DNA of 64,000 nt from Chlorobiota bacterium (GTDB lineage: Bacteria; Bacteroidota; Ignavibacteria; OLB7), in the NCBI GenBank assembly GCA_028287785.1, contig JAQBOZ010000024.1:124001-188000 (forward strand), written 5' to 3'. Positions within the stretch are counted from its first letter, which is position 1. Every line of letters begins with the position of its first letter. The position numbers were made by a program, and so were the translations under genes. Positions 1-64,000 of this stretch are shown one piece after another. The notes beneath the pieces are model-generated. The model had not been told where the DNA came from. It ran no database searches and saw only the letters and a program-made list of their open reading frames with translations.

Positions 1-165
1 GATACGATTCACGAGTCGCTGAAGCGCGTGAGCGACCGCCATGTTCCGGGCTGGCTCCAGCTCGATAAGGCGAATCTTAAAGGAACCTTCCTCAACATGC
101 CGGAGCGTGTGGATGTGCCGTTGAACGCCAACGAGCAGCTCGTCGTCGAGTTATATTCGAAGTAA
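1..165 (+). CDS. rpsD: 30S ribosomal protein S4, C-terminal fragment (cut by window edge)
   Basis: Only the last 54 residues are in the window, ending at a TAA at 163-165. The fragment contains PGWLQLDKANLKG and ends in NEQLVVELYSK, which matches the C-terminal end of bacterial S4, where the typical ending is EQLIVEFYSK. S4 binds 16S rRNA and nucleates assembly of the 30S body. It sits directly before rpoA and rplQ, the usual order of the alpha operon end. The reading frame is open from base 1, so the gene is truncated only by the window. Confidence 0.95.
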   Translation, partial: DTIHESLKRVSDRHVPGWLQLDKANLKGTFLNMPERVDVPLNANEQLVVELYSK

Positions 166-175
166 GCCCGAGAAC

Positions 176-198
176 CTCCCCGTCCTTGTGGCGGGGAG
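176..198 (+). promoter_or_regulatory. Hairpin between rpsD and rpoA
   Basis: CTCCCCG at 176-182 pairs perfectly with CGGGGAG at 192-198 around a 9-nt loop. There is no T run behind it. It could be a processing or translational control element in the rpoA leader, since S4 autoregulates this operon in other bacteria, but nothing here proves that. Confidence 0.35.
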
Positions 199-325
199 CC
201 GATAGCCGGCGGGGAGTTAGTGGGGATGCGTTGCTCAGGCAGCGCATCGTTGGTGAATGGCCCGCCGGACGATACCGTTGCTTACGAACGTACCCAAAAG
301 TTCCAAGAAGAATCGAGAGGTTACC

Positions 326-1354
326 TTGACAGAGCAAATCACTGCGCCGATGAGTTCGTTCATGCAAATGCCTGAACGAGTGCAGGTTGATGATTCTACT
401 CGCAACGAGACGTTCGGACGTTTCGTGCTGCAGCCGCTGGAGGAGGGATATGGCGCGACGATCGGCAATGCCTTCCGCCGCGTTCTTCTGGCCTCCATTC
501 CCGGGTGCGCGATTTCCGCCGTTCGTATCGATGGCGCTCTTCATGAGTTCCAGACGGTCGAAGGCGTCAGTGAGGACATGGCGGAGATCGTCCTGAACCT
601 CAAGGAAATCCGTATCAAGCAGCTGGACAAGAAAGCCACGAAAATCGCCTTTACGGTGACCGGCCCCGCCGATTTCACCGGACAGGATATCCAGAACGCG
701 ACGGAGGACTTCCAGATCCTCAACCCAGAGCATCATATCGCCACCCTTTCGGATGGCGTGACGCTCAACGTTGAGCTCCGGATCAGCCGCGGCAAGGGCT
801 ATGTCCCCAGCGAGGAGAATTATCAGCCGGATCAGCCGATCGGCACAATCGCGATCGACTCGATCTTCACTCCGATCCTCAATGTCCGCTACTTCGTTGA
901 GCCGACCCGTGTCGGTCAGAAGACCGACTATGAGAAGCTGACCCTGGAGATCACGACCGACGGATCGATCACGCCGGAGGAGGCGCTTGCCACCGCCGCC
1001 AAGATCCTTCGCGATCACATCCAGCTCTTCCTCAACTTCGACGCCGAGGAGACTCAGATCGCCGAGGAGGAGGAGGCCCAGGAAGCGGAGGTCAACCGCG
1101 TCCGCCGGATACTTCTTACGCCGGTGGATGAGCTGGAGCTCTCCGTTCGCTCGCATAACTGCCTGAAGGCGGCCAACATCAACACCATCGCCGACCTGGT
1201 TTCGCGCCAGGAGAACGAGATGCTGAAGTTCCGCAACTTCGGACGCAAGTCGCTTGCGGAGCTTACCGATATCATCGACGAGTTCGGGCTGACCTTCGGC
1301 ATGGATGTCGACCGATATCTGAAGATGGATGAGTCGAACAGCGGGCGCGAATAA
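326..1354 (+). CDS. rpoA: DNA-directed RNA polymerase subunit alpha
   Basis: This is the alpha subunit of RNA polymerase, which forms the dimer platform for beta/beta' and contacts upstream promoter DNA. The N-terminal domain shows FGRFVLQPLEEGYGATIGNAFRRVLLASIPG. The C-terminal domain shows the helix-hairpin-helix region ELELSVRSHNCLKAANI and LRNFGRKSL-like residues (KFRNFGRKSL). I chose the TTG at 326 because GAGAGG lies 5 nt upstream. An ATG at 350 or an extended ATG at 257 is also in frame, but the extra N-terminus from 257 does not look like the family. With the TTG start the protein has 342 residues, normal for the family. It is followed 115 bp later by rplQ. Confidence 0.95.
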   Translation: MTEQITAPMSSFMQMPERVQVDDSTRNETFGRFVLQPLEEGYGATIGNAFRRVLLASIPGCAISAVRIDGALHEFQTVEGVSEDMAEIVLNLKEIRIKQLDKKATKIAFTVTGPADFTGQDIQNATEDFQILNPEHHIATLSDGVTLNVELRISRGKGYVPSEENYQPDQPIGTIAIDSIFTPILNVRYFVEPTRVGQKTDYEKLTLEITTDGSITPEEALATAAKILRDHIQLFLNFDAEETQIAEEEEAQEAEVNRVRRILLTPVDELELSVRSHNCLKAANINTIADLVSRQENEMLKFRNFGRKSLAELTDIIDEFGLTFGMDVDRYLKMDESNSGRE

Positions 1355-1469
1355 TCAGGGGAGCGTCCCTGCGAACAGCTAACCGATTTACGAACACTCT
1401 TCGGGCCGCGCTAGATCGCGGTCACCAAACCGGGGCAGGGATGCCGCCGGGCTCAATTCTGGATGACCC

Positions 1470-2147
1470 ATGAGACATAGAGTAGAAGGAAGGAAACTCA
1501 AGCGGACCGCCAGCCATCGCAAGGCGCTCTTGCAGACACTGACCACCTCGCTGATCCGCCACAAGCGGATCAAGACGACCGAGGCGAAGGCGAAGGAGGC
1601 CAGCCGGTTTGCTGAGGCGATCATCACGCGGGCAAAGCGTGCCCACCTCGCAGAGCAGGCAGGCGCCGTTCCCGATGTTCACGCCCGCCGCATGGTCGGT
1701 CGCGATATCCACGACAACGCGGTGCTTCGCGAGCTTTTCACGGAGGTTGCTCCAAAGGTCGCGAATCGTCCGGGTGGATATACCCGCGTCGTGAAGCTGG
1801 GAGTGCGCCTTGGTGATGGTGCCCGTATCGCGATCCTGGAGCTGGTGGACTACAACATGGAGCGCGACGACAGCGCGGCCCGCAGCCGTTCCAAGAACGC
1901 GATCTCCCGTGCCGAGCGTGTGGCCCGCAGCCGCGCCAAGCAGGCGAAGACGGCAACCCCCGCGGAGACCCCGAAGGCGGCGGCTCCGGCAGAGGAAGCT
2001 CCGGTCGCGGCGGCGGCTCCCGTCGAGGAGGCCCCGGCCGCCGAGGCAGCTCCGGAAACTACGCACGATACCGCGGCCACGGACGCTCCGTCCGAGCCGA
2101 CCGGTGATGTCGATGCCGGGAATGAGAGCGAGGGAAATCCGGCGTAA
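1470..2147 (+). CDS. rplQ: 50S ribosomal protein L17 with long acidic Ala/Pro tail
   Basis: The protein starts MRHRVEGRKLKRTASHRKAL, the standard L17 opening, and the conserved core runs to about residue 130 (YTRVVKLGVRLGDGA, ILELVDYN). L17 lies near the peptide exit tunnel of the 50S subunit. The remaining roughly 90 residues are a low-complexity tail rich in Ala, Pro and Glu (repeats such as APAEEAPVAAAAP). Core L17 in E. coli is 127 residues. Longer tails are known in Bacteroidota, but this one nearly doubles the protein. It ends the rpsD-rpoA-rplQ unit. Confidence 0.95.
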   Translation: MRHRVEGRKLKRTASHRKALLQTLTTSLIRHKRIKTTEAKAKEASRFAEAIITRAKRAHLAEQAGAVPDVHARRMVGRDIHDNAVLRELFTEVAPKVANRPGGYTRVVKLGVRLGDGARIAILELVDYNMERDDSAARSRSKNAISRAERVARSRAKQAKTATPAETPKAAAPAEEAPVAAAAPVEEAPAAEAAPETTHDTAATDAPSEPTGDVDAGNESEGNPA

Positions 2148-2211
2148 TCCGGGCCGGGGATGGCGGGAATTGAGGGCAATGGCCGGAATTCCCGGTTGGT
2201 GAAAATTTGTT

Positions 2212-2241
2212 TTTGCATTCAGCAAAATTGTCGTATGCTTG
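2212..2241 (+). promoter_or_regulatory. Bacteroidota-type promoter-like boxes before the RRM gene
   Basis: TTTG (2212-2215) and TATGCTTG (2234-2241) are separated by 18 nt. This resembles the Bacteroidota primary sigma consensus TTTG / TAnnTTTG with one mismatch. The predicted start, near 2245, would fall at the first base of the hairpin at 2244-2275. The identification is by pattern only. Confidence 0.35.
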
Positions 2242-2243
2242 CG

Positions 2244-2275
2244 GAAGCCTCTTTACTGTTCGGTAAAGAGGCTTC
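2244..2275 (+). terminator. Strong hairpin after rplQ (terminator, or 5' end of the RRM mRNA)
   Basis: A perfect 13-bp stem, GAAGCCTCTTTAC at 2244-2256 with GTAAAGAGGCTTC at 2263-2275, closes a 6-nt loop. The T-rich stretch behind it is weak (TTGGTT). It lies 96 bp after rplQ and just after the promoter-like boxes, so it may also be the first structure of the downstream transcript. Confidence 0.6.
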
Positions 2276-2412
2276 TTGGTTCGTCGGCCCTTGATTCTCA
2301 TCTTTGTCGGTACTGTTCAGGTTGATGCAAACCGCTACTCCGCATAGTTGTAACAAGCCGCCCAACCATCTATCATTTACCTGTTTCTATTCATCATTCA
2401 GGGTGTATCACG

Positions 2413-2913
2413 GTGAACATGTACGTGGGGAACATCCCCTACTCGGTTACGGAGGAGGATCTCCGTCAGGCCTTCGGAGAATTCGGCACGGTCACATCAG
2501 CAAGCATCATCATTGACAAGGAAACCGGGCGCCCGAGAGGGTTCGGCTTTGTCGAGATGTCTTCGAAGACAGAGGGCGAGCGTGCGATTCAGGAGATGAA
2601 CGGCAAGGATTGGATGGGGCGCAGCCTCACCGTCAATGAAGCAAAACCGCGCGAGCAGCGTTCGGGCGGCGGATTTGGCGGCGGTGGTGGCCGTCGTGAG
2701 TATGGCGGCGGCGGCGGGGGTGGTTATAGCGGTGGTGGCGGCGGCGGCGGAAATCATGGCGGTGGCGGTGGTTACAGCGGCGGAAGTGGCGGCGGCGATC
2801 GCGATCGCGGGCGTCGTCCGCAGGGTGGCGGCAGGGACCGCGATAGCGGCCGTGGACGCGGCACCGACGATAACCGCTGGGATCGCGGCGGGAGCGACGA
2901 CGACGATTTCTAG
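2413..2913 (+). CDS. Glycine-rich RRM RNA-binding protein
   Basis: This is a 166-residue single-RRM RNA-binding protein of the type found in many bacteria, often linked to cold or stress RNA metabolism. RNP2 is visible as MYVGNIPY near residue 3 and RNP1 as RGFGFVEM near residue 43. From about residue 83 the chain is almost pure Gly/Arg/Asp (repeated GGGG, RDRGRR) and ends in DDDDF. The GTG at 2413 is favoured because AGGGTG sits about 7 nt upstream, but an ATG at 2419 is also possible. The long leader from 2245 would suit post-transcriptional control, which is inference. Confidence 0.9.
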   Translation: MNMYVGNIPYSVTEEDLRQAFGEFGTVTSASIIIDKETGRPRGFGFVEMSSKTEGERAIQEMNGKDWMGRSLTVNEAKPREQRSGGGFGGGGGRREYGGGGGGGYSGGGGGGGNHGGGGGYSGGSGGGDRDRGRRPQGGGRDRDSGRGRGTDDNRWDRGGSDDDDF

Positions 2914-2951
2914 CGTGATGTCCCGATTTGTTCGGGCACGATAATCTTACC

Positions 2952-2990
2952 AGCCATCGGGTGGAGTCTTTTCGCTCGATGGCTTATTTT
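2952..2990 (+). terminator. Rho-independent terminator after the RRM gene
   Basis: AGCCATCG (2952-2959) pairs with CGATGGCT (2977-2984) over a 17-nt loop and is followed by TATTTTTT. It ends just before the ysxC start and argues against the longer ysxC N-terminus. Confidence 0.65.
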
Positions 2991-2996
2991 TTACCT

Positions 2997-3593
2997 ATGC
3001 TACGGATTATATCTGCCGATTTCGTTATCAGCGCCGCGCAGCCGGCGCAGTTCCCCAAGGCCATGATCCCCGAGGTTGCGTTCGCCGGCCGATCGAATGT
3101 CGGGAAATCATCCCTCCTCAATGCCCTCTGCGGCAGAAAGGGGCTGGCGAAGACCAGCTCGACCCCCGGAAAGACGCAGCAGATCAACTTCTTCAGGATC
3201 AACGATCGATATCACTTCGTCGATCTTCCGGGATACGGCTACGCGAAGGTTTCAAAGACCGATCGCGAGGCATGGGTCCGTCTGATCGAGTCGTATCTGA
3301 CGAATCGTGAGCAGCTCCGGCTGGTCGCGGCCCTCAGCGATATCCGCCACGAGCCGACGGTGCTGGATCTGGATCTCTTTCACTGGCTCGATTCCATCGG
3401 TCGTCCGTTTGTGGTGGTGCTTACGAAGTACGATAAGATCTCGCCGGCGCAGGCACAGGCACGGCACGATGAAGTGCTGGCGCTGGTCAGCAAGTATGTA
3501 AGCTGTATCGGAGTGATACCCTTCTCATCCAATACGCGCCATAACTTTGACAAACTGACCGGGGCGGTCGGCAAGGCGCTCGAAGGGCGATAA
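2997..3593 (+). CDS. ysxC: Ribosome biogenesis GTP-binding protein YsxC/EngB
   Basis: This is a TRAFAC-class GTPase needed for 50S subunit assembly. The G motifs are all present: GRSNVGKSS (G1), STPGKTQ (G2), DLPGYG (G3) and TKYDK (G4). The ATG at 2997 gives MLRIISADFVISA, the usual family N-terminus, and a length of 198 residues. An in-frame ATG at 2979 falls inside the preceding terminator, and no clear ribosome-binding site is seen for either start. The C-terminus runs to GKALEGR. The gene stands alone, followed by about 100 bp without a gene. Confidence 0.93.
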   Translation: MLRIISADFVISAAQPAQFPKAMIPEVAFAGRSNVGKSSLLNALCGRKGLAKTSSTPGKTQQINFFRINDRYHFVDLPGYGYAKVSKTDREAWVRLIESYLTNREQLRLVAALSDIRHEPTVLDLDLFHWLDSIGRPFVVVLTKYDKISPAQAQARHDEVLALVSKYVSCIGVIPFSSNTRHNFDKLTGAVGKALEGR

Positions 3594-3694
3594 GCCCGCA
3601 CGCCGCCAGCTCCATCTGGCACGATACTTCCATGTAGCCGGTTGCCGCGGGTATCCTCGCTTCGCATCCAACTTCGCACTAGAGAGCAGCAATC

Positions 3695-4828
3695 ATGAAA
3701 CCACGTCTCTTCACTCCGGGGCCGACTCCCGTTCCCGAGTCGATCATGCTTCGCATGGCCCAGCCGATCATTCATCACCGCACCGTCGAATTCCAGAAGG
3801 CGCTGCATGATGTGGGGGAGGGGCTTGGCTATCTCTTCCGCACGTCGCAGCCGGTGATGACGCTTACCTCCAGCGGCACCGGTGCCATGGAGGCCGCCCT
3901 GGTGAACACCCTTTCGGCCGGGGATGAGATCATCTTTGTCAACGCCGGAAAGTTCGGCGAGCGCTGGGGGGAGATCGCCGGCGTCTACGGCATCGTGGCG
4001 CATGAGATCACCATTGAATGGGGAACCGCCGTTACCGCGGAACAGGTGCTCGAAGCGCTCGGAAAGCATCCGTCGGTCAAGGCCATCTGCCTGACGCACA
4101 GCGAGACATCGACCGGCGTCTTCACCGATGTGCAGGCCATCGCCGCGGCGCTCCGTCCCGGCTTTCAGGGGCTGATCATCGTTGACGGCATCACCGCCGT
4201 TGGCGCGCACGAGATGCGGTTCGATGACTGGGATCTGGACGTGGTGGTGACCGGCTCGCAGAAGGGGTTGATGATCCCGCCCGGGCTTGCGTTCATCGTC
4301 CTGAGCGAACGGGCCTGGAAGAGCGCGGAATCATCCACCCTCCCGAAATTCTACTTCGATCTGAAGCTGGCAAAGAAGGCATTCGCCACCGACGACACCC
4401 CCTGGACCCCGGCTGTGACGCTGGTGCTCGGCGTTGCCGATGCCCTTGCGATGATCCGCGAGGAGGGGATCGAAAATGTCTGGAACCGGCACGCGCGCAT
4501 GGCCTCCGCGCTCCGTGCCGGCGTGGCCGCCGTGGGCCTTCAGCCATACGGCAACCCGCCGTCGAACGCCGTCACTGCCGTGATGCTCCCGGAGAAGGGG
4601 GAGGAGTTCAGCTCGCTGATGAAGAAGAAGTACAGGATCACGATGGCCGCGGGGCAGGAGCAGTTGAAGGGAAAGATCTTCCGCCTCTCCCATCTCGGCT
4701 ATTACGATGAGGCGGATATGCTGGCGGTGCTGTACGCCATCGAGAGCGCTCTCTCCGATATCGGGCATCAGTATACCTCCGGGGCGGGACTGGCCGCGGC
4801 GCAGAAGGTGTTCAACGGCGGGCGCTGA
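3695..4828 (+). CDS. Class V aminotransferase (alanine-glyoxylate / serine-pyruvate type), likely serves serine synthesis
   Basis: This PLP-dependent fold-type I aminotransferase has 377 residues. The opening MKPRLFTPGPTPVP is typical of the alanine-glyoxylate/serine-pyruvate group. The Schiff-base lysine is K190 in TGSQKGLM. Other family features are SSGTGAMEAAL (cofactor phosphate site) and THSETSTG. The stop is 84 bp before serA. No classical serC is visible in the window, and in some lineages aminotransferases of this family pair with SerA to make phosphoserine. I infer that role here, but transamination of glyoxylate or pyruvate is equally possible from sequence alone. Confidence 0.88.
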   Translation: MKPRLFTPGPTPVPESIMLRMAQPIIHHRTVEFQKALHDVGEGLGYLFRTSQPVMTLTSSGTGAMEAALVNTLSAGDEIIFVNAGKFGERWGEIAGVYGIVAHEITIEWGTAVTAEQVLEALGKHPSVKAICLTHSETSTGVFTDVQAIAAALRPGFQGLIIVDGITAVGAHEMRFDDWDLDVVVTGSQKGLMIPPGLAFIVLSERAWKSAESSTLPKFYFDLKLAKKAFATDDTPWTPAVTLVLGVADALAMIREEGIENVWNRHARMASALRAGVAAVGLQPYGNPPSNAVTAVMLPEKGEEFSSLMKKKYRITMAAGQEQLKGKIFRLSHLGYYDEADMLAVLYAIESALSDIGHQYTSGAGLAAAQKVFNGGR

Positions 4829-4912
4829 GAGCCCCGGTGACGTGCATCCCACCGCCGTGGTTCCGTCGATATTCGGGGCCACGGCATCAACTTATTATCC
4901 AGTGTTTCTCAC

Positions 4913-6511
4913 ATGAGTGAATTCAAAGTTCTCATCGCGGACGCGGTCAGCAGGGACTGCGATCGGATTCTGACCGAGCGTGGAATCGAGGTCACCAGAG
5001 CGGTCGGCGTCTCGAAGGAAGAGCTGTACGCCATGCTTCCTGAATACGACGGGATGATCGTCAGGAGCGCCGTGCAGGTGGACCGCGCGATGATCGGGAC
5101 GATGACGCGGATGCGGGCAATCGGGCGCGCCGGCGCGGGGGTGGACAACATCGATGTGGTGGCCGCCACGGAAAAGGGGGTCGTGGTGATGAACACGCCC
5201 GGTGGCAACACGATCTCCGCCACCGAGCACACGGTTGCCATGCTCCTCTCGCTTCTGCGGAAGATCCCGTCGGCCAACGCCAGCCTTCGCTCGGGGGCGT
5301 GGGACCGCAAGTCGTTCACGGGGACGGAGCTGATGGGGAAGCGGGTCGGCATCCTTGGCCTGGGGCGGATTGGCCGCGAGGTGGCGCGTCGGCTTCAGTC
5401 GTTCGATACGGTGGTGACCGGCTTCGATCCGGTGCTCAGCTCCGATGCGGTACGGGATCTGGGGATAGAGCCCGCCACGTTCGATGAGATGATGGCTGCT
5501 TCCGACATCATCACCATTCACGTCCCCCTGTTGCCGGAAACGCGGGGGATGATCGGTGAGAAGGAGATGGCGCGCATGCGCGATGGGATATTTCTGGTGA
5601 ACTGCGCCCGCGGCGGCATCATCGATGAAGCGGCGTTGCTGGCCGCGCTCGAAAGCGGCAAGGTTGCCGGAGCCGCCATCGATGTCTTCGAGCCGGAGCC
5701 GCCGCAGCTTCCCAACCCGCTGATCTCTCATCCGCGCGTGGTGGCGACGCCCCATATCGCGGCGTCGACCGAGGAGGCGCAGCAGCGGGTGGCGCTTGAT
5801 ATCGCTGTGCAGATCGCTGATCTGTTCGAGGGGAAGGGGGCGCGCGGCGTTGTGAACGCGGCGGGGCTGGAGTCATCGCTCGGGAGCGAGGCGTTGCCGA
5901 TGATGGGGGCGGCGGAGCGGCTTGGATCGTTCCTTGGGCAGCTTGTCGGCAACGGCGATGTGGCCTGCCGGCTTACGGTCTACGGCCCGGAGGCCACGCC
6001 GATCGTTCGCGGGTTGGGGGCGGCGTTCCTGGCCGGCATGATCGGCGTGGGGCGCGAGGAAAAGGCCAACGCCATCAACGCGGAGCTGCTTGCGGAGAAG
6101 AGCGGCGTGACGCTGACGACCGTTGGGGAGCGGGTGCATCATCATTTCAACACGCTGATCTGCGCCGAGGTCTCGCATGGCGGCGAGAGCCGGAGCGCGG
6201 CGATCACGGTCTTCGGGCGGAACGAGCCGCGGCTGGTGATGATCGACGGCATCTGGCTCGATATCCGTCCCGCCGGATCGATGGTTCTCTTCCAGAACCT
6301 CGATCGTCCCGGCGTGCTGGCGGCCGTCGGCGCGGTGCTGGCCGATCGCGGCGTCAACATCGCTGATGTGGCGCTTGGTCGTCGCGAGGGGACCGGCCAC
6401 GCGCTGACGATCATGCGGACCGACGGGCCTATCGACGAGGCGACGCTGGCGGACCTCCAGCGGCTGGAGGTGATCGAGAAGATCCGGACGCTCAGCTTCC
6501 CGGAAGAATAA
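4913..6511 (+). CDS. serA: D-3-phosphoglycerate dehydrogenase (long, ACT-domain form)
   Basis: The enzyme catalyses the first step of serine synthesis, 3-phosphoglycerate to 3-phosphohydroxypyruvate with NAD+. The substrate domain is followed by the Rossmann motif GILGLGRIGREVARRL near residue 145, the catalytic arginine region NCARGGIIDE and the catalytic histidine region TPHIAAST. A middle allosteric-substrate-binding region (about 315-450) leads to a C-terminal ACT domain (NLDRPGVLAAVGAVLADRG). The length of 532 residues matches the long serine-regulated form. The gene follows the aminotransferase closely and is probably co-transcribed with it. Confidence 0.95.
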   Translation: MSEFKVLIADAVSRDCDRILTERGIEVTRAVGVSKEELYAMLPEYDGMIVRSAVQVDRAMIGTMTRMRAIGRAGAGVDNIDVVAATEKGVVVMNTPGGNTISATEHTVAMLLSLLRKIPSANASLRSGAWDRKSFTGTELMGKRVGILGLGRIGREVARRLQSFDTVVTGFDPVLSSDAVRDLGIEPATFDEMMAASDIITIHVPLLPETRGMIGEKEMARMRDGIFLVNCARGGIIDEAALLAALESGKVAGAAIDVFEPEPPQLPNPLISHPRVVATPHIAASTEEAQQRVALDIAVQIADLFEGKGARGVVNAAGLESSLGSEALPMMGAAERLGSFLGQLVGNGDVACRLTVYGPEATPIVRGLGAAFLAGMIGVGREEKANAINAELLAEKSGVTLTTVGERVHHHFNTLICAEVSHGGESRSAAITVFGRNEPRLVMIDGIWLDIRPAGSMVLFQNLDRPGVLAAVGAVLADRGVNIADVALGRREGTGHALTIMRTDGPIDEATLADLQRLEVIEKIRTLSFPEE

Positions 6512-6605
6512 TCCTCGACGTATCTATCCGGTAACCAACGGGCCTTCCGTGGGTATGTTCTCGGGTCGGCAAACGACTCTCCGAACATTCCACTGGAGGC
6601 CCGCG

Positions 6606-7067
6606 ATGCTTCGTGCCATTTCGATTCTGTTGTTCATCACATCCTTCTCATTCCTTCCCGCAATCGCGCAGGATACAACCGGCATCGTTTCCGGCCGCGT
6701 CACCACTGCCGATGGCAAGCCGCTTGCCGGGGCGTCGGTTGTTGTTCTGGGGACAATGCCGTTGCGGGGAGCGGTTGTCAGGCCGGATGGTTCGTACCTG
6801 ATTGCGAGGGTGAGGCCGGGAGATTATGAGGTTCGGGTGCAGGCTGTGGGCTTCAAGGCGGAGAGAAAAACATGTGTCCATGTCAGCGGCGGTGCGGTGG
6901 CGGATGTGAGGTTCAGTTTGGCATATAGCGAGGTTTCTATTGATGTGAACATTATCAGCGCTTGCCGTTACCCTTATGCCCTGATCAGATCGACCGGGAC
7001 GAAGCATATCATCGCCTCATTCAATCTCGATCCAAGCGAATTGGTAGATGTCGCGCGAGACAGGTGA
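6606..7067 (+). CDS. Secreted carboxypeptidase-regulatory-like domain protein 1 (detached receptor N-domain)
   Basis: The 153-residue protein has a signal peptide (MLRAISILLF to IAQ) and one carboxypeptidase-regulatory-like beta domain (GRVTTADGKPLAGASV, GSYLIARVRPGDYEV). The ATG at 6606 is chosen because GGAGG ends 6 nt upstream. It closely resembles residues 22-140 of the TonB receptor at 8623, including the unusual LGTMPLRGAVV segment. It stops soon after a GTKHIIAS motif that aligns with the start of the receptor plug (GKHSSVTG). No plug or barrel follows. The job is unknown. It may be a decoy, a periplasmic partner or a decaying duplicate. Confidence 0.75.
   Translation: MLRAISILLFITSFSFLPAIAQDTTGIVSGRVTTADGKPLAGASVVVLGTMPLRGAVVRPDGSYLIARVRPGDYEVRVQAVGFKAERKTCVHVSGGAVADVRFSLAYSEVSIDVNIISACRYPYALIRSTGTKHIIASFNLDPSELVDVARDR
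6745..6773 (+). repeat. 29-bp direct repeat, copy 1 (coding)
   Basis: The 29 bases from 6745 are identical to those from 7267. They encode the LGTMPLRGA segment shared by the first two small secreted proteins. The receptor gene carries a diverged version near 8758. The identity at DNA level points to recent duplication or gene conversion. Confidence 0.85.
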
Positions 7068-7130
7068 TATCGTCGCATCGGGCCGAGCAGGGACGGGAGC
7101 AACTCCAGACATAATCGCAAGGGCACAATC

Positions 7131-7598
7131 ATGATCACACAATCTCTTTTCATCCTGATTCTGACGATCGCTGCATCGCTGTCGATCCAGGCGCAAACCA
7201 CCGGCACGCTCTTGGGCCGCATCACCGATACAACCGGTAAACCCCTTGTGGGAGCCCTGGTCAGGATTCTGGGGACAATGCCGTTGCGGGGAGCGATTGT
7301 CAAGGCAAATGGTTCTTATATAGTCGCCGGCATCAGGCCCGGCAACTATAGAGTTTCCATCAGAGCGATAGGCTTTAGAGAATCGCACAAGGATGTGGCG
7401 ATCGCCATCGATACGAAAACGATACTGGATGCGCGGCTGGCGGAAGTGACGCTGGCTGAACTGCGGGCGGATACTGCGTATTTCGGATACTTCCATTACC
7501 GGTTTATCACGCTGGGGCAGGTCGGCACGGAGCATCATATCACCTCATTCGATCTTGATCCAGGCTGGGGACCGAACAGGCAACGGTACGTGAGGTAG
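7131..7598 (+). CDS. Secreted carboxypeptidase-regulatory-like domain protein 2 (detached receptor N-domain)
   Basis: The 155-residue protein has a signal peptide (MITQSLFILILTIAASL, cleavage near IQAQ) followed by one carboxypeptidase-regulatory-like domain: GRITDTTGKPLVGALV, LGTMPLRGAIV, GSYIVAGIRPGNYRV. The start is supported by AAGGG upstream of the ATG. The tail GTEHHITSFDLDP aligns with GTKHIIASFNLDP of the preceding protein and with the plug opening of the receptor at 8623, and the protein then ends. The intergenic gap to the previous gene is 63 bp. The three small genes and the receptor lie in the same direction, consistent with tandem duplication of the receptor 5' end. Confidence 0.75.
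   Translation: MITQSLFILILTIAASLSIQAQTTGTLLGRITDTTGKPLVGALVRILGTMPLRGAIVKANGSYIVAGIRPGNYRVSIRAIGFRESHKDVAIAIDTKTILDARLAEVTLAELRADTAYFGYFHYRFITLGQVGTEHHITSFDLDPGWGPNRQRYVR
7267..7295 (+). repeat. 29-bp direct repeat, copy 2 (coding)
   Basis: Identical to 6745-6773. It lies at the same position of the same domain in the second small secreted protein. Confidence 0.85.
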
Positions 7599-7706
7599 TC
7601 CCGGCAGGTGGCGTGGATGCAATGGAATCGGGCGCCATCTGTTGCAACCGGTAACTTCCGGAGAAGTGGAGTGTAGATTGGAACAACCCGAAATCCCAGG
7701 AGAACG

Positions 7707-8153
7707 ATGACGACCGCCCGAACGCTTCCCTTCCTTATCCTATTGCTCGCGGCATTGTCGGTGGCCGGGGCGCAGGGCACCGGAGCAATCACCGGTCGCG
7801 TTGTTGATCGTCGTGGAAAGGTTGCGGCGGGGGCATGCGTGATGATCGTGGATACCGGTTCAAAGCCCCGGTATGTGGCGACCACCGGACGGGATGGTTC
7901 ATTTGTGATAGCCGGGCTATCGGCGGGAAGCCATCAACTTCAGATCGACGGGACAGGGTCCCTGGTTGCGTTCTTATCCATAACCGTGGGCATTGGTCAG
8001 CCGGCGCATCTGAACATCGTGCTCAAGCCGGTGGAGTCTTACTTCCCTTTCGGGGCGATAAGGACAGCGCAGATGGTGAAGCCTGAGAGAGTGTCAAGCA
8101 CGGGCACCGCGAAGGTGATCACGGGGGAGGAACTGGAGAGGAGGGGCTGGTAA
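7707..8153 (+). CDS. Secreted carboxypeptidase-regulatory-like domain protein 3 (detached receptor N-domain)
   Basis: The 148-residue protein has a signal peptide (MTTARTLPFLILLLAAL, cleavage near AGAQ) and a regulatory-like domain (GAITGRVVDRRGKVAAGACV, GSFVIAGLSAGSHQL). It is more diverged than its two upstream neighbours and lacks the LGTMPLRGA segment. AGGAG precedes the ATG. It ends with STGTAKVITGEELERRGW, which reads like the first strand of a TonB plug domain followed at once by the stop. So it too stops where a plug would begin. Function unknown. Confidence 0.72.
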   Translation: MTTARTLPFLILLLAALSVAGAQGTGAITGRVVDRRGKVAAGACVMIVDTGSKPRYVATTGRDGSFVIAGLSAGSHQLQIDGTGSLVAFLSITVGIGQPAHLNIVLKPVESYFPFGAIRTAQMVKPERVSSTGTAKVITGEELERRGW

Positions 8154-8622
8154 CTTTTTTACAGGTGTCGTGTAGTTTGATCCCATGAAGGGGAGATAGT
8201 GGGCAAGGGGAGTTAAGACGGCGAATGGGGTGGAATGTTCCGGTGGGGAACGGGGGCATAAAAAAGAGAATTTTGTGGTTAGCACCTTCCAAGGCTATAT
8301 TCGGCGTGAAATTTTGATAATGCTCCCTACCCACAGAACGAAATCTAGCTTCGGTGCCAATCGGAATTGGTTTTAATGCCCGGCTTGGGCTCTCCTCCCC
8401 ATCCCCCAACCATGCTTGTTCTCCACGCTCTCGGTGAGCGCGGGTTTGCTTTGCCCATTTGGAACATTTGATTCGATCGCTCTTTCGCTGATGGCCGAAG
8501 CGGCTACGATCCGGGCTTGCGGAAAGTTGCGGTTGCCGTGTCTGGAATATTGAGATTATCAATTGCATCAACAACATATATCCATGGTACATCGAACTAC
8601 AAAATCACCAAGGAGTGCTCAG
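8154..8622 (+). other. Non-coding gap before the TonB receptor
   Basis: The gap is 469 bp and holds no convincing gene. It carries the promoter-like boxes at 8272-8303 and the AAGGAG ribosome-binding site (8610-8615) of the receptor. If the promoter is real, the receptor mRNA has a leader of about 310 nt. I see no known riboswitch motif. Confidence 0.5.
8272..8303 (+). promoter_or_regulatory. Promoter-like boxes for the TonB receptor
   Basis: TTTG (8272-8275) and TATATTCG (8296-8303) are 20 nt apart, in the pattern of the Bacteroidota primary sigma consensus. Pattern match only. Confidence 0.33.
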
Positions 8623-11600
8623 ATGAAACTCAGGCTACTAGGCTTGGCATCGATCGCGCTTCTCGCACCGCTTGTCGCGCAGGCGCAGACCACGGGGTCT
8701 GTCTCTGGCACGGTGAAGGCGGATGGGAAGCCGGCTATCGGAGCGAGTGTCAAGGTTCTTGGCACAACGCCGTTGCGTGGAGCCATTGTCAAGAGCAATG
8801 GCACGTATACCATCGCCGGCGTTCGCGCGGGCGATTATACCGTCCAGGTCAGTGGAGTTGGCTTCAAGACGGAACAGAGGTCGGGCGTGCATGTCTCGAT
8901 CGATCAGGACAGCCACGTTGACTTCAATCTGTCGTCGAAGGATGTGAAGGTCGATACGCTTGTTGTCTCCGTCCAACGTTCCAGGCCTGTTGTCATCGGC
9001 ACTTCGGGAAAGCACAGCAGCGTTACCGGGCAGCAGTTCGATCAGTCGACCTATACCAACCTGCAGCAGGCGGTTGCCCGCGCGGGCGGCGTTTCCACGG
9101 CCGGACAGAATGGCTTCGGCATCCGTGGCGGGCGTGCTTCCGAGACGCAGATCCGCGTTGACGGCGTGAAGGTGGGCGATCCGTTCCAGGGGAGCTTCGG
9201 CGCCACCAGCTCCGGTTACTATCCGACCGTGTCGGTCCTCTCGGTTTCCGAGGTGCAGGTGCTCTCCTCCGGCTTCGGCCCGGAGTATGGCGATGTGCTC
9301 TCCGGCGTGGTCAACACCGTGACGAAGGCCGGAAGCACCGAGCGCTATGAGGGCGTCTTCCGCTTCCGCACGAACGTCCCGGCGCTCTATGGCTCGGCCG
9401 ATCCGATCACCGTGAAGAAGGTTGGAACCAACATCGATACCACGCTTCCGGCCGTAAAGCTTCAGGGCTCCGGCAGCAAGCTGTATGAGTTCGGCTTCGG
9501 CGGACCGATCCCCGGCCTCTCGAACTCCTCCTTCTATATCACCGGCAAGTACAACGGTGTCAAGTATCGCGATGCCTCCTACGAGGTGTACGATATGTCG
9601 CCGGAGTTCGCGGCGCAGCGCGCGGCGGCGGCCGATCAGGCATGGGGCATGCATCTGACGCCGACCAATCTCGGCCAGGTTGCCCACGATCAGGCAATGG
9701 TGCGCGATATCAACGGAAAGTTCAAACTGAGCCTTACCGACAACAGCTACCTTGAGCTCAGCGGCGAGATCGGCCTGACGAGCCTGGAAGTCGGCGGATG
9801 GGGAAACATCTACATGCTCGATCATCCGGTCCAGCAGAGCGCCCAGTTCCCGGTCGACGCCAGCATCCTGGAGCGTGACGCGCAGCAGGTGAACCAGAAC
9901 ACGATCATCGATCGCGCATCGGCGCATTACTTCCAGTCGCTGGACGCCACGAGCTTCTTCGAGGTGACCGGTTCGTGGGTTCATCACACGACCGAGACCG
10001 GCAAGAAGGACGAGTCGAAGTCCTACGGCATCTTCGACACCTATGATATCTACGGCCCGGTTGACGCCGACGGCGACAAGGTGATCGATCGTTACGCCAG
10101 CCCGCAGGCGAACGTGGCGGTGAATCAGTATGTCAACTCCGCCACGCAGGTCTTCCTTCGCGATACCGTTACCGGCCTCTACGAGGGCGCCGAGTATCCC
10201 GGCTCCAGCCGCAACCCGTACGGCCTGATCGACGCCGACAACTTCCCGACGCACGGCAACTCCCGTTCGCTGGAGATTCGTGAGGCCGTCGAGCTGAACC
10301 TGAAGGGGAACTACGAGACGAACTTCACGCTCGGCGAGGTCAAGACGCAGGTCAAGACCGGCTTCGAGGTGACGCGGACCACGCTTCGTCGGCACACGAA
10401 CAGCCTTCCGTGGGACCCGAATCCGTTCTTCGATGTCTATGGTTATGATGCCAACTATCTGACCACCGGGAACCAGAACGTTCTTCGCGACTTCCTGAAG
10501 AACCCGTACAACCCGATCTCCGGCGCCCTCTATGTGGGAACCCGCTTCGACTACAAGTCGATCGTCTTCCAGCCGGGCGTCCGCTTCGACTTCATCAGCC
10601 CGAACACCAAGCTCCCGCCGACCCTCCGGAACACCGTTCAGGACGTGGTGGATTCGCTGGCGTCGCTGAAGGATGCGAGCATGAAGTTCCAGGTCAGCCC
10701 GCGTATCGGCGTTGCATATCCGATCACCGACGAGTCGCAGTTCCGCGTGAACTTCGCGGTCATGTTCAAGACGCCGGATCTCAACTACTTCTACGACGGC
10801 GCCTATGCCGATGCCGCCCGTGGCAACCAGCTCTTCGGCAACCCGAACATCGAGCCGGAGAAGGCATTCATCTACGAGATGGGCTACGAGGCTCAGATCG
10901 GTGAGAGCTATGCGATTGATGTGTCGGCGTACTATCGCGACATCTACAATCAGGTGGGTGTTACCTACGTCCCACAGGTTCCTTCGCCTTACGTTATCTA
11001 TAGCGTGAGCGAATACGGAAACGTCCGTGGCATCGAGATCACTGCTCGTCGCCTCCCGGCGGATCACTTCTCGGCCGAGCTCAACTACACGCTGCAGAAG
11101 GCCGTCGGCACGGCATCCTCGCCTGAGTCCAACTACACGCTGGTGACCGCGGGAGCTGATCCCTACACCGGTGAGAAGCAGAAATTCCCATTGACCGAGT
11201 ATCCCCTGAACTACGATCAGACACACGCGCTGAACTTCACCGGTACGCTCTTCTGGGGCGATAACGAGGGACCATCGATCGGCAGCTTCAAGGTGCTGGA
11301 GAATACGACCATCACCCTGGAGGCTTCCTTCTCGACCGGCCTTCCGTACACCCGTGAGGACACGCGCCAGGTTCCCGTCACCGAGTTCAACTCGCAGCGC
11401 CTGCCGTCGCAGTTCGGCACCAACGGCCATCTCGAGCGCGGGTTCAAGCTTCGCGACATCTTCGGTGAGTCGGTCGGCCGTCTCGAAGTCAGCTTCTACG
11501 CCGATGTCTTCAACCTGTTGAACACCACCGGCCCGAACTCGGTCCGTCTCTCGCCGCGCGAGGGTGATGCACGCTATTCGATCACCGGCAGCCCGGATGA

Positions 11601-11877
11601 TGACGGCAAGAGCCTTGCCCGCCAGATCGGCGAGTTCAGCGCGCTGCCGGCATATCGCGATATCATTCCGGCCCGTCCGGAGACCTGGGACGTTTCCCAG
11701 TACGACCGCTTCGGCACCCGCTTCTACAACCCGTACGTCGATTCGAATCTTGATGGCGTGGTAACGCAGCAGGAGCGCTTCGAGGGATATCAGCGGTTCG
11801 TCTCGACCATTCAGGCCCGCCGTGGAACCTACCAGACGCCGCGCACGGTGGCTGTTGGTTTCAAGATCCGGTTCTGA
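8623..11877 (+). CDS. TonB-dependent outer-membrane receptor with carboxypeptidase-like N-domain
   Basis: The 1084-residue protein is a TonB-linked outer-membrane transporter. Its order is signal peptide (1-21, ending AQA), carboxypeptidase-regulatory-like domain (about 23-105), TonB-box-like DTLVVS (111-116), plug (about 125-260, with GFGIRGGRASETQIRVDG and GPEYGDVLSGVVN), then a beta barrel ending in the typical aromatic VAVGFKIRF. The ATG at 8623 has AAGGAG 7 nt upstream, whereas a longer in-frame start at 8563 would spoil the signal peptide. Residues 1040-1051 form an EF-hand-like loop (DSNLDGVVTQQE) before the last strands, and residue 481 begins a second Asp-rich loop (DADGDKVID). No SusD partner is adjacent, so the substrate cannot be told. 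It heads the surface block that runs to 18769. Confidence 0.92.
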   Translation: MKLRLLGLASIALLAPLVAQAQTTGSVSGTVKADGKPAIGASVKVLGTTPLRGAIVKSNGTYTIAGVRAGDYTVQVSGVGFKTEQRSGVHVSIDQDSHVDFNLSSKDVKVDTLVVSVQRSRPVVIGTSGKHSSVTGQQFDQSTYTNLQQAVARAGGVSTAGQNGFGIRGGRASETQIRVDGVKVGDPFQGSFGATSSGYYPTVSVLSVSEVQVLSSGFGPEYGDVLSGVVNTVTKAGSTERYEGVFRFRTNVPALYGSADPITVKKVGTNIDTTLPAVKLQGSGSKLYEFGFGGPIPGLSNSSFYITGKYNGVKYRDASYEVYDMSPEFAAQRAAAADQAWGMHLTPTNLGQVAHDQAMVRDINGKFKLSLTDNSYLELSGEIGLTSLEVGGWGNIYMLDHPVQQSAQFPVDASILERDAQQVNQNTIIDRASAHYFQSLDATSFFEVTGSWVHHTTETGKKDESKSYGIFDTYDIYGPVDADGDKVIDRYASPQANVAVNQYVNSATQVFLRDTVTGLYEGAEYPGSSRNPYGLIDADNFPTHGNSRSLEIREAVELNLKGNYETNFTLGEVKTQVKTGFEVTRTTLRRHTNSLPWDPNPFFDVYGYDANYLTTGNQNVLRDFLKNPYNPISGALYVGTRFDYKSIVFQPGVRFDFISPNTKLPPTLRNTVQDVVDSLASLKDASMKFQVSPRIGVAYPITDESQFRVNFAVMFKTPDLNYFYDGAYADAARGNQLFGNPNIEPEKAFIYEMGYEAQIGESYAIDVSAYYRDIYNQVGVTYVPQVPSPYVIYSVSEYGNVRGIEITARRLPADHFSAELNYTLQKAVGTASSPESNYTLVTAGADPYTGEKQKFPLTEYPLNYDQTHALNFTGTLFWGDNEGPSIGSFKVLENTTITLEASFSTGLPYTREDTRQVPVTEFNSQRLPSQFGTNGHLERGFKLRDIFGESVGRLEVSFYADVFNLLNTTGPNSVRLSPREGDARYSITGSPDDDGKSLARQIGEFSALPAYRDIIPARPETWDVSQYDRFGTRFYNPYVDSNLDGVVTQQERFEGYQRFVSTIQARRGTYQTPRTVAVGFKIRF

Positions 11878-11886
11878 TCCGAGCAT

Positions 11887-11919
11887 CTTACGGGGGCGGC
11901 CCGGTGCCGTCCCCGTAAG
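11887..11919 (+). terminator. Hairpin terminator after the TonB receptor
   Basis: A 13-bp stem with one G-U pair (11887-11899 with 11907-11919) closes a 7-nt loop and is followed by GATTTTCG. It may cause partial termination before the next gene, 46 bp on. Confidence 0.6.
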
Positions 11920-11965
11920 GGATTTTCGAAGGGATATCAAATAATCTTTTCATAAAGGATAACCA

Positions 11966-14900
11966 ATGAAATTTCGAACCTATACTCGGGGAACACTCCT
12001 GGCGCTCCTCGCGGCGGCGGCGGTGCTGGCATCACCGCCGGTGTTCGCCAAGACGAGGGACAAGGATAAGGGGGAGCAGAAGGAGGAGGCGGCAAAGGAT
12101 CGTTCGCTCCTTCGCGTTCCCAACTCCGCCTATGAGGTGCTTAAGAACAAGGTCTCCGGCGTCGAGTTCTACTCGTCCAACTATGGCATCTTCGGCCTGA
12201 ACGTCGCGACCTCACAGGCCGGCGGCATCTGGCCTCGCGGGTCGAATCGCCGGTATATCTTCGGCGGCGGCATCTGGTTCGCGGCGGAGAAGGTGCTGGA
12301 CAATCAGGGGAAGCAGGATACCGCGAAGCTCTGCGTGATCGGCTACAACCCGAACTCCGGAACGTCGTGGATGACCCCTGGAATCATTCAGGGCGATATC
12401 AAGACATCGAAGACCGATGTCTCCCCCGCGGCCATCAGCAAGTATCGCCTTTACCTTTCGTCCGACTACAACGGGTTCACCGGCGAGCCGTTCGATTCCA
12501 AGGACAAGGCGGCAAACGGGCCGAACTGGCCGATCTGGGATACCAACCCGAACGATACCCTGAAGCATAACCGCTACTTCGGCAACTATATCGATGATCT
12601 GTCGCTCCGCAATACGAACACGTATCGCAAGGGACCGGCGATCATCTCGGGCGAGGATATCTTCTCGATCTACAAGGACACCGATCTCGATCGCTACAAG
12701 GAGCTTTCCTCGGACGTGGCTCTGAAGAAGGGCTACCCGATCGGCATCCAGGTGGAGCAGTCGATCTACGGATGGGGATTTGGACAGTACAAGAACTTCC
12801 TCTTCATCAAGTACTCGATCATCAACAAGTCCGGCCAGGATCTCCTGAACTGCTTCATGGGACCGGCGCTCGACATGGACATCGGCCAGGCGAACAACGA
12901 TCACGCGAAGATCTTCATCCCTGAAGCCGACAAGGACACGCTCAACCTCGCCATCCAGTGGTCGGACGCCGAAGCCACGGTGTATGGCTACATCGGCCTC
13001 GACTTCCTTGAGAGCCCGGCGATCGACAGCACCGGCTTCCTCCGCCCGAACAAGGCGGTCTATCCGGAGAAGGAGCAGATCGGCCTTTCCACGTTCCAGG
13101 CATGGACGATCGACGAAGATCCGTCGAACGATCAGCAGCGCTACGAGTTCATGTCGGACCGGAGCCAGCGCGACCAGGACAACGGTCCCGGCGACAAGCG
13201 CTTTATGATGACCACCGGACCGTTCAACATGCACAAGGGTGATACGGCTCGCGTTGTGGTCGGCATCGTGTTCGCCAACGGCGGCAAGGACCCGAACAAC
13301 CCGACGACCCCGACCGGACAGACCGATGACGTGAAGAACCTTCTCGCCATCGACACGTTTGCTCAGAAGGTGTACAACGAGAACTTCCTGGCACCGGTTC
13401 CGCCCGATCCTTCCAACGTCACCTGGTCGCCGCTCAACAACGGTGTGGAGCTGCACTGGGATGATCGCTCGGAGCGTTCGCTGGATCGTCAGGAGCGCGG
13501 CCTCGACTTTGCCCGCTATCAGATCCGTCGTTCGCGCAAGGGCGTCAGCGGCGATATCACCGACTCCACGCACGGCTGGAACCTTGGCTGGAAGACGATC
13601 GGTACGTTTGTCATTCCGCCGATGCCGGATACCGTTACCCGTTACAAGGCGGCGCTCGAAGGGAACCTCTCGCGTCTCGGCGCATGGTCAATCCTTCCGA
13701 TGCTTGCCGACACCGGCAGCCGCGGGCTGATCAAGAAGTACAACAAGTTCCGTATCGATACGCTGAAGCGTCCGGGCCAGCCCGATCTGCTGCAGCCGAG
13801 CAAGACGGTTATCGACACCGGCTACGTGGTCGATTTCACGTTCGATCCGTTCGACGACAACGATGATGATTCCACCCACTTCAATGGTGGTCAGTACGGC
13901 GGCAGGTTCGCCAACAAGGCGAACCGCGACATCGTCCGCGACGCTATCGTCCATATCATGGACAGCATCACGGCCGGCCGCACGTTTATCGATGTCGGCG
14001 ATGACAACAACGACGGCAAGATCGAAGAGAACCAGATCGACCTCTCGCAGAACGAGAAGCTGATCAACAACGTGGACTACTACTATCAGGTGCTGGCGCT
14101 CGATGCCGGCAGCGACGAGGGAACGCCCGCCAAGGTGAACTCCGGCATCGCCGGGCTCAACGAAGTGCGTACGACCCCCGAGGCTCCGCAGTCGGGAGCC
14201 GATCCCAACCCGACGATCCTTTCGTCCAACGGGCTTGGCGGCATCTACAACTTCCGTTTCGTCACCTACGACAAGGAGCGTCTTGCTCAGTTGTTCGGTG
14301 GTGATACGCTGGAGTTCGAGTTCCAGCCGCTCGATCCGTTCGATTCCGCAGGCATCGGTCACAAGGAGTTCATCAACCTGTTCTACAACAGCCAGGTGAT
14401 CGTCCGCAGCAAGAAGAGCGGTGGCGAGTTGATGCGTTTCGCGCTCAACTACGGCAACCTCTTCTCCTCGCCGGCCGGCCGGTTTACCGACCGTTCCGAT
14501 ACGACCATCCGTCTGCTGGACAGCCTCCTGACCACGCAGCATCCTGACTCGGGCCGGTCGTTCTACAGTGCCCGGAACATCAAGGTTCCGTACTTCGATT
14601 CGTACAACGCCGATCCGCTCTTCCCGATCTACAGCACCGTCGGTATCTACAAGAATACGTTCGGTATCGGGTTCGATTACGCGTTCGAGCAGTTCGGCGA
14701 TTCGCTTCGCTTCGGTCGGTTCGGTGATTCAACAAACAAATCACCGTTTACAATAGTGACGGGGAATGATCCTGGGAAGACCAACCTGGTTGCCGGAAAG
14801 CAGCTTGTGGGTCAGCTCCTGACGGCGGCATCCAATACGGATATTGCCCAGCGCATCCCGAGCATCGGCCAGGTGAAACTGGAGATCGAGTTCATGCCGG

Positions 14901-15919
14901 GCGGCACCGAGACGATCTCCTACAAGACCAAGACCGGTGCCCGTCCTGTGTCGTTCAACGTGGACTATCTCACGCTGAAGGTTCGCGATATCGCCAGCTT
15001 CACGCGCAAGGTGTTCAATACATCCGGAACCCAGGTTGATTCCACAATCAACTACAACTACGAGTTCCCGGCCGATCCGAACGCCAAGGTGAAGATCGAT
15101 ACGCTTCCATCGACCGGCGCCATCGCCCGTGTGATCGATCCGGGGAAGTACGCTCTGTATGCCAACGCATGGCAGAACTCCGATGCCATCCGCGCGGCCG
15201 GCAAGCTGACCAACCTGGTGGCTCGTAATAAGTCGCTTATCGCCACGCAGTATCTCGGCACGCCGAACAGGTACTATGTGGATGATCCCGCCAAGCTGAC
15301 GATCGACACGATCCGCGTGAAGTTCACGCACAAGCTCGTGGTCAACGGGGCCGAGATCTATCTCGATTACGCCGGCATGGGACCCACAACGGCCCAGTTC
15401 GACACGAGCCAGATCCCCGCATCCGCGCCGACGACTGATTTCAAGGTGGGCGATAAGATCGTGGTGGACTTCACCGGCGGCACCCTTGGCCTCCCGGTTC
15501 CCGGCGCGAAGGTGTCCGTGGCAATTCCGGAGACGAAGGTGACGCTGCAGAACTACACGGATGATCTCCTCGACAAGGTGACGGTGGTTCCGAATCCGTA
15601 TCTGATCGACCATGTCGGCCAGCCGACGACGACCGACCGTCGCATCTACTTCACGCATCTGCCGGAGCAGTGCACGATCCAGATCTTCACGGAAGCCGGC
15701 GAGCTTGTCCAGACTCTGGAGCATGATGCCCTGGCAAAGCAGGGGGACGCGAACTACGAGAACGGCCGTGTTGCGGTCGAGGTGTATGACCTGCTCACAA
15801 AGGCAAACCGCATTGTGCAGAGCCAGCTCCTCGTGGCCCGTATCACGACCCCGAACGGTGCCGAGACGGTCAAGAAGTTCGCCGTGATTGTCGGCGGCTA
15901 CCGTCTGAACACGCGCTGA
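11966..15919 (+). CDS. Large exported surface protein with C-terminal FlgD/T9SS-like domain
   Basis: The 1317-residue protein has a signal peptide (cleavage near VFA-KTRDK) and a Lys/Glu-rich linker. The body is long and beta-rich, with mid-chain FnIII-like sequence (PVPPDPSNVTWSPLNNGVELHWDD). An Asp-rich calcium-loop-like segment (DDNNDGKIEEN) lies near 14000. The end reads VVPNPYL, RRIYFTHLPEQCTIQIFTEAGELV and KKFAVIVGG, which resembles the C-terminal FlgD/T9SS-like domains of many FCB surface proteins. AAGGA precedes the ATG. It lies between the TonB receptor and the PorV/PorQ protein, consistent with export by T9SS and display on the cell surface. I do not recognise a catalytic domain. 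Confidence 0.8.
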   Translation: MKFRTYTRGTLLALLAAAAVLASPPVFAKTRDKDKGEQKEEAAKDRSLLRVPNSAYEVLKNKVSGVEFYSSNYGIFGLNVATSQAGGIWPRGSNRRYIFGGGIWFAAEKVLDNQGKQDTAKLCVIGYNPNSGTSWMTPGIIQGDIKTSKTDVSPAAISKYRLYLSSDYNGFTGEPFDSKDKAANGPNWPIWDTNPNDTLKHNRYFGNYIDDLSLRNTNTYRKGPAIISGEDIFSIYKDTDLDRYKELSSDVALKKGYPIGIQVEQSIYGWGFGQYKNFLFIKYSIINKSGQDLLNCFMGPALDMDIGQANNDHAKIFIPEADKDTLNLAIQWSDAEATVYGYIGLDFLESPAIDSTGFLRPNKAVYPEKEQIGLSTFQAWTIDEDPSNDQQRYEFMSDRSQRDQDNGPGDKRFMMTTGPFNMHKGDTARVVVGIVFANGGKDPNNPTTPTGQTDDVKNLLAIDTFAQKVYNENFLAPVPPDPSNVTWSPLNNGVELHWDDRSERSLDRQERGLDFARYQIRRSRKGVSGDITDSTHGWNLGWKTIGTFVIPPMPDTVTRYKAALEGNLSRLGAWSILPMLADTGSRGLIKKYNKFRIDTLKRPGQPDLLQPSKTVIDTGYVVDFTFDPFDDNDDDSTHFNGGQYGGRFANKANRDIVRDAIVHIMDSITAGRTFIDVGDDNNDGKIEENQIDLSQNEKLINNVDYYYQVLALDAGSDEGTPAKVNSGIAGLNEVRTTPEAPQSGADPNPTILSSNGLGGIYNFRFVTYDKERLAQLFGGDTLEFEFQPLDPFDSAGIGHKEFINLFYNSQVIVRSKKSGGELMRFALNYGNLFSSPAGRFTDRSDTTIRLLDSLLTTQHPDSGRSFYSARNIKVPYFDSYNADPLFPIYSTVGIYKNTFGIGFDYAFEQFGDSLRFGRFGDSTNKSPFTIVTGNDPGKTNLVAGKQLVGQLLTAASNTDIAQRIPSIGQVKLEIEFMPGGTETISYKTKTGARPVSFNVDYLTLKVRDIASFTRKVFNTSGTQVDSTINYNYEFPADPNAKVKIDTLPSTGAIARVIDPGKYALYANAWQNSDAIRAAGKLTNLVARNKSLIATQYLGTPNRYYVDDPAKLTIDTIRVKFTHKLVVNGAEIYLDYAGMGPTTAQFDTSQIPASAPTTDFKVGDKIVVDFTGGTLGLPVPGAKVSVAIPETKVTLQNYTDDLLDKVTVVPNPYLIDHVGQPTTTDRRIYFTHLPEQCTIQIFTEAGELVQTLEHDALAKQGDANYENGRVAVEVYDLLTKANRIVQSQLLVARITTPNGAETVKKFAVIVGGYRLNTR

Positions 15920-15933
15920 TCCTGTGACGAATA

Positions 15934-15979
15934 CCGGATGGTGGCGGTTCGCTTCGGGCGGGCCGCCACCGGCATCCGG
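15934..15979 (+). terminator. Bulged hairpin between the surface protein and PorV/PorQ genes
   Basis: CCGGATG (15934-15940) pairs with CATCCGG (15973-15979) and GTGGCGG (15941-15947) pairs with CCGCCAC (15963-15969), leaving a 3-nt bulge. There is no T run, so it may slow or protect transcripts rather than end them. Confidence 0.45.
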
Positions 15980-16034
15980 AGGCAACTATTCGAATTCCCC
16001 TGATACGAGACATTTATAATCTGGAGATCATAGA

Positions 16035-17084
16035 ATGAGAAAGCTTTACAGCATCGGTCTGGTGGCGCTCTGCTTCGGCGCGCTTACCATAGGCTCGACT
16101 GCGCAGGAGAGCAATACAACGGCAAATGGCGACCGGAAGGAGTTCTCGAAGGTTGGTGTCAGCTCCGGCACGTTCCTCAATATCCCGGTCGGCGCGCGCG
16201 CCGTGGGTATCGGGAGCGGGTTTGCGGGCATCGCCGATGATCCTTCGGCGCTCTACTGGAACTCCGCGGGCATCACGCAGATCCCCGGTGCCAGCGCCGC
16301 CTACAGCTATTCCAGCATGTTCGCCGGCATGACGCACAATTTCGCCGGGGCCATCTTCCCGGTGGGCGCGTCGTACAAGGCCGGCATCAGCGCCATCAGC
16401 TACGGCTCCGACGATATCGAGGTGACCACGATGTTCCAGCAGGATGGAACGGGTGAGAAGTACAAGGCACGCGATCTGGCCCTTGGCCTTTCGTTCGCCG
16501 GACAGCTTACCGATCAGTTCTCCTTTGGAGTGACTGGCAAGTTCATCAGCCTTGCGCTTGCGCAGGAGAGCGCCAGCGGCGTGGCATTCGATGTCGGCAC
16601 GCTGTACAAGCCGGGCATCCTCGGGATGCGCCTCGGCTTTGCGGTACAGAACCTCTCGGCCCCGCTCAAGTTCACCGGCAACGGCCTTGTCCGTACCGGC
16701 GGAGTTGATGAGACCACCGGTTCGCAGAACTCGGATCAGCAGTTGGAGGCCCTCGAGTCCTCGCTTCCGCTGACGTTCCGTGCGGGCCTTTCCTCCAACC
16801 TGATGGAAGGTGATGAGAACAACTCGCTGCTCGTCAACACGGAGTTCTCCACCGCTTCGGACCGGAACGAGTTCGTCTCGCTCGGCGCCGAGTATGTGTG
16901 GAACAACCTTCTGGCGGCCCGCGCCGGCTATCAGTTCGGTTCCACCGACGGGTTTGGAATCAGCGGTGGCGTCGGCGTGAAGTACGAGACCGGTTCCTTC
17001 TACGGCCAGCTCGATTACGCGATCCGGCCACACAAGACGCTTGGTCTGGTCAACCTGATCACCGCGTCGGTTCGGTTCCAGTAG
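16035..17084 (+). CDS. PorV/PorQ-family outer-membrane protein
   Basis: The 349-residue protein has a signal peptide (MRKLYSIGLVALCFGALTI, cleavage near STAQ). The family opening FLNIPVGARAVGIGSGFAGIADDPSALYWNSAGI is split here by normal sequence and is characteristic of PorV/PorQ proteins, which are FadL-like barrels. The chain ends in a barrel strand (VNLITASVRFQ). PorV shuttles T9SS cargo to the PorU sortase in Bacteroidota. GGAG precedes the ATG. Its place after a protein with a T9SS-like C-terminal domain fits a cargo-handling role, but individual family members may instead be simple channels. Confidence 0.88.
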   Translation: MRKLYSIGLVALCFGALTIGSTAQESNTTANGDRKEFSKVGVSSGTFLNIPVGARAVGIGSGFAGIADDPSALYWNSAGITQIPGASAAYSYSSMFAGMTHNFAGAIFPVGASYKAGISAISYGSDDIEVTTMFQQDGTGEKYKARDLALGLSFAGQLTDQFSFGVTGKFISLALAQESASGVAFDVGTLYKPGILGMRLGFAVQNLSAPLKFTGNGLVRTGGVDETTGSQNSDQQLEALESSLPLTFRAGLSSNLMEGDENNSLLVNTEFSTASDRNEFVSLGAEYVWNNLLAARAGYQFGSTDGFGISGGVGVKYETGSFYGQLDYAIRPHKTLGLVNLITASVRFQ

Positions 17085-17092
17085 GCTGAAAT

Positions 17093-17122
17093 CCCGTCGC
17101 CGGCTTTATGATCGGCGGTGGG
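17093..17122 (+). terminator. Hairpin after the PorV/PorQ gene
   Basis: CCCGTCGCCG (17093-17102) pairs with CGGCGGTGGG (17113-17122), with two G-U pairs and a 10-nt loop. No T run follows. It is a possible transcript end or processing site. Confidence 0.4.
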
Positions 17123-17299
17123 GAGAGAGGGTACGAATTGTGCGGGCCATATTCGATGCGATCGATCTTCATCATTCGCCGGATGTGGCCCGCATTATTG
17201 TTCCAGGGATATTCGTCAGTAGCACCGCTTGCCCCTCATCGCGCATGGTTTCGGTTCAGCGCATGGAGGTCCCCCAACATCGTATTCCGGTCACGTATC

Positions 17300-18769
17300 A
17301 TGAGAATATCAACGCAACTTCTCCGGCGAACCGTTGCCTTGCCGGCTCTGATTCTGTCGATCCTGTGCATGGCGTGCGGCGCTCTCCATGCACAGGTCGG
17401 ATCGATGAACTACGTCTACGCCTACAACCAGTTCGCCTACGATGATTCACTGACGCTTGTTGAAGTCAATATCCAGTTCTCCAATCTGGGCCTTGCCTAC
17501 GGGAAGATAGCCGATGGCACCCTCCAGGGTCGCCTGCTCAACCGGCTGGTGGTAAGCGATACGCTCGGAAAGAATGCCGATACGATCTCCTGGATCAGTG
17601 TGGTGGAGGAGCCGAGCCAGGATGCCGATGCCATGATGATGATGGGCTCGCGTTCGCTGGCGGTGAAGCCGGGAGTCTATAAGGCCCAGGTGTTCTACCA
17701 GGATCTCGGCAACAGAAGCCGGAAGGATTCCATCACGTTTCTTCTCCCCGTTCGCAGCTTCGCCGGTGATGCCCTTCAGGTGAGTGATATCGAGGTCGTT
17801 ACCCAGTCGATGCCGTCAACCGACACCGCGAACCAGTTCTACAAGAATGGCTATATGGTGCTGCCGAACGTCACATCGGTGATCGCGCCGCCATCGCTGA
17901 CGCTCGACAGTTACGTCGAGGTCTACAACGCCGACAAGCTCCCCGGAAGCGAGTACAAGCTTCAATACGCGCTGGCGACCTCGGAGAAGAAGGTGTTCTA
18001 TCACAAGGAAGTCACATTCCCGCGTCCGCCGCATGGAACGGCGATATCGCTGAATACCACGCCGCTTGACTCGATGCCGAATGGAGTATATTATGTGATC
18101 GTGAGGGCGTTTCCCGCCACCGGCGCAAAGCGGGGGGATACCGCCATCGTCTATCATGCGTTCACCCTCCACAATCCGGATCGCACGTATGAGCTTGCGA
18201 TGGGAAGCGGAAAATCCGGCGCCACGGCCACGGCGATATCGCAGCGAAACAGCGTGACGGAGATCGATCCCATCTACTCCGGTCTCAATAACGCGGAGCT
18301 GGATCTGGAGTATGCCAAGGCAAGGTATATCGCCACCGATAACGAGAAGCAGATGTGGGAAAGCCTCTCCGGTGTCGAGGCCAAGGAGCGATTCCTCAGC
18401 AATTTCTGGGCGGCCCGCGATGACTCCCCGGATACGCCGGAGAACGAGAACAGGGAGGCCTACTACTCGCTGGTGGAGGAGGCTCGCGTGCAGTACGCCG
18501 CTCCGCTCGCCAAGCACGGCTGGGATAGCGATCGCGGCAGGGTGCTGTTGCAGTACGGCAAGCCGGATGGCGTGGAGCGCCATGTCCAGGACAACAACAA
18601 GAAGCCGTACGAGATCTGGAGCTATAACAAGCTCACCTACGATTTTGTCTTCGTGGATCGCACGCAGACGGGGCTCTACAAGCTGGTGCATTCCACCGCC
18701 CCGCGCGAGATTCATCATGATAACTGGCTGGAGGATTATACCCTCCTCAACAAGAACTGGGATAACTAA
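17300..18769 (+). CDS. GWxTD domain-containing exported protein
   Basis: The 489-residue protein starts at ATG 17300, which places a signal peptide (MRISTQLLRRTVALPALILSILCM, cleavage near LHAQ) at the N-terminus. The reading frame is open back to 17108, but that part has no signal-like or conserved features. The C-terminal third carries the GWxTD signature region: HGWDSDRGRVLLQYGKPDGVE and KPYEIWSYNKLTYDFVFVD, here with GWDSD in place of GWxTD. The middle is Ig/beta-sandwich-like. The domain is typical of Bacteroidota-Chlorobiota and related phyla, and its biochemical role is unknown. It ends the surface block begun at 8623. Confidence 0.85.
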   Translation: MRISTQLLRRTVALPALILSILCMACGALHAQVGSMNYVYAYNQFAYDDSLTLVEVNIQFSNLGLAYGKIADGTLQGRLLNRLVVSDTLGKNADTISWISVVEEPSQDADAMMMMGSRSLAVKPGVYKAQVFYQDLGNRSRKDSITFLLPVRSFAGDALQVSDIEVVTQSMPSTDTANQFYKNGYMVLPNVTSVIAPPSLTLDSYVEVYNADKLPGSEYKLQYALATSEKKVFYHKEVTFPRPPHGTAISLNTTPLDSMPNGVYYVIVRAFPATGAKRGDTAIVYHAFTLHNPDRTYELAMGSGKSGATATAISQRNSVTEIDPIYSGLNNAELDLEYAKARYIATDNEKQMWESLSGVEAKERFLSNFWAARDDSPDTPENENREAYYSLVEEARVQYAAPLAKHGWDSDRGRVLLQYGKPDGVERHVQDNNKKPYEIWSYNKLTYDFVFVDRTQTGLYKLVHSTAPREIHHDNWLEDYTLLNKNWDN

Positions 18770-18783
18770 CTGTCGTAACGTCT

Positions 18784-18806
18784 CCCATGCCCGTCACGGG
18801 CATGGG
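18784..18806 (+). terminator. Perfect hairpin between the GWxTD and acyltransferase genes
   Basis: CCCATGCCCG (18784-18793) pairs perfectly with CGGGCATGGG (18797-18806) over a 3-nt loop. A pyrimidine-rich stretch follows but no T run. It separates the surface block from the lipid genes. Confidence 0.5.
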
Positions 18807-18836
18807 AGGCCATCATCTCTCTTCCATCGGTACGCT

Positions 18837-19712
18837 CTGCTGGAACGTCTCAACGCCGCGCTCTGGCGCTTCCTGTTCGGTCCTCTCGGAAGGATCATTC
18901 CGTTCGGCCTCTGCCGCGTTGCCGCCCGTCCGCTGGCCGCGATCGCACGGGGCCTTGGGGCCCGGCGGTCGATCGTTCAACGCAATCTGAAGCTCGCCTT
19001 CCCGGAGCTTGGTTCCGATGGGATCACGCGGATCGAGCGGGCGACGTTTGTCAATCTCATCACCGTCTTTCTGGAACTGATTACCCTTCGCCACCTTTCC
19101 GATGCGGCGCTTCGCAGGCGGCTTCGCGTGCATAACATCGAGCTTCTCCGGGGCATCGGTGGGGAGGGAGCGCTGCTTCTCTCCGGTCACTTCGGCAACT
19201 GGGAGCTGCTTGCGCTGGGGGCGGCGGCCATCTCCGGCGTGCCGTTTTCCGTGGTGGTCACGCAGCAGCGGGATTACGGCCAGATCGACAGGATGCGGAC
19301 ATCGCGGGGAAATCGCCTGATACCGACAGGCCGCGCCGCGCGTGAATCGACGGCCATCCTGCGTGATGGCGGGGTGGTGGCGATGCTGGCAGATCAGTCG
19401 GCATCAGAGCGCGATCCGATCGTGCAGTTGTTCGGCATCCCCACCCATACGTTCTCCGCTCCCGCCCGGCTGGCGCTCCGCTTCCGACCCCGTATCATTG
19501 CCGGGTTCGCGGCCCGCGCGGCCGATGGGAACTACGATGTGGATCTTATGGAGATCGAGCACGCGGACCTTCCCGATACCGAGGATGGCGCGCGGGCGCT
19601 CATGCAGCGGTATGTTGAGCAGCTCGAAATCGCGATACGCCGCCATCCCGAACAATGGGTGTGGCAGCACAGGCGGTGGAAGCATTCCCCGGGAGTTCGC
19701 TACGATGATTGA
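18837..19712 (+). CDS. LpxL/HtrB-type lysophospholipid (lipid A) acyltransferase
   Basis: The enzyme transfers an acyl chain to lipid A or a related lipid at the inner membrane. The catalytic HX4E motif is seen as SGHFGNWE. Supporting family segments are RSIVQRNLKLAFPEL, GNRLIPTGRAARES, MLADQSA and QWVWQHRRWK. About 291 residues is a usual length. The start is uncertain: no ATG, GTG or TTG lies in frame between the upstream hairpin and the conserved N-terminus, so I place it at CTG 18837. An ATG inside the end of the GWxTD gene, near 18717, is the alternative. It overlaps the next gene by 8 bp. Confidence 0.85.
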   Translation: MLERLNAALWRFLFGPLGRIIPFGLCRVAARPLAAIARGLGARRSIVQRNLKLAFPELGSDGITRIERATFVNLITVFLELITLRHLSDAALRRRLRVHNIELLRGIGGEGALLLSGHFGNWELLALGAAAISGVPFSVVVTQQRDYGQIDRMRTSRGNRLIPTGRAARESTAILRDGGVVAMLADQSASERDPIVQLFGIPTHTFSAPARLALRFRPRIIAGFAARAADGNYDVDLMEIEHADLPDTEDGARALMQRYVEQLEIAIRRHPEQWVWQHRRWKHSPGVRYDD

Positions 19713-20742
19713 ACCGGAATCGCCGAACGCAACCATCTCCACGAAGAGCCTGCTGATTATTCAGAGCGGTTTTCTCGGGGATGCGGTGCTTGCCAGCGGG
19801 ATGCTTCGCGCGATTGCCGCCTCCGGCGCGGACCTTCGCGTGGGGCTTGTTGTCCGCGCGGAGTTCGGCGATCTGTTCGCGGGGCATCCGGCGCTCGCGG
19901 CGCTGCACCGCTTCGATAAGAAGCGGAAGGGGGGGACGCGCGAACTTGCCGATGCGATCCGCGCCCGCGGCTACGATACGGCACTGCTGCCGCATCGCTC
20001 GCTCCGATCCGCCTGGGCAATCTGGCGCGCCGGCATCCGGCGTCGCGTGGGGTTCCGGCAGAGCGAGGCCCCGTTTCTCCTTACCGATCGCGTGGAGTAC
20101 GATATCACCAGCCACGAAACAGATCGGAATGCGATGCTGCTGCAACGGATCGGGATCGGCTCCCGTAGAGCCTCCGCGGCTCCGTGGCTGGTTCCCGCAG
20201 CGGCTGCCGTTGTGTCGGTTAAAGACCGCATGGGGGATGCGATGCCGTTTATCGCCGTCGCCCCCGGCTCCGTCTGGGGAACGAAGCGATGGTCCCCCTC
20301 CGGGTTCGCCGCCGTGATCGCCGGCCTGCGCGACCGGGGAATGCGCGCGGTGCTGATAGGAAGCGGCGGAGAGCGCGATCTCTGCCTGGCGATCGCTCGG
20401 GAAGCGGGGCTGGATGAGCGCGATGTTCTGGCGGGAGAGCTTGGTCTGCCGGAGCTGCTGGCGACGATCGCGCTGGCCGAACGGGTGATCTCCAACGACA
20501 GCGCGCCGATTCATCTGGCCGAGAGCGTCGGCACGCCCGTGACGGCGCTTTTCGGACCGACGGTGCCGGAGTTCGGGTTTGCGCCGCGAGGGGCGGGGAG
20601 CGTGGTGCTGGGGATGGAGGGGCTCCCATGCCGGCCATGCGGGATTCACGGGGGCGATCGCTGTCCGATTGGAACGCACGAGTGCATGACCTCGATCGAT
20701 GCGGAAGTGGTGCTCGCGGCGTCGCTTGTCGAACGCCGATAA
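19705..20742 (+). CDS. Glycosyltransferase family 9 (heptosyltransferase-type)
   Basis: This 345-residue ADP-heptose:LPS heptosyltransferase-like enzyme adds core sugars to lipopolysaccharide on the cytoplasmic face. The N-terminal fold starts LLIIQSGFLGDAVLASGML. The donor-binding C-terminal signature is SNDSAPIHLAESVGTPVTALFGPT, preceded by FIAVAPGSVWGTKRW. The ATG at 19705 lies inside the last codons of the acyltransferase (the GATGATTGA overlap), so translation is probably coupled, with GGGAG upstream. Together with the acyltransferase this makes a two-gene lipopolysaccharide unit. Confidence 0.9.
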   Translation: MIEPESPNATISTKSLLIIQSGFLGDAVLASGMLRAIAASGADLRVGLVVRAEFGDLFAGHPALAALHRFDKKRKGGTRELADAIRARGYDTALLPHRSLRSAWAIWRAGIRRRVGFRQSEAPFLLTDRVEYDITSHETDRNAMLLQRIGIGSRRASAAPWLVPAAAAVVSVKDRMGDAMPFIAVAPGSVWGTKRWSPSGFAAVIAGLRDRGMRAVLIGSGGERDLCLAIAREAGLDERDVLAGELGLPELLATIALAERVISNDSAPIHLAESVGTPVTALFGPTVPEFGFAPRGAGSVVLGMEGLPCRPCGIHGGDRCPIGTHECMTSIDAEVVLAASLVERR

Positions 20743-20764
20743 TGTTTGATGGGGATCTGGAACC

Positions 20765-21004
20765 ATGATGACAGGACCGATGATGAGCAGCCCGACAGGA
20801 TTCGAGCGCCGGCGTGCCGGCCGATCGCCCGTGGCGATGGTCAAGCGGATGGTGCTGACGTTTGTGCTTGCGGCGGCGCTGGCGGCAATCGCCATCGAGC
20901 GGCGGGATTACCGCGCGGGGCCGGCACGGATCGTGATGATCGGCGGTGGAGAGCCGCCGCGGTTTCCGCGCTCGCGACCGTATCGGGCTCACTATCGTCG
21001 CTGA
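20765..21004 (+). CDS. Small predicted single-pass membrane protein
   Basis: The 79-residue reading frame starts with a double ATG 22 bp after the heptosyltransferase gene. One hydrophobic segment (MVLTFVLAAALAAIAI, about residues 29-44) is flanked by arginine-rich ends (RRRAGRS, RPYRAHYRR). I do not recognise the family. Position and composition suit a small membrane protein co-transcribed with the LPS genes, but the ribosome-binding site is weak and it could be non-coding. Confidence 0.4.
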   Translation: MMTGPMMSSPTGFERRRAGRSPVAMVKRMVLTFVLAAALAAIAIERRDYRAGPARIVMIGGGEPPRFPRSRPYRAHYRR

Positions 21005-21211
21005 TCGGAGTAAATCGCGCCCGCGCCGATGGCGGAATGACCGGCTGATTGCCGTTCGAATTCAATGATTACCACTTCTTCCCGCTCTCAGATTGGTATT
21101 GGCCCCTGTGGTTCGTAGTTTTGCGCGGCTCGCTTCGAGCCACTGGATCATTTCCCATATATCCTTCTTCACTTCCCGCCGCTCCCGCGTCGGCCCTAGT
21201 ACAATAGAACG

Positions 21212-23854
21212 TTGGTTAGACTGATTCGCCTACTGCCGGTCCTCGTCGTGCTTTTCGTGATCTCGGCGCTCAATCTGGGTGCACAGACCCAGCCGAAGGG
21301 ATTTCTGAAGCCCCCGCCCGCGCCCGATAACAGCGTCTATTCCTCGTTGACCTCATCGCCAACCCGTTCGGTGATCTCGCTGAACGGCACATGGCAGGTT
21401 TCCGACGATGGAGGGGATACCAAACGGAGCGTTCAGGTTCCCAGCTCGTTCAACGGGCAGGACAACCTTGTCTTTACGCGCACCTTCCAGATCCCGCCGG
21501 ATATGCTTCAGAACTATCAGTGGCGGATCGTCTGTTTCGGCGTGCAGTATCAGACCACCATCTCGATCAACGGTCAGTTCGTATCGCAGCACGAGAGCGG
21601 CATGCCCTTCACCATCAAGGTTCCCGATGAGGTGAAGCTCGCCACCACCAACACCATCAGGGTGGAGGTGACCAACCGGCTGGATTATACATCGACCGTT
21701 CCGCTGCGGAAGCTGCTGCTTGGCAATCGCACCTACGGCGGAATCTTTCGCGACATGGTGCTGCTCGGCGTGCCGAAAGTATGGATCAACGATGTCCGCT
21801 TCCAGACAGTGCTGAACGGAGCGAATGCCGAGGCAAAGTTCAACGTGCAGGTGGTTTCGGCGGCGATCAAGGGGATGAGAATCGGAGGCGGAGGGGACAG
21901 CGGCGCGGTTGAGACGCGCATGACGGAGGATCGGGGGGATTTCGAGCTTGGCATCGGCATCCGCCGTCCCGGTGGAAGCGATTCCGTCCAGGCACAGGAG
22001 GTAGGCCGCGGGACGCAGACGTTCGGGCTGGAAAGCAAGCGGACCGCGAGCATCGCCCTCTCCATTCCGGTGACCAACGCGGAGCTCTGGGCGCCGTCAT
22101 CGCCGAATCTCTATCAGGCTGTTCTACAGGTTCGCTACAAGGGGGTGCTGGTCGATGAGCAGACCATGAACGTCGGGTTCAGAACGCTGACGGTGAGCGG
22201 AACGCAGATCATCCTGAACGGCGGGCCCATCACGTTGAAGGGGGTGGTCTACCTGGAGGATTCGCAGGATTACGGGGCATCGCTTCCGTATGAGATGATG
22301 AAGAAGGATATCCAGTCGATCAAGGACATGGGGGTCAATCTCATCCGCTTTGCCGATGGCGTTCCACATCCCTATCTCCTTCAGCTCTGCGATCAGCTCG
22401 GTGTGATGGCGTTCGTCGATATCTCGATGGGAACTCCCCCCGCCGCTCTGTTCAGCGATGAAAATTACATGCGGCGCTCGCTCGACCGCGTCCGGTTTAC
22501 CGTGGATGAGGCGGGGCACAGCACCTGCGTGGTGGCGTACGGCCTGAGCGCGGTGATCCCAGGCAACAGCGACAAGGCGCTCAAGGCGGTCGGCCGTCTC
22601 AAAAACGCGCTCGACTCGCTCGATCATCGCCTCTTCTATTTCGCGTCGTCAAGCTGGGCCAACCCGCAGCTTCGGAAGCTGGCGGATATCCCCGGCATGA
22701 ATGTCTTCGATATCGATCCGCCGAAACTGCGCGACATGATCGTGGCCGCGAAAAAGGATCTCAACGGCGAGAAACCGTTTGTCCTCCTCGGCTACGGGAA
22801 GTTCGTCCAGCTCGGCAATCACACCGGCTCCAAGGACCCGATATCGATCGAGGCGCAGGCGATCTACATCAGCGATGTCTACACCATCCTTCAGCAGACG
22901 GAGACGGCCGGCGGCATCTACTGGGCGTTCAACGACTACCGGACCGATCGGCCGATCCTCACCGTCAACAACGAGGAGCAGTATCTGGCGACCTGCGGCG
23001 TCTACGGCCTGGGGCGCGATCTCCGTCAGGGAGCGGAGATGCTCTCCAATCTCTACACCGATCAGAAGCCGCCGAATGTCCTGCTCGGCGATTACAGCCC
23101 TCCTTCCACCGTCATCTTTATCGCGATCGGCATCGGCTGCGCCATCGTCTTCCTGCTGCTGATCAACAGCTCCCGGCGCTTCCGCGAAAATGTGTTCCGC
23201 GCGCTTCTGCGACCGTACAATTTCTACGCGGATATCCGCGATCAGCGCATCCTCTCCAACGTGCAGACCACGATCCTGGGGCTTGTGATCGCGTTGACGT
23301 TCGCGTTGATCGTGGCGTCGCTCTGCTATTATTATCGGATGGATGAATCGTTCGATGCAACGCTGAGCGCCATCGTCACATCGGATTTCATCAAGGAATT
23401 CCTGAACTACATCATCTGGCGTCCCGCGCTTTCGATCACGATCTTCACGCTCTTCTTCTTCGGTCTGCTGCTGCTGGTGGCGCTGATCATCAGGGCATGC
23501 GCGGCGCTGGTCAGGAATCGGATCTTCTTTACCGATGCCTACATCATCTCGGTCTGGGGAGCGCTGCCGGTGCTTCTGCTGATTGTCCCGGCGATGATCC
23601 TCTACCGGCTGCTGGGCGTTCCGGGCGCCGGGCCGATTGCATTTCTGGTGATGATGATCGTGGTGCTCTGGATGGTCTACCGCGTGCTCCGTGGAACAGC
23701 GGTGATCTACGATGTCCGGCCGCTGAAGGTGTACGGCTACGCCATCGGGACGGTCTGCGCGCTCTTCCTGGTGCTCTACGTCACCTCCGGCGAAACCAGC
23801 ACCGCGTTCAGCTATCTCCGCGAGGGGATCGGCGGGCTTTACACCGGCCGGTAA
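21212..23854 (+). CDS. Membrane-anchored GH2-like protein lacking both catalytic glutamates
   Basis: The 880-residue protein has a signal peptide, a GH2 sugar-binding jelly roll (SLNGTWQVSDDGG, about 50-180), an Ig-like domain (to about 340), a TIM-barrel region (LKGVVYLEDSQDYG to GGIYWAFNDYRTD, about 345-600) and then about six transmembrane helices (630-870). In GH2 enzymes the acid/base lies in a W-S-x-x-N-E motif. The matching segment here is AYGLSA (442-447), without Asn-Glu. The nucleophile E of the ITEYG-type motif is replaced by G527 in LLGYG. I therefore infer a sugar-binding or sensory pseudo-enzyme. The start is TTG 21212 with no clear ribosome-binding site. TACAAT at 21200-21205 could serve a leaderless transcript. 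Confidence 0.8.
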   Translation: MVRLIRLLPVLVVLFVISALNLGAQTQPKGFLKPPPAPDNSVYSSLTSSPTRSVISLNGTWQVSDDGGDTKRSVQVPSSFNGQDNLVFTRTFQIPPDMLQNYQWRIVCFGVQYQTTISINGQFVSQHESGMPFTIKVPDEVKLATTNTIRVEVTNRLDYTSTVPLRKLLLGNRTYGGIFRDMVLLGVPKVWINDVRFQTVLNGANAEAKFNVQVVSAAIKGMRIGGGGDSGAVETRMTEDRGDFELGIGIRRPGGSDSVQAQEVGRGTQTFGLESKRTASIALSIPVTNAELWAPSSPNLYQAVLQVRYKGVLVDEQTMNVGFRTLTVSGTQIILNGGPITLKGVVYLEDSQDYGASLPYEMMKKDIQSIKDMGVNLIRFADGVPHPYLLQLCDQLGVMAFVDISMGTPPAALFSDENYMRRSLDRVRFTVDEAGHSTCVVAYGLSAVIPGNSDKALKAVGRLKNALDSLDHRLFYFASSSWANPQLRKLADIPGMNVFDIDPPKLRDMIVAAKKDLNGEKPFVLLGYGKFVQLGNHTGSKDPISIEAQAIYISDVYTILQQTETAGGIYWAFNDYRTDRPILTVNNEEQYLATCGVYGLGRDLRQGAEMLSNLYTDQKPPNVLLGDYSPPSTVIFIAIGIGCAIVFLLLINSSRRFRENVFRALLRPYNFYADIRDQRILSNVQTTILGLVIALTFALIVASLCYYYRMDESFDATLSAIVTSDFIKEFLNYIIWRPALSITIFTLFFFGLLLLVALIIRACAALVRNRIFFTDAYIISVWGALPVLLLIVPAMILYRLLGVPGAGPIAFLVMMIVVLWMVYRVLRGTAVIYDVRPLKVYGYAIGTVCALFLVLYVTSGETSTAFSYLREGIGGLYTGR

Positions 23855-23895
23855 GCGCCGGCCGAACCCGCCGATCATCGCGCCTGATCCCTTGC

Positions 23896-23937
23896 TCCGC
23901 CCCGTGTTCCGGTTCCTCAGAATCGGCGCGGGGCGGA
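23896..23937 (+). terminator. Long-loop inverted repeat after the GH2-like gene
   Basis: TCCGCCCCG (23896-23904) pairs with CGGGGCGGA (23929-23937) over a 24-nt loop. There is no T run. It lies between the GH2-like gene and recQ. Confidence 0.35.
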
Positions 23938-24037
23938 AATGCTTTCTGCCGGAATCGCCTCCATCAACTTCGCCGCCCGGCATCCGGCCCCTGATGCTTC
24001 CGCGGTCGCCCACGCAGCCCATTTTCCCGTCAGACGA

Positions 24038-25534
24038 ATGCGAATCGACCCACTGAGCGTGCTCCGGCGCACCTTCGGATACCAGGAGTTCCGGGGTGCC
24101 CAGCGCGAGATTATCGAACGGCTTGTCCACGCGGAGTCGGGCGATGGTCACGTCCTCCTGCTGATGCCGACCGGCGGCGGGAAATCGCTCTGCTATCAGA
24201 TCCCCGCCATCTGCCTCGATGGCGGGACCATCGTCATCAGCCCGTTGATCGCGCTGATGCAGGATCAGGTGGAGGCGCTTCGGAAAAAGGATATCCCCGC
24301 CACGTTCATTAATTCCACGGTATCGAAAGGGGAGCGGGAGGCGCGGCTGGAGGGATTTATCAACGGCGCGTACAAGATGCTCTACGTAACCCCGGAACGG
24401 TTCCGCAAGCCGGAGTTCATCAGCAGCTTGCGGCGTGCCGATATCGCGCTCCTCGCCGTGGACGAGGCGCATTGCGTATCGGCGTGGGGGCATGATTTCC
24501 GTCCCGATTATTCCCGTATCGGTGAATTCCGCGAGCTGCTGGGAAACCCGCTGACGATTGCGCTGACCGCCACCGCCACCACCGAGGTTCAGCACGATAT
24601 CATCAACCGGCTTCATCTCGATCCTGCGCGGGTGCGCCTCGTGCATGAGGGAATCGGCCGACCGAATCTCCGGCTGGAAGCGCGCGAGGTATTTTCCGAT
24701 AAGGAAAAGCTCGACACGATTATCCGGACGCTGGAGGATTATCGGGGGTCGGGCATTGTCTATTTCTCCCTGATCAAAACGCTCGAGGAGATTTCCGGCC
24801 GGCTGCGCGATAAACGGATTCCGCACGGCGTCTATCACGGCAAATTGAGCGCCGAGGAACGGAGGCGTTCCCAGCGCCGATTTATGCGTGGTGAGAACGA
24901 GCTGATGCTTGCCACAAATGCATTCGGCATGGGGATCGACAAGGCGGATATCCGGCTGATCATCCACGCGGAGGTTCCATCGTCCATCGAATCCTATTAT
25001 CAGGAGATTGGTCGCGCCGGCCGCGATGGCCGCGATTCCCTCTGCATGCTGATCTACAATCAGGAGGATCTCTCCATCCAGATGGAGTTCATCAAATGGT
25101 CCAATCCGGATTCAGGCTTTTATTCCCGGCTTTATGGAATCCTGAAGGGGAGCACCGACCGCGCAAATGCGATGGGAGCCGGTTTTCTCCGCGAGGAAAT
25201 GACGTTCAGGAATCGACGTGACTTCCGGGTGGAGACCGCGCTTGGCATGCTCGATCGATACGGCGTGACGGAAGGGGAGCTGGAGAATAGAAATCTCCGC
25301 GTGATTGCCGATCTGCCGGATGAGCTGCTGGATGATGAAGCGCTGGAGGCAAAGCGCCTGAACGACAACAAAAAACTCCTCTCCCTGGTTCAGTATTTCC
25401 GCGGTGAGGAATGCCGTCGCCTTTTTATCAACGAGTATTTCGGCTTCCACGACGAGCTGCCGTGCGGCAATTGCGATCGCTGTTCGGAGGCGGCTGCCGC
25501 GGCGGATGATATATCGACGAGCGATCCGGCTTGA
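24038..25534 (+). CDS. recQ: RecQ-family ATP-dependent DNA helicase (no HRDC domain)
   Basis: This is a 3'-5' DNA helicase of recombination and repair. Motif 0 is FGYQEFRGAQREII, Walker A is PTGGGKSLCYQ, the DEAH box is VDEAHCVSAWGHDFRPDY, and motif VI is QEIGRAGRDG. The RecQ zinc module follows: C in EECRRLF, then CGNCDRC near the end. With the start at ATG 24038 the length is 498 residues, so the winged helix is short or divergent and the HRDC domain is absent, as in many short bacterial RecQ proteins. An in-frame start at 23939 would only add unconserved sequence. Confidence 0.93.
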   Translation: MRIDPLSVLRRTFGYQEFRGAQREIIERLVHAESGDGHVLLLMPTGGGKSLCYQIPAICLDGGTIVISPLIALMQDQVEALRKKDIPATFINSTVSKGEREARLEGFINGAYKMLYVTPERFRKPEFISSLRRADIALLAVDEAHCVSAWGHDFRPDYSRIGEFRELLGNPLTIALTATATTEVQHDIINRLHLDPARVRLVHEGIGRPNLRLEAREVFSDKEKLDTIIRTLEDYRGSGIVYFSLIKTLEEISGRLRDKRIPHGVYHGKLSAEERRRSQRRFMRGENELMLATNAFGMGIDKADIRLIIHAEVPSSIESYYQEIGRAGRDGRDSLCMLIYNQEDLSIQMEFIKWSNPDSGFYSRLYGILKGSTDRANAMGAGFLREEMTFRNRRDFRVETALGMLDRYGVTEGELENRNLRVIADLPDELLDDEALEAKRLNDNKKLLSLVQYFRGEECRRLFINEYFGFHDELPCGNCDRCSEAAAAADDISTSDPA

Positions 25535-25673
25535 AATGTCAAGTGATGATTCTGTTTGGAACTGTCGGCCATTTGCCTGTATGTTCCCGGCGTTCGCTGG
25601 AGCCGATAGTCGTGCCCGTTTGGTTGCTGAATTCGACTTCCGGCAGACGCGATATTTTTTATCGGCCGAACTA

Positions 25674-25703
25674 TTTGCGCCGTCGCGGAAAACATTATAT
25701 TGC
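25674..25703 (+). promoter_or_regulatory. Promoter-like boxes for the small gene at 25857
   Basis: TTTG (25674-25677) and TATATTGC (25696-25703) are 18 nt apart, close to the Bacteroidota sigma consensus. The predicted transcript start is near 25707. Confidence 0.4.
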
Positions 25704-25798
25704 CGCGCGGTCATCCCCAACGTCCCGCGCTTTCTCCCTTCACAATTCCACGGCCCCGGATGCAAAGAAACTACCTCCTGCAATCGATATCCCTTATG

Positions 25799-25825
25799 AA
25801 CCCGGCCCGCCCAATGCCGGGTTTT
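25799..25825 (+). terminator. Terminator-like hairpin in the leader of 25857 (possible attenuator)
   Basis: AACCCGGC (25799-25806) pairs with GCCGGGTT (25816-25823), with a 9-nt loop and a TTTT ending the stem. It lies between the promoter-like boxes and the start codon, about 30 bp before the ATG. Confidence 0.5.
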
Positions 25826-25856
25826 CATCCTACACTATCGAACGGGGAGATGTACC

Positions 25857-26156
25857 ATGAAAAAAGCGTATGCAGCGCAGCTTGCGAAGCCGAAGCAGTA
25901 TCGGTTTACCCTCCACACAGCCAGCGGCAGGAGGCTTGCCGAGCTTGAAGTCTCTGTTCAAAAATTCCTTCTGATTCTGCGGAGTTATAACTCCGGTCAT
26001 CCCCATGCGTTTACTCTCTACACCCTGCGGGCGCTTCATATGCCCGCAACGTCGTCCCATCTCTATTATGTAGTCATCCATCCCGAACCTGAATCATGGA
26101 TTCCGCACCGATCCTCCGAGGAGTTCGTGCGTGAAGCAGTGCCGATTGTATTGTAG
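25857..26156 (+). CDS. Small hypothetical protein with its own promoter and terminator
   Basis: The 99-residue soluble-looking protein starts MKKAYAAQLAKPKQYRFTL and ends EEFVREAVPIVL. GGGGAG lies 8-10 nt before the ATG. I do not recognise the family. The body alternates beta-prone stretches (YRFTLHTASGRRLAELEV, LYYVVIHPE) with basic residues. Its transcription unit looks self-contained: boxes at 25674-25703, a leader hairpin at 25799-25825 and a terminator at 26196-26226. GC content in the gene is lower than in its neighbours. Confidence 0.6.
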   Translation: MKKAYAAQLAKPKQYRFTLHTASGRRLAELEVSVQKFLLILRSYNSGHPHAFTLYTLRALHMPATSSHLYYVVIHPEPESWIPHRSSEEFVREAVPIVL

Positions 26157-26195
26157 AACCATCCCGAAGTAGACGATCCAAATATTTCTATTCAA

Positions 26196-26226
26196 CGCCC
26201 GGTTCGCTTTCAAGAGCGGCCGGGTG
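26196..26226 (+). terminator. Terminator after the small gene at 25857
   Basis: CGCCCGG (26196-26202) pairs with CCGGGTG (26220-26226), with a G-U pair and an inner CGCT/AGCG stem, followed by TTCTATTT. Confidence 0.55.
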
Positions 26227-26400
26227 TTCTATTTCCGGGAGAAGGCTTACGCGGGACGGAGATTGGCAGATGCTTTGCGGCGAATTCACTATCTGCACGA
26301 TGGCTGGCCGGTGATCGAAGTGCTCCCGGCGATCCGCATACGCTCTTGTGTCCACGATCAATCACTGCGCCGCGGCGTCGCGGAAAGGGAAGCGCCTGAA

Positions 26401-27729
26401 ATGTCGTTAGCGCCAGCATTCATGTTCGCCACGGGAATCGAGAGCAGCATTCCGACAATTCGGAACGGGAGCGTCAGGGTCGACGAAATGGAAAAATGCG
26501 GTCATTACGAGCAGTGGCGCACCGATTTCGATCTTGTTCAGGAGCTTGGCATTCGATTCCTGCGCTACGGCCCGCCGCTCCATCGCGCATTTCTCGGGCA
26601 TGGTCATTACGACTGGTCCTTTACCGACGAAACCTTTACCGACCTTAAACGCAGGGATATCATCCCCATTGTCGATCTCTGCCATTTCGGTGTCCCGGAC
26701 TGGATCGGAAATTTTCAGAACACGGAATTTCCCGTGCTGTTCGCGGAGTATGCGGCCGCATTTGCGCGCCGGTACAACTGGGTGCAGCTTTACACTCCCG
26801 TCAACGAGATGTATATCTGCGCCACATTTTCCGCCCGCTACGGCTGGTGGAACGAGCAGGCAACGGACGATCGATCCTTTGTCACCGCCCTGAAGAATAT
26901 CGTGAAAGCCAACGTGCTTGCGATGCGGGCGATCCTCGATATCCGTCCCGACGCGATTTTTGTCCAGAGCGAATCGACCGAATATTTCCACGCCGATAAT
27001 CCCGCCGCAATCGCCCCCGCGGAGCGAATGAACGCCGAACGATTTCTTTCGCTCGACCTCAATTACGGCAGACGTGTCGACTCGGATATGTATGAATATC
27101 TGATGGACAGCGGGATGACGCGCGAGGAATACCATTTCTTCCTCCACAATAACCTGAAGCATCATTGCATCCTTGGGAATGATTATTATATCACCAATGA
27201 GCATCGCGTCAGTGCCGATGGCGGCACGCGTCCGGCCGGGGATGTGTTCGGGTATGATGAGATCACCTGGCAGTATTATGATCGCTACAAGCTCCCGGTG
27301 ATGCACACGGAAACCAATATCAATCAGGGGCCGAATGGCAACGAGGGGGTGGAGTGGCTCTGGAAGCAGTGGGCAAATGTGCTGAGAATCAGAAATGATG
27401 GCGTTCCGATCGTCGGCTTTACATGGTATTCGCTCACCGATCAGGTCGACTGGGATTCGGCGCTCCGGGAGGATAATGGCAACGTCAACCCTCTCGGCCT
27501 TTACGATCTTGATCGGAACATCCGCCCGGTCGGCCAGGCGTACAAGCAGTTGATCGCTGACTGGCGCCATGTGCTCCCGACGCAGAGCATCTGTCTCCGC
27601 GTCCCGGTGACGTTACCGAGCGAGTTCGATGAGGATTGGGCGCGCAGCCAGCGAGCGGAGGCCCGCAGGGAATCGGTGGATGGGGATATGTCCCCCGCCA
27701 ATGCCGATAAAGAGGGATCGCGGGGATAG
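26401..27729 (+). CDS. Glycoside hydrolase family 1-like beta-glycosidase
   Basis: The 442-residue TIM-barrel protein belongs to the GH1/clan A type. The acid/base motif is TPVNEMY with E136, and the nucleophile motif is MHTETN with E304, 168 residues apart as expected. Barrel strands are visible as LGIRFLRYGPPLH, PIVDLCHFGVPDW and VGFTWYSLTDQVDWD. There is no signal peptide with the ATG at 26401 (GGGAAG upstream), so it is probably cytoplasmic. The reading frame opens at 26224, but the extra part shows no conservation. Related proteins occur near sugar-nucleotide genes in other bacteria. The substrate is not evident here. Confidence 0.85.
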   Translation: MSLAPAFMFATGIESSIPTIRNGSVRVDEMEKCGHYEQWRTDFDLVQELGIRFLRYGPPLHRAFLGHGHYDWSFTDETFTDLKRRDIIPIVDLCHFGVPDWIGNFQNTEFPVLFAEYAAAFARRYNWVQLYTPVNEMYICATFSARYGWWNEQATDDRSFVTALKNIVKANVLAMRAILDIRPDAIFVQSESTEYFHADNPAAIAPAERMNAERFLSLDLNYGRRVDSDMYEYLMDSGMTREEYHFFLHNNLKHHCILGNDYYITNEHRVSADGGTRPAGDVFGYDEITWQYYDRYKLPVMHTETNINQGPNGNEGVEWLWKQWANVLRIRNDGVPIVGFTWYSLTDQVDWDSALREDNGNVNPLGLYDLDRNIRPVGQAYKQLIADWRHVLPTQSICLRVPVTLPSEFDEDWARSQRAEARRESVDGDMSPANADKEGSRG

Positions 27730-27850
27730 AATTCTTCAACCGCGTGGCGATTGTGAACCTCATCCATTCATGGACGGCAACATGCCTGCGAGAGCCTCGT
27801 GATGAGCCGGATGGATGGACCCACGGATTTTTTGCCTGGTGAACGTGCAT

Positions 27851-27880
27851 GGCGGGAGGGGAAATCATGTCCCTCCCGCC
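27851..27880 (+). terminator. Perfect 10-bp hairpin after the GH1-like gene
   Basis: GGCGGGAGGG (27851-27860) pairs with CCCTCCCGCC (27871-27880) over a 10-nt loop. No T run follows, but it lies 120 bp after the gene and before the kinase gene. Confidence 0.5.
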
Positions 27881-28012
27881 CGAACCGGGATATGTTCGCG
27901 AGATCCGAATCCACCTCAACCGCATTCTTCCGCAACTGACATTCTCTTTTCCTGTAATTTCACCCGCGCCGGGCTGTTCCGCTTCCCCAGAACTATCCAA
28001 TCGGAATAGAGT

Positions 28013-31000
28013 GTGAGATTGATCAGGATGATTGTATTCAGGTCCGATAATGCCGGGAGGTCTCCGGCGCGATCATCACGATCGTGCCTTACGGCGTTTA
28101 TCCTTCTGAATATCCTTGCGCTCCTGTTATTGCGTCCCGTCCCGGTCATGGCGCAGGAATATAATTTCAAAAACATATCTGTTGCGGATGGGCTGGCTCA
28201 ATCGCAGGTGTATTCGATGTGCGAGGACCGTCGCGGAAATATCTGGTTCGGCACGCGGGGAGGGGGAATCAGTCGATATGATGGTGTCGCGTTCGCCAGT
28301 TACGGCGAGGAAAACGGCCTGATCGATAATTATGTCCGCGCAATTCTGGAGGATCGTTCGGGAGCGCTCTGGATAGGCACCGATCACGGCGTCAGCCGGT
28401 ACGACGGGCGACGATTTGCGAGCTTTACATCACGACAGGGATTGTTTGATAATGCCGTGGTGGCGATTGCCCAGGACTCATCAGGGGCGCTCTGGTTCGG
28501 CGCGGACCCCGGAGGGCTCGCGCGTCTCGATGGTGGCCGCACAACGCGGTTTACACGCGCGGATGGACTCCCCGGCATCAATATCCGATCGCTGTTTGTC
28601 GATCGAAATGGACGGGTCTGGGTGGGAACCGAAAACGGCATTGCCGTCTATGAGAAAGGGAAATTCACATCCTATACATCGTCGAACGGCCTGCCGCACG
28701 CATCGATTTCCGACGTGGCGCAGGACCCCGCCGGCATCCTCTGGATTGCGACATATGGCGGCGGTATCGTGCGGTTTGATGGGGCCACGTTCACATCCTA
28801 CACCGTTCGCGATGGGCTCAGCAATAATACCGTGCTGACAATCAAGGCCGATGAAACCGGCACCATCTGGGCCGGAACGGGGGGGGGCGGCGTCAATCGT
28901 ATCCGCGACGGCGCGATCACGGTATTCAGCGAAACCGAAGGGCTCTGCAATAATGTGATCGTTTCCATCCTGAAGGATTCCGACGGCGATCTCTGGTTCG
29001 GCAGTTCCGGTGGCGGCGTTTCACGGCTCGATGGCGAACGTTTCGTTCACTTCACCGAGAAACAGGGGAAGCTCGGCAACTGGATTTACGCCATTTATCA
29101 GGATGACGATGGAAGCATCTGGTTTGGGAATTCATTTGGTGGCGTCACCCGATACGATGGAAAAATCTATACACGATATTCGGAAAAGGATCATTTCACC
29201 GCGGGGAAGGTGAAGTGCATCGTCCAGGATCGGAAGAAAAGGCTCTGGTTCGGCACGGTGGGCAATGGCGCGTTCGTCTATGAACACGGGATATTCCGGC
29301 ATCTGGACGCGGCCGATGGAATGCGTGGCTCGTTTGTCAACGCGATAACCGAGGACGCGGCCGGTGATATCTGGTTCGCCTGTTCGGATGCGGGAATTAT
29401 TCGCTATCGGGAGCCGGGCACGGGGGATACGGCAAGGCGATTTCTCAACCTCGGTAAAACCGCGGCGTTGGGTTGGATGCGTGTTTACGATATTCTCGCC
29501 GGTGATAATGGCGAGCTATGGGCGGGAACCGATGGCTCCGGCCTTCTGCGCGTGCGGGACGTGACCGGCCCGTCCCCCGTCGTGACCGTTTATACCACGC
29601 GCGATGGCCTGAGCAGCAACACGATCAGGACAATCGCGCGCGACAGCTCCGGGAATATTCTCTTCGGCACCGGCGGTGGCGGGCTGATGATGCACAACGG
29701 CTCGGGATTCCGGATAATCAGGAAACAGCAGGGGATAAGCTCCAACAATATTTATTCGCTTGTTGTCGACCGGGATAAACGGATATGGCTCGGCTCGGAA
29801 AAGGGAATCGACCGGATCATGGTCGATGCATGGCGTGTGACCGGTGTAAAGCATTACGGAAAGGCGGAGGGGATTACCGGCGTGGAAACCACTCAGAACG
29901 CCACCTGCCTGGATCGTGAGGGAAATATCTGGTTCGGCACGATACAGGGCGCCGTGCGTTACGATCCGCGCCAGGACCGGCCCGATAACACTCCTCCGAA
30001 AACACATATCAAGGAGATACGCCTCTTCTTCGACGACATTTCCACAACCCGTTTCGCGGACAGCATCACGCCGTGGTATCCCATTCCCGTCGGGCTTGAT
30101 CTTCCATACGATCAAAATCATCTCAGCTTCGATTTTGTTGGGATAGGACAGCGGAACCCGGACGCCGTGCGCTATCAGTGGAAAATGGACGGGCTGGAGC
30201 ATGACTGGTCACCACGGAGTGCTGAACATGCCGCCGTGTATTCCAATCTGCCACCGGGGAGCTATACCTTTACGGTCCGATCGTATAACGAGGACGGCAT
30301 CGGCGGGACGCCGGAGGAATTTCACTTCACAATCCACCCGCCGTTCTGGGGGACATGGTGGTTTACGACGCTTGCGGTGCTTCTGGCGATCGGCGGAATT
30401 ATCGGCGTGTTCATCTGGCGCCTGCGGGCCGTGCGGCTCAAGGGGGAGCGCGAACGGCACGATATCGAAATGCGGAGGGATATTGTGGAACTGCAACAGA
30501 AATCGCTCCGGCTGAGCATGAACCCGCATTTTATTTTCAATGCGCTCAATTCGATCCAGGTATTTATCACCGATAATAATCCCGGAGTGGCGCGACGCTA
30601 TCTCTCCCGTTTCGCCCGGCTGATGCGGTTGATCCTGGAGAATTCCCGCGAGACGAACGTATCGCTGGCGCGGGAGATCGATATGCTGACCAGCTATCTG
30701 GAACTGGAGCGGTTGAACCTCAATAATTCCTTCGAATATTCAATCGAAATCGATCCCGAAATCGACCCTGAGGAGATCGGGCTTCCGCCGATGCTGGTGC
30801 AGCCGTTTGTGGAAAATGCCGTGATTCATGGCGTGCGCCGCAGAGGAAGCGGGGGGATGATCCGCATCACAGTCGCGGAGTGTGAGGGGCTGCTTCAGGT
30901 GAGCATCGCCGACAATGGGATCGGCAGGGGACGCGCAGCGGAGTATTCCCGCGGCCGGGCGCCGGATCATGTGTCGAGCGCGTTGTCGGTGACCGGCGAG

Positions 31001-31126
31001 CGGCTTGCGATTATCAACCGTCAGCTCGGCACGGCGGCGCGTCTCGCCATCTCGGATCTGACCGATGAACGGGGGGAGCCATCGGGAACGCGCGTTGATC
31101 TGTATATTCCGTTCGTTGTGCGGTAA
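28013..31126 (+). CDS. Two-component propeller sensor histidine kinase (LytS type)
   Basis: The 1037-residue membrane sensor has a signal anchor (about 25-48), then many tandem propeller repeats of the form NIWFGTRGGGISRYDG making the periplasmic sensor. A Y_Y_Y-type beta domain follows (AVYSNLPPGSYTFTVRSYNEDG, about 735-765), then a transmembrane helix (FTTLAVLLAIGGIIGVFIW, about 785) and a His_kinase catalytic region. The phospho-accepting residue is H839 in MNPHFIFNALNSIQ, and the ATPase part shows FVENAVIHG and ADNGIGRGR. The start is GTG 28013 or ATG 28028. It is 35 bp upstream of its LytTR partner. The sensed ligand is unknown, and no polysaccharide-utilisation locus is adjacent. Confidence 0.92.
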   Translation: MRLIRMIVFRSDNAGRSPARSSRSCLTAFILLNILALLLLRPVPVMAQEYNFKNISVADGLAQSQVYSMCEDRRGNIWFGTRGGGISRYDGVAFASYGEENGLIDNYVRAILEDRSGALWIGTDHGVSRYDGRRFASFTSRQGLFDNAVVAIAQDSSGALWFGADPGGLARLDGGRTTRFTRADGLPGINIRSLFVDRNGRVWVGTENGIAVYEKGKFTSYTSSNGLPHASISDVAQDPAGILWIATYGGGIVRFDGATFTSYTVRDGLSNNTVLTIKADETGTIWAGTGGGGVNRIRDGAITVFSETEGLCNNVIVSILKDSDGDLWFGSSGGGVSRLDGERFVHFTEKQGKLGNWIYAIYQDDDGSIWFGNSFGGVTRYDGKIYTRYSEKDHFTAGKVKCIVQDRKKRLWFGTVGNGAFVYEHGIFRHLDAADGMRGSFVNAITEDAAGDIWFACSDAGIIRYREPGTGDTARRFLNLGKTAALGWMRVYDILAGDNGELWAGTDGSGLLRVRDVTGPSPVVTVYTTRDGLSSNTIRTIARDSSGNILFGTGGGGLMMHNGSGFRIIRKQQGISSNNIYSLVVDRDKRIWLGSEKGIDRIMVDAWRVTGVKHYGKAEGITGVETTQNATCLDREGNIWFGTIQGAVRYDPRQDRPDNTPPKTHIKEIRLFFDDISTTRFADSITPWYPIPVGLDLPYDQNHLSFDFVGIGQRNPDAVRYQWKMDGLEHDWSPRSAEHAAVYSNLPPGSYTFTVRSYNEDGIGGTPEEFHFTIHPPFWGTWWFTTLAVLLAIGGIIGVFIWRLRAVRLKGERERHDIEMRRDIVELQQKSLRLSMNPHFIFNALNSIQVFITDNNPGVARRYLSRFARLMRLILENSRETNVSLAREIDMLTSYLELERLNLNNSFEYSIEIDPEIDPEEIGLPPMLVQPFVENAVIHGVRRRGSGGMIRITVAECEGLLQVSIADNGIGRGRAAEYSRGRAPDHVSSALSVTGERLAIINRQLGTAARLAISDLTDERGEPSGTRVDLYIPFVVR

Positions 31127-31161
31127 CTGCTGTCGGTTCGGTTTATTGCGAGGTTGTTGAT

Positions 31162-31905
31162 ATGATTCGAGCTGTGATCATCGATGATATCGAGGCGGCG
31201 CGCAGGGTGCTGGCCGATGATATCGGCGCATACTGCCCGGACGTTGTCGTCGTCGGTGAGGCGTCGGGGGTGAAGAATGGGATTCGGCTCATCGAACGGA
31301 TGAAGCCCGATCTTCTTTTGCTGGATATTCAGTTGGAGGATGGCAGCGGGTTCGAGCTGCTGGAGACGATAGGGAAATACGATTTCAGGGTGATTTTTAC
31401 GACGGCATCGGACGCGTTCGGCATCCGGGCGATAAAATTCGGCGCGCTCGATTATCTCCTCAAGCCGATCGATTCGGATGATCTTGTCGCCGCGATAGAA
31501 AAATTGAAAACCATCACCCCCGCCGGCATCGGGGAAAATGTCGGGGTGATGCTGGATCATCTGAAACGGAAGGGGAGCATCGCGAAGCGGATAGCGCTCA
31601 ACACCGCGGATCGGGTTCATGTCGTCGACGTGAAGGATATCATCCGATGCGAATCACAACGAAACTATACGCTTTTCCATCTTACCGGAAAACGACAGAT
31701 CCTGGTGACCCGCACATTAAAGGAATTCGATGAACTGCTGGAGGAGTATGGGTTTTTCCGCGCGCATCATTCCCATCTGATCAATGCCGACTGTATCCGG
31801 GAGTATGTGAAGGGGGATGGCGGTTATATCGTGATGTCAGATAACAGCCAGGTTCCCGTTGCCGTGCGAAAGAAGGAATCGCTGATGAAGCTGTTCGGCG
31901 TATAG
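31162..31905 (+). CDS. LytTR-family response regulator
   Basis: The 247-residue cytoplasmic regulator has a receiver domain with D8/D9, phospho-acceptor D55 (LLLLDIQLEDGSG) and the conserved lysine in YLLKPID. From about residue 145 it has a LytTR DNA-binding domain (DIIRCESQRNYTLFHL, FFRAHHSHLIN, VPVAVRKKESL). It surely forms a pair with the propeller kinase 35 bp upstream. LytTR proteins bind direct repeats upstream of targets. The next gene downstream, an LCP-like protein, is a plausible target, which is inference. Confidence 0.94.
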   Translation: MIRAVIIDDIEAARRVLADDIGAYCPDVVVVGEASGVKNGIRLIERMKPDLLLLDIQLEDGSGFELLETIGKYDFRVIFTTASDAFGIRAIKFGALDYLLKPIDSDDLVAAIEKLKTITPAGIGENVGVMLDHLKRKGSIAKRIALNTADRVHVVDVKDIIRCESQRNYTLFHLTGKRQILVTRTLKEFDELLEEYGFFRAHHSHLINADCIREYVKGDGGYIVMSDNSQVPVAVRKKESLMKLFGV

Positions 31906-31938
31906 CGGAGGCTGTTGAGGGACGCCATCCTCCGGTTT
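31906..31938 (+). terminator. Terminator after the LytTR gene
   Basis: CGGAGG (31906-31911) pairs with CCTCCG (31929-31934), with a 17-nt loop, followed by GTTTT. The loop sequence resembles the start of the repeat found at 35786 and 50750, so it may be a diverged copy. Confidence 0.55.
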
Positions 31939-32143
31939 TGGCGCGCCGGTGTATGGCGGGCCGGATTTCCCGCGACGAATGATCGGGTTTCGGATACGTC
32001 GGATCGATAAAGCACCACGTCTGATAATCCCTCCATAGTTCCCGCGGGCTTCACTTGTAGGTTTGATCCGCATCGAACGCGCGATGCCGCCGGATCAGTT
32101 GATCCGCGAAATTCCAGGATCATTTCCATCATATGGAGCCGCA

Positions 32144-33436
32144 ATGACCACCCGCCGCATCATCATCAGGGCTGTCTTCTTCTCCCTGGCGATTGCATGT
32201 TCCGCAGCACTCTATGTATATCTGCAGGGACAATCATCCGCAACCGAAACCATTCCAGCAACCGCTTCCACCGATTCACTCCATCGCGCGGCGGCGCGTG
32301 ACAGTGCCAGGGCGGCGTTCGTGGGCCTTCTGCAGCACACATATTCGATCGACACCCTCGATGCGGATTCCTCCCGCCTTGTGGCGGATACCGCGTACAG
32401 GGCCAGGCCGAGGGACGGGCATGTCGGCGGGCGAAAGGTCTCGATCTCCGTCTGTGGCGTGGATTCCCGGCTGAACGAACGGGTTGAGCATGCGGACGCC
32501 AACCATGTCATCACCGTCTGGCTGGACAGCGGCGTGGTCGATATCATCTCGATTCCTCGCGATACTCCATGTGATGCCGGATTTGCCCGGAACAGCAACC
32601 TCAATAATCTGGCGAATGTCCGCGCGCGCATGGGTCGCGATGAATATTTACGGGAAGTGACGAAGATTGCGGGGCTTGATACCATCGAATATTATATCGA
32701 GCTGGGATTTTCGCAGGCGCGGGGTCTGCTGGAATTAATCGGGTTCAGGGATAACGCCGAGGCCACGCTCAAGGTGCTTCGCTCGCGCAAGGCGTTTGCA
32801 TCGGGGGATTTTCAGCGCTGTTTCAATCAGGGGCAGTTTATCAGGCAGGCGATGCTGAATCATTTCGGCAAGCTGGATGGCATCACCGGAGGGTTTCTGG
32901 TGAAAGCCGGCCTGTATCTGGTCACGTCGAACCTCACATCGGATATTGTCGAAAATATCAGGCAGACGCTGGCCGACCATGGATTTCCGAAGAACAGGGA
33001 AACCGTGAGCGTCTGCATCATGCCCGAATATTATGCGAAAATGTCTGTCTTCAATTTCGGCGATTCGCTGGTGATGGGGGGGCTGGTCAACAAGATCAAC
33101 CGGCAGGCGGATCATATGGGAATCGACAGGCGCAGCGGCGATAGCGCGATGGCATTGTTTCATTCGCGCATACACGGGCTGATAGCGAAGGCGATTTTCG
33201 ATTCCGCGAAGGCGCCGGTGCGGGTGATTGCAAATCTTCGTCGCTGCTACGAACAGAGAGTGTGGTGGCAGATTGCCGATAAGAGCGAGCGATCGCGCGT
33301 CCGTGCCGCTCTTGCCGGGCTTCTGGCACATGCGTACCTGCGGGTTGGAAAGCCGGCGGAAGCGGCCGATGTCCGGAATATCGCCGAGTTCGAGGAGCAG
33401 ATGCTGGTGCCGCAGAACGGGTTCGGCGCGAATTGA
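32144..33436 (+). CDS. Divergent LytR-CpsA-Psr (LCP) domain protein
   Basis: The 430-residue protein has an N-terminal membrane anchor (about 5-28) and an extracytoplasmic LCP-like domain. Motifs visible are CGVDSR (104-109), SIPRDT (136-141) and, further on, the arginine-rich RSRKAFASGDFQRCFNQGQFIRQ region, which replaces the usual R-x-R...GD-x-x-R-x-x-RQ. LCP enzymes attach glycopolymers to peptidoglycan or other acceptors and are best known in Gram-positives. The metal/phosphate-binding residues are only partly kept, so activity is uncertain. The C-terminal 100 residues are helical. The start at ATG 32144 has GGAG upstream. It follows the LytTR regulator by 238 bp. Confidence 0.75.
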   Translation: MTTRRIIIRAVFFSLAIACSAALYVYLQGQSSATETIPATASTDSLHRAAARDSARAAFVGLLQHTYSIDTLDADSSRLVADTAYRARPRDGHVGGRKVSISVCGVDSRLNERVEHADANHVITVWLDSGVVDIISIPRDTPCDAGFARNSNLNNLANVRARMGRDEYLREVTKIAGLDTIEYYIELGFSQARGLLELIGFRDNAEATLKVLRSRKAFASGDFQRCFNQGQFIRQAMLNHFGKLDGITGGFLVKAGLYLVTSNLTSDIVENIRQTLADHGFPKNRETVSVCIMPEYYAKMSVFNFGDSLVMGGLVNKINRQADHMGIDRRSGDSAMALFHSRIHGLIAKAIFDSAKAPVRVIANLRRCYEQRVWWQIADKSERSRVRAALAGLLAHAYLRVGKPAEAADVRNIAEFEEQMLVPQNGFGAN

Positions 33437-33796
33437 TTCTGTATCCGGGCCGTGGGGACGCTCGAGGAGGGCGTTCTCATGTTGTCTCTGTTCCACCATG
33501 CCGTAGCGGCATGGCTGCTCGTACCATCGATAATCCAATATGAATATCTTGATTATCGGAAAGAATATTTATCGGATATTCGGGCCGCCGATGCTTCGGA
33601 ACGATGGGGATCTGAACGGGGATGAGAGGAATGTGGGAGGAGCTATCGAGCTTCGAGGTTCGGGATGGCGCGGACCTGATCCACAGAAACCTGAGCGGCA
33701 CGGTACAACACGCCTGCCGGCTGTGATAATATTCCCGTGGGCTGAATATTTCCCAGATAGTACGAAGATATTCTCCGTGAATAATCCAGGAACACC
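33437..33796 (+). other. Non-coding gap with hairpin
   Basis: The 360-bp gap shows no convincing gene. CCATGCCG (33496-33503) pairs with CGGCATGG (33507-33514) in a tight hairpin, probably the end of the LCP transcript. The second half is AT-richer and probably holds the promoter of the acetyltransferase gene. Confidence 0.45.
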
Positions 33797-34339
33797 ATGA
33801 CGATGATACCTGCCTCATGGAACACCACACGGCTTTCCATTGCCTGCGCGACGATGGAGGATGCGCCGAGGCTTCAGGAGATCTTCAGGGCATGTTCCTA
33901 CGTGGCTCAGTGGGATGAGTCATTTCAGGAGCAGCCTGTCTCCGCCATTACCGACCTGATCGAAAAGAGCGTGGCCGCCACGGGGGGAGGCCCTGAATTA
34001 TTCAGGATGCAGGCCGTACGTGTTGGGGAGAGCGATGAGATCATTGGATACTTTCACCTCTATCACGGCATGCCGAAGCCGGAGGTGGCGTATCTCTCGA
34101 TGCTGGTGATCGATCCGGCCTATCAGAAGCTGGCTTATGGCGGCGAGCTGACGGCCGGGCTTTCCGATCAGGTTCGCACGGCCGGTTATCCCCTCTTCTG
34201 GTTGCGCGTCTATCTGAAAAACTGGCCGGCGCTCCGGCACTGGATGAACAATGGGTTTACCACCATGAAGGAGTGGCGTGGCGATACGGTCCACTCGGAC
34301 ACCACGCACGCCGGTCTGATTCTGGAGAAGATCCTCTGA
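33797..34339 (+). CDS. GNAT-family N-acetyltransferase
   Basis: The 180-residue protein has a typical GNAT fold: TTRLSIACATMEDAPRLQEIF at the start, the central strand and acetyl-CoA loop YLSMLVIDPAYQKLAYGGEL, and the C-terminal AGYPLFWLRVYLKNWPALRHWMNNGF. The loop is a degenerate Q-x-x-x-x-G-G. AGGA precedes the ATG. The substrate cannot be told, and the gene stands alone between non-coding gaps. Confidence 0.85.
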   Translation: MTMIPASWNTTRLSIACATMEDAPRLQEIFRACSYVAQWDESFQEQPVSAITDLIEKSVAATGGGPELFRMQAVRVGESDEIIGYFHLYHGMPKPEVAYLSMLVIDPAYQKLAYGGELTAGLSDQVRTAGYPLFWLRVYLKNWPALRHWMNNGFTTMKEWRGDTVHSDTTHAGLILEKIL

Positions 34340-34364
34340 TCCGATATCCCCGGAGGATCTCCGA

Positions 34365-34394
34365 TTGTCGAAAACCGGGCCCGATTTATTTTGC
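34365..34394 (+). promoter_or_regulatory. Promoter-like boxes before the ankyrin gene
   Basis: TTG (34365-34367) and TATTTTGC (34387-34394) are 19 nt apart. The -7 box has the same TAnnTTGC form as those at 25696, 42750 and 49307. Confidence 0.33.
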
Positions 34395-34465
34395 CGGCCG
34401 ATCTGCGCGATAACACCGATCGAGCACGGGGTATCGACCATTCATTCACGAACGGGGAACCGCTC

Positions 34466-35797
34466 ATGCCAGCCGAATCCAGCGTCAACGAGTTTATCGA
34501 AGCAGTGCTCGCGGGAAATGCCGTGACCGTGGAGCGCCTCCTGGTCGCCGATCCGGCTCTGCCGGGAGCCGACCTCTATGCCGCCGCCGTGTCGGGAAAC
34601 CTGAGCGCCGTAACATCGATGTTGCGCGATAATCCATCGCTCGCGCTTCTGAAGGGAGGGCCGAGGGAATGGGAGCCGATGCTCTATGCCAGCTTTTCCC
34701 GTGGTTTTGCTCATGCCGGCCGGCCGGCTCCCGATCGTGCCGGGGTTGTGCGGCTTCTGCTTGATGCCGGGGCCGATCCGAACACATCGTACATCGAGGA
34801 ACATTTTCCCGATTCGCCGCAATCGGCATTGTATGGCGCTACGGGCGTCGCCAACGATCCGGCCGTTGCCGAGGCGCTCTTATCCGCCGGTGCAGATCCG
34901 AATGATGGGGAATCGATCTATCATGCGGCCGAGGGAAATCATCGCGAATGCTTGGAACTGTTATTGCATTACGGCGCTGATCCCAGTGCTCGGGGAATTC
35001 CCTGGAATAATACGCCGCTCTATTTCCTCCTCGGCTATCGCGAGGGGCAGAAGGAGAGTGCGACCGAGGGGGCGTGCTGGCTGCTGGAGCACGGCGCCGA
35101 TCCCAATGTGACGAGCTACGAGATCGCCGAGACGCCGCTTCATCTCGCTGTCCGCAATGGCCGGCGCAGGGCGACCGTGGCGATGCTGCTCGACCATGGT
35201 GCCGATTCGGATCTTCCCAACGCGCGTGGCCTTACCCCGTTTGCTCTTGCCATGAGATTCGGGAACCGGGAGGCGATGGAGCTGCTTCGCGAGCGGGGCG
35301 CCGATACCACGCTGAGCGTTGTGGATCGCCTGCTTGGGGCGTGCTTCTCGGGGGATCACGGGGGGCTGCGGGAGATTCTTGCCGATCGTCCCGATCTGAT
35401 AGCGTCGCTGCCGGCGGAGGATTGCGCGCCGTTGATCGATGCGGCCGCCAACAACAACATCACGGCGCTCCGGTCGATGCTGGATGCCGGCTTCGATATC
35501 GCGACGACGGGGGAGGGAGGGGCGACGGCGCTTCATCACGCTGCGTGGCGCGGCCAGGAGGACGCGGTCGCGATGATTCTTGCGTACCATCCGCCGCTCG
35601 ACGTTCGCTGTTCCGCGTACAGGGGGACGCCGATGGACTGGGCGCTGCATGGCTCCACGAACTGCGGCAATCCCGATGGGAATTATGCCGGCATCGTCGA
35701 ACGGCTGATTGCCGCCGGGGCCGATATTCCCGATGTGGATTGGGGAAGCGTGACCGTGGTTGATCTGCTCCGCCGCGTTCGGGCTGCAGACTGTTGA
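34466..35797 (+). CDS. Ankyrin-repeat protein whose last codons lie in a dispersed repeat
   Basis: The 443-residue protein is built of roughly ten ankyrin repeats (LLLDAGADPNTS, LLHYGADPSARG, ETPLHLAVRNGRRRATVAMLLDHGAD). These are protein-binding modules with no catalytic domain. There is no signal peptide. I start it at ATG 34466, with GGGGA upstream. An earlier in-frame start at 34391 overlaps the promoter-like box. The final codons GCA GAC TGT TGA (residues ADC, then stop) belong to a repeat that also ends the unrelated gene at 50761, so the original stop may have been lost or replaced. Confidence 0.88.
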   Translation: MPAESSVNEFIEAVLAGNAVTVERLLVADPALPGADLYAAAVSGNLSAVTSMLRDNPSLALLKGGPREWEPMLYASFSRGFAHAGRPAPDRAGVVRLLLDAGADPNTSYIEEHFPDSPQSALYGATGVANDPAVAEALLSAGADPNDGESIYHAAEGNHRECLELLLHYGADPSARGIPWNNTPLYFLLGYREGQKESATEGACWLLEHGADPNVTSYEIAETPLHLAVRNGRRRATVAMLLDHGADSDLPNARGLTPFALAMRFGNREAMELLRERGADTTLSVVDRLLGACFSGDHGGLREILADRPDLIASLPAEDCAPLIDAAANNNITALRSMLDAGFDIATTGEGGATALHHAAWRGQEDAVAMILAYHPPLDVRCSAYRGTPMDWALHGSTNCGNPDGNYAGIVERLIAAGADIPDVDWGSVTVVDLLRRVRAADC

Positions 35798-35996
35798 AGG
35801 ATGTCATCTGCTGCGTCCGGGGGGACGCCGCATTCGCTCAGGTTCGGCCGCCTTGCATCCGATCGTTGCTGAAGGGTCTGCGTCATCGAAGGACGCTGAA
35901 TGATATCATCCGCGGCGGTAGCTCGGCCGTTTTGCATTGAACAGTCTGTGTCATCGAAGCACGCTGAACAGCGCCATCCGCGGCGTTGCCGAAAGC
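35786..35996 (+). repeat. Dispersed repeat plus two related 68-bp-period units
   Basis: The segment at 35786-35846 starts with 26 bases identical to 50750-50775 and contains a GCGTCC/GGACGC hairpin (35813-35828). It is followed by two related units starting near 35876 and 35944 that share GTCTG, TCATCGAAG, ACGCTGAA and CATCCGCGGCG. The array fills the space between the ankyrin gene and the five-copy palindrome. Confidence 0.75.
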
Positions 35997-36004
35997 ATCT
36001 TCCC

Positions 36005-36050
36005 AAGCCCCGGAGGGGCGCAATTCCTCCTGCGCGGGGCATCGCCCCGC
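36005..36050 (+). repeat. Five-copy palindromic repeat, copy 1 (forward)
   Basis: It has two hairpins in tandem: GCCCC/GGGGC around GGA, then GCGGGGC/GCCCCGC around ATC. It lies between the convergent ends of the ankyrin gene and the T9SS cargo gene. Other copies are at 41733, 42666, 48871 and 58402. Confidence 0.85.
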
Positions 36051-36054
36051 CGCA

Positions 36055-39000
36055 TCATCGCACCAGCATCATTCTCCCGGTCCTGCTCCAGTCCCCCGAT
36101 ACCAGCCGGTAGAAGTAGATGCCGGATGGCATCGACGCGGCATCCCACATCACCGAATAGCGACCCGGCCCCATGTAGCCATCCACGAGAAGCGCGACGC
36201 GCGCTCCCTCTCCGTTCAGAACTTCGAGACGGGTCGGGCCGTCCAGGCCGAGGGAGAACTCGATCGTCGTCGCGGGGTTGAACGGGTTGGGGGCGTTCCT
36301 CCGAAGAGCGTATTCGCCGACGATCTGCTCGATCAACCGGAGATGAAGCCCGCAGATGGAGTCGAGCGTCAGCCTTCCCGTTTCAGTGGTAACCAGCATG
36401 CAGGGGCGCGAGCCGATATCGAGATTGAAGGGGAGTTCTCCGCCGACCGAATCGCTTACATACGCGTGAATCTCCAGTTGCAGCAGCGGAAGATCCCCCT
36501 GATTTTTTCCTCCCGGCGGCGCGATAAAACGTATCGCGAGCCGGCCCAGGCTGTCGGCGATCATCTCCCGCCGCCATCCGTCGAGGATCGTTCCGCCGGT
36601 CAGGAGAGTATCAACCCGGAACATGTTCTTCGCGTAGCCCAGATCGAACACCACCGTATCCCCGGCCCGCACCGCCGAGGCGTTATCCACCGTCACCGGC
36701 ACGGTCAGCGATTCACCCGGCCTGACATGGAGGTCGCGTGCAATCCTTGCGTGGAGCGGCTTGCCGTCAGTCACGGTTACCACGATGCTGTCGATCGATG
36801 AGCAGGTGCCGGACGATGTCATCACGGTGTAGATCGTCGTGGAGTCGGGCCTGGCGACCGGGTCGGCGCAATCGGCGCAGCTCAACCCGATCGATGGGCT
36901 CCAGTGATACGATGCTCCGCCTGTGGCATGGAGGATGGCGGAATCCCCCGGACAGATCGCCATATCCGGTCCGGCGTCCACCATGAGCTGCCGGACGATG
37001 TTCACCGTCACGCTGTCGGACGCGGTGCAGCCGTTGCCCCCGAGAATCGTCACGCGATATGTCGTCGTGGAATCGGGCGTGGCAATGGGGGTGCGGCAGT
37101 CGGCGCAGCTCAACCCCGCCGATGGGGACCATTGCCACGCGTTTCCGTCCGATGCCCTGAGCGTATCGCTTCCGCCGGAGCAGATGGTGGCGTCGGGGCC
37201 GGCATCCACCGCCGCCGCGTCGAACACCGTCACCGTGACCGAATCGGTAAAGGGGCAATCGCCCGGCCCGATTGCCTGGACATGATAGGTCGTGGAGATC
37301 GCCGGGGTTGCCACCGGATCGGGGCAATCGGTGCAGCTCAACCCCGTGGCGGGACTCCATCGGAAGATCGTTCCTCCGGTCGCCGTCAGCCTGACGCTTC
37401 CACCGGGGCAGACCGTAACATCCGGCCCGGCATCGACGGCCTTCGATGCGCTCACGAATACGGTGACCGAATCGGTGGCCCGGCAGCCGTTGGAGTTGGT
37501 GACGGTGAGGTGATAGGTTGTCGTGACGGCCGGCGCCGCGATGGGGTTGCGGCAATCGGTGCAGCTCAATCCCGTGGCGGGGTCCCAGTTCCAGGCCGCG
37601 CCGTCCGATCCGTTCAACGGCGTCGCTCCTCCAAGGCAGATCGTTCCGTCCGGGCCGGCATCGGCCATCGATTGCGGGCGGACGGTGACGCGCACGGTAT
37701 CGCTCGCGCGGCATCCGTTCGAGTCGGTGATGGAGACCGTGTAGAGCGTGGTGGCCGGAGGGGCGGCCATCGGTGTGGGACAGTCGGTGCAGCTCAGGCC
37801 GTCCGCGGGCTCCCAACGATAGGAGATGCCGCCGGAGGCGGAGAGCGTGGCGCTGTCCCCGTCGCAGATCGTCGGGGCGGGGGAGAGCGTCACCTTCGCC
37901 GGCGGGCGAACGAAGATGGTGATGGAGTCGGCGCTGGAGTCGATGCCGGGGCATCGGCTGGGATTGCGCGTCAGGAGCCGGTAGGTTGTCGTCTTCAGCG
38001 GCGATGCCACCGGATCGGGACAGTTCACGCAGCTCAACTCATCGACCGGGCTCCAGAAATAGGATATCCCGCCGGAGCCATGCAACTGAACCCGTTCGCC
38101 GGCGCAGATCGTGACGTCGGGGCCGGCATTGGCGGGTCGCGCGGTATCGATCACCGTGATCTGCACCGAATCGGTCGTGGCGCAGCCCACGGAATTGGAG
38201 ACCGTCAGGTAATACACGGTTGTCTTCTCGGGCGTGGCAAGCGGCCGCTGGCATGTCGTGCAGCTCAATCCTTCGGCCGGGCTCCATTTGTAGGAGAAGC
38301 CGTTCGGCTGCGCGCCGAGCTGCACGCCATCCCCCTTGCAGATAACGCTGGAGGCCCCCGCCTCGGCAACGGGACGGTCCACCGGCTGCACGGTGACGGT
38401 GGCGGAATCGCGGCATCCCTCGGCGTTGGTTCCCACGACCTTGTAGGTGGTGGGGACCGACGGGAACGCCAGCGGGTTCGGGCATGTCGCGCAGCTCAGG
38501 CCGATCGCGGGGGACCAGCGATAATTGGTCGAGCCGGTTGCCACCAACTGAAGCGAATCGCCCCGGCAGAAGGGGGCGGTGGCTCCCACATTCAGTCGCA
38601 CTCTGTTCCGCACCGTCACGCGGACCGTATCGATGATCGGGCATCGGCCGGGGTTCATGATCCTGACGGTGTAGGATGTTGTGCTGTCGGGCGTGGCGAT
38701 CGGGTTGGCGCAGGTGGGGCAGCTCAGGGACGTGGTGGGGAACCATGCGTAGGTGGCCCCGCCGGTGGCCCAGAGTTGCGCGTTCTCGCCGTGGCAGATC
38801 GTGACATCGCCAACGATATAGGATTCTATACGACCGCTGTCGGCATCGATCATGTTGGGCAGGCCGGATTCCGATGCGCCGACCGGAAAGGTCACGGCGC
38901 CGGTACGGAAGAGGCTTTTGGCCCCCGCGGAGTCGGGGCTGTCGATGGCGTCCAGATAGCCGGTCGTGGAGTTCGCGATGTAGAGCTTTCCGTCGGGGGC

Positions 39001-39942
39001 GATCTGGATTGCGCCGAGGAGATTTGTGGGGGCGATCAGTTTTTTCGACGCGCTGATCTCCGTGTAGGAGTAGTCGGTGACGTCGTACTGGTAGAGCGCC
39101 ATCTCCGTGACGTAGAGCTTTGTGCTGTTGGGGGAGAAGCTGACGCCGTACGGCGAGTTCAGCGGCCCCGGATCGAGCGGGATGGTGATAGCCAGGGAGA
39201 CGTAGCCGGTGCTGTTATCGAACTGGCAGACCTCCACCGATTTCTGTCCGTAGATGGCGCGCGCAAGCATCTTCCCATCGGGCGAAGCCTTCAGATATCC
39301 AACGCCCGAAAGCCAGTCGGGCTCCCCCTCGTACGATCCGGCCCTGGAGATGATCGGTGGGGCAATCCCCCTTCGCGTGATCTGATAGGCGAAGAAGACA
39401 TCGTTATTCCAGCCGTGGGTGATCATCCAGTAGTCGCGGCCGTTGCAGTGGGTCACCGCGCAGAGGCGTTCGGTGGCCGGCGCCAGCAGCAGCACATTCT
39501 TGATGACGATATCCCCAAGCCCGCCATCCTTCGTCATGTCCACCACGGAATACTGTATGCCGTTGGTGTATTGATCCTCCCGTGGCGCCGCCGTGAAAAT
39601 GTAGTACTTGGTGGTATCGCCGGGCGCGGGGACGATCAGGGCCGACTGCGTGGTGCTGAAATATCCCTTCAGGCCGGCCCCGTTCGGCATCACCCTGTGG
39701 TTCCTGTTCCAGACCGTCATGCCGTCGGTGTAGAAGAGCAGCCCCCCGGTGTGCCGGTCCGCGACGCTCGCCGATCCTTCGTGCGTGGAGAGTTTGCTTC
39801 CGACGAACGGGACCGGGGCGCCGGAGTTGAAATCGAGCCCCGCGAAATCGCCGAAACACCAGATCATCTTCTCCTTCTGCGCGTGAAGGAGAAGAGGCGA
39901 GAGGAGGAGGAGAAGGGGAAGGAAGTAACGCGGTCGAACCAT
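36055..39942 (-). CDS. Large T9SS-exported protein with nine cysteine-bearing PKD-like repeats
   Basis: The 1295-residue protein has a signal peptide (MVRPRYFLPLLLLLSPLLLHAQ) and an N-terminal propeller-like domain (about 25-370). Nine repeats of about 75 residues follow, each with IC, W-x-P and LSCxxCxxP motifs and usually ending DAGPD. A cohesin-like beta domain comes next (about 1060-1205). The T9SS sorting domain at the end reads APNPFNPATTIEFSL, SGIYFYRL and GRMMLVR. It should cross the outer membrane by T9SS and be released or anchored at the surface. The ATG at 39942 has AGGA upstream. An in-frame start at 40050 lacks a signal peptide. The ligand is unknown, and adhesion is likely. Confidence 0.88.
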   Translation of the reverse strand: MVRPRYFLPLLLLLSPLLLHAQKEKMIWCFGDFAGLDFNSGAPVPFVGSKLSTHEGSASVADRHTGGLLFYTDGMTVWNRNHRVMPNGAGLKGYFSTTQSALIVPAPGDTTKYYIFTAAPREDQYTNGIQYSVVDMTKDGGLGDIVIKNVLLLAPATERLCAVTHCNGRDYWMITHGWNNDVFFAYQITRRGIAPPIISRAGSYEGEPDWLSGVGYLKASPDGKMLARAIYGQKSVEVCQFDNSTGYVSLAITIPLDPGPLNSPYGVSFSPNSTKLYVTEMALYQYDVTDYSYTEISASKKLIAPTNLLGAIQIAPDGKLYIANSTTGYLDAIDSPDSAGAKSLFRTGAVTFPVGASESGLPNMIDADSGRIESYIVGDVTICHGENAQLWATGGATYAWFPTTSLSCPTCANPIATPDSTTSYTVRIMNPGRCPIIDTVRVTVRNRVRLNVGATAPFCRGDSLQLVATGSTNYRWSPAIGLSCATCPNPLAFPSVPTTYKVVGTNAEGCRDSATVTVQPVDRPVAEAGASSVICKGDGVQLGAQPNGFSYKWSPAEGLSCTTCQRPLATPEKTTVYYLTVSNSVGCATTDSVQITVIDTARPANAGPDVTICAGERVQLHGSGGISYFWSPVDELSCVNCPDPVASPLKTTTYRLLTRNPSRCPGIDSSADSITIFVRPPAKVTLSPAPTICDGDSATLSASGGISYRWEPADGLSCTDCPTPMAAPPATTLYTVSITDSNGCRASDTVRVTVRPQSMADAGPDGTICLGGATPLNGSDGAAWNWDPATGLSCTDCRNPIAAPAVTTTYHLTVTNSNGCRATDSVTVFVSASKAVDAGPDVTVCPGGSVRLTATGGTIFRWSPATGLSCTDCPDPVATPAISTTYHVQAIGPGDCPFTDSVTVTVFDAAAVDAGPDATICSGGSDTLRASDGNAWQWSPSAGLSCADCRTPIATPDSTTTYRVTILGGNGCTASDSVTVNIVRQLMVDAGPDMAICPGDSAILHATGGASYHWSPSIGLSCADCADPVARPDSTTIYTVMTSSGTCSSIDSIVVTVTDGKPLHARIARDLHVRPGESLTVPVTVDNASAVRAGDTVVFDLGYAKNMFRVDTLLTGGTILDGWRREMIADSLGRLAIRFIAPPGGKNQGDLPLLQLEIHAYVSDSVGGELPFNLDIGSRPCMLVTTETGRLTLDSICGLHLRLIEQIVGEYALRRNAPNPFNPATTIEFSLGLDGPTRLEVLNGEGARVALLVDGYMGPGRYSVMWDAASMPSGIYFYRLVSGDWSRTGRMMLVR

Positions 39943-40412
39943 CGTCCTGCCATTGATTGGTGCCTGGAGCCTCTCGCGGGAAGGAATGCCGATCCGGCAG
40001 GCCCAGGGGCGGGCAGGGATCGAGCGTCGCGCGGGGAGGATGCAATCCAAAGTGTATGCGGCCCGGAGCGTACCGGAGACGGAATATACAACTGACGGGT
40101 CACATGCCGGCGAAAGTGGATCGGAACGGCGTCGCGCTGGTGACGCGGAACGCCGGCGTGTGGGGCTTGTCTGTCGTTGTGTAATGGTCCGGGGTTCGTG
40201 CCGGAATCGCGATGCCGGGCTGTGTCTGATGAATGGTGATGATGCTCATGAAGTGTCCACGAATCCACGCCTTCCCCGATGGATCAGACAGAGACCGACC
40301 ACCCCGATTTCACCGGAAATTTTCCGGCAATGTGCAAAAACCGATCCTCGTGTCATCTTAACTGATGTAACTGCTCCGGCAATTCATCAACACATTTAAC
40401 GGGAGATATCCG
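39943..40412 (+). other. Divergent promoter region
   Basis: The 470-bp gap between the T9SS cargo gene (minus strand) and the small secreted gene (plus strand) has no supported gene. It must hold both promoters, but I see no convincing box pair. Confidence 0.4.
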
Positions 40413-40892
40413 ATGACACGAATCAATCCCCTCCGACTTGGCCGCATGGCTACCGTGCTGGCCGGCATGATCCTTCTCTTTGTCTGTATGATGTCGAATG
40501 TGGCGCATGCCCAGACGCCCCCCCCGTGCAACAGCTTCTGGGTGGATACCGATATCCCCGTCACGGTCAACCTGACTTGGGCGCCGACGCTGCCGCCGAC
40601 GACGCCGGCGAGCGTCTTTGCACCTCCCGGACCCAATTTATATCCAACGGCGCCGGGACCCGGAACGATCACCTCGTTTACGGTCACGCTGCCGTGCGGT
40701 TTGACCATTGGGCCGTTCAGCGGGCCGTGGGGGCTTATGCCAGGTATGGTCGCCGTCTGCGTTCCCGACCCCTGCAATCCCGGACGATGCATCTATATAG
40801 ACAGATTTATGGTTGGGCCTGGGGGCACCTGCCCGTACGAGATCCATGTCTTCGCAAACAACCCGAACCTCTGCCCGGGCGGTTGCAAGTAA
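40413..40892 (+). CDS. Small cysteine-rich secreted protein (family with 41937-42407)
   Basis: The 159-residue precursor has a signal peptide (residues 1-33, ending AHAQ) and a mature part with about eight cysteines, CNSFWVDTDIPVTVNLTW near the start and PDPCNPGRCIYID and GTCPYEIHVF toward the end. GGGAG lies before the ATG and a strong terminator follows. The protein at 41937-42407 shares the layout C-x-x-W, V-x-V-x-W, DPCxPxxC and CxxEIxxx, so the two are probably paralogues. I do not recognise the family or its function. Confidence 0.7.
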   Translation: MTRINPLRLGRMATVLAGMILLFVCMMSNVAHAQTPPPCNSFWVDTDIPVTVNLTWAPTLPPTTPASVFAPPGPNLYPTAPGPGTITSFTVTLPCGLTIGPFSGPWGLMPGMVAVCVPDPCNPGRCIYIDRFMVGPGGTCPYEIHVFANNPNLCPGGCK

Positions 40893-40911
40893 TTCGATCA
40901 GGCGTTCAACA

Positions 40912-40948
40912 ACAAAGGGAGAGTCTCCAGACGAGGCTCTCCCTTTGT
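40912..40948 (+). terminator. Strong terminator after the small secreted protein
   Basis: A perfect 12-bp stem, ACAAAGGGAGAG (40912-40923) with CTCTCCCTTTGT (40937-40948), closes a 13-nt loop. The stem's own A and T runs make it work in either direction. Confidence 0.75.
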
Positions 40949-41087
40949 GTATGCGGCCCGGTCAGGCCGTGTCTGATTCCGAGGCGTGGGACACATTACA
41001 GGCGTAGCATCCAATCCCGACGTTTCAATGATAGTCGAGCCTTCACCATCGCTGAATCCGGTCGGAAAACGATTTGTCAGAGGTAGC

Positions 41088-41561
41088 CTAGAATTTTACA
41101 TCGAATTTCCCCTCGGTGATCGATCGGGTTCCCGTTCCCTGGCTCTCCTTCGCCTCGAAGGAGAATGTGCCGGAGGCGCCGGTCGCGCTGAGCTTATCCA
41201 CCACCAGCGTGCCGCTGGTCACTGAGAAGATCTTTGCCGATACTCCTCCCGATGTTGTTGCCTCGGTATAGGATGCATTCAGACCCGCGAACGGGTTGAG
41301 CTGATATGTGCCGGTCTTCGAGATAAGGCCGGTGATGTTGATCTGCTGGTTGCCGGTTCCCTGAATCTGCGAGCCGCCCAGCGAGAGGACATTGCTCTGC
41401 CAGGTGGACTGCACGTTGGTGGCGGACCAGCCCGTGCCTGATACTTTGGCGCTGATCGATCCGTTCGCGGTGGTGGTTGTCGGGCTGGCCGGGTCGCTGC
41501 CGCATGCGACGGTCATCATGCCGCAGAGGAGGACAAGAAGTAGAGCCACGGGACATCTCAT
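41088..41561 (-). CDS. Predicted lipoprotein (small beta-rich, DUF6252-like)
   Basis: The 157-residue protein starts at the ATG at 41561, with AGGAG 9 nt upstream. The signal peptide ends in a lipobox (MMTVAC), so the mature N-terminal Cys would be lipidated. The mature part is Ser/Thr/Gly-rich and beta-prone (SISAKVSGTGWSATNV, INITGLISKTGTYQLNPFAG, GTFSFEAKESQGTGTRSITEGKFDVKF), like small calcium- or ligand-independent lipoproteins of the DUF6252 kind in Bacteroidota. Family assignment is from overall pattern, not a specific motif. It probably sits in the outer or inner membrane facing the periplasm. Confidence 0.7.
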   Translation of the reverse strand: MRCPVALLLVLLCGMMTVACGSDPASPTTTTANGSISAKVSGTGWSATNVQSTWQSNVLSLGGSQIQGTGNQQINITGLISKTGTYQLNPFAGLNASYTEATTSGGVSAKIFSVTSGTLVVDKLSATGASGTFSFEAKESQGTGTRSITEGKFDVKF

Positions 41562-41657
41562 CGATGTGTTCTCCTGATTGTTGTTGATGTGATCTCTCCA
41601 CTGTTCGGCGTCAAACTTCCGGCCGCGCCGGGGGAGAGAAAAACCAGGATTCCCGAT

Positions 41658-41742
41658 ATTCTTACTCGATGTGCGTGGGGCAATGTCTCCGTGGGGCAGG
41701 GTCAGGGCGCCTGGATTGATTCTTACTCGATGTGCGTGGGGC
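41658..41742 (+). repeat. 24-bp direct repeat with 61-bp period
   Basis: The 24 bases at 41658-41681 recur at 41719-41742, beginning ATTCTTACTCGATG and ending GTGGGGC. The second copy runs straight into the palindromic repeat at 41733, so this looks like a partial tandem duplication of that element's flank. Confidence 0.8.
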
Positions 41743-41785
41743 GATGCCCGGCGCACCAGGGGTTGCGCCCCTCCGGGGCTCGAAG
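41733..41785 (-). repeat. Five-copy palindromic repeat, copy 2 (reverse)
   Basis: This is the reverse orientation of the element at 36005. The GCCCCTCCGGGGC part is intact and the second palindrome is degenerate (GTGGGGCGATGCCC). It lies between the lipoprotein gene and the small secreted gene at 41937. Confidence 0.75.
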
Positions 41786-41833
41786 AAGAAGGCACGACGG
41801 GGTTTCTCCCAAGCCTCAACGGGGCGCCATAGC

Positions 41834-41862
41834 TTCCGCATGAGGTATAGCCCCATGCGGAA
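41834..41862. terminator. Hairpin between the lipoprotein and small secreted genes
   Basis: TTCCGCATG (41834-41842) pairs perfectly with CATGCGGAA (41854-41862). With the stem at 41869-41900 it forms a double hairpin 3' of the minus-strand gene at 41937. Confidence 0.5.
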
Positions 41863-41868
41863 ATGAAA

Positions 41869-41900
41869 TCGGGGAGGACGCTGTGTGCCGTCCTCCCCGA
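41869..41900 (-). terminator. Terminator of the small secreted gene (minus strand)
   Basis: A perfect 12-bp stem (41869-41880 with 41889-41900) closes an 8-nt loop. Read on the minus strand it is followed by ATTTCATTT. Confidence 0.7.
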
Positions 41901-41936
41901 TCATATCAATTGTTCAATTGTTTCCGGTTCCAGCGA

Positions 41937-42407
41937 TTAGCAGGGGAACGGGCTCGGGGTCAGGAAGTCCGGCGGGTTCAGCTGGCACGGGGCTGTGTGG
42001 ATTCGAACTTCGAGGCACGGAGTGCACCGGATCTCGATTTCAAGGCACTGTCCCGGCGGAAGGCACGGATCGGTGAGATAATACTTGGGGCCCATGGCGG
42101 GAATCGGAATCCACTGGTTGTTGATGCAGATGCCGTCGGGAGTTCCCCATGAAGCGGCCTCGGGATAGGTGTAGTGTCCATCGGCGAAGGCGCTCGTCAC
42201 GTCGAAATTGCCTGCCGTCCAATGGACGTTGACGCGAATCGGGCAGGTGGCCGGCGGATAGACGTAGTTGTAGTTGATCCAGTACTGCGGGCATGGAGTC
42301 GGCGTGCAGAGCGGCTGTGCCGATGCGCTCCTGGTGCCGATGGTACAGGCGAATACCACCATCGCGGCCAGAACGAAGGCCGATTTGAGAATGGTCGACA
42401 TCTTCAT
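41937..42407 (-). CDS. Small cysteine-rich secreted protein (family with 40413-40892)
   Basis: The 156-residue precursor starts MKMSTILKSAFVLAAMVVFACTIG and has a signal peptide cleaved near SASAQ. The mature part has about ten cysteines, including CPQYWINYNY, CPIRVNVHWT, DPCLPPGQCLEIEIRC and CLEVRIHTAPC, and ends PSPFPC. GGAG lies upstream of the ATG. It resembles the protein at 40413 in length, cysteine layout and strand motifs but lies on the other strand, so the two flank the lipoprotein gene. The disulfide-rich form suggests a stable extracellular or periplasmic protein. The function is unknown. Confidence 0.7.
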   Translation of the reverse strand: MKMSTILKSAFVLAAMVVFACTIGTRSASAQPLCTPTPCPQYWINYNYVYPPATCPIRVNVHWTAGNFDVTSAFADGHYTYPEAASWGTPDGICINNQWIPIPAMGPKYYLTDPCLPPGQCLEIEIRCTPCLEVRIHTAPCQLNPPDFLTPSPFPC

Positions 42408-42665
42408 GAATAGGCTCCGGAATTGCGTGAGAAAGTAATTGAGCAGTGGACGGACTCATTGCCGGGCCGACGGGAATATTTCTCGAAGGAAAAATCCTCC
42501 GATGAATATCACACACGGCGGGGCGTTCGAAGCATCGATGCGGTCAACCGGAATCATGGCGCCGGGAATTCAGGGATACGCATCAACAGAAAGGAAGGGG
42601 GGTGATCCTGTCCACTGTCAGGTAAGATGATATGAACGGCGATTTATGCACATGAGCGCATGACA

Positions 42666-42705
42666 GCGCCCCGCGCAGCAGGGATTGCCCCTCCGGGGCT
42701 TGAAG
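42666..42705 (-). repeat. Five-copy palindromic repeat, copy 3 (reverse, shortened)
   Basis: It has the second palindrome truncated to GCGCCCCGCGC and an intact GCCCCTCCGGGGC part followed by TTGAAG. It lies 60 bp upstream of the TPR-like gene. Confidence 0.75.
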
Positions 42706-42749
42706 ACATTCCCGGAACATCCAACGTCCGGCATCGCGATCTCTCTTCG

Positions 42750-42757
42750 TAAATTGC
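42750..42757 (+). promoter_or_regulatory. -7-like box just before the TPR-like gene
   Basis: TAAATTGC fits the TAnnTTGC form seen at 25696, 34387 and 49307. Only 6 nt separate it from the ATG at 42764, so the mRNA would be nearly leaderless. No -33 TTG is seen. Confidence 0.22.
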
Positions 42758-42763
42758 CGGGGC

Positions 42764-44164
42764 ATGAATTATCTCTTTCGATATCTCAGCACGCTGAAAC
42801 CGGCCCACGTCGAGCGGCTGGCCCGGCTGACTGCAAGCCCCCGCGAGCGCGAGGTGCTCGATCTCCTCCTCTCCAGGCACGGCACGCCGGAGTGGACAAA
42901 GGCCGAGGCAATCGTCATGCTCGGGATGAGCGGTTCGATGTTCGATAAGACATGCTCCAGGCTCCTTCGCGGAATCCTCGACGAGCGGGTTGGGGATGAC
43001 CGCGTAAAGCTGCTGGAACACCTTTCCGATCAGAGCGTTCACGATCTCTTTCTCCACGAACTTCGCCGGCTGGAAAAGGAGTGCGTTGCCGGCGGGAATC
43101 GTGAGGAGATGGAATGGTTCTATCGCGAGGCGTTTCGCGTGCTGCATCTCCGGTTCAACAGTGATTACTCTCCCAGGCTTGCCCGCCGGATCGCGCGCAT
43201 TTACCGGCGGCTCGACCCATCGCCGGATGTCGCGATCCTGATCGAGGCGTCGCTGCTCGGCATGGAGGTCTGGATCGAGGCGTCGCAACGGAAAGGGCCG
43301 GTGGTGCGGCTGGCGCTGGAGAAACGGCTTTATCGCAACGACGCGCGAATCACGGAGAAGACCGGCCCGATCCCCCGGTTGCGGCAGTTGAAATCGTGGA
43401 TCATCTACTACGGCCAGCTCAAACGCAATCCCGAACGGCGCATGGAATGTCTGTCCGCCGCCTCTGATCTCTGCGAGCGCCATCCCGAGTCGGTCAGCCG
43501 CGAGGAGATGGTCCATATCCGCTGCCAGATCGCGGAGGAGCATTATTTCTATCACACCGATCTTGCCACGCCGCTCCGGCTCTACCGCGAGCTGTACGAG
43601 CTCTATCCCGATGTGCTGGCGAGCGAGGAGTATCACACCTTCAAGTTCATCCAGCTCTGCACCATCAACGGGGATTACGAACAGGCCGAGCAACTGCTGA
43701 CGGAATATTTCGGGGCCAGCGCCAACCTTGTGGTTCACGGCGGCGGCCGCTCCAAGGATATCGCCCTGATATGGACCAAGTTTCTGGTGATGGCCGGCAG
43801 ATTGGCGGATGCGCGCGCGCATCTGGAGGATGCGATCGTCCTCAACCAGAAGGGGTTCTATCTTCAGTATGAGGTGGAATGCCGGATGCTTCACACCGCG
43901 CTCTGTTTTCTTGAGGGGGATTTCGATACGGTGGAGCGGCGGCTGCCGGCGCATATCAAATACCTCCGGTCCAAGGGGGTTACCTACACCACTGCCCGAT
44001 ATTATCCCTGGTTCTTCAAACTTGCGGGGGCGTTCATCGACGAGCGGATGGCGGGGAAGAAGCTCTCGCCGAAGCTCGAGAACAAGCTGGAGGAGTTTAT
44101 GGAGGGAGCCGCGGCGCAGTACGGCGTGATCCTCCGGAAGATGAGGGGAAGCCGGCAACGATGA
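42764..44164 (+). CDS. Helical TPR-like protein of unknown function
   Basis: The 466-residue soluble protein has no signal peptide or membrane segment. It is rich in Arg, Leu and Glu. The N-terminal 90 residues look like a winged-helix or helical bundle (SPREREVLDLLLSRHG, AIVMLGMSGSMFDKTCSRLLRGI). The rest is helical hairpins of TPR character (LYRELYELYPDVLASEEY, GDYEQAEQLLTEYFG, LFFLEGDFDTVERRL-like). I do not recognise the family. GGGG precedes the ATG. The layout of a DNA-binding-like front and a TPR rear would suit a regulator, which is inference. Confidence 0.7.
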   Translation: MNYLFRYLSTLKPAHVERLARLTASPREREVLDLLLSRHGTPEWTKAEAIVMLGMSGSMFDKTCSRLLRGILDERVGDDRVKLLEHLSDQSVHDLFLHELRRLEKECVAGGNREEMEWFYREAFRVLHLRFNSDYSPRLARRIARIYRRLDPSPDVAILIEASLLGMEVWIEASQRKGPVVRLALEKRLYRNDARITEKTGPIPRLRQLKSWIIYYGQLKRNPERRMECLSAASDLCERHPESVSREEMVHIRCQIAEEHYFYHTDLATPLRLYRELYELYPDVLASEEYHTFKFIQLCTINGDYEQAEQLLTEYFGASANLVVHGGGRSKDIALIWTKFLVMAGRLADARAHLEDAIVLNQKGFYLQYEVECRMLHTALCFLEGDFDTVERRLPAHIKYLRSKGVTYTTARYYPWFFKLAGAFIDERMAGKKLSPKLENKLEEFMEGAAAQYGVILRKMRGSRQR

Positions 44165-44589
44165 TGCTCCCGTCACGGGCCTCGTATTCCATTTCCATAT
44201 GGTTCCCATGTTCGTCAGGTGATTGGTTCAGTTCGGCATGTGCTTTGATAGTTAATGGGTATGAGTGTCCAGCTCATGGCATATGATCCGATTTCTTCAG
44301 GTCCGTTGGAGTCAGATCAAAGAGTGTTGTAGGGTTCCGGGGTCCGGAACTTGGGGGGCGTAACGATTTCGACAAGGGTTCTTCGCGTGGTGGCGGGGAA
44401 CCCTTGTCAGTTTATGGACATCGCAAGAGGATATCGATTCCCGATCCGTTCGACAGAAATCTCACGCTCCCGATGATCTCGGGTGCATGATCTCGATCCG
44501 GCTGAACGCGCGAAATGCGGAGAACGGGTCTCTGCCGAATCGCATCGGAGAGAACCATTTTCCGCATTCCGTTTCCAGTGCATGGTCTG
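44165..44589 (+). other. Non-coding gap with two hairpins
   Basis: GTTCCGG/CCGGAAC (44334-44350) and an 11-bp perfect stem GACAAGGGTTC/GAACCCTTGTC (44371-44408) lie 170-240 bp after the TPR-like gene. The stretch between them looks superficially like a tmRNA 5' end (see rejected items). No gene is supported. Confidence 0.45.
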
Positions 44590-44790
44590 CTATCGCGCGT
44601 AATCACACTCCGGGCATGCTTCAAGGCTCGCCTGAAGTCCGGAATCGAGAAGCCTGACAATATCGGGCGTCAGACGATGGCTGTTACCGTAGACATCCTT
44701 CACATTGACCGAGCCATCCGGATGCCGGGAGAGCCCCGAATCCAGGTCGATCACATCGTTCAGATAGGCTATATATCGTTTCATGTCCAT
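44590..44790 (-). CDS. Small hypothetical protein with a CPEC motif
   Basis: The 66-residue reading frame starts MDMKRYIAYLNDVIDLDSG and ends LEACPECDYAR. Codon choice matches neighbouring genes (GAT, CTG and GCG preferred, G or C in most third positions), and the sequence is acidic and well mixed, which favours real coding. The CxxC pair could bind metal or form a disulfide. No ribosome-binding site is clear, and an ATG at 44784 is an alternative start. I do not recognise it. Confidence 0.42.
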   Translation of the reverse strand: MDMKRYIAYLNDVIDLDSGLSRHPDGSVNVKDVYGNSHRLTPDIVRLLDSGLQASLEACPECDYAR

Positions 44791-45282
44791 GACAATCGGG
44801 GAGAGTTATATTGATCGGACCATAATCATAAGGGAGCATAATCCGTGTATCTCAATCACCATGCCAGTTGATGGGGCACTCCAAAAAGTGGGGCCGGACG
44901 TTCATTTTGCGATGATCTCCGGGAGATGCGCGGCAAAGCGGCTGTCGGGGTCAACAGTGCATTGTGAATTCTCCCGTTGCTGATGGTAAGTTCTTCCCGA
45001 TCGATACATTCTCCATCCGATAAGCACGACAACCACTTCCCCGATCCCTGGATGCCGATGGCGCGATGTCCCGATCCGCCAGTGCCGGTTTCCCTTCGCC
45101 GTTCGCCGTTTTCCGCGCCGATTCAGCCGTTCCCACATGGTCCGATACGCTCTTTATCGTAACTTGACCCGATTCAACAGTACCCTCGCGAATCCGCCGG
45201 ACCGAACCCCTGCCGGGCGGTCAGGCCGGCGCGCGCGGGGCGATATGGTTCTCTGGATCAACCCTTCATTCAAGCATCATAG
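44791..45282 (+). other. Non-coding gap before smc
   Basis: The 492-bp gap lacks a supported gene. It must contain the smc promoter, but no clear box pair or ribosome-binding site is seen. Confidence 0.4.
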
Positions 45283-48200
45283 ATGTATCTCAGCAAGCTC
45301 GAAATCATCGGTTTCAAGTCGTTCGCGCATAAAACCGTTCTCAAGTTCGATGACGGCATCACCGCCGTCGTCGGCCCGAACGGCTGCGGCAAAAGCAATG
45401 TGATCGATGCCCTTCGATGGTCGATCGGCGAGCAGAAGGCCTCGGTGCTCCGCTCCGACAAGATGGAGAACGTGATCTTCAACGGCGCAGGCAAACGCCG
45501 CCCGCTCGGCATGGCGGAGGTCTCCCTCACCATCGAGAACACAAAGGGGATTCTCCCGACCGAGTACAGCGAGGTGACGATCACCCGCCGCCTGTTCCGC
45601 AACGGCGATTCCGAGTATCTGCTCAACAAAACCCAGTGCCGCCTTCGCGATATCGTCGACCTCTTCATGGATACCGGCATGGGGGCAAACGCCTACTCGG
45701 TGATCGAGCTGAAGATGATCGAAACGATCCTCTCCGACCGCGCGGACGAGCGCCGGAAATTGTTCGAGGAGGCCGCCGGCGTCACCAAGTACAAGGTCCG
45801 CCGTCGCGAGGCGCTTCGGAAGCTGGACTCCACGCAGCAGGATCTTGTCCGCGTGAACGATATCATCAAGGAGGTGGGCAAGAAGGTCTCCTCGCTGGAA
45901 CGGCAGGCGAAGAAGGCGGAGGAGTTCGCGAAGCTGGATGAGGAGCGGAAGCGGCTGGAGGTGGAGATCCTGGAACGCGAGTACAGCGCCACGGTCGGCA
46001 GGATTTCCCCGCTGGAGGTGCGGCTGGTGGAGGCGCGCTCGAAAAAGGAGGCGCTGGATACGCAGCTTGCCGAGGAGGAGGAGCTGCTGCTGGAGCTGGA
46101 GGCGGAGCACAAGGAGATAGAAGCGGCGCTTGGCGAGGCGCAGAAGGATGTGAACGCCATCAGCGGACGGATAGCGCAGGTGGAGCAGCGGCGCGCCGTG
46201 GCCGAGGAACGCCGCCGGTCGCTGAACGCGGTGATCGAGCGGGCGGAGCGCGACCGGATGGAGGCCGAGGGGGGAATCGAGGCGCTGGCGCACGACCGGA
46301 AGGAGATCGAGGAGGCGCTCATCAGGATCAGGGAGCAGGTGGAAGGGGCGGAGTTCGATCTTGAGAAGATGCGCGCCGAGGTTTCCTCCGCCGAGGGGGA
46401 GGTCAACGAGCTGCGCCGCCAGGCGAAGGGCTCGCAGGACAGGGTGATCGCCGCCATCAACCGGATCGCCGAACTGCGTGGCGAGGAGGAGCGGACCCGC
46501 GCGCGGATGGAGAATATCTCCGGTCGCCTTTCCCAGTTCGATGATGAGGATGAGGAGGCCCGGAGCGATCGCCGGCGGGCGGAGGAATTGCAGATGGAGA
46601 TCGAGGCGGAGCAGGCGGCCGCGCAGATCCGGCTGGACCGCGCGCAGCAGGAGTTTGAGGCGGGGCAGGAGGGAAAGGCGCAGCTTCGCTCGGAGATCGA
46701 TGAGCTTCGGGGCATGACGCAGGATATCCATAACGGCATCAATACGCGCCAGTCGAAGATAGAATTTCTCTCCAGCCTTGTCGATCAGGATGAGTCGGTA
46801 CGGTTTCTCGTTGCCCAGCCGGACTGGAGCCCGGTGGAGCGGATCACCGTCTCCGAGGCGCTCGCCACCGATGAACGTTTCCGGCTTGCCGTTGCCGCGG
46901 CGCTCGGCAGCGCGGCGCATTATCTGATCGTCCCGACGCTGGAGGATGCCAAGCGCGGCATGCACTCGCTTGCCTCCAACCGGAAGGGAAAGGTGACGTT
47001 CGTCTGTCTGGACCGGATTGCCATCGCGCCATCGCCGGCGCGGATCGACGGGGCCAGCGTGATCGGCTGGGCTGGGGATCTCTGCACGTCGGCGCCGGAG
47101 CATGACGCGCTCCGCCGGACGCTGCTGAACCACACGCTGATTGTCGAGACGCTGGAGGATGCGACCGGGGTTGTCTCCAGCGGCGCGGCCGAAACCGCGG
47201 TGACGCTGGATGGCCTGTTGGTGCGCGCCGGCGGCGTGATCCGCGGCGGCGGCCAGATGAAGAACGAGGGAAACACGATCGGCAAACGCGAGCAGATCGA
47301 ACGGCTGACCCGCGAGGCCGATGAGCTTCGCGCGCGTCTGGCGGAGCTTGAGGACCGGATAGCCCGCGTCACCGGCCAGCACAACGAGATCAACCTGGGG
47401 ATTCTCTCCGATGGAATCCGCAAGGCCCAGCAGGAGCTTGGTCAGGTGGAGAAGCGTCGCGCGCAGGTGGATTACGAGCTGGAATACGCCGAGGATCTGC
47501 TGGAGGAGCATGCGATCGAGCGGGGGAAGTTCGAGGAGGAGCTGCATCGCCTGGGCGGATTACTGGAGGGGACCGAGCCCCGTCGCGCGGAGCTGCGCGC
47601 CGAGCAGGAGCAGGCGGAGCGGGGCGCGCGCGAGCTGGCAGTTGAGCTGGAACGGGTGGAGGCGGGATTTGCCGAGCGGGCGAAGCTGCTGAACGAGGTG
47701 CAGCTTGCGCTTGCATCCTTCCGGAACGAGGAGCGGAGCGCGAAGGTGGAGCTGGAGAGGATCAGGCGCGATCGCGAGAACGCCGAGCGGATGATCGAGA
47801 ACCGTCGCGTGGAGCGGGAGCGGGCGCAGGAGGAGCTGGAAGTGCTGGAAGCCTCCATGCACGAGGGGGGCGATCAGCTTGAGAGCTTCAAGGCGGAGCT
47901 TGCGGAGGCGCAGATCCGGCGCGATCAGATCGTGAAGCAGCAGGCCGCCAAGCGCGAGGAGATCGTAAAGCATTCCGAGACGCTGCGCGAGGAGCGGAAG
48001 GGATATGAGTCGGCGATCGGGCAGACGCACGAGCTGGAGATCAAGATCAACGAGCTTCGCCTCCGCGCCGAGGCGATGGTCCAGCGCGGCCGTGATGAGC
48101 TGGAAGTGGAACTGGAGGTGAAGGATTATTCGAGCGATGAGACGGAAATCCTGATGGGGGCGCTCCGCGAGCAGCTCCGACAGATCAAGGGCCGGATCAA

Positions 48201-48864
48201 GATGCTCGGCACGGTGAACCTTCTGGCGTACGAGGAGTGGAAGGAGGAGAGCGAGCGGTTTGCGTTCCTGAAGGGGCAGAGCGACGATCTGCGGAACGCC
48301 GAGAAGACGCTGCTTGAGACGATCGAGGAGATCAACACGACGGCGCAGACGAAGTTCATGGAGACGTTCGAGGAGATCAGGAAGAACTTCGTCAGCATCT
48401 TCACATCGCTCTTCGCCGAGGGGGATGAGGCGGATCTGAAGATCGAAGAGGGCGATCCCCTGGAGGCGCAGGTGGAGATTATCGCAAAGCCGCGCGGCAA
48501 ACGCCCGCACACGATCGACCTCCTTTCCGGCGGAGAAAAAACGCTGACGGCGATCGCCCTGCTCTTCGCCATCTACCTGGTGAAGCCATCGCCGTTCTGT
48601 ATTCTGGATGAGGTGGACGCGCCGCTGGATGACGCGAACATCGATCGCTTTGTCCAGCTTGTCCGGCGCTTCTCGAAGGATACGCAGTTTATCATCGTCA
48701 CCCACAACAAGCGGACAATGTCCGCCGCCGACACGATGTACGGCGTGACGCAGGAGGAGGATGGCGTTTCGAAGATCGTTTCAGTCCGCTTCACCGAGAG
48801 CGTCAAACGCAACGGAACCCCGCGCAACGAAGAGCCGGAGGCAACTGCTGCTGCTGCGGCGTAG
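45283..48864 (+). CDS. smc: Chromosome segregation ATPase SMC
   Basis: The 1193-residue condensin-type ATPase organises and segregates the nucleoid as a dimer with ScpA/ScpB. The N-terminal head has MYLSKLEIIGFKSFAHKT and Walker A GPNGCGKSN. Long coiled coils (about 170-500 and 690-1020) flank a hinge (about 510-680). The C-terminal head has the ABC signature LLSGGEKTLTAIALLF and Walker B FCILDEVDAPLDDANI. The protein ends in an EEPEATAAAAA tail. Length and order are normal. No Shine-Dalgarno sequence is evident before the ATG. A palindromic repeat follows the stop by 6 bp. Confidence 0.97.
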   Translation: MYLSKLEIIGFKSFAHKTVLKFDDGITAVVGPNGCGKSNVIDALRWSIGEQKASVLRSDKMENVIFNGAGKRRPLGMAEVSLTIENTKGILPTEYSEVTITRRLFRNGDSEYLLNKTQCRLRDIVDLFMDTGMGANAYSVIELKMIETILSDRADERRKLFEEAAGVTKYKVRRREALRKLDSTQQDLVRVNDIIKEVGKKVSSLERQAKKAEEFAKLDEERKRLEVEILEREYSATVGRISPLEVRLVEARSKKEALDTQLAEEEELLLELEAEHKEIEAALGEAQKDVNAISGRIAQVEQRRAVAEERRRSLNAVIERAERDRMEAEGGIEALAHDRKEIEEALIRIREQVEGAEFDLEKMRAEVSSAEGEVNELRRQAKGSQDRVIAAINRIAELRGEEERTRARMENISGRLSQFDDEDEEARSDRRRAEELQMEIEAEQAAAQIRLDRAQQEFEAGQEGKAQLRSEIDELRGMTQDIHNGINTRQSKIEFLSSLVDQDESVRFLVAQPDWSPVERITVSEALATDERFRLAVAAALGSAAHYLIVPTLEDAKRGMHSLASNRKGKVTFVCLDRIAIAPSPARIDGASVIGWAGDLCTSAPEHDALRRTLLNHTLIVETLEDATGVVSSGAAETAVTLDGLLVRAGGVIRGGGQMKNEGNTIGKREQIERLTREADELRARLAELEDRIARVTGQHNEINLGILSDGIRKAQQELGQVEKRRAQVDYELEYAEDLLEEHAIERGKFEEELHRLGGLLEGTEPRRAELRAEQEQAERGARELAVELERVEAGFAERAKLLNEVQLALASFRNEERSAKVELERIRRDRENAERMIENRRVERERAQEELEVLEASMHEGGDQLESFKAELAEAQIRRDQIVKQQAAKREEIVKHSETLREERKGYESAIGQTHELEIKINELRLRAEAMVQRGRDELEVELEVKDYSSDETEILMGALREQLRQIKGRIKMLGTVNLLAYEEWKEESERFAFLKGQSDDLRNAEKTLLETIEEINTTAQTKFMETFEEIRKNFVSIFTSLFAEGDEADLKIEEGDPLEAQVEIIAKPRGKRPHTIDLLSGGEKTLTAIALLFAIYLVKPSPFCILDEVDAPLDDANIDRFVQLVRRFSKDTQFIIVTHNKRTMSAADTMYGVTQEEDGVSKIVSVRFTESVKRNGTPRNEEPEATAAAAA

Positions 48865-48870
48865 AAATCG

Positions 48871-48922
48871 GCGCGGGGCAGCGCCCCGCGCCCCAGGGAT
48901 TGCGCCCCTCCGGGGCTTGAAG
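48871..48922 (-). repeat. Five-copy palindromic repeat, copy 4 (reverse)
   Basis: This is a complete copy: GCGCGGGGC/GCCCCGCGC, a short spacer, then GCCCCTCCGGGGC and TTGAAG. It lies directly after the smc stop and directly before the possible small gene at 48926. Confidence 0.85.
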
Positions 48923-48925
48923 TGG

Positions 48926-49180
48926 ATGGAGAGGGGGATCGGCCTGCCGTTTTCCCTGGAAGGGCATACCGTGAGATGGGTCCGTAATTCCATCGAGGAG
49001 ATCAACCCCGCGCTCGGCAGGGGAATGATGAGCATGGGGGGAGGTGATATCGAGATCTGGACGAGACTGCTTCTCGGGTTCGGTGATTGCTGGGTTGGAA
49101 TCGAAAATGTGCTTGATGAGAATGGCTGTTGTTTTCATCGGGAAATGCCGGCCGGCGAGTTTATCGCGGTGCTTGAATAA
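48926..49180 (+). CDS. Possible small hypothetical protein after smc
   Basis: The 84-residue reading frame starts 4 bp after the palindromic repeat (MERGIGLPFSLEGHTVRW) and ends MPAGEFIAVLE. Third positions are GC-rich and the sequence is well mixed (SIEEINPALGRGMM, GDIEIWTRLLLGFGDCWVGIEN), so it reads like protein. It could be a decayed gene whose 5' end was replaced by the repeat. No ribosome-binding site is clear, and I do not recognise it. Confidence 0.4.
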   Translation: MERGIGLPFSLEGHTVRWVRNSIEEINPALGRGMMSMGGGDIEIWTRLLLGFGDCWVGIENVLDENGCCFHREMPAGEFIAVLE

Positions 49181-49306
49181 ATATATCGGCGGGTTTATTG
49201 ATCAATATGTTCCGGAATTACGATGGCAATGAGCCTGACCCGGATTGAGCCTTATCAACTACCTGCGCCGTCCGGATACCTGTGGAGGGCAATACGGATC
49301 GTGTCG

Positions 49307-49314
49307 TATCTTGC
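49307..49314 (+). promoter_or_regulatory. -7-like box before the cystatin-like gene
   Basis: TATCTTGC, of the same TAnnTTGC form as elsewhere in the window, lies 42 bp before the ATG at 49356. No good -33 box is present. Confidence 0.28.
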
Positions 49315-49355
49315 CCGCCTGTTTGATCGATAACATTCAACAACACGGAGCATCC

Positions 49356-49700
49356 ATGAAGTCGATTCAACGCATTACGGCAATGGTGGCATTGCTGGTG
49401 ATGATGGCCGCGGCCCGGCCCGTTCACGCTCAGGTGGCCGGCGGCTGGTCGAATGCCCCGGTCCGCGATCCGGGCGTCGTGGCGGCGGCCCGTTTTGCCG
49501 TGGAGGAGCACGGCCGGCAGGAACCGGTGACGCTGAAGAAGATCGTGCGCGCGCGGCAGCAGGTGGTGGCCGGCACGAACTACGAGGTCACGCTGCTGGT
49601 CAAGCGTGGCAAGGGGAGCCGCAAGGCGGTGGCCGTGGTATGGCACAAGACCGACGATACCTACAATCTTACGTCGTGGAAATGGGCGGGGGGGAAGTAA
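49356..49700 (+). CDS. Secreted cystatin-like (phytocystatin-type) protease inhibitor
   Basis: The 114-residue precursor has a signal peptide (1-26, ending PVHAQ). The mature domain has the cystatin landmarks: an N-terminal Gly-Gly (29-30), ARFAVEEH (45-52, like the LARFAV helix signature of plant cystatins), QVVAG (69-73, the Q-x-V-x-G inhibitory loop) and a C-terminal tryptophan region (TSWKW). Family knowledge says such domains block papain-like cysteine proteases. I infer periplasmic or surface protection. GGAG precedes the ATG. It runs directly into the winged-helix gene at 49712. The alternative is a cystatin-fold protein with another role. Confidence 0.75.
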   Translation: MKSIQRITAMVALLVMMAAARPVHAQVAGGWSNAPVRDPGVVAAARFAVEEHGRQEPVTLKKIVRARQQVVAGTNYEVTLLVKRGKGSRKAVAVVWHKTDDTYNLTSWKWAGGK

Positions 49701-49711
49701 GGGGGCGGCGG

Positions 49712-50761
49712 TTGCACGCACAACGGATTACGCATCACACGCTGAAGAAACCCGGCGATGTTGTACGCTGGCTGGGCGCTGTTCAGGCGCAGGATTATCA
49801 CGGATCACTCTGGGCGCTCGGGCTTCGTCTGCCGGATGCAACGGTGACGGATATCGAGCGGGCGATTGCGGAAAAGGAATTTATCCGAACGTCGTTCATG
49901 CGTGGGACCGTGCATCTGCTCCCGCCGGAGGATATTCGCTGGATGCTCCGATTGATGGCGCCGAGAATCCGCAGCCTGATCAACAACACCGCGCGATCCC
50001 ATAAACTTGGGCTGACCGAGGAGATCTACGAGAAGTCGAACGTGGTGATTGCCGATGCGCTCGCCGGCGGCAACGCGCTTACGCGACCGGAGCTTGGCGT
50101 GGTGCTTACGCGGGCCGGGATCGACGCCAGCGGATTGCGCGGGGCGCTGATACCGCAACGCGCGCTGGCCGATGGCGTGATCTGCTACGCAACGCGTCGC
50201 GGTGGAAAATCGATGCTGGTGCTGCTGGAGGAATGGGCGCCCCCCGGCGCGATGCTGGAAGGTGATGATGCGCTGGCGGAATTTGCGCGCCGCTATTTCA
50301 GGAGCCACGGCCCCGCCACCGATCGCGATTATTCCTGGTGGTCCGGCCTGACGTTGACCGATGCGCGACGGAGCCTCGCGATGATCGATCGGGAATTCGC
50401 CCACGAAATTATCGACGGGGAGACATTCCGGTTCTCAGCATCGGAAGGCGCGCCGACGGATATCGCGGGCATGGCACATCTGCTGCCGAATTACGATGAA
50501 TATATCGTCGGATATAAAAATCGGGATGTGGTGTTCGATCCATCCCATGCGAAAAGACTCGACGCGCGCGGGAATATCCTCTTCAATCATACGATCGCCA
50601 TCGGCGGGCAGATTGTCGGGACGTGGAAGCGGATCGTGAAGAAAGGGGGAGTGAGGGTAGTGCCGGACCTGTTCCGGGCACTGAAGCCCGCCGAACGGGG
50701 CGCGCTGGCGGAAGCGGTGGAGCGGTATGGGAGATTTCTGGAGATGCCGGCAGACTGTTGA
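49712..50761 (+). CDS. Winged-helix DNA-binding domain protein (HTH_42 / YcaQ-like)
   Basis: About 349 residues of the winged-helix family that includes YcaQ/AlkX-like DNA repair glycosylases. Family segments are VVRWLGAVQAQDYHGSLWALGLRL, FIRTSFMRGTVHLLPPEDIRWML, DYSWWSGLTLTDAR and LLPNYDEYIVGYKNR. I prefer the TTG at 49712 because AAGGGGG lies about 6 nt upstream. An ATG at 49682 overlapping the cystatin-like gene is possible. The last codons GCA GAC TGT TGA lie inside the repeat also found at 35786, so its C-terminus may have been rewritten by repeat insertion. Confidence 0.85.
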   Translation: MHAQRITHHTLKKPGDVVRWLGAVQAQDYHGSLWALGLRLPDATVTDIERAIAEKEFIRTSFMRGTVHLLPPEDIRWMLRLMAPRIRSLINNTARSHKLGLTEEIYEKSNVVIADALAGGNALTRPELGVVLTRAGIDASGLRGALIPQRALADGVICYATRRGGKSMLVLLEEWAPPGAMLEGDDALAEFARRYFRSHGPATDRDYSWWSGLTLTDARRSLAMIDREFAHEIIDGETFRFSASEGAPTDIAGMAHLLPNYDEYIVGYKNRDVVFDPSHAKRLDARGNILFNHTIAIGGQIVGTWKRIVKKGGVRVVPDLFRALKPAERGALAEAVERYGRFLEMPADC

Positions 50762-50839
50762 AGGATGTCATCTGCGGCGTTGTCCTTCACCGTTGGCTCA
50801 TTGCGGCGTCCGGGAGGACGCCTTACTCGCTCAGGTTCC
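50750..50839 (+). repeat. Dispersed repeat, second copy, overlapping a gene end
   Basis: The first 26 bases equal 35786-35811 and supply the last three codons and stop of the winged-helix gene. A GGCGTCC/GGACGCC hairpin lies at 50805-50822, followed by CGCTCAGGTTC as in the first copy. This copy carries about 34 extra bases before the hairpin. Confidence 0.8.
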
Positions 50840-50925
50840 GTGTGACTCAGGTTACATCCAGCCCTCCGGTTGACAGCACCATGCTCCATCGACAATCCTC
50901 TTCATGCCATCGTCATCAGAGGATT

Positions 50926-51540
50926 CTACGCGCCGTAGCCATCTTCCAGAAATTCATCATCCAGCGGAGTATTCAGCAGCAGAAGGCAACCATGCTCGCT
51001 GTGCGTGTCGATATGGATCTTGTCGGTCATTGAAGCCGTGTAATCGCCCGCCTGGAGGGAGTGTCCATCCACGTAAAGATCGCCTTCCAGCACCATGCAT
51101 TCCTCCAGTCCCATATGGCGATGCGCGGGATATGCGGTGCCGGGAGCCAGACGAACCAGCACGGTGGTACGCTTGCGCGCGTCATCGTGATAGAGGATCT
51201 TCATCGAAAATCCCGGAAGCCCCGGGTTCTGCCATTCGCCTTCATCGGCCATCACGAAGACCTGCTCTCCCGGCTTCAGCGCGCCGGGCGCCGGTGCCGG
51301 ATCGATCGCCGCCATCACCGCATCCTTCAGCGCACGTCGGGGGGCCGGCATCACCGAAGCCATCTCCTCGCAGAGCGCCAGCATCGTTTCCATATGATTC
51401 TCAAGTTCCTCCGCGTCCACGTCCCCGTTGATGATCCGCGCCTCGAATGCCGCCGCCTCCATTGGAGAAAGTGCATTCAGGGCGTATAACTCCGGCTGAT
51501 CCGCCGGGTTGTCAGGAGTGTTGCTGCCGTTCGTGTTCAT
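50926..51540 (-). CDS. Cupin-domain anti-sigma factor (ChrR-like)
   Basis: The 204-residue protein has a helical N-terminal part with the sigma-binding feature LYALNALSPMEAAAFEARI and a C-terminal cupin (YPAHRHMGLEECMVLEG, HIDTHSEHGCLLLLN) with metal-binding H-x-H-x4-E. ChrR-type proteins hold an ECF sigma factor and release it on oxidative stress. The N-terminal zinc motif H-x3-C-x2-C of that family is not intact here (NHMETMLALCEEM), so sensing may rest on the cupin. The start is ATG 51540, though 51585 is also in frame. It lies directly downstream of the sigma gene and is probably co-transcribed with it. Confidence 0.82.
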   Translation of the reverse strand: MNTNGSNTPDNPADQPELYALNALSPMEAAAFEARIINGDVDAEELENHMETMLALCEEMASVMPAPRRALKDAVMAAIDPAPAPGALKPGEQVFVMADEGEWQNPGLPGFSMKILYHDDARKRTTVLVRLAPGTAYPAHRHMGLEECMVLEGDLYVDGHSLQAGDYTASMTDKIHIDTHSEHGCLLLLNTPLDDEFLEDGYGA

Positions 51541-51702
51541 GAATTTGATAACTGCAATCGGGGGATGTGTGGGAACCTCCCACATGCGTCTGGAAATGGA
51601 TACGTAATTGAGCCGCTTCTGGTTTGCATCGGCCGTAATCCATCCGGCTGATGCCGGCTACCGGTAATCGTGGTATCGAGCCGGCTCGTGGCCGTGATGC
51701 TT

Positions 51703-52311
51703 TCAGGCGCCGGAGACTTCGATGTATGTCCCTGAAAGATATGATCGGAGTTCCTGCATTCCGCTCCGAATTCGGGTCTTGACCGTGCCGAGGGGGATAT
51801 CGGTGGCCGTGGCGATCTCCTGATGCGTGTAGCCCTGAAGAAACGCCATGTCGATCAGGTTCCGCTGCTCATGCGGCAGCCGCGCCAGCGCCCGTGAAAT
51901 ATATCCTGCCTGCTCGTTCTGGACCGTCTGACGCCAAGTGTTGTTATCAACATATTCGGCGGGAGGGGTAACATCGATATTTCCGCTGTCCAGGCCGGTC
52001 ACTTCGGATTTTCGCTGGCGGTAGCGCTTCGATCTGAGAAGATCGACCGATCGGTTGTGGGCCAGCCGCGCCATCCAGGTCTTGGGCGAGCCAAGCGCCG
52101 GCTGGTAGGTGGAGGCATTCTTCCAGATCTGCACGAACACTTCCTGGAGGATATCCTCGGCATCATCGGTATCGCGGACGACAGCGAGGATAATGCCGTA
52201 CATCAGCTTCGAAAATCGATCGTACAGGGTCGATATGGCCGCGGTGTTGTGAGCGGCCACGCATTCCAGAAGCTGGATGTCAGTGAAATTTCGTAGATGC
52301 TGATCGTTCAT
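51703..52311 (-). CDS. ECF-type RNA polymerase sigma factor
   Basis: This is a 202-residue sigma-70 family ECF factor. Region 2 shows LYDRFSKLMYGIILAVVRDTDDAEDILQEVFVQIWK. Region 4 shows LARLPHEQRNLIDMAFLQGYTHQEIATATDIPLGTVKTRIRSGMQEL. The ATG at 52311 gives the usual length, and the frame extends upstream to 52542 without conserved sequence. With the cupin anti-sigma gene it forms a stress-response pair, probably autoregulated from the region upstream of 52311. The closeness to ECF/ChrR pairs suggests singlet oxygen or peroxide as the signal, which is inference. Confidence 0.93.
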   Translation of the reverse strand: MNDQHLRNFTDIQLLECVAAHNTAAISTLYDRFSKLMYGIILAVVRDTDDAEDILQEVFVQIWKNASTYQPALGSPKTWMARLAHNRSVDLLRSKRYRQRKSEVTGLDSGNIDVTPPAEYVDNNTWRQTVQNEQAGYISRALARLPHEQRNLIDMAFLQGYTHQEIATATDIPLGTVKTRIRSGMQELRSYLSGTYIEVSGA

Positions 52312-52816
52312 AATGTGTGATAACCGGTATGCGCCGAGAGTCCACGTTCGTCCGTAGCAGGTCAGGACGTCCGTTCGTGGCCGAAAGTGGATCCGGGGGG
52401 AATGATCCGGTTCCAACCGCGGGCAGACATGCCGACGCGATGGAATCGAGTCAACTCTCGCAAAACGACGTGTTCGGAACACGGGACTCATTCCGCACGT
52501 CATCAAGCAGGAACAAAGATACGGCCTAAATCGTTCACGCAAACCAGTGATGTGTGGTGGTCCCGCCCAAGCCGGATGGCGGATCGCTTATCCGGTGCCC
52601 ATCGCCGGGGATCGGTTATCGTCGCAATCGGCGATACAATCCTTGCCCGTTCCCGTCCCGACATGCGCCGATGCCGATCCCTGGCTCGCGCCCCGGTTGG
52701 TAGTGACGCAGTTTGATATGGGGTTGATGATGATCGGAATCATGGAGAGCAGATGGCGTCTGTCATTCCAGCCCCATCGGTGCAAACCGGTTGCAGCACT
52801 GCCACGCCTCTGATGA

Positions 52817-52945
52817 TTTCAAGCTCCGCGGGAGCGTCCCATTCCCCCTGACTACAGGATGGTACGCTCCGATGGAGCTTGGAGAAGAAAGGAGCATCCC
52901 TCCTGCAACCGGCGGGCTCCTACGGAGCTTGGGGAGCGGGGAAGC
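52817..52945. repeat. Cluster of GCTCC/GGAGC palindromes
   Basis: There are three palindromes within 130 bp: CAAGCTCCGCGGGAGCG, ACGCTCCGATGGAGCTTGG and GGCTCCTACGGAGCTTGG. Each is a 5-bp stem around 3-4 nt with shared flanks, like repetitive extragenic palindromes, and distinct from the five-copy family. Confidence 0.65.
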
Positions 52946-53320
52946 AATGGCCAATGAATACTCATCGCCACTGACCGGATACCGCATTCAAACTGAGTCA
53001 CTACCCCCCGGTTCACATTTCCCACAACCACCGGCAACCGATTCCCGCCTCCCTCGCCGGCGGTTTCCAGTAGATGGCGGGCTGGCGAATTCCTTCCGGC
53101 GCTCGGCCGATCGTTATCGTCCAACAGGCCTATCTATATGAACACGCCCCGGAAAACGCAATAGCGTGTCTCTACGTGGATTCTTTTGCGGGCCTCACCA
53201 GCGGAATCCCCGCCTTGCAATCGACTCTCCTGAATGTTCGATAACACTGGATATGATGCCGGAAGGGGAGTGGATATCGATGCCCTTCCTGTTCGCTCGC
53301 GCGTGATCCGGAATTTTTTC

Positions 53321-53336
53321 CGTCGGCGTGCCGACG
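53321..53336. terminator. Tight hairpin in T-rich flanks
   Basis: CGTCGGC (53321-53327) pairs with GCCGACG (53330-53336). TTTTTT precedes it and TTCTTT follows. It is terminator-like, but no gene ends nearby. Confidence 0.4.
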
Positions 53337-54349
53337 TTCTTTCGCGGGATGACGCGCCGGCGTTTTTCCTTGTCGTCGCGGCGACTGGCGGATCGAAAAT
53401 TTGTGCGCGGCGCGGCGTTCGTTTGCGAAAAAAATGCGTGGTCACCAGCTTATCGATTCTCATAACGTGACCTCATAATGAAAAAGGTGTTGTTCATGGA
53501 ATCGATTTCTCCGGCGCGGAATGTGCCTCTGGCGGATGGGCACATCACGTGAAGCGTTCCGGCAATGATGCCGACTGTTGTCATCGATGGGGGGGGCATT
53601 CTTCTCATCAGGATTATCACTGAATATATCGTTGACGGTTCACCGGGCGATCCTTTTTGAACGGCGATATGCTCGTAGACATATTCCGAACAATCAATGC
53701 TTGCCGACCCGGTATGTATGCGGGTTTTTTGCGTCGGGAGACAGGGGATCTCCACACCACGAACCTGTGTGGCAGGCGTATTACTCTCTCAACGGTTCCC
53801 GTTTGCCTCGGATATCCGGGTAATTACTGTGGTTGTTGAATGATTGTTCCCTGGAATGAATGAGGTTATGAGCGTGCCGGTTGCGTCGTCGAAAATCATA
53901 TCGATAACGTGCCGCCATGTTGAAACATGTGCGATCGGGCCGGCGATCTACGCGCCGGAATAATCGGATGTATGTGAATGAAGTGGTCGTTAAAACGGAT
54001 GCATGTGCCGACGATGGCCTGTCGTCCGCATTCCGGCCGTTTCAATTGCGTGAAATATTCCTGTTGTGTCGATGAATATGCGAAGCGCGATAATAGAGTG
54101 ATAATGCACAATGACGGGGATCAAGCCGAGCATCCATCGATAATAACATCAGCTCAAATGTTCAACATTTCGCGCTCAATGCTGAAGGTTGTCCGGAATT
54201 TCCATGTGGCAAAATAGGCAGAGAAGTGGGAGCGGGTACTACGTAATTATCCCGTAGCCAGACTGCGGACGAGGATCTTGACTGCCGTGGCGGGGAGCCA
54301 GGGTCGGACCGTTTTACATATTCAGGACGTGGCCGGTGATGGCGGATCG

Positions 54350-56026
54350 TTATACCGCCACCAGAAATGCCGTGAGATTATCTCCTCCCTTCAGGCCAAG
54401 CTTGCGCCGAATGCTGGTGCGGTGAGTGTCCACCGTCCGATCAGCTATGCTGAGCAGCGAGCCGATCTCCTTGTTCGAGAGATTCATCTTGAGCAGGGAA
54501 CAGATCTTCAATTCCGTGGGAGTCAGTGTCGCATATCGACCCGAGAGAGTTCCCATGAAATCGTTGTGAATGTGCCGGAACTGCTGCTCGAACATCTGCC
54601 ACGAATGGTCGGTCGTACTGTTATGTTCGATCAGACGAACAAGCGCTGTCGCGATACGCGCATCGCCTCCATACTGTGTCGTCAATTTCCTGATCTCGAG
54701 CTTGAAATGATCGATGAATTCGATATGCTTCACCAGTTGCAGTGCTGAAACCGCGAGTTCATCCGCGCTCCGCTGCATCTCCTCCCGGAGTCGCTCGTTC
54801 TTCACGCGAAGGGCTTCTCTCTCCCGCTCCGCAATTTCTATCTTCATTCGGAGTTCAACCAGCGCCACGGCGTTGAACCGTTCACGTCCTTCCTGCACAA
54901 GCCGGATTGTGGCCCACTGCTTATGATATGCCAGGGCGTTTTCGATATCGCCGCGGCTCTCATATATGCTGGAAAGGCATTCGCAGCATGTTCCTTCCTG
55001 TGCCTCCAGATGCGATGCCCGCGCCAGTGCAAGCGCCGGCTCGAGATTTTCGATCGCGCGATCGAAATCCCCAAGATGGAAATATGTTGTCCCAATTCCG
55101 CATAGCGCACAACTGCGCCAGACATCGTTGTTCTCCTCTTCGGCAAGTGCCAGCGATCCCGAGAAATATTCGATCGACGATTGATAGTCACCACGGGTGC
55201 CATAGGTTGATCCGAGATCGCCCAGTATGGCGGCGATCACCTCCCTGGCTCCCGTCTCGCGTGCGATTGCCAGCGCCTGATGGTGATAGCGAAGGGCCTG
55301 ATCGGTATCCAGCCGCAGCCTGTGCATCAGGCCGATCCCGTTCAGCCGTACTGCCCGTCCTATCGGCGGCGATAAATCACCGAGGGTCTCCAGGCTCTGA
55401 TTCATATAGTCCAGCGCCGACTCATGGTCGTGAAGCGTGGTGTAGATCGTCGCGATATTGTGGAGGATCATGCTGATGGTCATCCGATCGCCGCACGGCG
55501 TTGCAATCGCGAGCGCCTCCCGCTGCATTTCGAACCCGAGCGAATATTCTCCCAGCCGCACATGGAGCATCCCTTTATACGCACGAACTGATGCACCATA
55601 AATGGAGTTGTCAAGGCCGTCTGCCAGCGAGATCGCGTGTTGAAATAATTCCAGTGCCTGTGGGATCTCATTAAATGATGAATGCAGAAGCCCGAGATCA
55701 CGCCAGGCTTCCATCCGCGCCTGTCTCCGTTCGGGAAATCGTTCCAGTTCCCGTTTGGCGTCTTCGAGATATTGTTTTGCCGTAGCCAGATCGCCGATTG
55801 TCCTGTAGCAGTTTCCGATCCGCAGCAGGCTCACCGCCATGCCCTCTTCGTAGGCGATGCCGCCCGCCAGCGCCAGCGCCTCATCCGCCAGCGCGCGCGC
55901 CTCGGCAAGATCGAACTGGCGCACGAGCCCGCTCAGCGTGTTGAGGAGTTCAACACGTTCGCGATCCTCACATCCGTGGGAAATCTTTTCGCGGATTATC
56001 TTTATCTCTACCTGTATCTCATCCAT
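54350..56026 (-). CDS. TPR-repeat protein with C-terminal LuxR-type HTH
   Basis: The 558-residue cytoplasmic regulator has about eight TPR units in the first 370 residues (RIGNCYRTIGDLATAKQYL, LHNIATIYTTLHDHESALDYM, GIGTTYFHLGDFDRAIENL), a coiled-coil linker (about 385-430), then a spacer and a LuxR-type helix-turn-helix at the end (LTPTELKICSLLKMNLSNKEIGSLLSI, DRTVDTHRTSIRRKLGL). Such TPR-LuxR proteins are common in Bacteroidota and usually lack a receiver. AAGGTGA precedes the ATG at 56026. No partner kinase is adjacent, and the target genes are unknown. Confidence 0.9.
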   Translation of the reverse strand: MDEIQVEIKIIREKISHGCEDRERVELLNTLSGLVRQFDLAEARALADEALALAGGIAYEEGMAVSLLRIGNCYRTIGDLATAKQYLEDAKRELERFPERRQARMEAWRDLGLLHSSFNEIPQALELFQHAISLADGLDNSIYGASVRAYKGMLHVRLGEYSLGFEMQREALAIATPCGDRMTISMILHNIATIYTTLHDHESALDYMNQSLETLGDLSPPIGRAVRLNGIGLMHRLRLDTDQALRYHHQALAIARETGAREVIAAILGDLGSTYGTRGDYQSSIEYFSGSLALAEEENNDVWRSCALCGIGTTYFHLGDFDRAIENLEPALALARASHLEAQEGTCCECLSSIYESRGDIENALAYHKQWATIRLVQEGRERFNAVALVELRMKIEIAEREREALRVKNERLREEMQRSADELAVSALQLVKHIEFIDHFKLEIRKLTTQYGGDARIATALVRLIEHNSTTDHSWQMFEQQFRHIHNDFMGTLSGRYATLTPTELKICSLLKMNLSNKEIGSLLSIADRTVDTHRTSIRRKLGLKGGDNLTAFLVAV

Positions 56027-56319
56027 TGTTCACCTTCGGAATTTCAGGGTGCTGCAAAACATTGATCGATTATTGTTGCCGGCACGCGCGCAACAATAAT
56101 CAGCGACATTACGGCCGATGGCGGATTGCCGATATAGGCCTGCAAACTATTGAATTGCTTCCTTGTGCTCGGCAGGGAAGTGGATGTTGATGGATGGGAG
56201 GCGCGGGGGATCGCCTGCTGCGGCTGCGCGTTTCGGGGTTGGGCAACGGCCTCTACATGCTGGTGCCGCGTGCCGGAAGTGATCGATCGGCATTGCCGCT
56301 GATGATCCGGCGGTGATGA

Positions 56320-56970
56320 TCAGCGTCCGGTTGCCCTGATGCGCGGAACATCGTAAATCTCCCCGATCGATGACGGGTCGCCCAATGCGCGTACCATGCT
56401 CGCGGCCAGCTCCTCCCGCCGCACGCTTCGCGCGCGCCGCGCCACATCGCCGATATGTCCCGGAATGAGCGCGGCCAGCGCGAGCATCGGTTCCAGCACG
56501 ATCGGCCATTTCTGTCCTGGGCCGAGGATAAAGGATGGGCGGTAGATTGTCCAGTCCAGCCCCGCGTCGATCACGGCCCGTTCCGCCATCCCCTTGCACT
56601 GCACATAGTGGCTGTTGCCGATGGCCCCGGCGCTCAGAAGGATGATCCGCTTCACGCCCTTCGCGGTCATCGCGCCCGCCATGATCCGCGCCGACGCGAC
56701 ATCCACATCATCATAGCCGAGCCCCGTTCTCCTGGTTTCCTCGCGCCGGACGCCCACAAGATGGACCACCGCGTCGCAACCGTCGATGGCGCGGGTCACG
56801 TCATCAGCGTTGAGAGGATTCCCCGTGACGGGAGTTGCGCGCCCGTGCCGGGGGAGTTTGCGCTCCGATCCGGGGCGGCAGAGGAGATTCAGGTCATGGC
56901 CTGCTTCGAGAAGGGCGGGGACCACGCCGATGCCCGTGAATCCGGTTCCGCCGGTGACCAGTATGTTCAT
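56320..56970 (-). CDS. NAD(P)-binding Rossmann protein (NmrA/atypical SDR-like)
   Basis: The 216-residue protein begins MNILVTGGTGFTGIGVVPALLEAG, with the dinucleotide motif GGTGFTG. It also has CDAVVHLVGV, a YxxxK-type segment (HYVQCKGMAERAV) and IYRPSFILGPGQKW, all typical of the atypical short-chain dehydrogenase (NmrA-like) group. It is shorter than full epimerases (about 300 residues) and may act as a regulator or quinone-related oxidoreductase. GGAT lies upstream of the ATG. It is a single gene between non-coding gaps of about 280-290 bp. Confidence 0.85.
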   Translation of the reverse strand: MNILVTGGTGFTGIGVVPALLEAGHDLNLLCRPGSERKLPRHGRATPVTGNPLNADDVTRAIDGCDAVVHLVGVRREETRRTGLGYDDVDVASARIMAGAMTAKGVKRIILLSAGAIGNSHYVQCKGMAERAVIDAGLDWTIYRPSFILGPGQKWPIVLEPMLALAALIPGHIGDVARRARSVRREELAASMVRALGDPSSIGEIYDVPRIRATGR

Positions 56971-57252
56971 GATGATATCCAGCTAACCATTTCTGAATTT
57001 CCACGTTCTTCGCTCACGGGAGCGATGCTCGGGCGAAAGTGCCGGGAATTGTTGCCGAATCGGGGCTTTCTCTTGATGGAGACCCAACTTCTTCGTAACA
57101 TGTTCCTGGCCGCTCGCTCGGCCAATTCCCCCAGGAATGTTTTCAGCGAGCTTCTGTCGCTCATCGCAGGGATCGGTGTTTCACCGCTTCCACTTCGACG
57201 CGGGGGATTCTTGCTCATCGGTTATCGATAACGCATCAATATGGGGGAAGTG

Positions 57253-58317
57253 ATGAGATCAGCACGCACTGTCATCCTGCTCGCGACGTTCATCGCGCTT
57301 GCAGCGATCATCCCCGCCGGCCTCCGCGCCCAGTCCCAGGTTCAGGTCACCCTCTTCCAGCCTCCTCCAAATCAGTTGAAGGTCGCCGATTTCTGGCGCA
57401 TCCGTCTGGTCAACAACACCCAGGCTCCCATCACGATCTGTCTGTTCGGACGGCTTCGCGAGACGAACCTGGACAAGATACTGGTGGAGGCCACGACCAC
57501 CCGGTTTGTCCTCCCTCCCGGAACGCATATGGTTACCGGCTCGGAGATCCAGCCGATCGACGCTCACTACTTCGACAACAAGTATAAAGATGTTTTCATA
57601 AGGACCGGAAGCGCTCCCACCGGATCGTACGAGATCTGCGTGGAGGTGCGTCGTGACTGCAACGAGAGCGATGTGATCGGCCGGGACTGCAAGAACGCCG
57701 AGGTGCAGCAGGCCACGCCGCCGGTGCTGATCTCGCCGCCCGATGAATCGATCGTGGAGGAGAAGCTGCCGGTGTTCAGCTGGATGCCGCCGTCGCCGCT
57801 GAAGCGCGGGCAGCAGATCCGCTACGAGCTGAAGGTGGTGGAGATGGTGGGCCGCCAGACCCCGTTCGATGCGATGCAGTCCAACCCGGCGTGGTTCGAT
57901 CGCCGCCCCATCACGACAACCGTCTTTCAGTTCCCGATCAGCTCGCGCCTCTTCACGACGGGGCGAAACTACGCGTGGAAGGTGATCGCGACCGATGGCG
58001 ATTTTCCGCTCGGCGAGAGCGAGATATGGTGGTTTACCTATAAGCCCCGGAAGCTGGATGCCGATGGCGGAACCGATTTCGACCCATTGTCCGGCGGGTT
58101 GAAAAATCGCGTCGCTATCGACTCGGTATTTCGCAATAAGAAGATCCTGACCCCCACAATGCTGAAGACATTCGATCGCGGCGTGTCGATCGTCGGCCTG
58201 ACGGAGACGGGGGATGTAATCGTGCGCGGGAATATCGATGTCCTCATCAACGGCCTGAAGCCGACGATTCCCCCGGCGATTCTGAAGGAGCTGCTCCACT
58301 CGTGCGATGGACAGTAG
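57253..58317 (+). CDS. Exported protein with FnIII-like domain, function unknown
   Basis: The 354-residue protein has a signal peptide (MRSARTVILLATFIALAAIIPAG, cleavage near LRAQ). The N-terminal beta domain (VQVTLFQPPPNQLKVADFWRIRLVNNTQ) is followed by an FnIII-like domain with the common lead PPVLISPPDESIVEEKLPVFSWMPPS and YAWKVIATDG. A short C-terminal part (VDVLINGLKP-like, IPPAILKELL) follows. The ATG at 57253 is preferred since GGGGG lies 5 nt upstream. An ATG at 57241 has no site. I do not recognise a specific family. It precedes the giant Tat protein but is separated from it by a palindromic repeat. Confidence 0.75.
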   Translation: MRSARTVILLATFIALAAIIPAGLRAQSQVQVTLFQPPPNQLKVADFWRIRLVNNTQAPITICLFGRLRETNLDKILVEATTTRFVLPPGTHMVTGSEIQPIDAHYFDNKYKDVFIRTGSAPTGSYEICVEVRRDCNESDVIGRDCKNAEVQQATPPVLISPPDESIVEEKLPVFSWMPPSPLKRGQQIRYELKVVEMVGRQTPFDAMQSNPAWFDRRPITTTVFQFPISSRLFTTGRNYAWKVIATDGDFPLGESEIWWFTYKPRKLDADGGTDFDPLSGGLKNRVAIDSVFRNKKILTPTMLKTFDRGVSIVGLTETGDVIVRGNIDVLINGLKPTIPPAILKELLHSCDGQ

Positions 58318-58401
58318 CAGGTGGTTGAATAAAGACATCCGTGCATGGGATTATATCCCTGCACAGGCTATTGGGCCGGATATCAGGCTTGCCTTCTTTC
58401 C

Positions 58402-58450
58402 TGAAGCCCCGGAGGGGCGCAATACCCGGCGCGCGGGGCATCGCCCCGCG
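58402..58450 (+). repeat. Five-copy palindromic repeat, copy 5 (forward)
   Basis: This is a complete copy in the same orientation as 36005: GCCCCGGAGGGGCGCAAT, a short spacer, then GCGGGGCATCGCCCCGC. It lies between two plus-strand genes. Confidence 0.85.
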
Positions 58451-58512
58451 CAGCAGATGTAGCTGGAGACGGATCGAATCGAACTTATCTCTACTAGCAG
58501 ACGGAAATTACC

Positions 58513-61500
58513 ATGCGACCACTGCGATTGAACATCGCCGCGTTACGAGCGGAGCGTCCACTACGGTTGCGCAGGTCGGGAGGATTGCTGGATGACGTCG
58601 CCGCGAACGCGGAGGGGCTCCGGCTTTCACGCCGCCAGTTGCTTGGCCTGTCGGTCAGCGCCGGCGCGGCCCTCTCGATCAGAACGCCAGCCGCGAAAGC
58701 CGTGGCGCCCACGATGCTGGGGGAGTTCGACATCACCGGCGACCGGAAACGCGTTGCATTCCGTCTCGGCGGAAAGGAGCGCTGGGTGATCGACACGGCG
58801 CGGTTCGGCGGCTCGCCGTCGATCGCGGTGGAGCGTGAGGGGGGGCATATCCGCGTGGAGATGTCCGGCGCGCTCTATCCCGGAACCCATCTCCCGGCCG
58901 ATTTCTCCTGCGAGATCCATCCCGGTCTGCTCGGCCGGAAGATGAAGCTCGATCTGGCACTCGGCGGGTTCTCCGCCACGCTGCCGCTGGAACGCTGGCT
59001 GGCCGGAGCCGTTCCCGCGCGCTCCGCCATCAGGACCGATCTGCATCTCTGCGAGTTCCGGCCCGGCTCCGGCATATCGCTGCATGGCCCCGCCTCCGCT
59101 GAATTCTTTCCCGACTGGACTCTCCGCCTTGCCGGCTCCGACGTTGCGCGCCTGAACGGTCAGGGACGGGATGTCCGCTCCGATGCCGCCAGCATATCGC
59201 TGGCCGATCCCAAAAGCGAAAGCCTTCTCGACCGGCGCATGCCGCTGCGGTCGTTGATCGTCATGGAGCGGCGGGATAAGATCTGGGAGATGGAGCATGC
59301 CACCGCCGCGGGTGATCCCTGGCGCGTGCTGTTCGATGGCGCCGCGTTCGATCTGCTTCACGTGGAGACGGGGGAGGGGCGCAACGGCGCGCGGGCCAGC
59401 GCGTTGATGGCCGAGGGGAACGGTGATGCCGCCGGGGTGATGGTTCGCCCCCACGGATCGCTGATCGGTGGGAACGGCGATCACTTCTCGCTTCCGCTGC
59501 GCCGGCCGCGCTACGCCCTGATGTTCGATGGCGATGAGGAACGGAGCGCCCTGGTGGCCCGTTACAGCGCCGATCCGGTCTGGCTGCATACATCCAACGG
59601 CAGCGTGCTGGTGGGGGATGACGGTTCAGGCGCCAGGTTCGAGATAGAGCACGCCGGAAGCACGGCGCAGCGCGTGGATTGCGCGCCCGCGCTGCTGAGC
59701 ACCTACGGGCCGCCGATGGGCGAAGGGGTGATCTCGCAGCCGGTCGCCGCCGATCCGGGTCGTCGTATGACGTTCCTCACGCGGGGAATGGAGCCGGCCG
59801 TGCGCGATGCCACCGATTACGTTCATTTCCATCCGGGAGACGGGGACGGCCCGGCAAAGATGGTGGTGGGAAATATGCGGGTCTCGATGATCCGCCCGCA
59901 GGATCTTCTCGTCCTTGAGTTCGAGTTCATCAACCTTTCGCTCTCCACCGGCATCGGGGGGCTGGAAAAAGGGAGGCCGGATGGCTCACCGACCGAAAGG
60001 ATCGGCAGGGTTTCCAGCCATCTGGCGCGCGGAAGCGGCGCCGCCTACATCGTGGCGCATTTCCAGCCGCAGAACGTCGCGGAGGAGGCCTTCTTCGAGG
60101 TTGACGATACCGCGCATATCCCGGTGAAGATTCCACCCAACAAGGGGGGGACGGTTCATACTCCTCCCGACCCGGATGCCGTAACCGGGGAGGAGACGCC
60201 GAAGCGGCCGCCGGTGCAGTCGCGGTTTGCGGGGAAAAGCCGTCTGGTCTTCAAGGTGCCGGCCGGGACCACATCGATCCCGTATTCGCTTGAGGCCATT
60301 CTCGCGAAGCTCGGGGAATACGACATGAGCGTCGTCCCCGCCGCGCTTCCGCCGAAGACGATCAACTGGGGGCTGGTTGCGGTCGATACGGGGCTGATCA
60401 AGATCGATGTCAGCACGATCTTCCAGTTGAATGCCGAACCGGGGAAGGGAGTCTACAAGAGCGGAACGCTCGGCGGGGTCAACATCCCGCATTCCCCGGC
60501 CATCACCACCAAGAGCCTTACGATCAAGCCGGGGGGGCTGAAGAGGCTTCAGGGGGATGCGACGGTGGCGGAGAAGTACATCTACGAGAAGCACACGCAG
60601 CAGTTGACCCAGAACTCCGGGCTCTCGAAATATGTGGTGGATGAGAAGGAGATCAACGCCAGACTCGCCGGGCTGTATGTCGTCGCGACAAGGCCCGATC
60701 TGAAGAACCCCGCTCCCAACGAGACCGCGATCGAATCGCCGTACCGGCTGATCATCTCGCCGCACGTCCTCTCCGCCTGGGCGCACTCCGCCAAGCCTGT
60801 CGTCTCGCCGATGACCGGGCGTTCGGAGCTGTGGCATACGCGGCTGGCGGTGCGGGGAGCGAAGGGGGCTGTCGATGAAACCGATGCCACCTCCGCATTG
60901 CGGACGATCCGCGCGGTCTGGGCACGGCCGTGGGTTGGCGGGGTCACCACGAGCGGCCTGGATACCACCGGGGCGTTCGATCCGGCCGATCCGCAGCACT
61001 GGCCGCTGCATGCCAATGTGCCGTTCAGGATGTCGCTGGACGGGTTCGACCGGCACAACATCGTCCATCTCTCCGCGAATTTCCATCTCCATATCCTGCG
61101 GGATGACTACGAGCCGACGCCGATCAAGGTGGAGCGGCTGATGTTGACATCGCTTGGCGCGTGGATGGACACGCGGGGCGCCTGGGACAAGCTCCCGCTG
61201 GGGCTTTCGGTGGAGGAGTGGCGGCATCGCGGGACGATGGGACGCGACAATTACGTCCGCGTGGTCTACGCCGGGTTTCTCTTTCCGTTCGGGCACAGGG
61301 CATCGCTGATCAAGGTGACGGAGCGGAAGTTCCAGCCGCATCCCGATAATTCATCGGTGAAGGTCGCGTATCTGCGGCAGCGGATGTTTATCGTGGTGCG
61401 GGAGCCGGAGAAGCTCTTCGGCGGCTCCGGCGTGAAGGAGAACGGCGAATCGTTCGATCTTCAGATGCCGTTTAAGCGGGTACAGATCACCACGCTCGTC

Positions 61501-63708
61501 ACGCCGAACCTGGACCCGCCGGAGAACAGCGACTTCCCGGACGCGATGTTGCAGTCGTCGTTCTGGCCCCGTGTCGGGAACAAGGATTTCCAGTTCCATC
61601 TGGTGCTGGAGGATCTGAACGGGCAGACATCGGAGATCACGATGCCGCTTCAGTTCATCGGCAAGGAGATGACCGATCAGGATTCCAACGTCACGATGCT
61701 GAAGATCGCCAGGCAGTTCAACGGCGATCCCGGCGCGGTGTTGCCGGCGTATCCGGTGGAGCGACGGGAGCGGCCGTTCAACGGGCAGAAGGTGGCCTTT
61801 GCCGCAAGCAAGAAGCTGGGCGATACCGTGTACGAGGTGGATACCATCACCTTCAACGCCCGCGTCCCGTCCGATCCCACGGTCTACTCCAACCTCTCCT
61901 ACATGGCCCCGCGCTTCTATCCGGTCGTCCGGAAATCGAAGCTGCTGATCCCCGCCATCAAGCATCTTGTGGGGAACGACGGCAAGGGGAATGTGGAATA
62001 TCACACCGAATATCTGAAGAGCGGGTTCGACGGCGCGAACGTCGGCGAGGTCTTTCTGAAGATGGTGAGCGGTGGGATCGATCTGAGCTTCGACAAGAAG
62101 GGGGACCGCTCCGGCGGCCTTGTCAAGCCGAACATGTCGATCTCCGGCCTGTCGCGCAAGCTGGGCCCCGTGGCCGGATCGGTCGATAATATGACCGTCG
62201 GCAATTTCGACCCGGCCGATTTCTTCGCCGGGTTGAACGCGAAGCTCTTCGGCTGCATCGATCTCTTCTCCATCATCCAGTCGCTCGGCGCCGACAAGCT
62301 GGACCTGATGCCGAAGTTCGTGACCGAGGCGTTGAACACCGTGGAGGCGTTCATGAAGGATGTGGAGGCGTTCAAGGGGACGCTGGAGGCACTTCCCGGC
62401 GCGCTTTCATCGGCGGCGAACACGCTGAAGGGGGATATCGACGGCATCATCGGCCATATCACATCGTTCAATCCCGGCGCTCTTCCCGGCGACCTGACCA
62501 CGTTTGTCGGGCATCTTCAGAGCATGGCGACGAACATCCCGAAGACGCCGGGGATCGACGCGGCGCTCAAGAACGAGGCGCTTGCGCGGCTGGCGCAGTT
62601 CAAGAACACGCTGGCGGACGTGGCGGATTTCGTGCAGAAGATCAAGAGCTTCGCCGATGCGATCGAGATGGCGAAGGAGATGAAGGTGAAGTTCGAGTGG
62701 CGCCCGCTGATCAAGGAGTGGGGGTTTGTGGCGGGGAAGCCGCTCTTCATCCCGAACCGCGCCGATGGGTTTGTGATAGCGGCGGAAGTGCGGGCGAAGA
62801 CCGAGGGGAACAGCGTTCCATCGTTCCAGATCATCTGCTCGCTGGAGGATTTCATCATCGATCTGATAGCGCCGCTCAGCTTTATGCGGCTTCACTTCGA
62901 GAAGCTCCAGTTCTTCGCCAGCTCCGGCAAGAAGGCCGATGTGAACGTGATTCTGAGCGATATCGAGTTTGTTGGGCCGCTGAGTTTCGTGGAGACGTTG
63001 AAGAAGCTGATACCGCTGGACGGCTTCAGCGATCCACCGGCGCTGAGCATCACCGAGAACGGCATCGACGCCAGCTTCTCGCTCTCGCTGCCGAACATCG
63101 CGGTGGGGATGTTCAGCCTTCAGAACATGAGCCTCGGGGCCGGGTTCACCATCCCCTTCATCGGCGATCCGCTCAGCGTCCGCTTCAACTTCTGCACCCG
63201 CGATGAGCCGTTCCTGCTTACGGTATCGCTCTTCGGCGGCGGCGGGTTCTTCGGCGTGGTCCTTACACCGGCGGGAATTCACATCCTGGAGGCGTCGTTC
63301 GAGTTCGGCGCGAGCATCTCGATCGATTTCGGCGTGGCGAGCGGCGGCGTCCATGTGATGGCCGGCATCTACTTCAAGATGGTGAAGGAGGGGGGGAACG
63401 ACAACTGCTCGCTGACCGGGTTCTTCAACCTTGGTGGCGAGGTGGATGTGCTGGGGTTGATCTCCGCGTCGCTGGAACTGGAGCTGAGCCTGACGTACGA
63501 GTTCAGCTCCGGCAAATGCGTGGGGAAGGCGGTGCTGACGATCGAGGTGCATGTCCTCTTCTTCAGCGTGAGCGTGGATATCGAATGCGAGCGGAAGTTC
63601 TCCGGATCGAAGGGGGACCCATCGTTCGAACAGTTGATGGGCCCGTACACCGATGCGGGCGGGACAAGCGTGGAACCGTGGCTGGAGTACTGCCACGCGT
63701 TCGCGTAG
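58513..63708 (+). CDS. Giant Tat-exported beta-rich protein of unknown function
   Basis: The 1731-residue protein has a long N-region and then a twin-arginine signal: R40-R41 in LSRRQLLGLSVSAGAALS, with a likely cleavage after AKA at 63. Residues 65-1240 are beta-rich with no family I recognise. Residues 1244-1392 are helical and coiled-coil-like (KDVEAFKGTLEALPGALSSA, ARLAQFKNTLADVADFVQKI). The last 330 residues return to beta with Gly-rich amphipathic strands (LFGGGGFFGVVLTPAGIHILEASFEFG), which could be a membrane-inserting or barrel-like part. Tat export implies folding in the cytoplasm first, perhaps with a cofactor. The next gene starts 59 bp downstream and is probably a partner. Confidence 0.78.
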   Translation: MRPLRLNIAALRAERPLRLRRSGGLLDDVAANAEGLRLSRRQLLGLSVSAGAALSIRTPAAKAVAPTMLGEFDITGDRKRVAFRLGGKERWVIDTARFGGSPSIAVEREGGHIRVEMSGALYPGTHLPADFSCEIHPGLLGRKMKLDLALGGFSATLPLERWLAGAVPARSAIRTDLHLCEFRPGSGISLHGPASAEFFPDWTLRLAGSDVARLNGQGRDVRSDAASISLADPKSESLLDRRMPLRSLIVMERRDKIWEMEHATAAGDPWRVLFDGAAFDLLHVETGEGRNGARASALMAEGNGDAAGVMVRPHGSLIGGNGDHFSLPLRRPRYALMFDGDEERSALVARYSADPVWLHTSNGSVLVGDDGSGARFEIEHAGSTAQRVDCAPALLSTYGPPMGEGVISQPVAADPGRRMTFLTRGMEPAVRDATDYVHFHPGDGDGPAKMVVGNMRVSMIRPQDLLVLEFEFINLSLSTGIGGLEKGRPDGSPTERIGRVSSHLARGSGAAYIVAHFQPQNVAEEAFFEVDDTAHIPVKIPPNKGGTVHTPPDPDAVTGEETPKRPPVQSRFAGKSRLVFKVPAGTTSIPYSLEAILAKLGEYDMSVVPAALPPKTINWGLVAVDTGLIKIDVSTIFQLNAEPGKGVYKSGTLGGVNIPHSPAITTKSLTIKPGGLKRLQGDATVAEKYIYEKHTQQLTQNSGLSKYVVDEKEINARLAGLYVVATRPDLKNPAPNETAIESPYRLIISPHVLSAWAHSAKPVVSPMTGRSELWHTRLAVRGAKGAVDETDATSALRTIRAVWARPWVGGVTTSGLDTTGAFDPADPQHWPLHANVPFRMSLDGFDRHNIVHLSANFHLHILRDDYEPTPIKVERLMLTSLGAWMDTRGAWDKLPLGLSVEEWRHRGTMGRDNYVRVVYAGFLFPFGHRASLIKVTERKFQPHPDNSSVKVAYLRQRMFIVVREPEKLFGGSGVKENGESFDLQMPFKRVQITTLVTPNLDPPENSDFPDAMLQSSFWPRVGNKDFQFHLVLEDLNGQTSEITMPLQFIGKEMTDQDSNVTMLKIARQFNGDPGAVLPAYPVERRERPFNGQKVAFAASKKLGDTVYEVDTITFNARVPSDPTVYSNLSYMAPRFYPVVRKSKLLIPAIKHLVGNDGKGNVEYHTEYLKSGFDGANVGEVFLKMVSGGIDLSFDKKGDRSGGLVKPNMSISGLSRKLGPVAGSVDNMTVGNFDPADFFAGLNAKLFGCIDLFSIIQSLGADKLDLMPKFVTEALNTVEAFMKDVEAFKGTLEALPGALSSAANTLKGDIDGIIGHITSFNPGALPGDLTTFVGHLQSMATNIPKTPGIDAALKNEALARLAQFKNTLADVADFVQKIKSFADAIEMAKEMKVKFEWRPLIKEWGFVAGKPLFIPNRADGFVIAAEVRAKTEGNSVPSFQIICSLEDFIIDLIAPLSFMRLHFEKLQFFASSGKKADVNVILSDIEFVGPLSFVETLKKLIPLDGFSDPPALSITENGIDASFSLSLPNIAVGMFSLQNMSLGAGFTIPFIGDPLSVRFNFCTRDEPFLLTVSLFGGGGFFGVVLTPAGIHILEASFEFGASISIDFGVASGGVHVMAGIYFKMVKEGGNDNCSLTGFFNLGGEVDVLGLISASLELELSLTYEFSSGKCVGKAVLTIEVHVLFFSVSVDIECERKFSGSKGDPSFEQLMGPYTDAGGTSVEPWLEYCHAFA

Positions 63709-63767
63709 GGGATGGATGGAATACCGGTAGTCGACAACAGCAGATCAGGATTATCAGGAACGATGTC

Positions 63768-64000
63768 ATGGCCAGTCAGAAATTACTCTGGACCGCGCTG
63801 CCGCACGGCGTGGACGGGGACAAGCTCAAACTCTCGATCTACATTTCCCCGCGTCTGACGCCGGGGGGCCCGAAACGTCTCGATGAGTTTCCCGACTTCT
63901 GGAACGCTGCCAAGGGGCACTGGCCGGGGAAGCTCAACTCGCTCGACTTCTTCGTGGAGATCGATTCCAACCCGCTCCCGATCCCGGTCGAGCGGGTGAA
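63768..64000 (+). CDS. Hypothetical protein, N-terminal part (cut by window edge)
   Basis: The first 77 residues start MASQKLLWTALPHGVDGDKLKLSIYISPRL and continue DEFPDFWNAAKGHWPGKLNSLDFFVEIDSN. AGGA lies 9 nt upstream of the ATG. There is no signal peptide. I cannot name the family. The 59-bp gap suggests co-transcription with the Tat-exported giant. The reading frame is open to the last base of the window, so the rest is missing. Confidence 0.8.
   Translation, partial: MASQKLLWTALPHGVDGDKLKLSIYISPRLTPGGPKRLDEFPDFWNAAKGHWPGKLNSLDFFVEIDSNPLPIPVERV

Follow-up and report, generated by a model that had tools for sequence, protein, structure and literature searches.

The gene at positions 21,212 to 23,854 of the window (the whole 64,000-nucleotide stretch of DNA that was analysed) encodes a protein with the glycoside hydrolase family 2 (GH2) fold that has lost its catalytic residues and carries a C-terminal membrane block. 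Relatives of this protein were found throughout nearly the whole class and are under purifying selection; in most loci the gene lies directly before smc, and in one family of another class a shortened, barrel-only form of it comes directly after ftsZ. We propose, with a rough probability of 0.45, that it is an inner-membrane GH2 pseudo-enzyme held by a transmembrane (TM) anchor and a Yip1 module, which would have a binding role in an envelope or cell-cycle function.

Domain architecture and catalytic residues

The features discussed below are listed by their coordinates in the window.

21212..23854, + strand: pseudo-glycosidase open reading frame (ORF), 880 aa, TTG start, intact
21212..21286, + strand: signal peptide, residues 1-25 (MVRLIRLLPVLVVLFVISALNLGAQ), with a hydrophobic segment at 4-22 and the cleavage site placed by eye
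21344..21826, + strand: GH2 sugar-binding (jelly-roll) domain, approximately residues 45-205 (PF02837; PF22666 matches more weakly)
21827..22192, + strand: GH2 immunoglobulin-like domain, approximately residues 206-327 (PF00703)
22193..23077, + strand: GH2 TIM-barrel domain without catalytic residues, approximately residues 328-622 (PF02836), under purifying selection in relatives
22550..22555, + strand: Ala447-Val448 at the position of the canonical acid/base Asn-Glu
22790..22792, + strand: Gly527 at the position of the canonical nucleophile Glu
23108..23164, + strand: TM1, residues 633-651, predicted from hydropathy as the anchor linking the ectodomain to the Yip1 domain
23174..23242, + strand: residues 655-677 (RRFRENVFRALLRPYNFYADIRD), a juxtamembrane motif predicted to be cytoplasmic and better conserved than any other stretch
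23201..23779, + strand: Yip1 domain (PF04893, Pfam), residues 664-856, with TM2-TM6
45283..48864, + strand: smc, 21 kb downstream of the pseudo-glycosidase gene

The Pfam analysis of the window protein detected Glyco_hydro_2 (PF00703) at residues 241-324 (E 7e-10) and Glyco_hydro_2_C (PF02836) at residues 328-583 (E 1.9e-9), together with Glyco_hydro_2_N (PF02837) at residues 53-188 (E 3.9e-6), whose 27.3 bits are slightly below the cut-off of 28. The best matches in a PDB sequence search were GH2 beta-glucuronidases and beta-galactosidases (top E 1.7e-21), headed by the Bacteroides uniformis beta-glucuronidase. The order of sugar-binding domain, Ig-like domain and TIM barrel, which had been read from the sequence in the initial annotation, was thus borne out by both searches, and it is shared with BuGUS-2 (PDB 6d8g/5uj6) and with UidA and LacZ of E. 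coli. GH2 enzymes were also the best Foldseek matches: with the GH2-part model, the top 50 hits were all GH2 (best E 7e-23), which is supportive only, as the model is poor. Because the AlphaFold2 models are of low confidence (the full-length model has a pLDDT of 43.7, and the model of the GH2 part one of 48.5), pocket geometry was not taken from them. The gene is present in one copy in its own genome, and its product is the sole GH2 barrel encoded there.

To set the catalytic columns, the family was aligned with 18 canonical GH2 proteins, most of which belong to the same phylum, and L077 and L015, two members whose sites are intact, served as a bridge. In this alignment, W443-G-I-G-N447-E448 of L077 corresponds to Y443-G-L-S-A447-V448 of the window protein, and E527 of L077 to G527. 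Furthermore, the Arg-His of the "RHED" motif is replaced by Y347-L348, and the His of the "HYP" motif by D382. Unlike the GH2 enzymes that it matches, the window protein therefore lacks the catalytic Asn-Glu, the nucleophile Glu, the His and the Arg. Its PF02836 score is 37.5 bits as against 168 bits for L077. The earlier proposal that both catalytic glutamates are replaced, with Gly527 in place of the nucleophile, agrees with the bridge alignment. The same alignment shows that the acid/base position was assigned one residue off, at S446-A447 instead of A447-V448; no acid is present at the true column, and a one-residue slip that placed the Asn-Glu on S446-A447 would still leave it without an acidic residue. 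The barrel end GGIYWAFNDYR, described initially as well kept, was found at residues 567-577, but W571 is a Trp in just 29 of 127 aligned members.

The hydropathy profile shows one hydrophobic segment in the signal peptide and six beyond residue 630 (at 633, 687, 742, 778, 808 and 840, in all spanning 633-858), in agreement with the "about six" TM helices noted at first, and these can be assigned to one anchor and to TM2-TM6 of the Yip1 domain. When residues 622-872 were searched in isolation, PF04893 was matched with an E of 1.4e-6 and a score of 28.7 bits, which just passes the cut-off (28.6), whereas Yip1 is absent from the list in the full-length Pfam scan. PF04893 was matched (E up to 1) by 32 of 49 family members, and several relatives exceed its cut-off in whole-genome searches. 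An hhalign comparison of the block with the profile of standalone Yip1 proteins of the same class gave an E of 5.5e-4 over the C-terminal 103 columns, with a probability of only 30%; two Yip1 subfamilies compared with each other gave a weaker value (E 0.0047). We take the block to be a Yip1 domain behind one anchor helix. The PDB sequence search yielded only weak, cytochrome-oxidase-like matches for it (E 0.07 or worse). Judged by description, none of the GH2 chains in the PDB that the protein matches contains a TM and Yip1 block.

Residues 652-686, which begin directly after TM1, have a mean conservation of 0.67, compared with 0.28-0.41 in the rest of the protein, and a net charge of +3.8; positive charge lies on the predicted inner loops. 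On the basis of the positive-inside rule, we infer that this stretch lies on the cytoplasmic side of the membrane and the GH2 part on the periplasmic side. The juxtamembrane motif follows the pattern RRFRE...NF..DIRD, which is also kept in copies consisting of the Yip1 part only.

Distribution, loss of catalysis and selection in the family

The window protein was matched by 59 of 61 sampled relatives, mostly over the full length, and the orthologue in L050 (JADZEY010000123.1) is 62% identical to it. A survey of 395 genomes of the phylum with a profile of the membrane block, 98 of them from the same class, found the block in 96 of these 98, usually within one gene of approximately 870 aa; in the other two it was not detected at the sensitivity used. 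In other classes of the phylum the block was found at high score in about 16 genomes from four families. The occurrence of orthologues across the class rules out a rare oddity or a sequencing artefact. When compared with the 18 canonical GH2 proteins, the family forms one clade (SH-aLRT 99).

Among the 127 aligned members, neither glutamate is present in 81, the nucleophile only in 36, the acid/base only in 8 and both in 2. The last two are L077 and L015 (genus g28, family f16), which have the full canonical RHED, GHYP, GNE and EYG motifs and are the only members with a complete site, on the same GH2-Yip1 architecture as the window protein. Orthologues with an intact site and no membrane domain would have spoken against a membrane-fused pseudo-glycosidase derived from a hydrolase; intact orthologues do exist, but they carry the membrane block. 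The orthologues as a whole hold the block, mostly without the catalytic residues, which supports this description. Since some members retain only the acid/base and others only the nucleophile, complete catalytic loss was probably more than one event, and regain is conceivable; in an AU test on a reduced set, a single clade of the 33 degenerate rows was not rejected (p 0.33).

Whereas the catalytic columns vary, N376 and G539 are invariant in all 127 members and Q549 is present in 124 of them. At the barrel mouth, G539, Y540 (Y or F) and Q549 are kept in 98-100% of the members. Among 13 close pairs, every dN/dS value that could be calculated lay between 0.03 and 0.18, be it for the sugar-binding/Ig, the barrel or the membrane segment. 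These values rule out a decaying pseudogene and show that the dead barrel is maintained.

A split homologue was observed in L070 (G028), at positions 7447-9902, where it extends over three frames with breaks near 8806-8824 and 9505-9567. This genome is a single contig, two genomes of the same genus carry the homologue intact, and the breaks represent either sequencing errors or a pseudogene.

Gene neighbourhood and shortened forms

In 72 of the 89 scored loci (which take in four Yip1-only copies), the homologue is directly followed by smc, encoded on the same strand, with a gap of mostly -1 to 25 bp. When neighbours were clustered, smc was found in 29 of 41 loci and the next most frequent cluster in at most 12 of 41. 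The genes that follow smc were read from the sequence as lpxB, lpxK, a DUF374-type acyltransferase and others, and the lipid A genes occur close to the pseudo-glycosidase gene less frequently than smc does. Adjacency to smc is not seen in the window's own genus and in some other lineages: in the window, recQ follows the pseudo-glycosidase gene and smc lies further on, on the same strand, while in the related genus G002 smc is 336 bp downstream of the homologue.

Several other genes were recorded around these loci. Upstream of the pseudo-glycosidase gene in the window (18312-20742) there are a lipid A acyltransferase (PF03279) and a glycosyltransferase of family 9 (PF01075). Downstream in the window there are a GH1-family protein (26224-27726; PF00232, E 1.8e-13), in which NE and TET motifs appear by eye to be present, and a two-component pair (28013-31902) of a Reg_prop/Y_Y_Y/His_kinase sensor and a LytTR response regulator. 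In L075, L084 and L085 (family f14 and one other), where the clustering of neighbours did not give smc as the downstream gene, a gene of approximately 2,300 aa adjoins the homologue upstream, on the opposite strand, and was called by eye as SprA-like (type 9 secretion).

Two kinds of shortened form were found. In the four genomes of family f10, the Yip1 part alone is encoded by an ORF of 260-312 aa located before smc. No convincing GH2 remnants were detected upstream of these genes; the best match (35 residues, E 0.008) is at the edge of L052, distant from the gene. The occurrence of the membrane part without the GH2 part fits a membrane module as the functional core. Nine further families of the phylum have ORFs of mostly 530-680 aa that are also matched by the membrane profile and whose ectodomain is the barrel alone, without the sugar-binding and Ig domains. 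The barrel of this cousin aligns with the GH2 barrel of the family over 258 columns (hhalign probability 99.8, E 1.7e-30). In family f45 the cousin gene directly follows ftsZ in 8 of 8 loci, within the cluster murG-murC-ftsQ-ftsA-ftsZ; in f28 it is separated from ftsZ by approximately 1.1 kb, in f51 by 4.6 kb. In ten other loci, no division genes were found near it.

Taken together, the smc and ftsZ contexts and the survival of the membrane part in copies that have no GH2 part suggest that this membrane module acts in the envelope or the cell cycle and that its periplasmic domain would bind instead of cutting. Because smc lies downstream and the shortened homologue directly after ftsZ, the gene context points to envelope or cell-cycle housekeeping over the sensing of nutrient sugars. 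The adjacency to smc may also be plain old operon structure with the lipid A genes lpxB and lpxK.

Proposed role, alternatives and significance

According to the explanation that we favour, the ancestor would have been a working membrane-bound GH2 enzyme, and in most lineages catalysis would have been lost piecemeal, while purifying selection held the fold and the barrel mouth (G539, Y540, Q549) and, above all else, the RRFRE...NF..DIRD motif. The present-day protein would then bind rather than cut: what the dead barrel holds may be a component of the envelope, either a partner protein or a glycan such as peptidoglycan or LPS. The Yip1 module, together with the conserved cytoplasmic loop, may relay this binding to, or anchor, a partner on the inside with a part in chromosome segregation, in division or in the growth of the envelope. 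The survival of f10 without the GH2 part counts against this explanation, as do the lineages in which smc is not a neighbour and the two same-class genomes in which the block was not detected; nor is the adjacency of genes in itself proof that they work together. A more specific version, in which the dead glycosidase reads the cell wall from the periplasm and the Yip1 domain and loop couple it to the SMC or FtsZ machinery in the non-Bacteroidia of the phylum, is unlikely as it stands.

The f10 genes can also be read in another way, namely that TM1 and the Yip1 module provide the entire function and the GH2 part is carried along as a passenger that slowly erodes. The position of the Yip1-only genes, the same place before smc, would fit such erosion, as would the barrel-only forms without sugar-binding and Ig domains, the many different combinations of catalytic-residue loss and the location of the best conservation in the cytoplasmic motif. 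However, the dN/dS of the GH2 domains (0.03-0.18) is near that of the membrane part, N376 and G539 are still invariant, and nearly all lineages retain the ectodomain, so that we consider a mere passenger rather unlikely.

The initial annotation had suggested a carbohydrate receptor or sensor, in which the dead GH2 pocket would bind an external or envelope sugar and the membrane block would signal. The retention of the pocket-mouth residues G539, Y540 and Q549 despite variable catalytic residues, and the purifying selection on the barrel, are compatible with this. Such a sensor is nevertheless distinctly unlikely: the window protein sequence contains no signalling domain, the residues of the active-site pocket themselves vary widely across the family, the surrounding genes are smc and those for lipid A and division, not for sugar utilisation, and the barrel can be wholly absent.

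The membrane block also invites comparison with YknW, a Yip1 protein of Bacillus that modulates the assembly of the YknXYZ ABC transporter (PMC4887032). The likeness to Yip1 proteins of this kind consists of the membrane block, which is at the Pfam cut-off; the window protein differs from them in its GH2 ectodomain and its conserved RRFRE...DIRD cytoplasmic segment. By analogy, it could serve an envelope transporter or the lipid A pathway as an accessory subunit, for which lpxB and lpxK after smc in many loci, and the lipid A acyltransferase and family 9 glycosyltransferase that precede the gene in the window, could be cited. We regard this as very unlikely, given that no transporter, ABC or other, recurs among the identified neighbour gene clusters, and smc is more often near than the lipid A genes. 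A protein that is still an enzyme, by non-canonical residues or by another reaction, is similarly improbable despite the two relatives with a complete site, the 36 with the nucleophile and the retention of E349 of "RHED" in 79 of 127 members, the window protein among them, since this protein lacks the nucleophile, the acid/base Glu, its Asn, the His and the Arg together and no substitute catalytic position is conserved among the 127 aligned members.

Pseudo-glycosidases as such are already known. Klotho proteins are animal GH1 pseudo-glycosidase co-receptors with a single TM helix; they resemble the window protein in having a membrane-anchored glycosidase fold with incomplete catalytic residues, but they differ in family, host and number of TM helices, and no GH2 homology is implied. 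A working analogy for the binding role that we propose is given by the degenerate LytM factors EnvC and NlpD, from a LytM subset whose members are described as lacking catalytic activity and regulating wall hydrolases (PMC8416486); in them, dead wall-hydrolase folds are retained as envelope regulators at division. These have a peptidase fold, and neither the LytM factors nor YknW are related in sequence to the GH2 part. The open-access literature searched yielded no account of a Yip1 domain joined to a GH2 pseudo-enzyme, nor of the present gene, which occurs beside smc in single copy across nearly the whole class.

This one family shows every stage, with members whose site is intact, members that have lost it in part or completely and members in which the entire ectodomain is gone, which makes it a natural series leading from an enzyme to a binding or scaffold protein. 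For most members, the database label "glycoside hydrolase" would mislead. The smc and ftsZ contexts provide a concrete prediction of a possible cell-cycle or envelope factor in these poorly studied bacteria.
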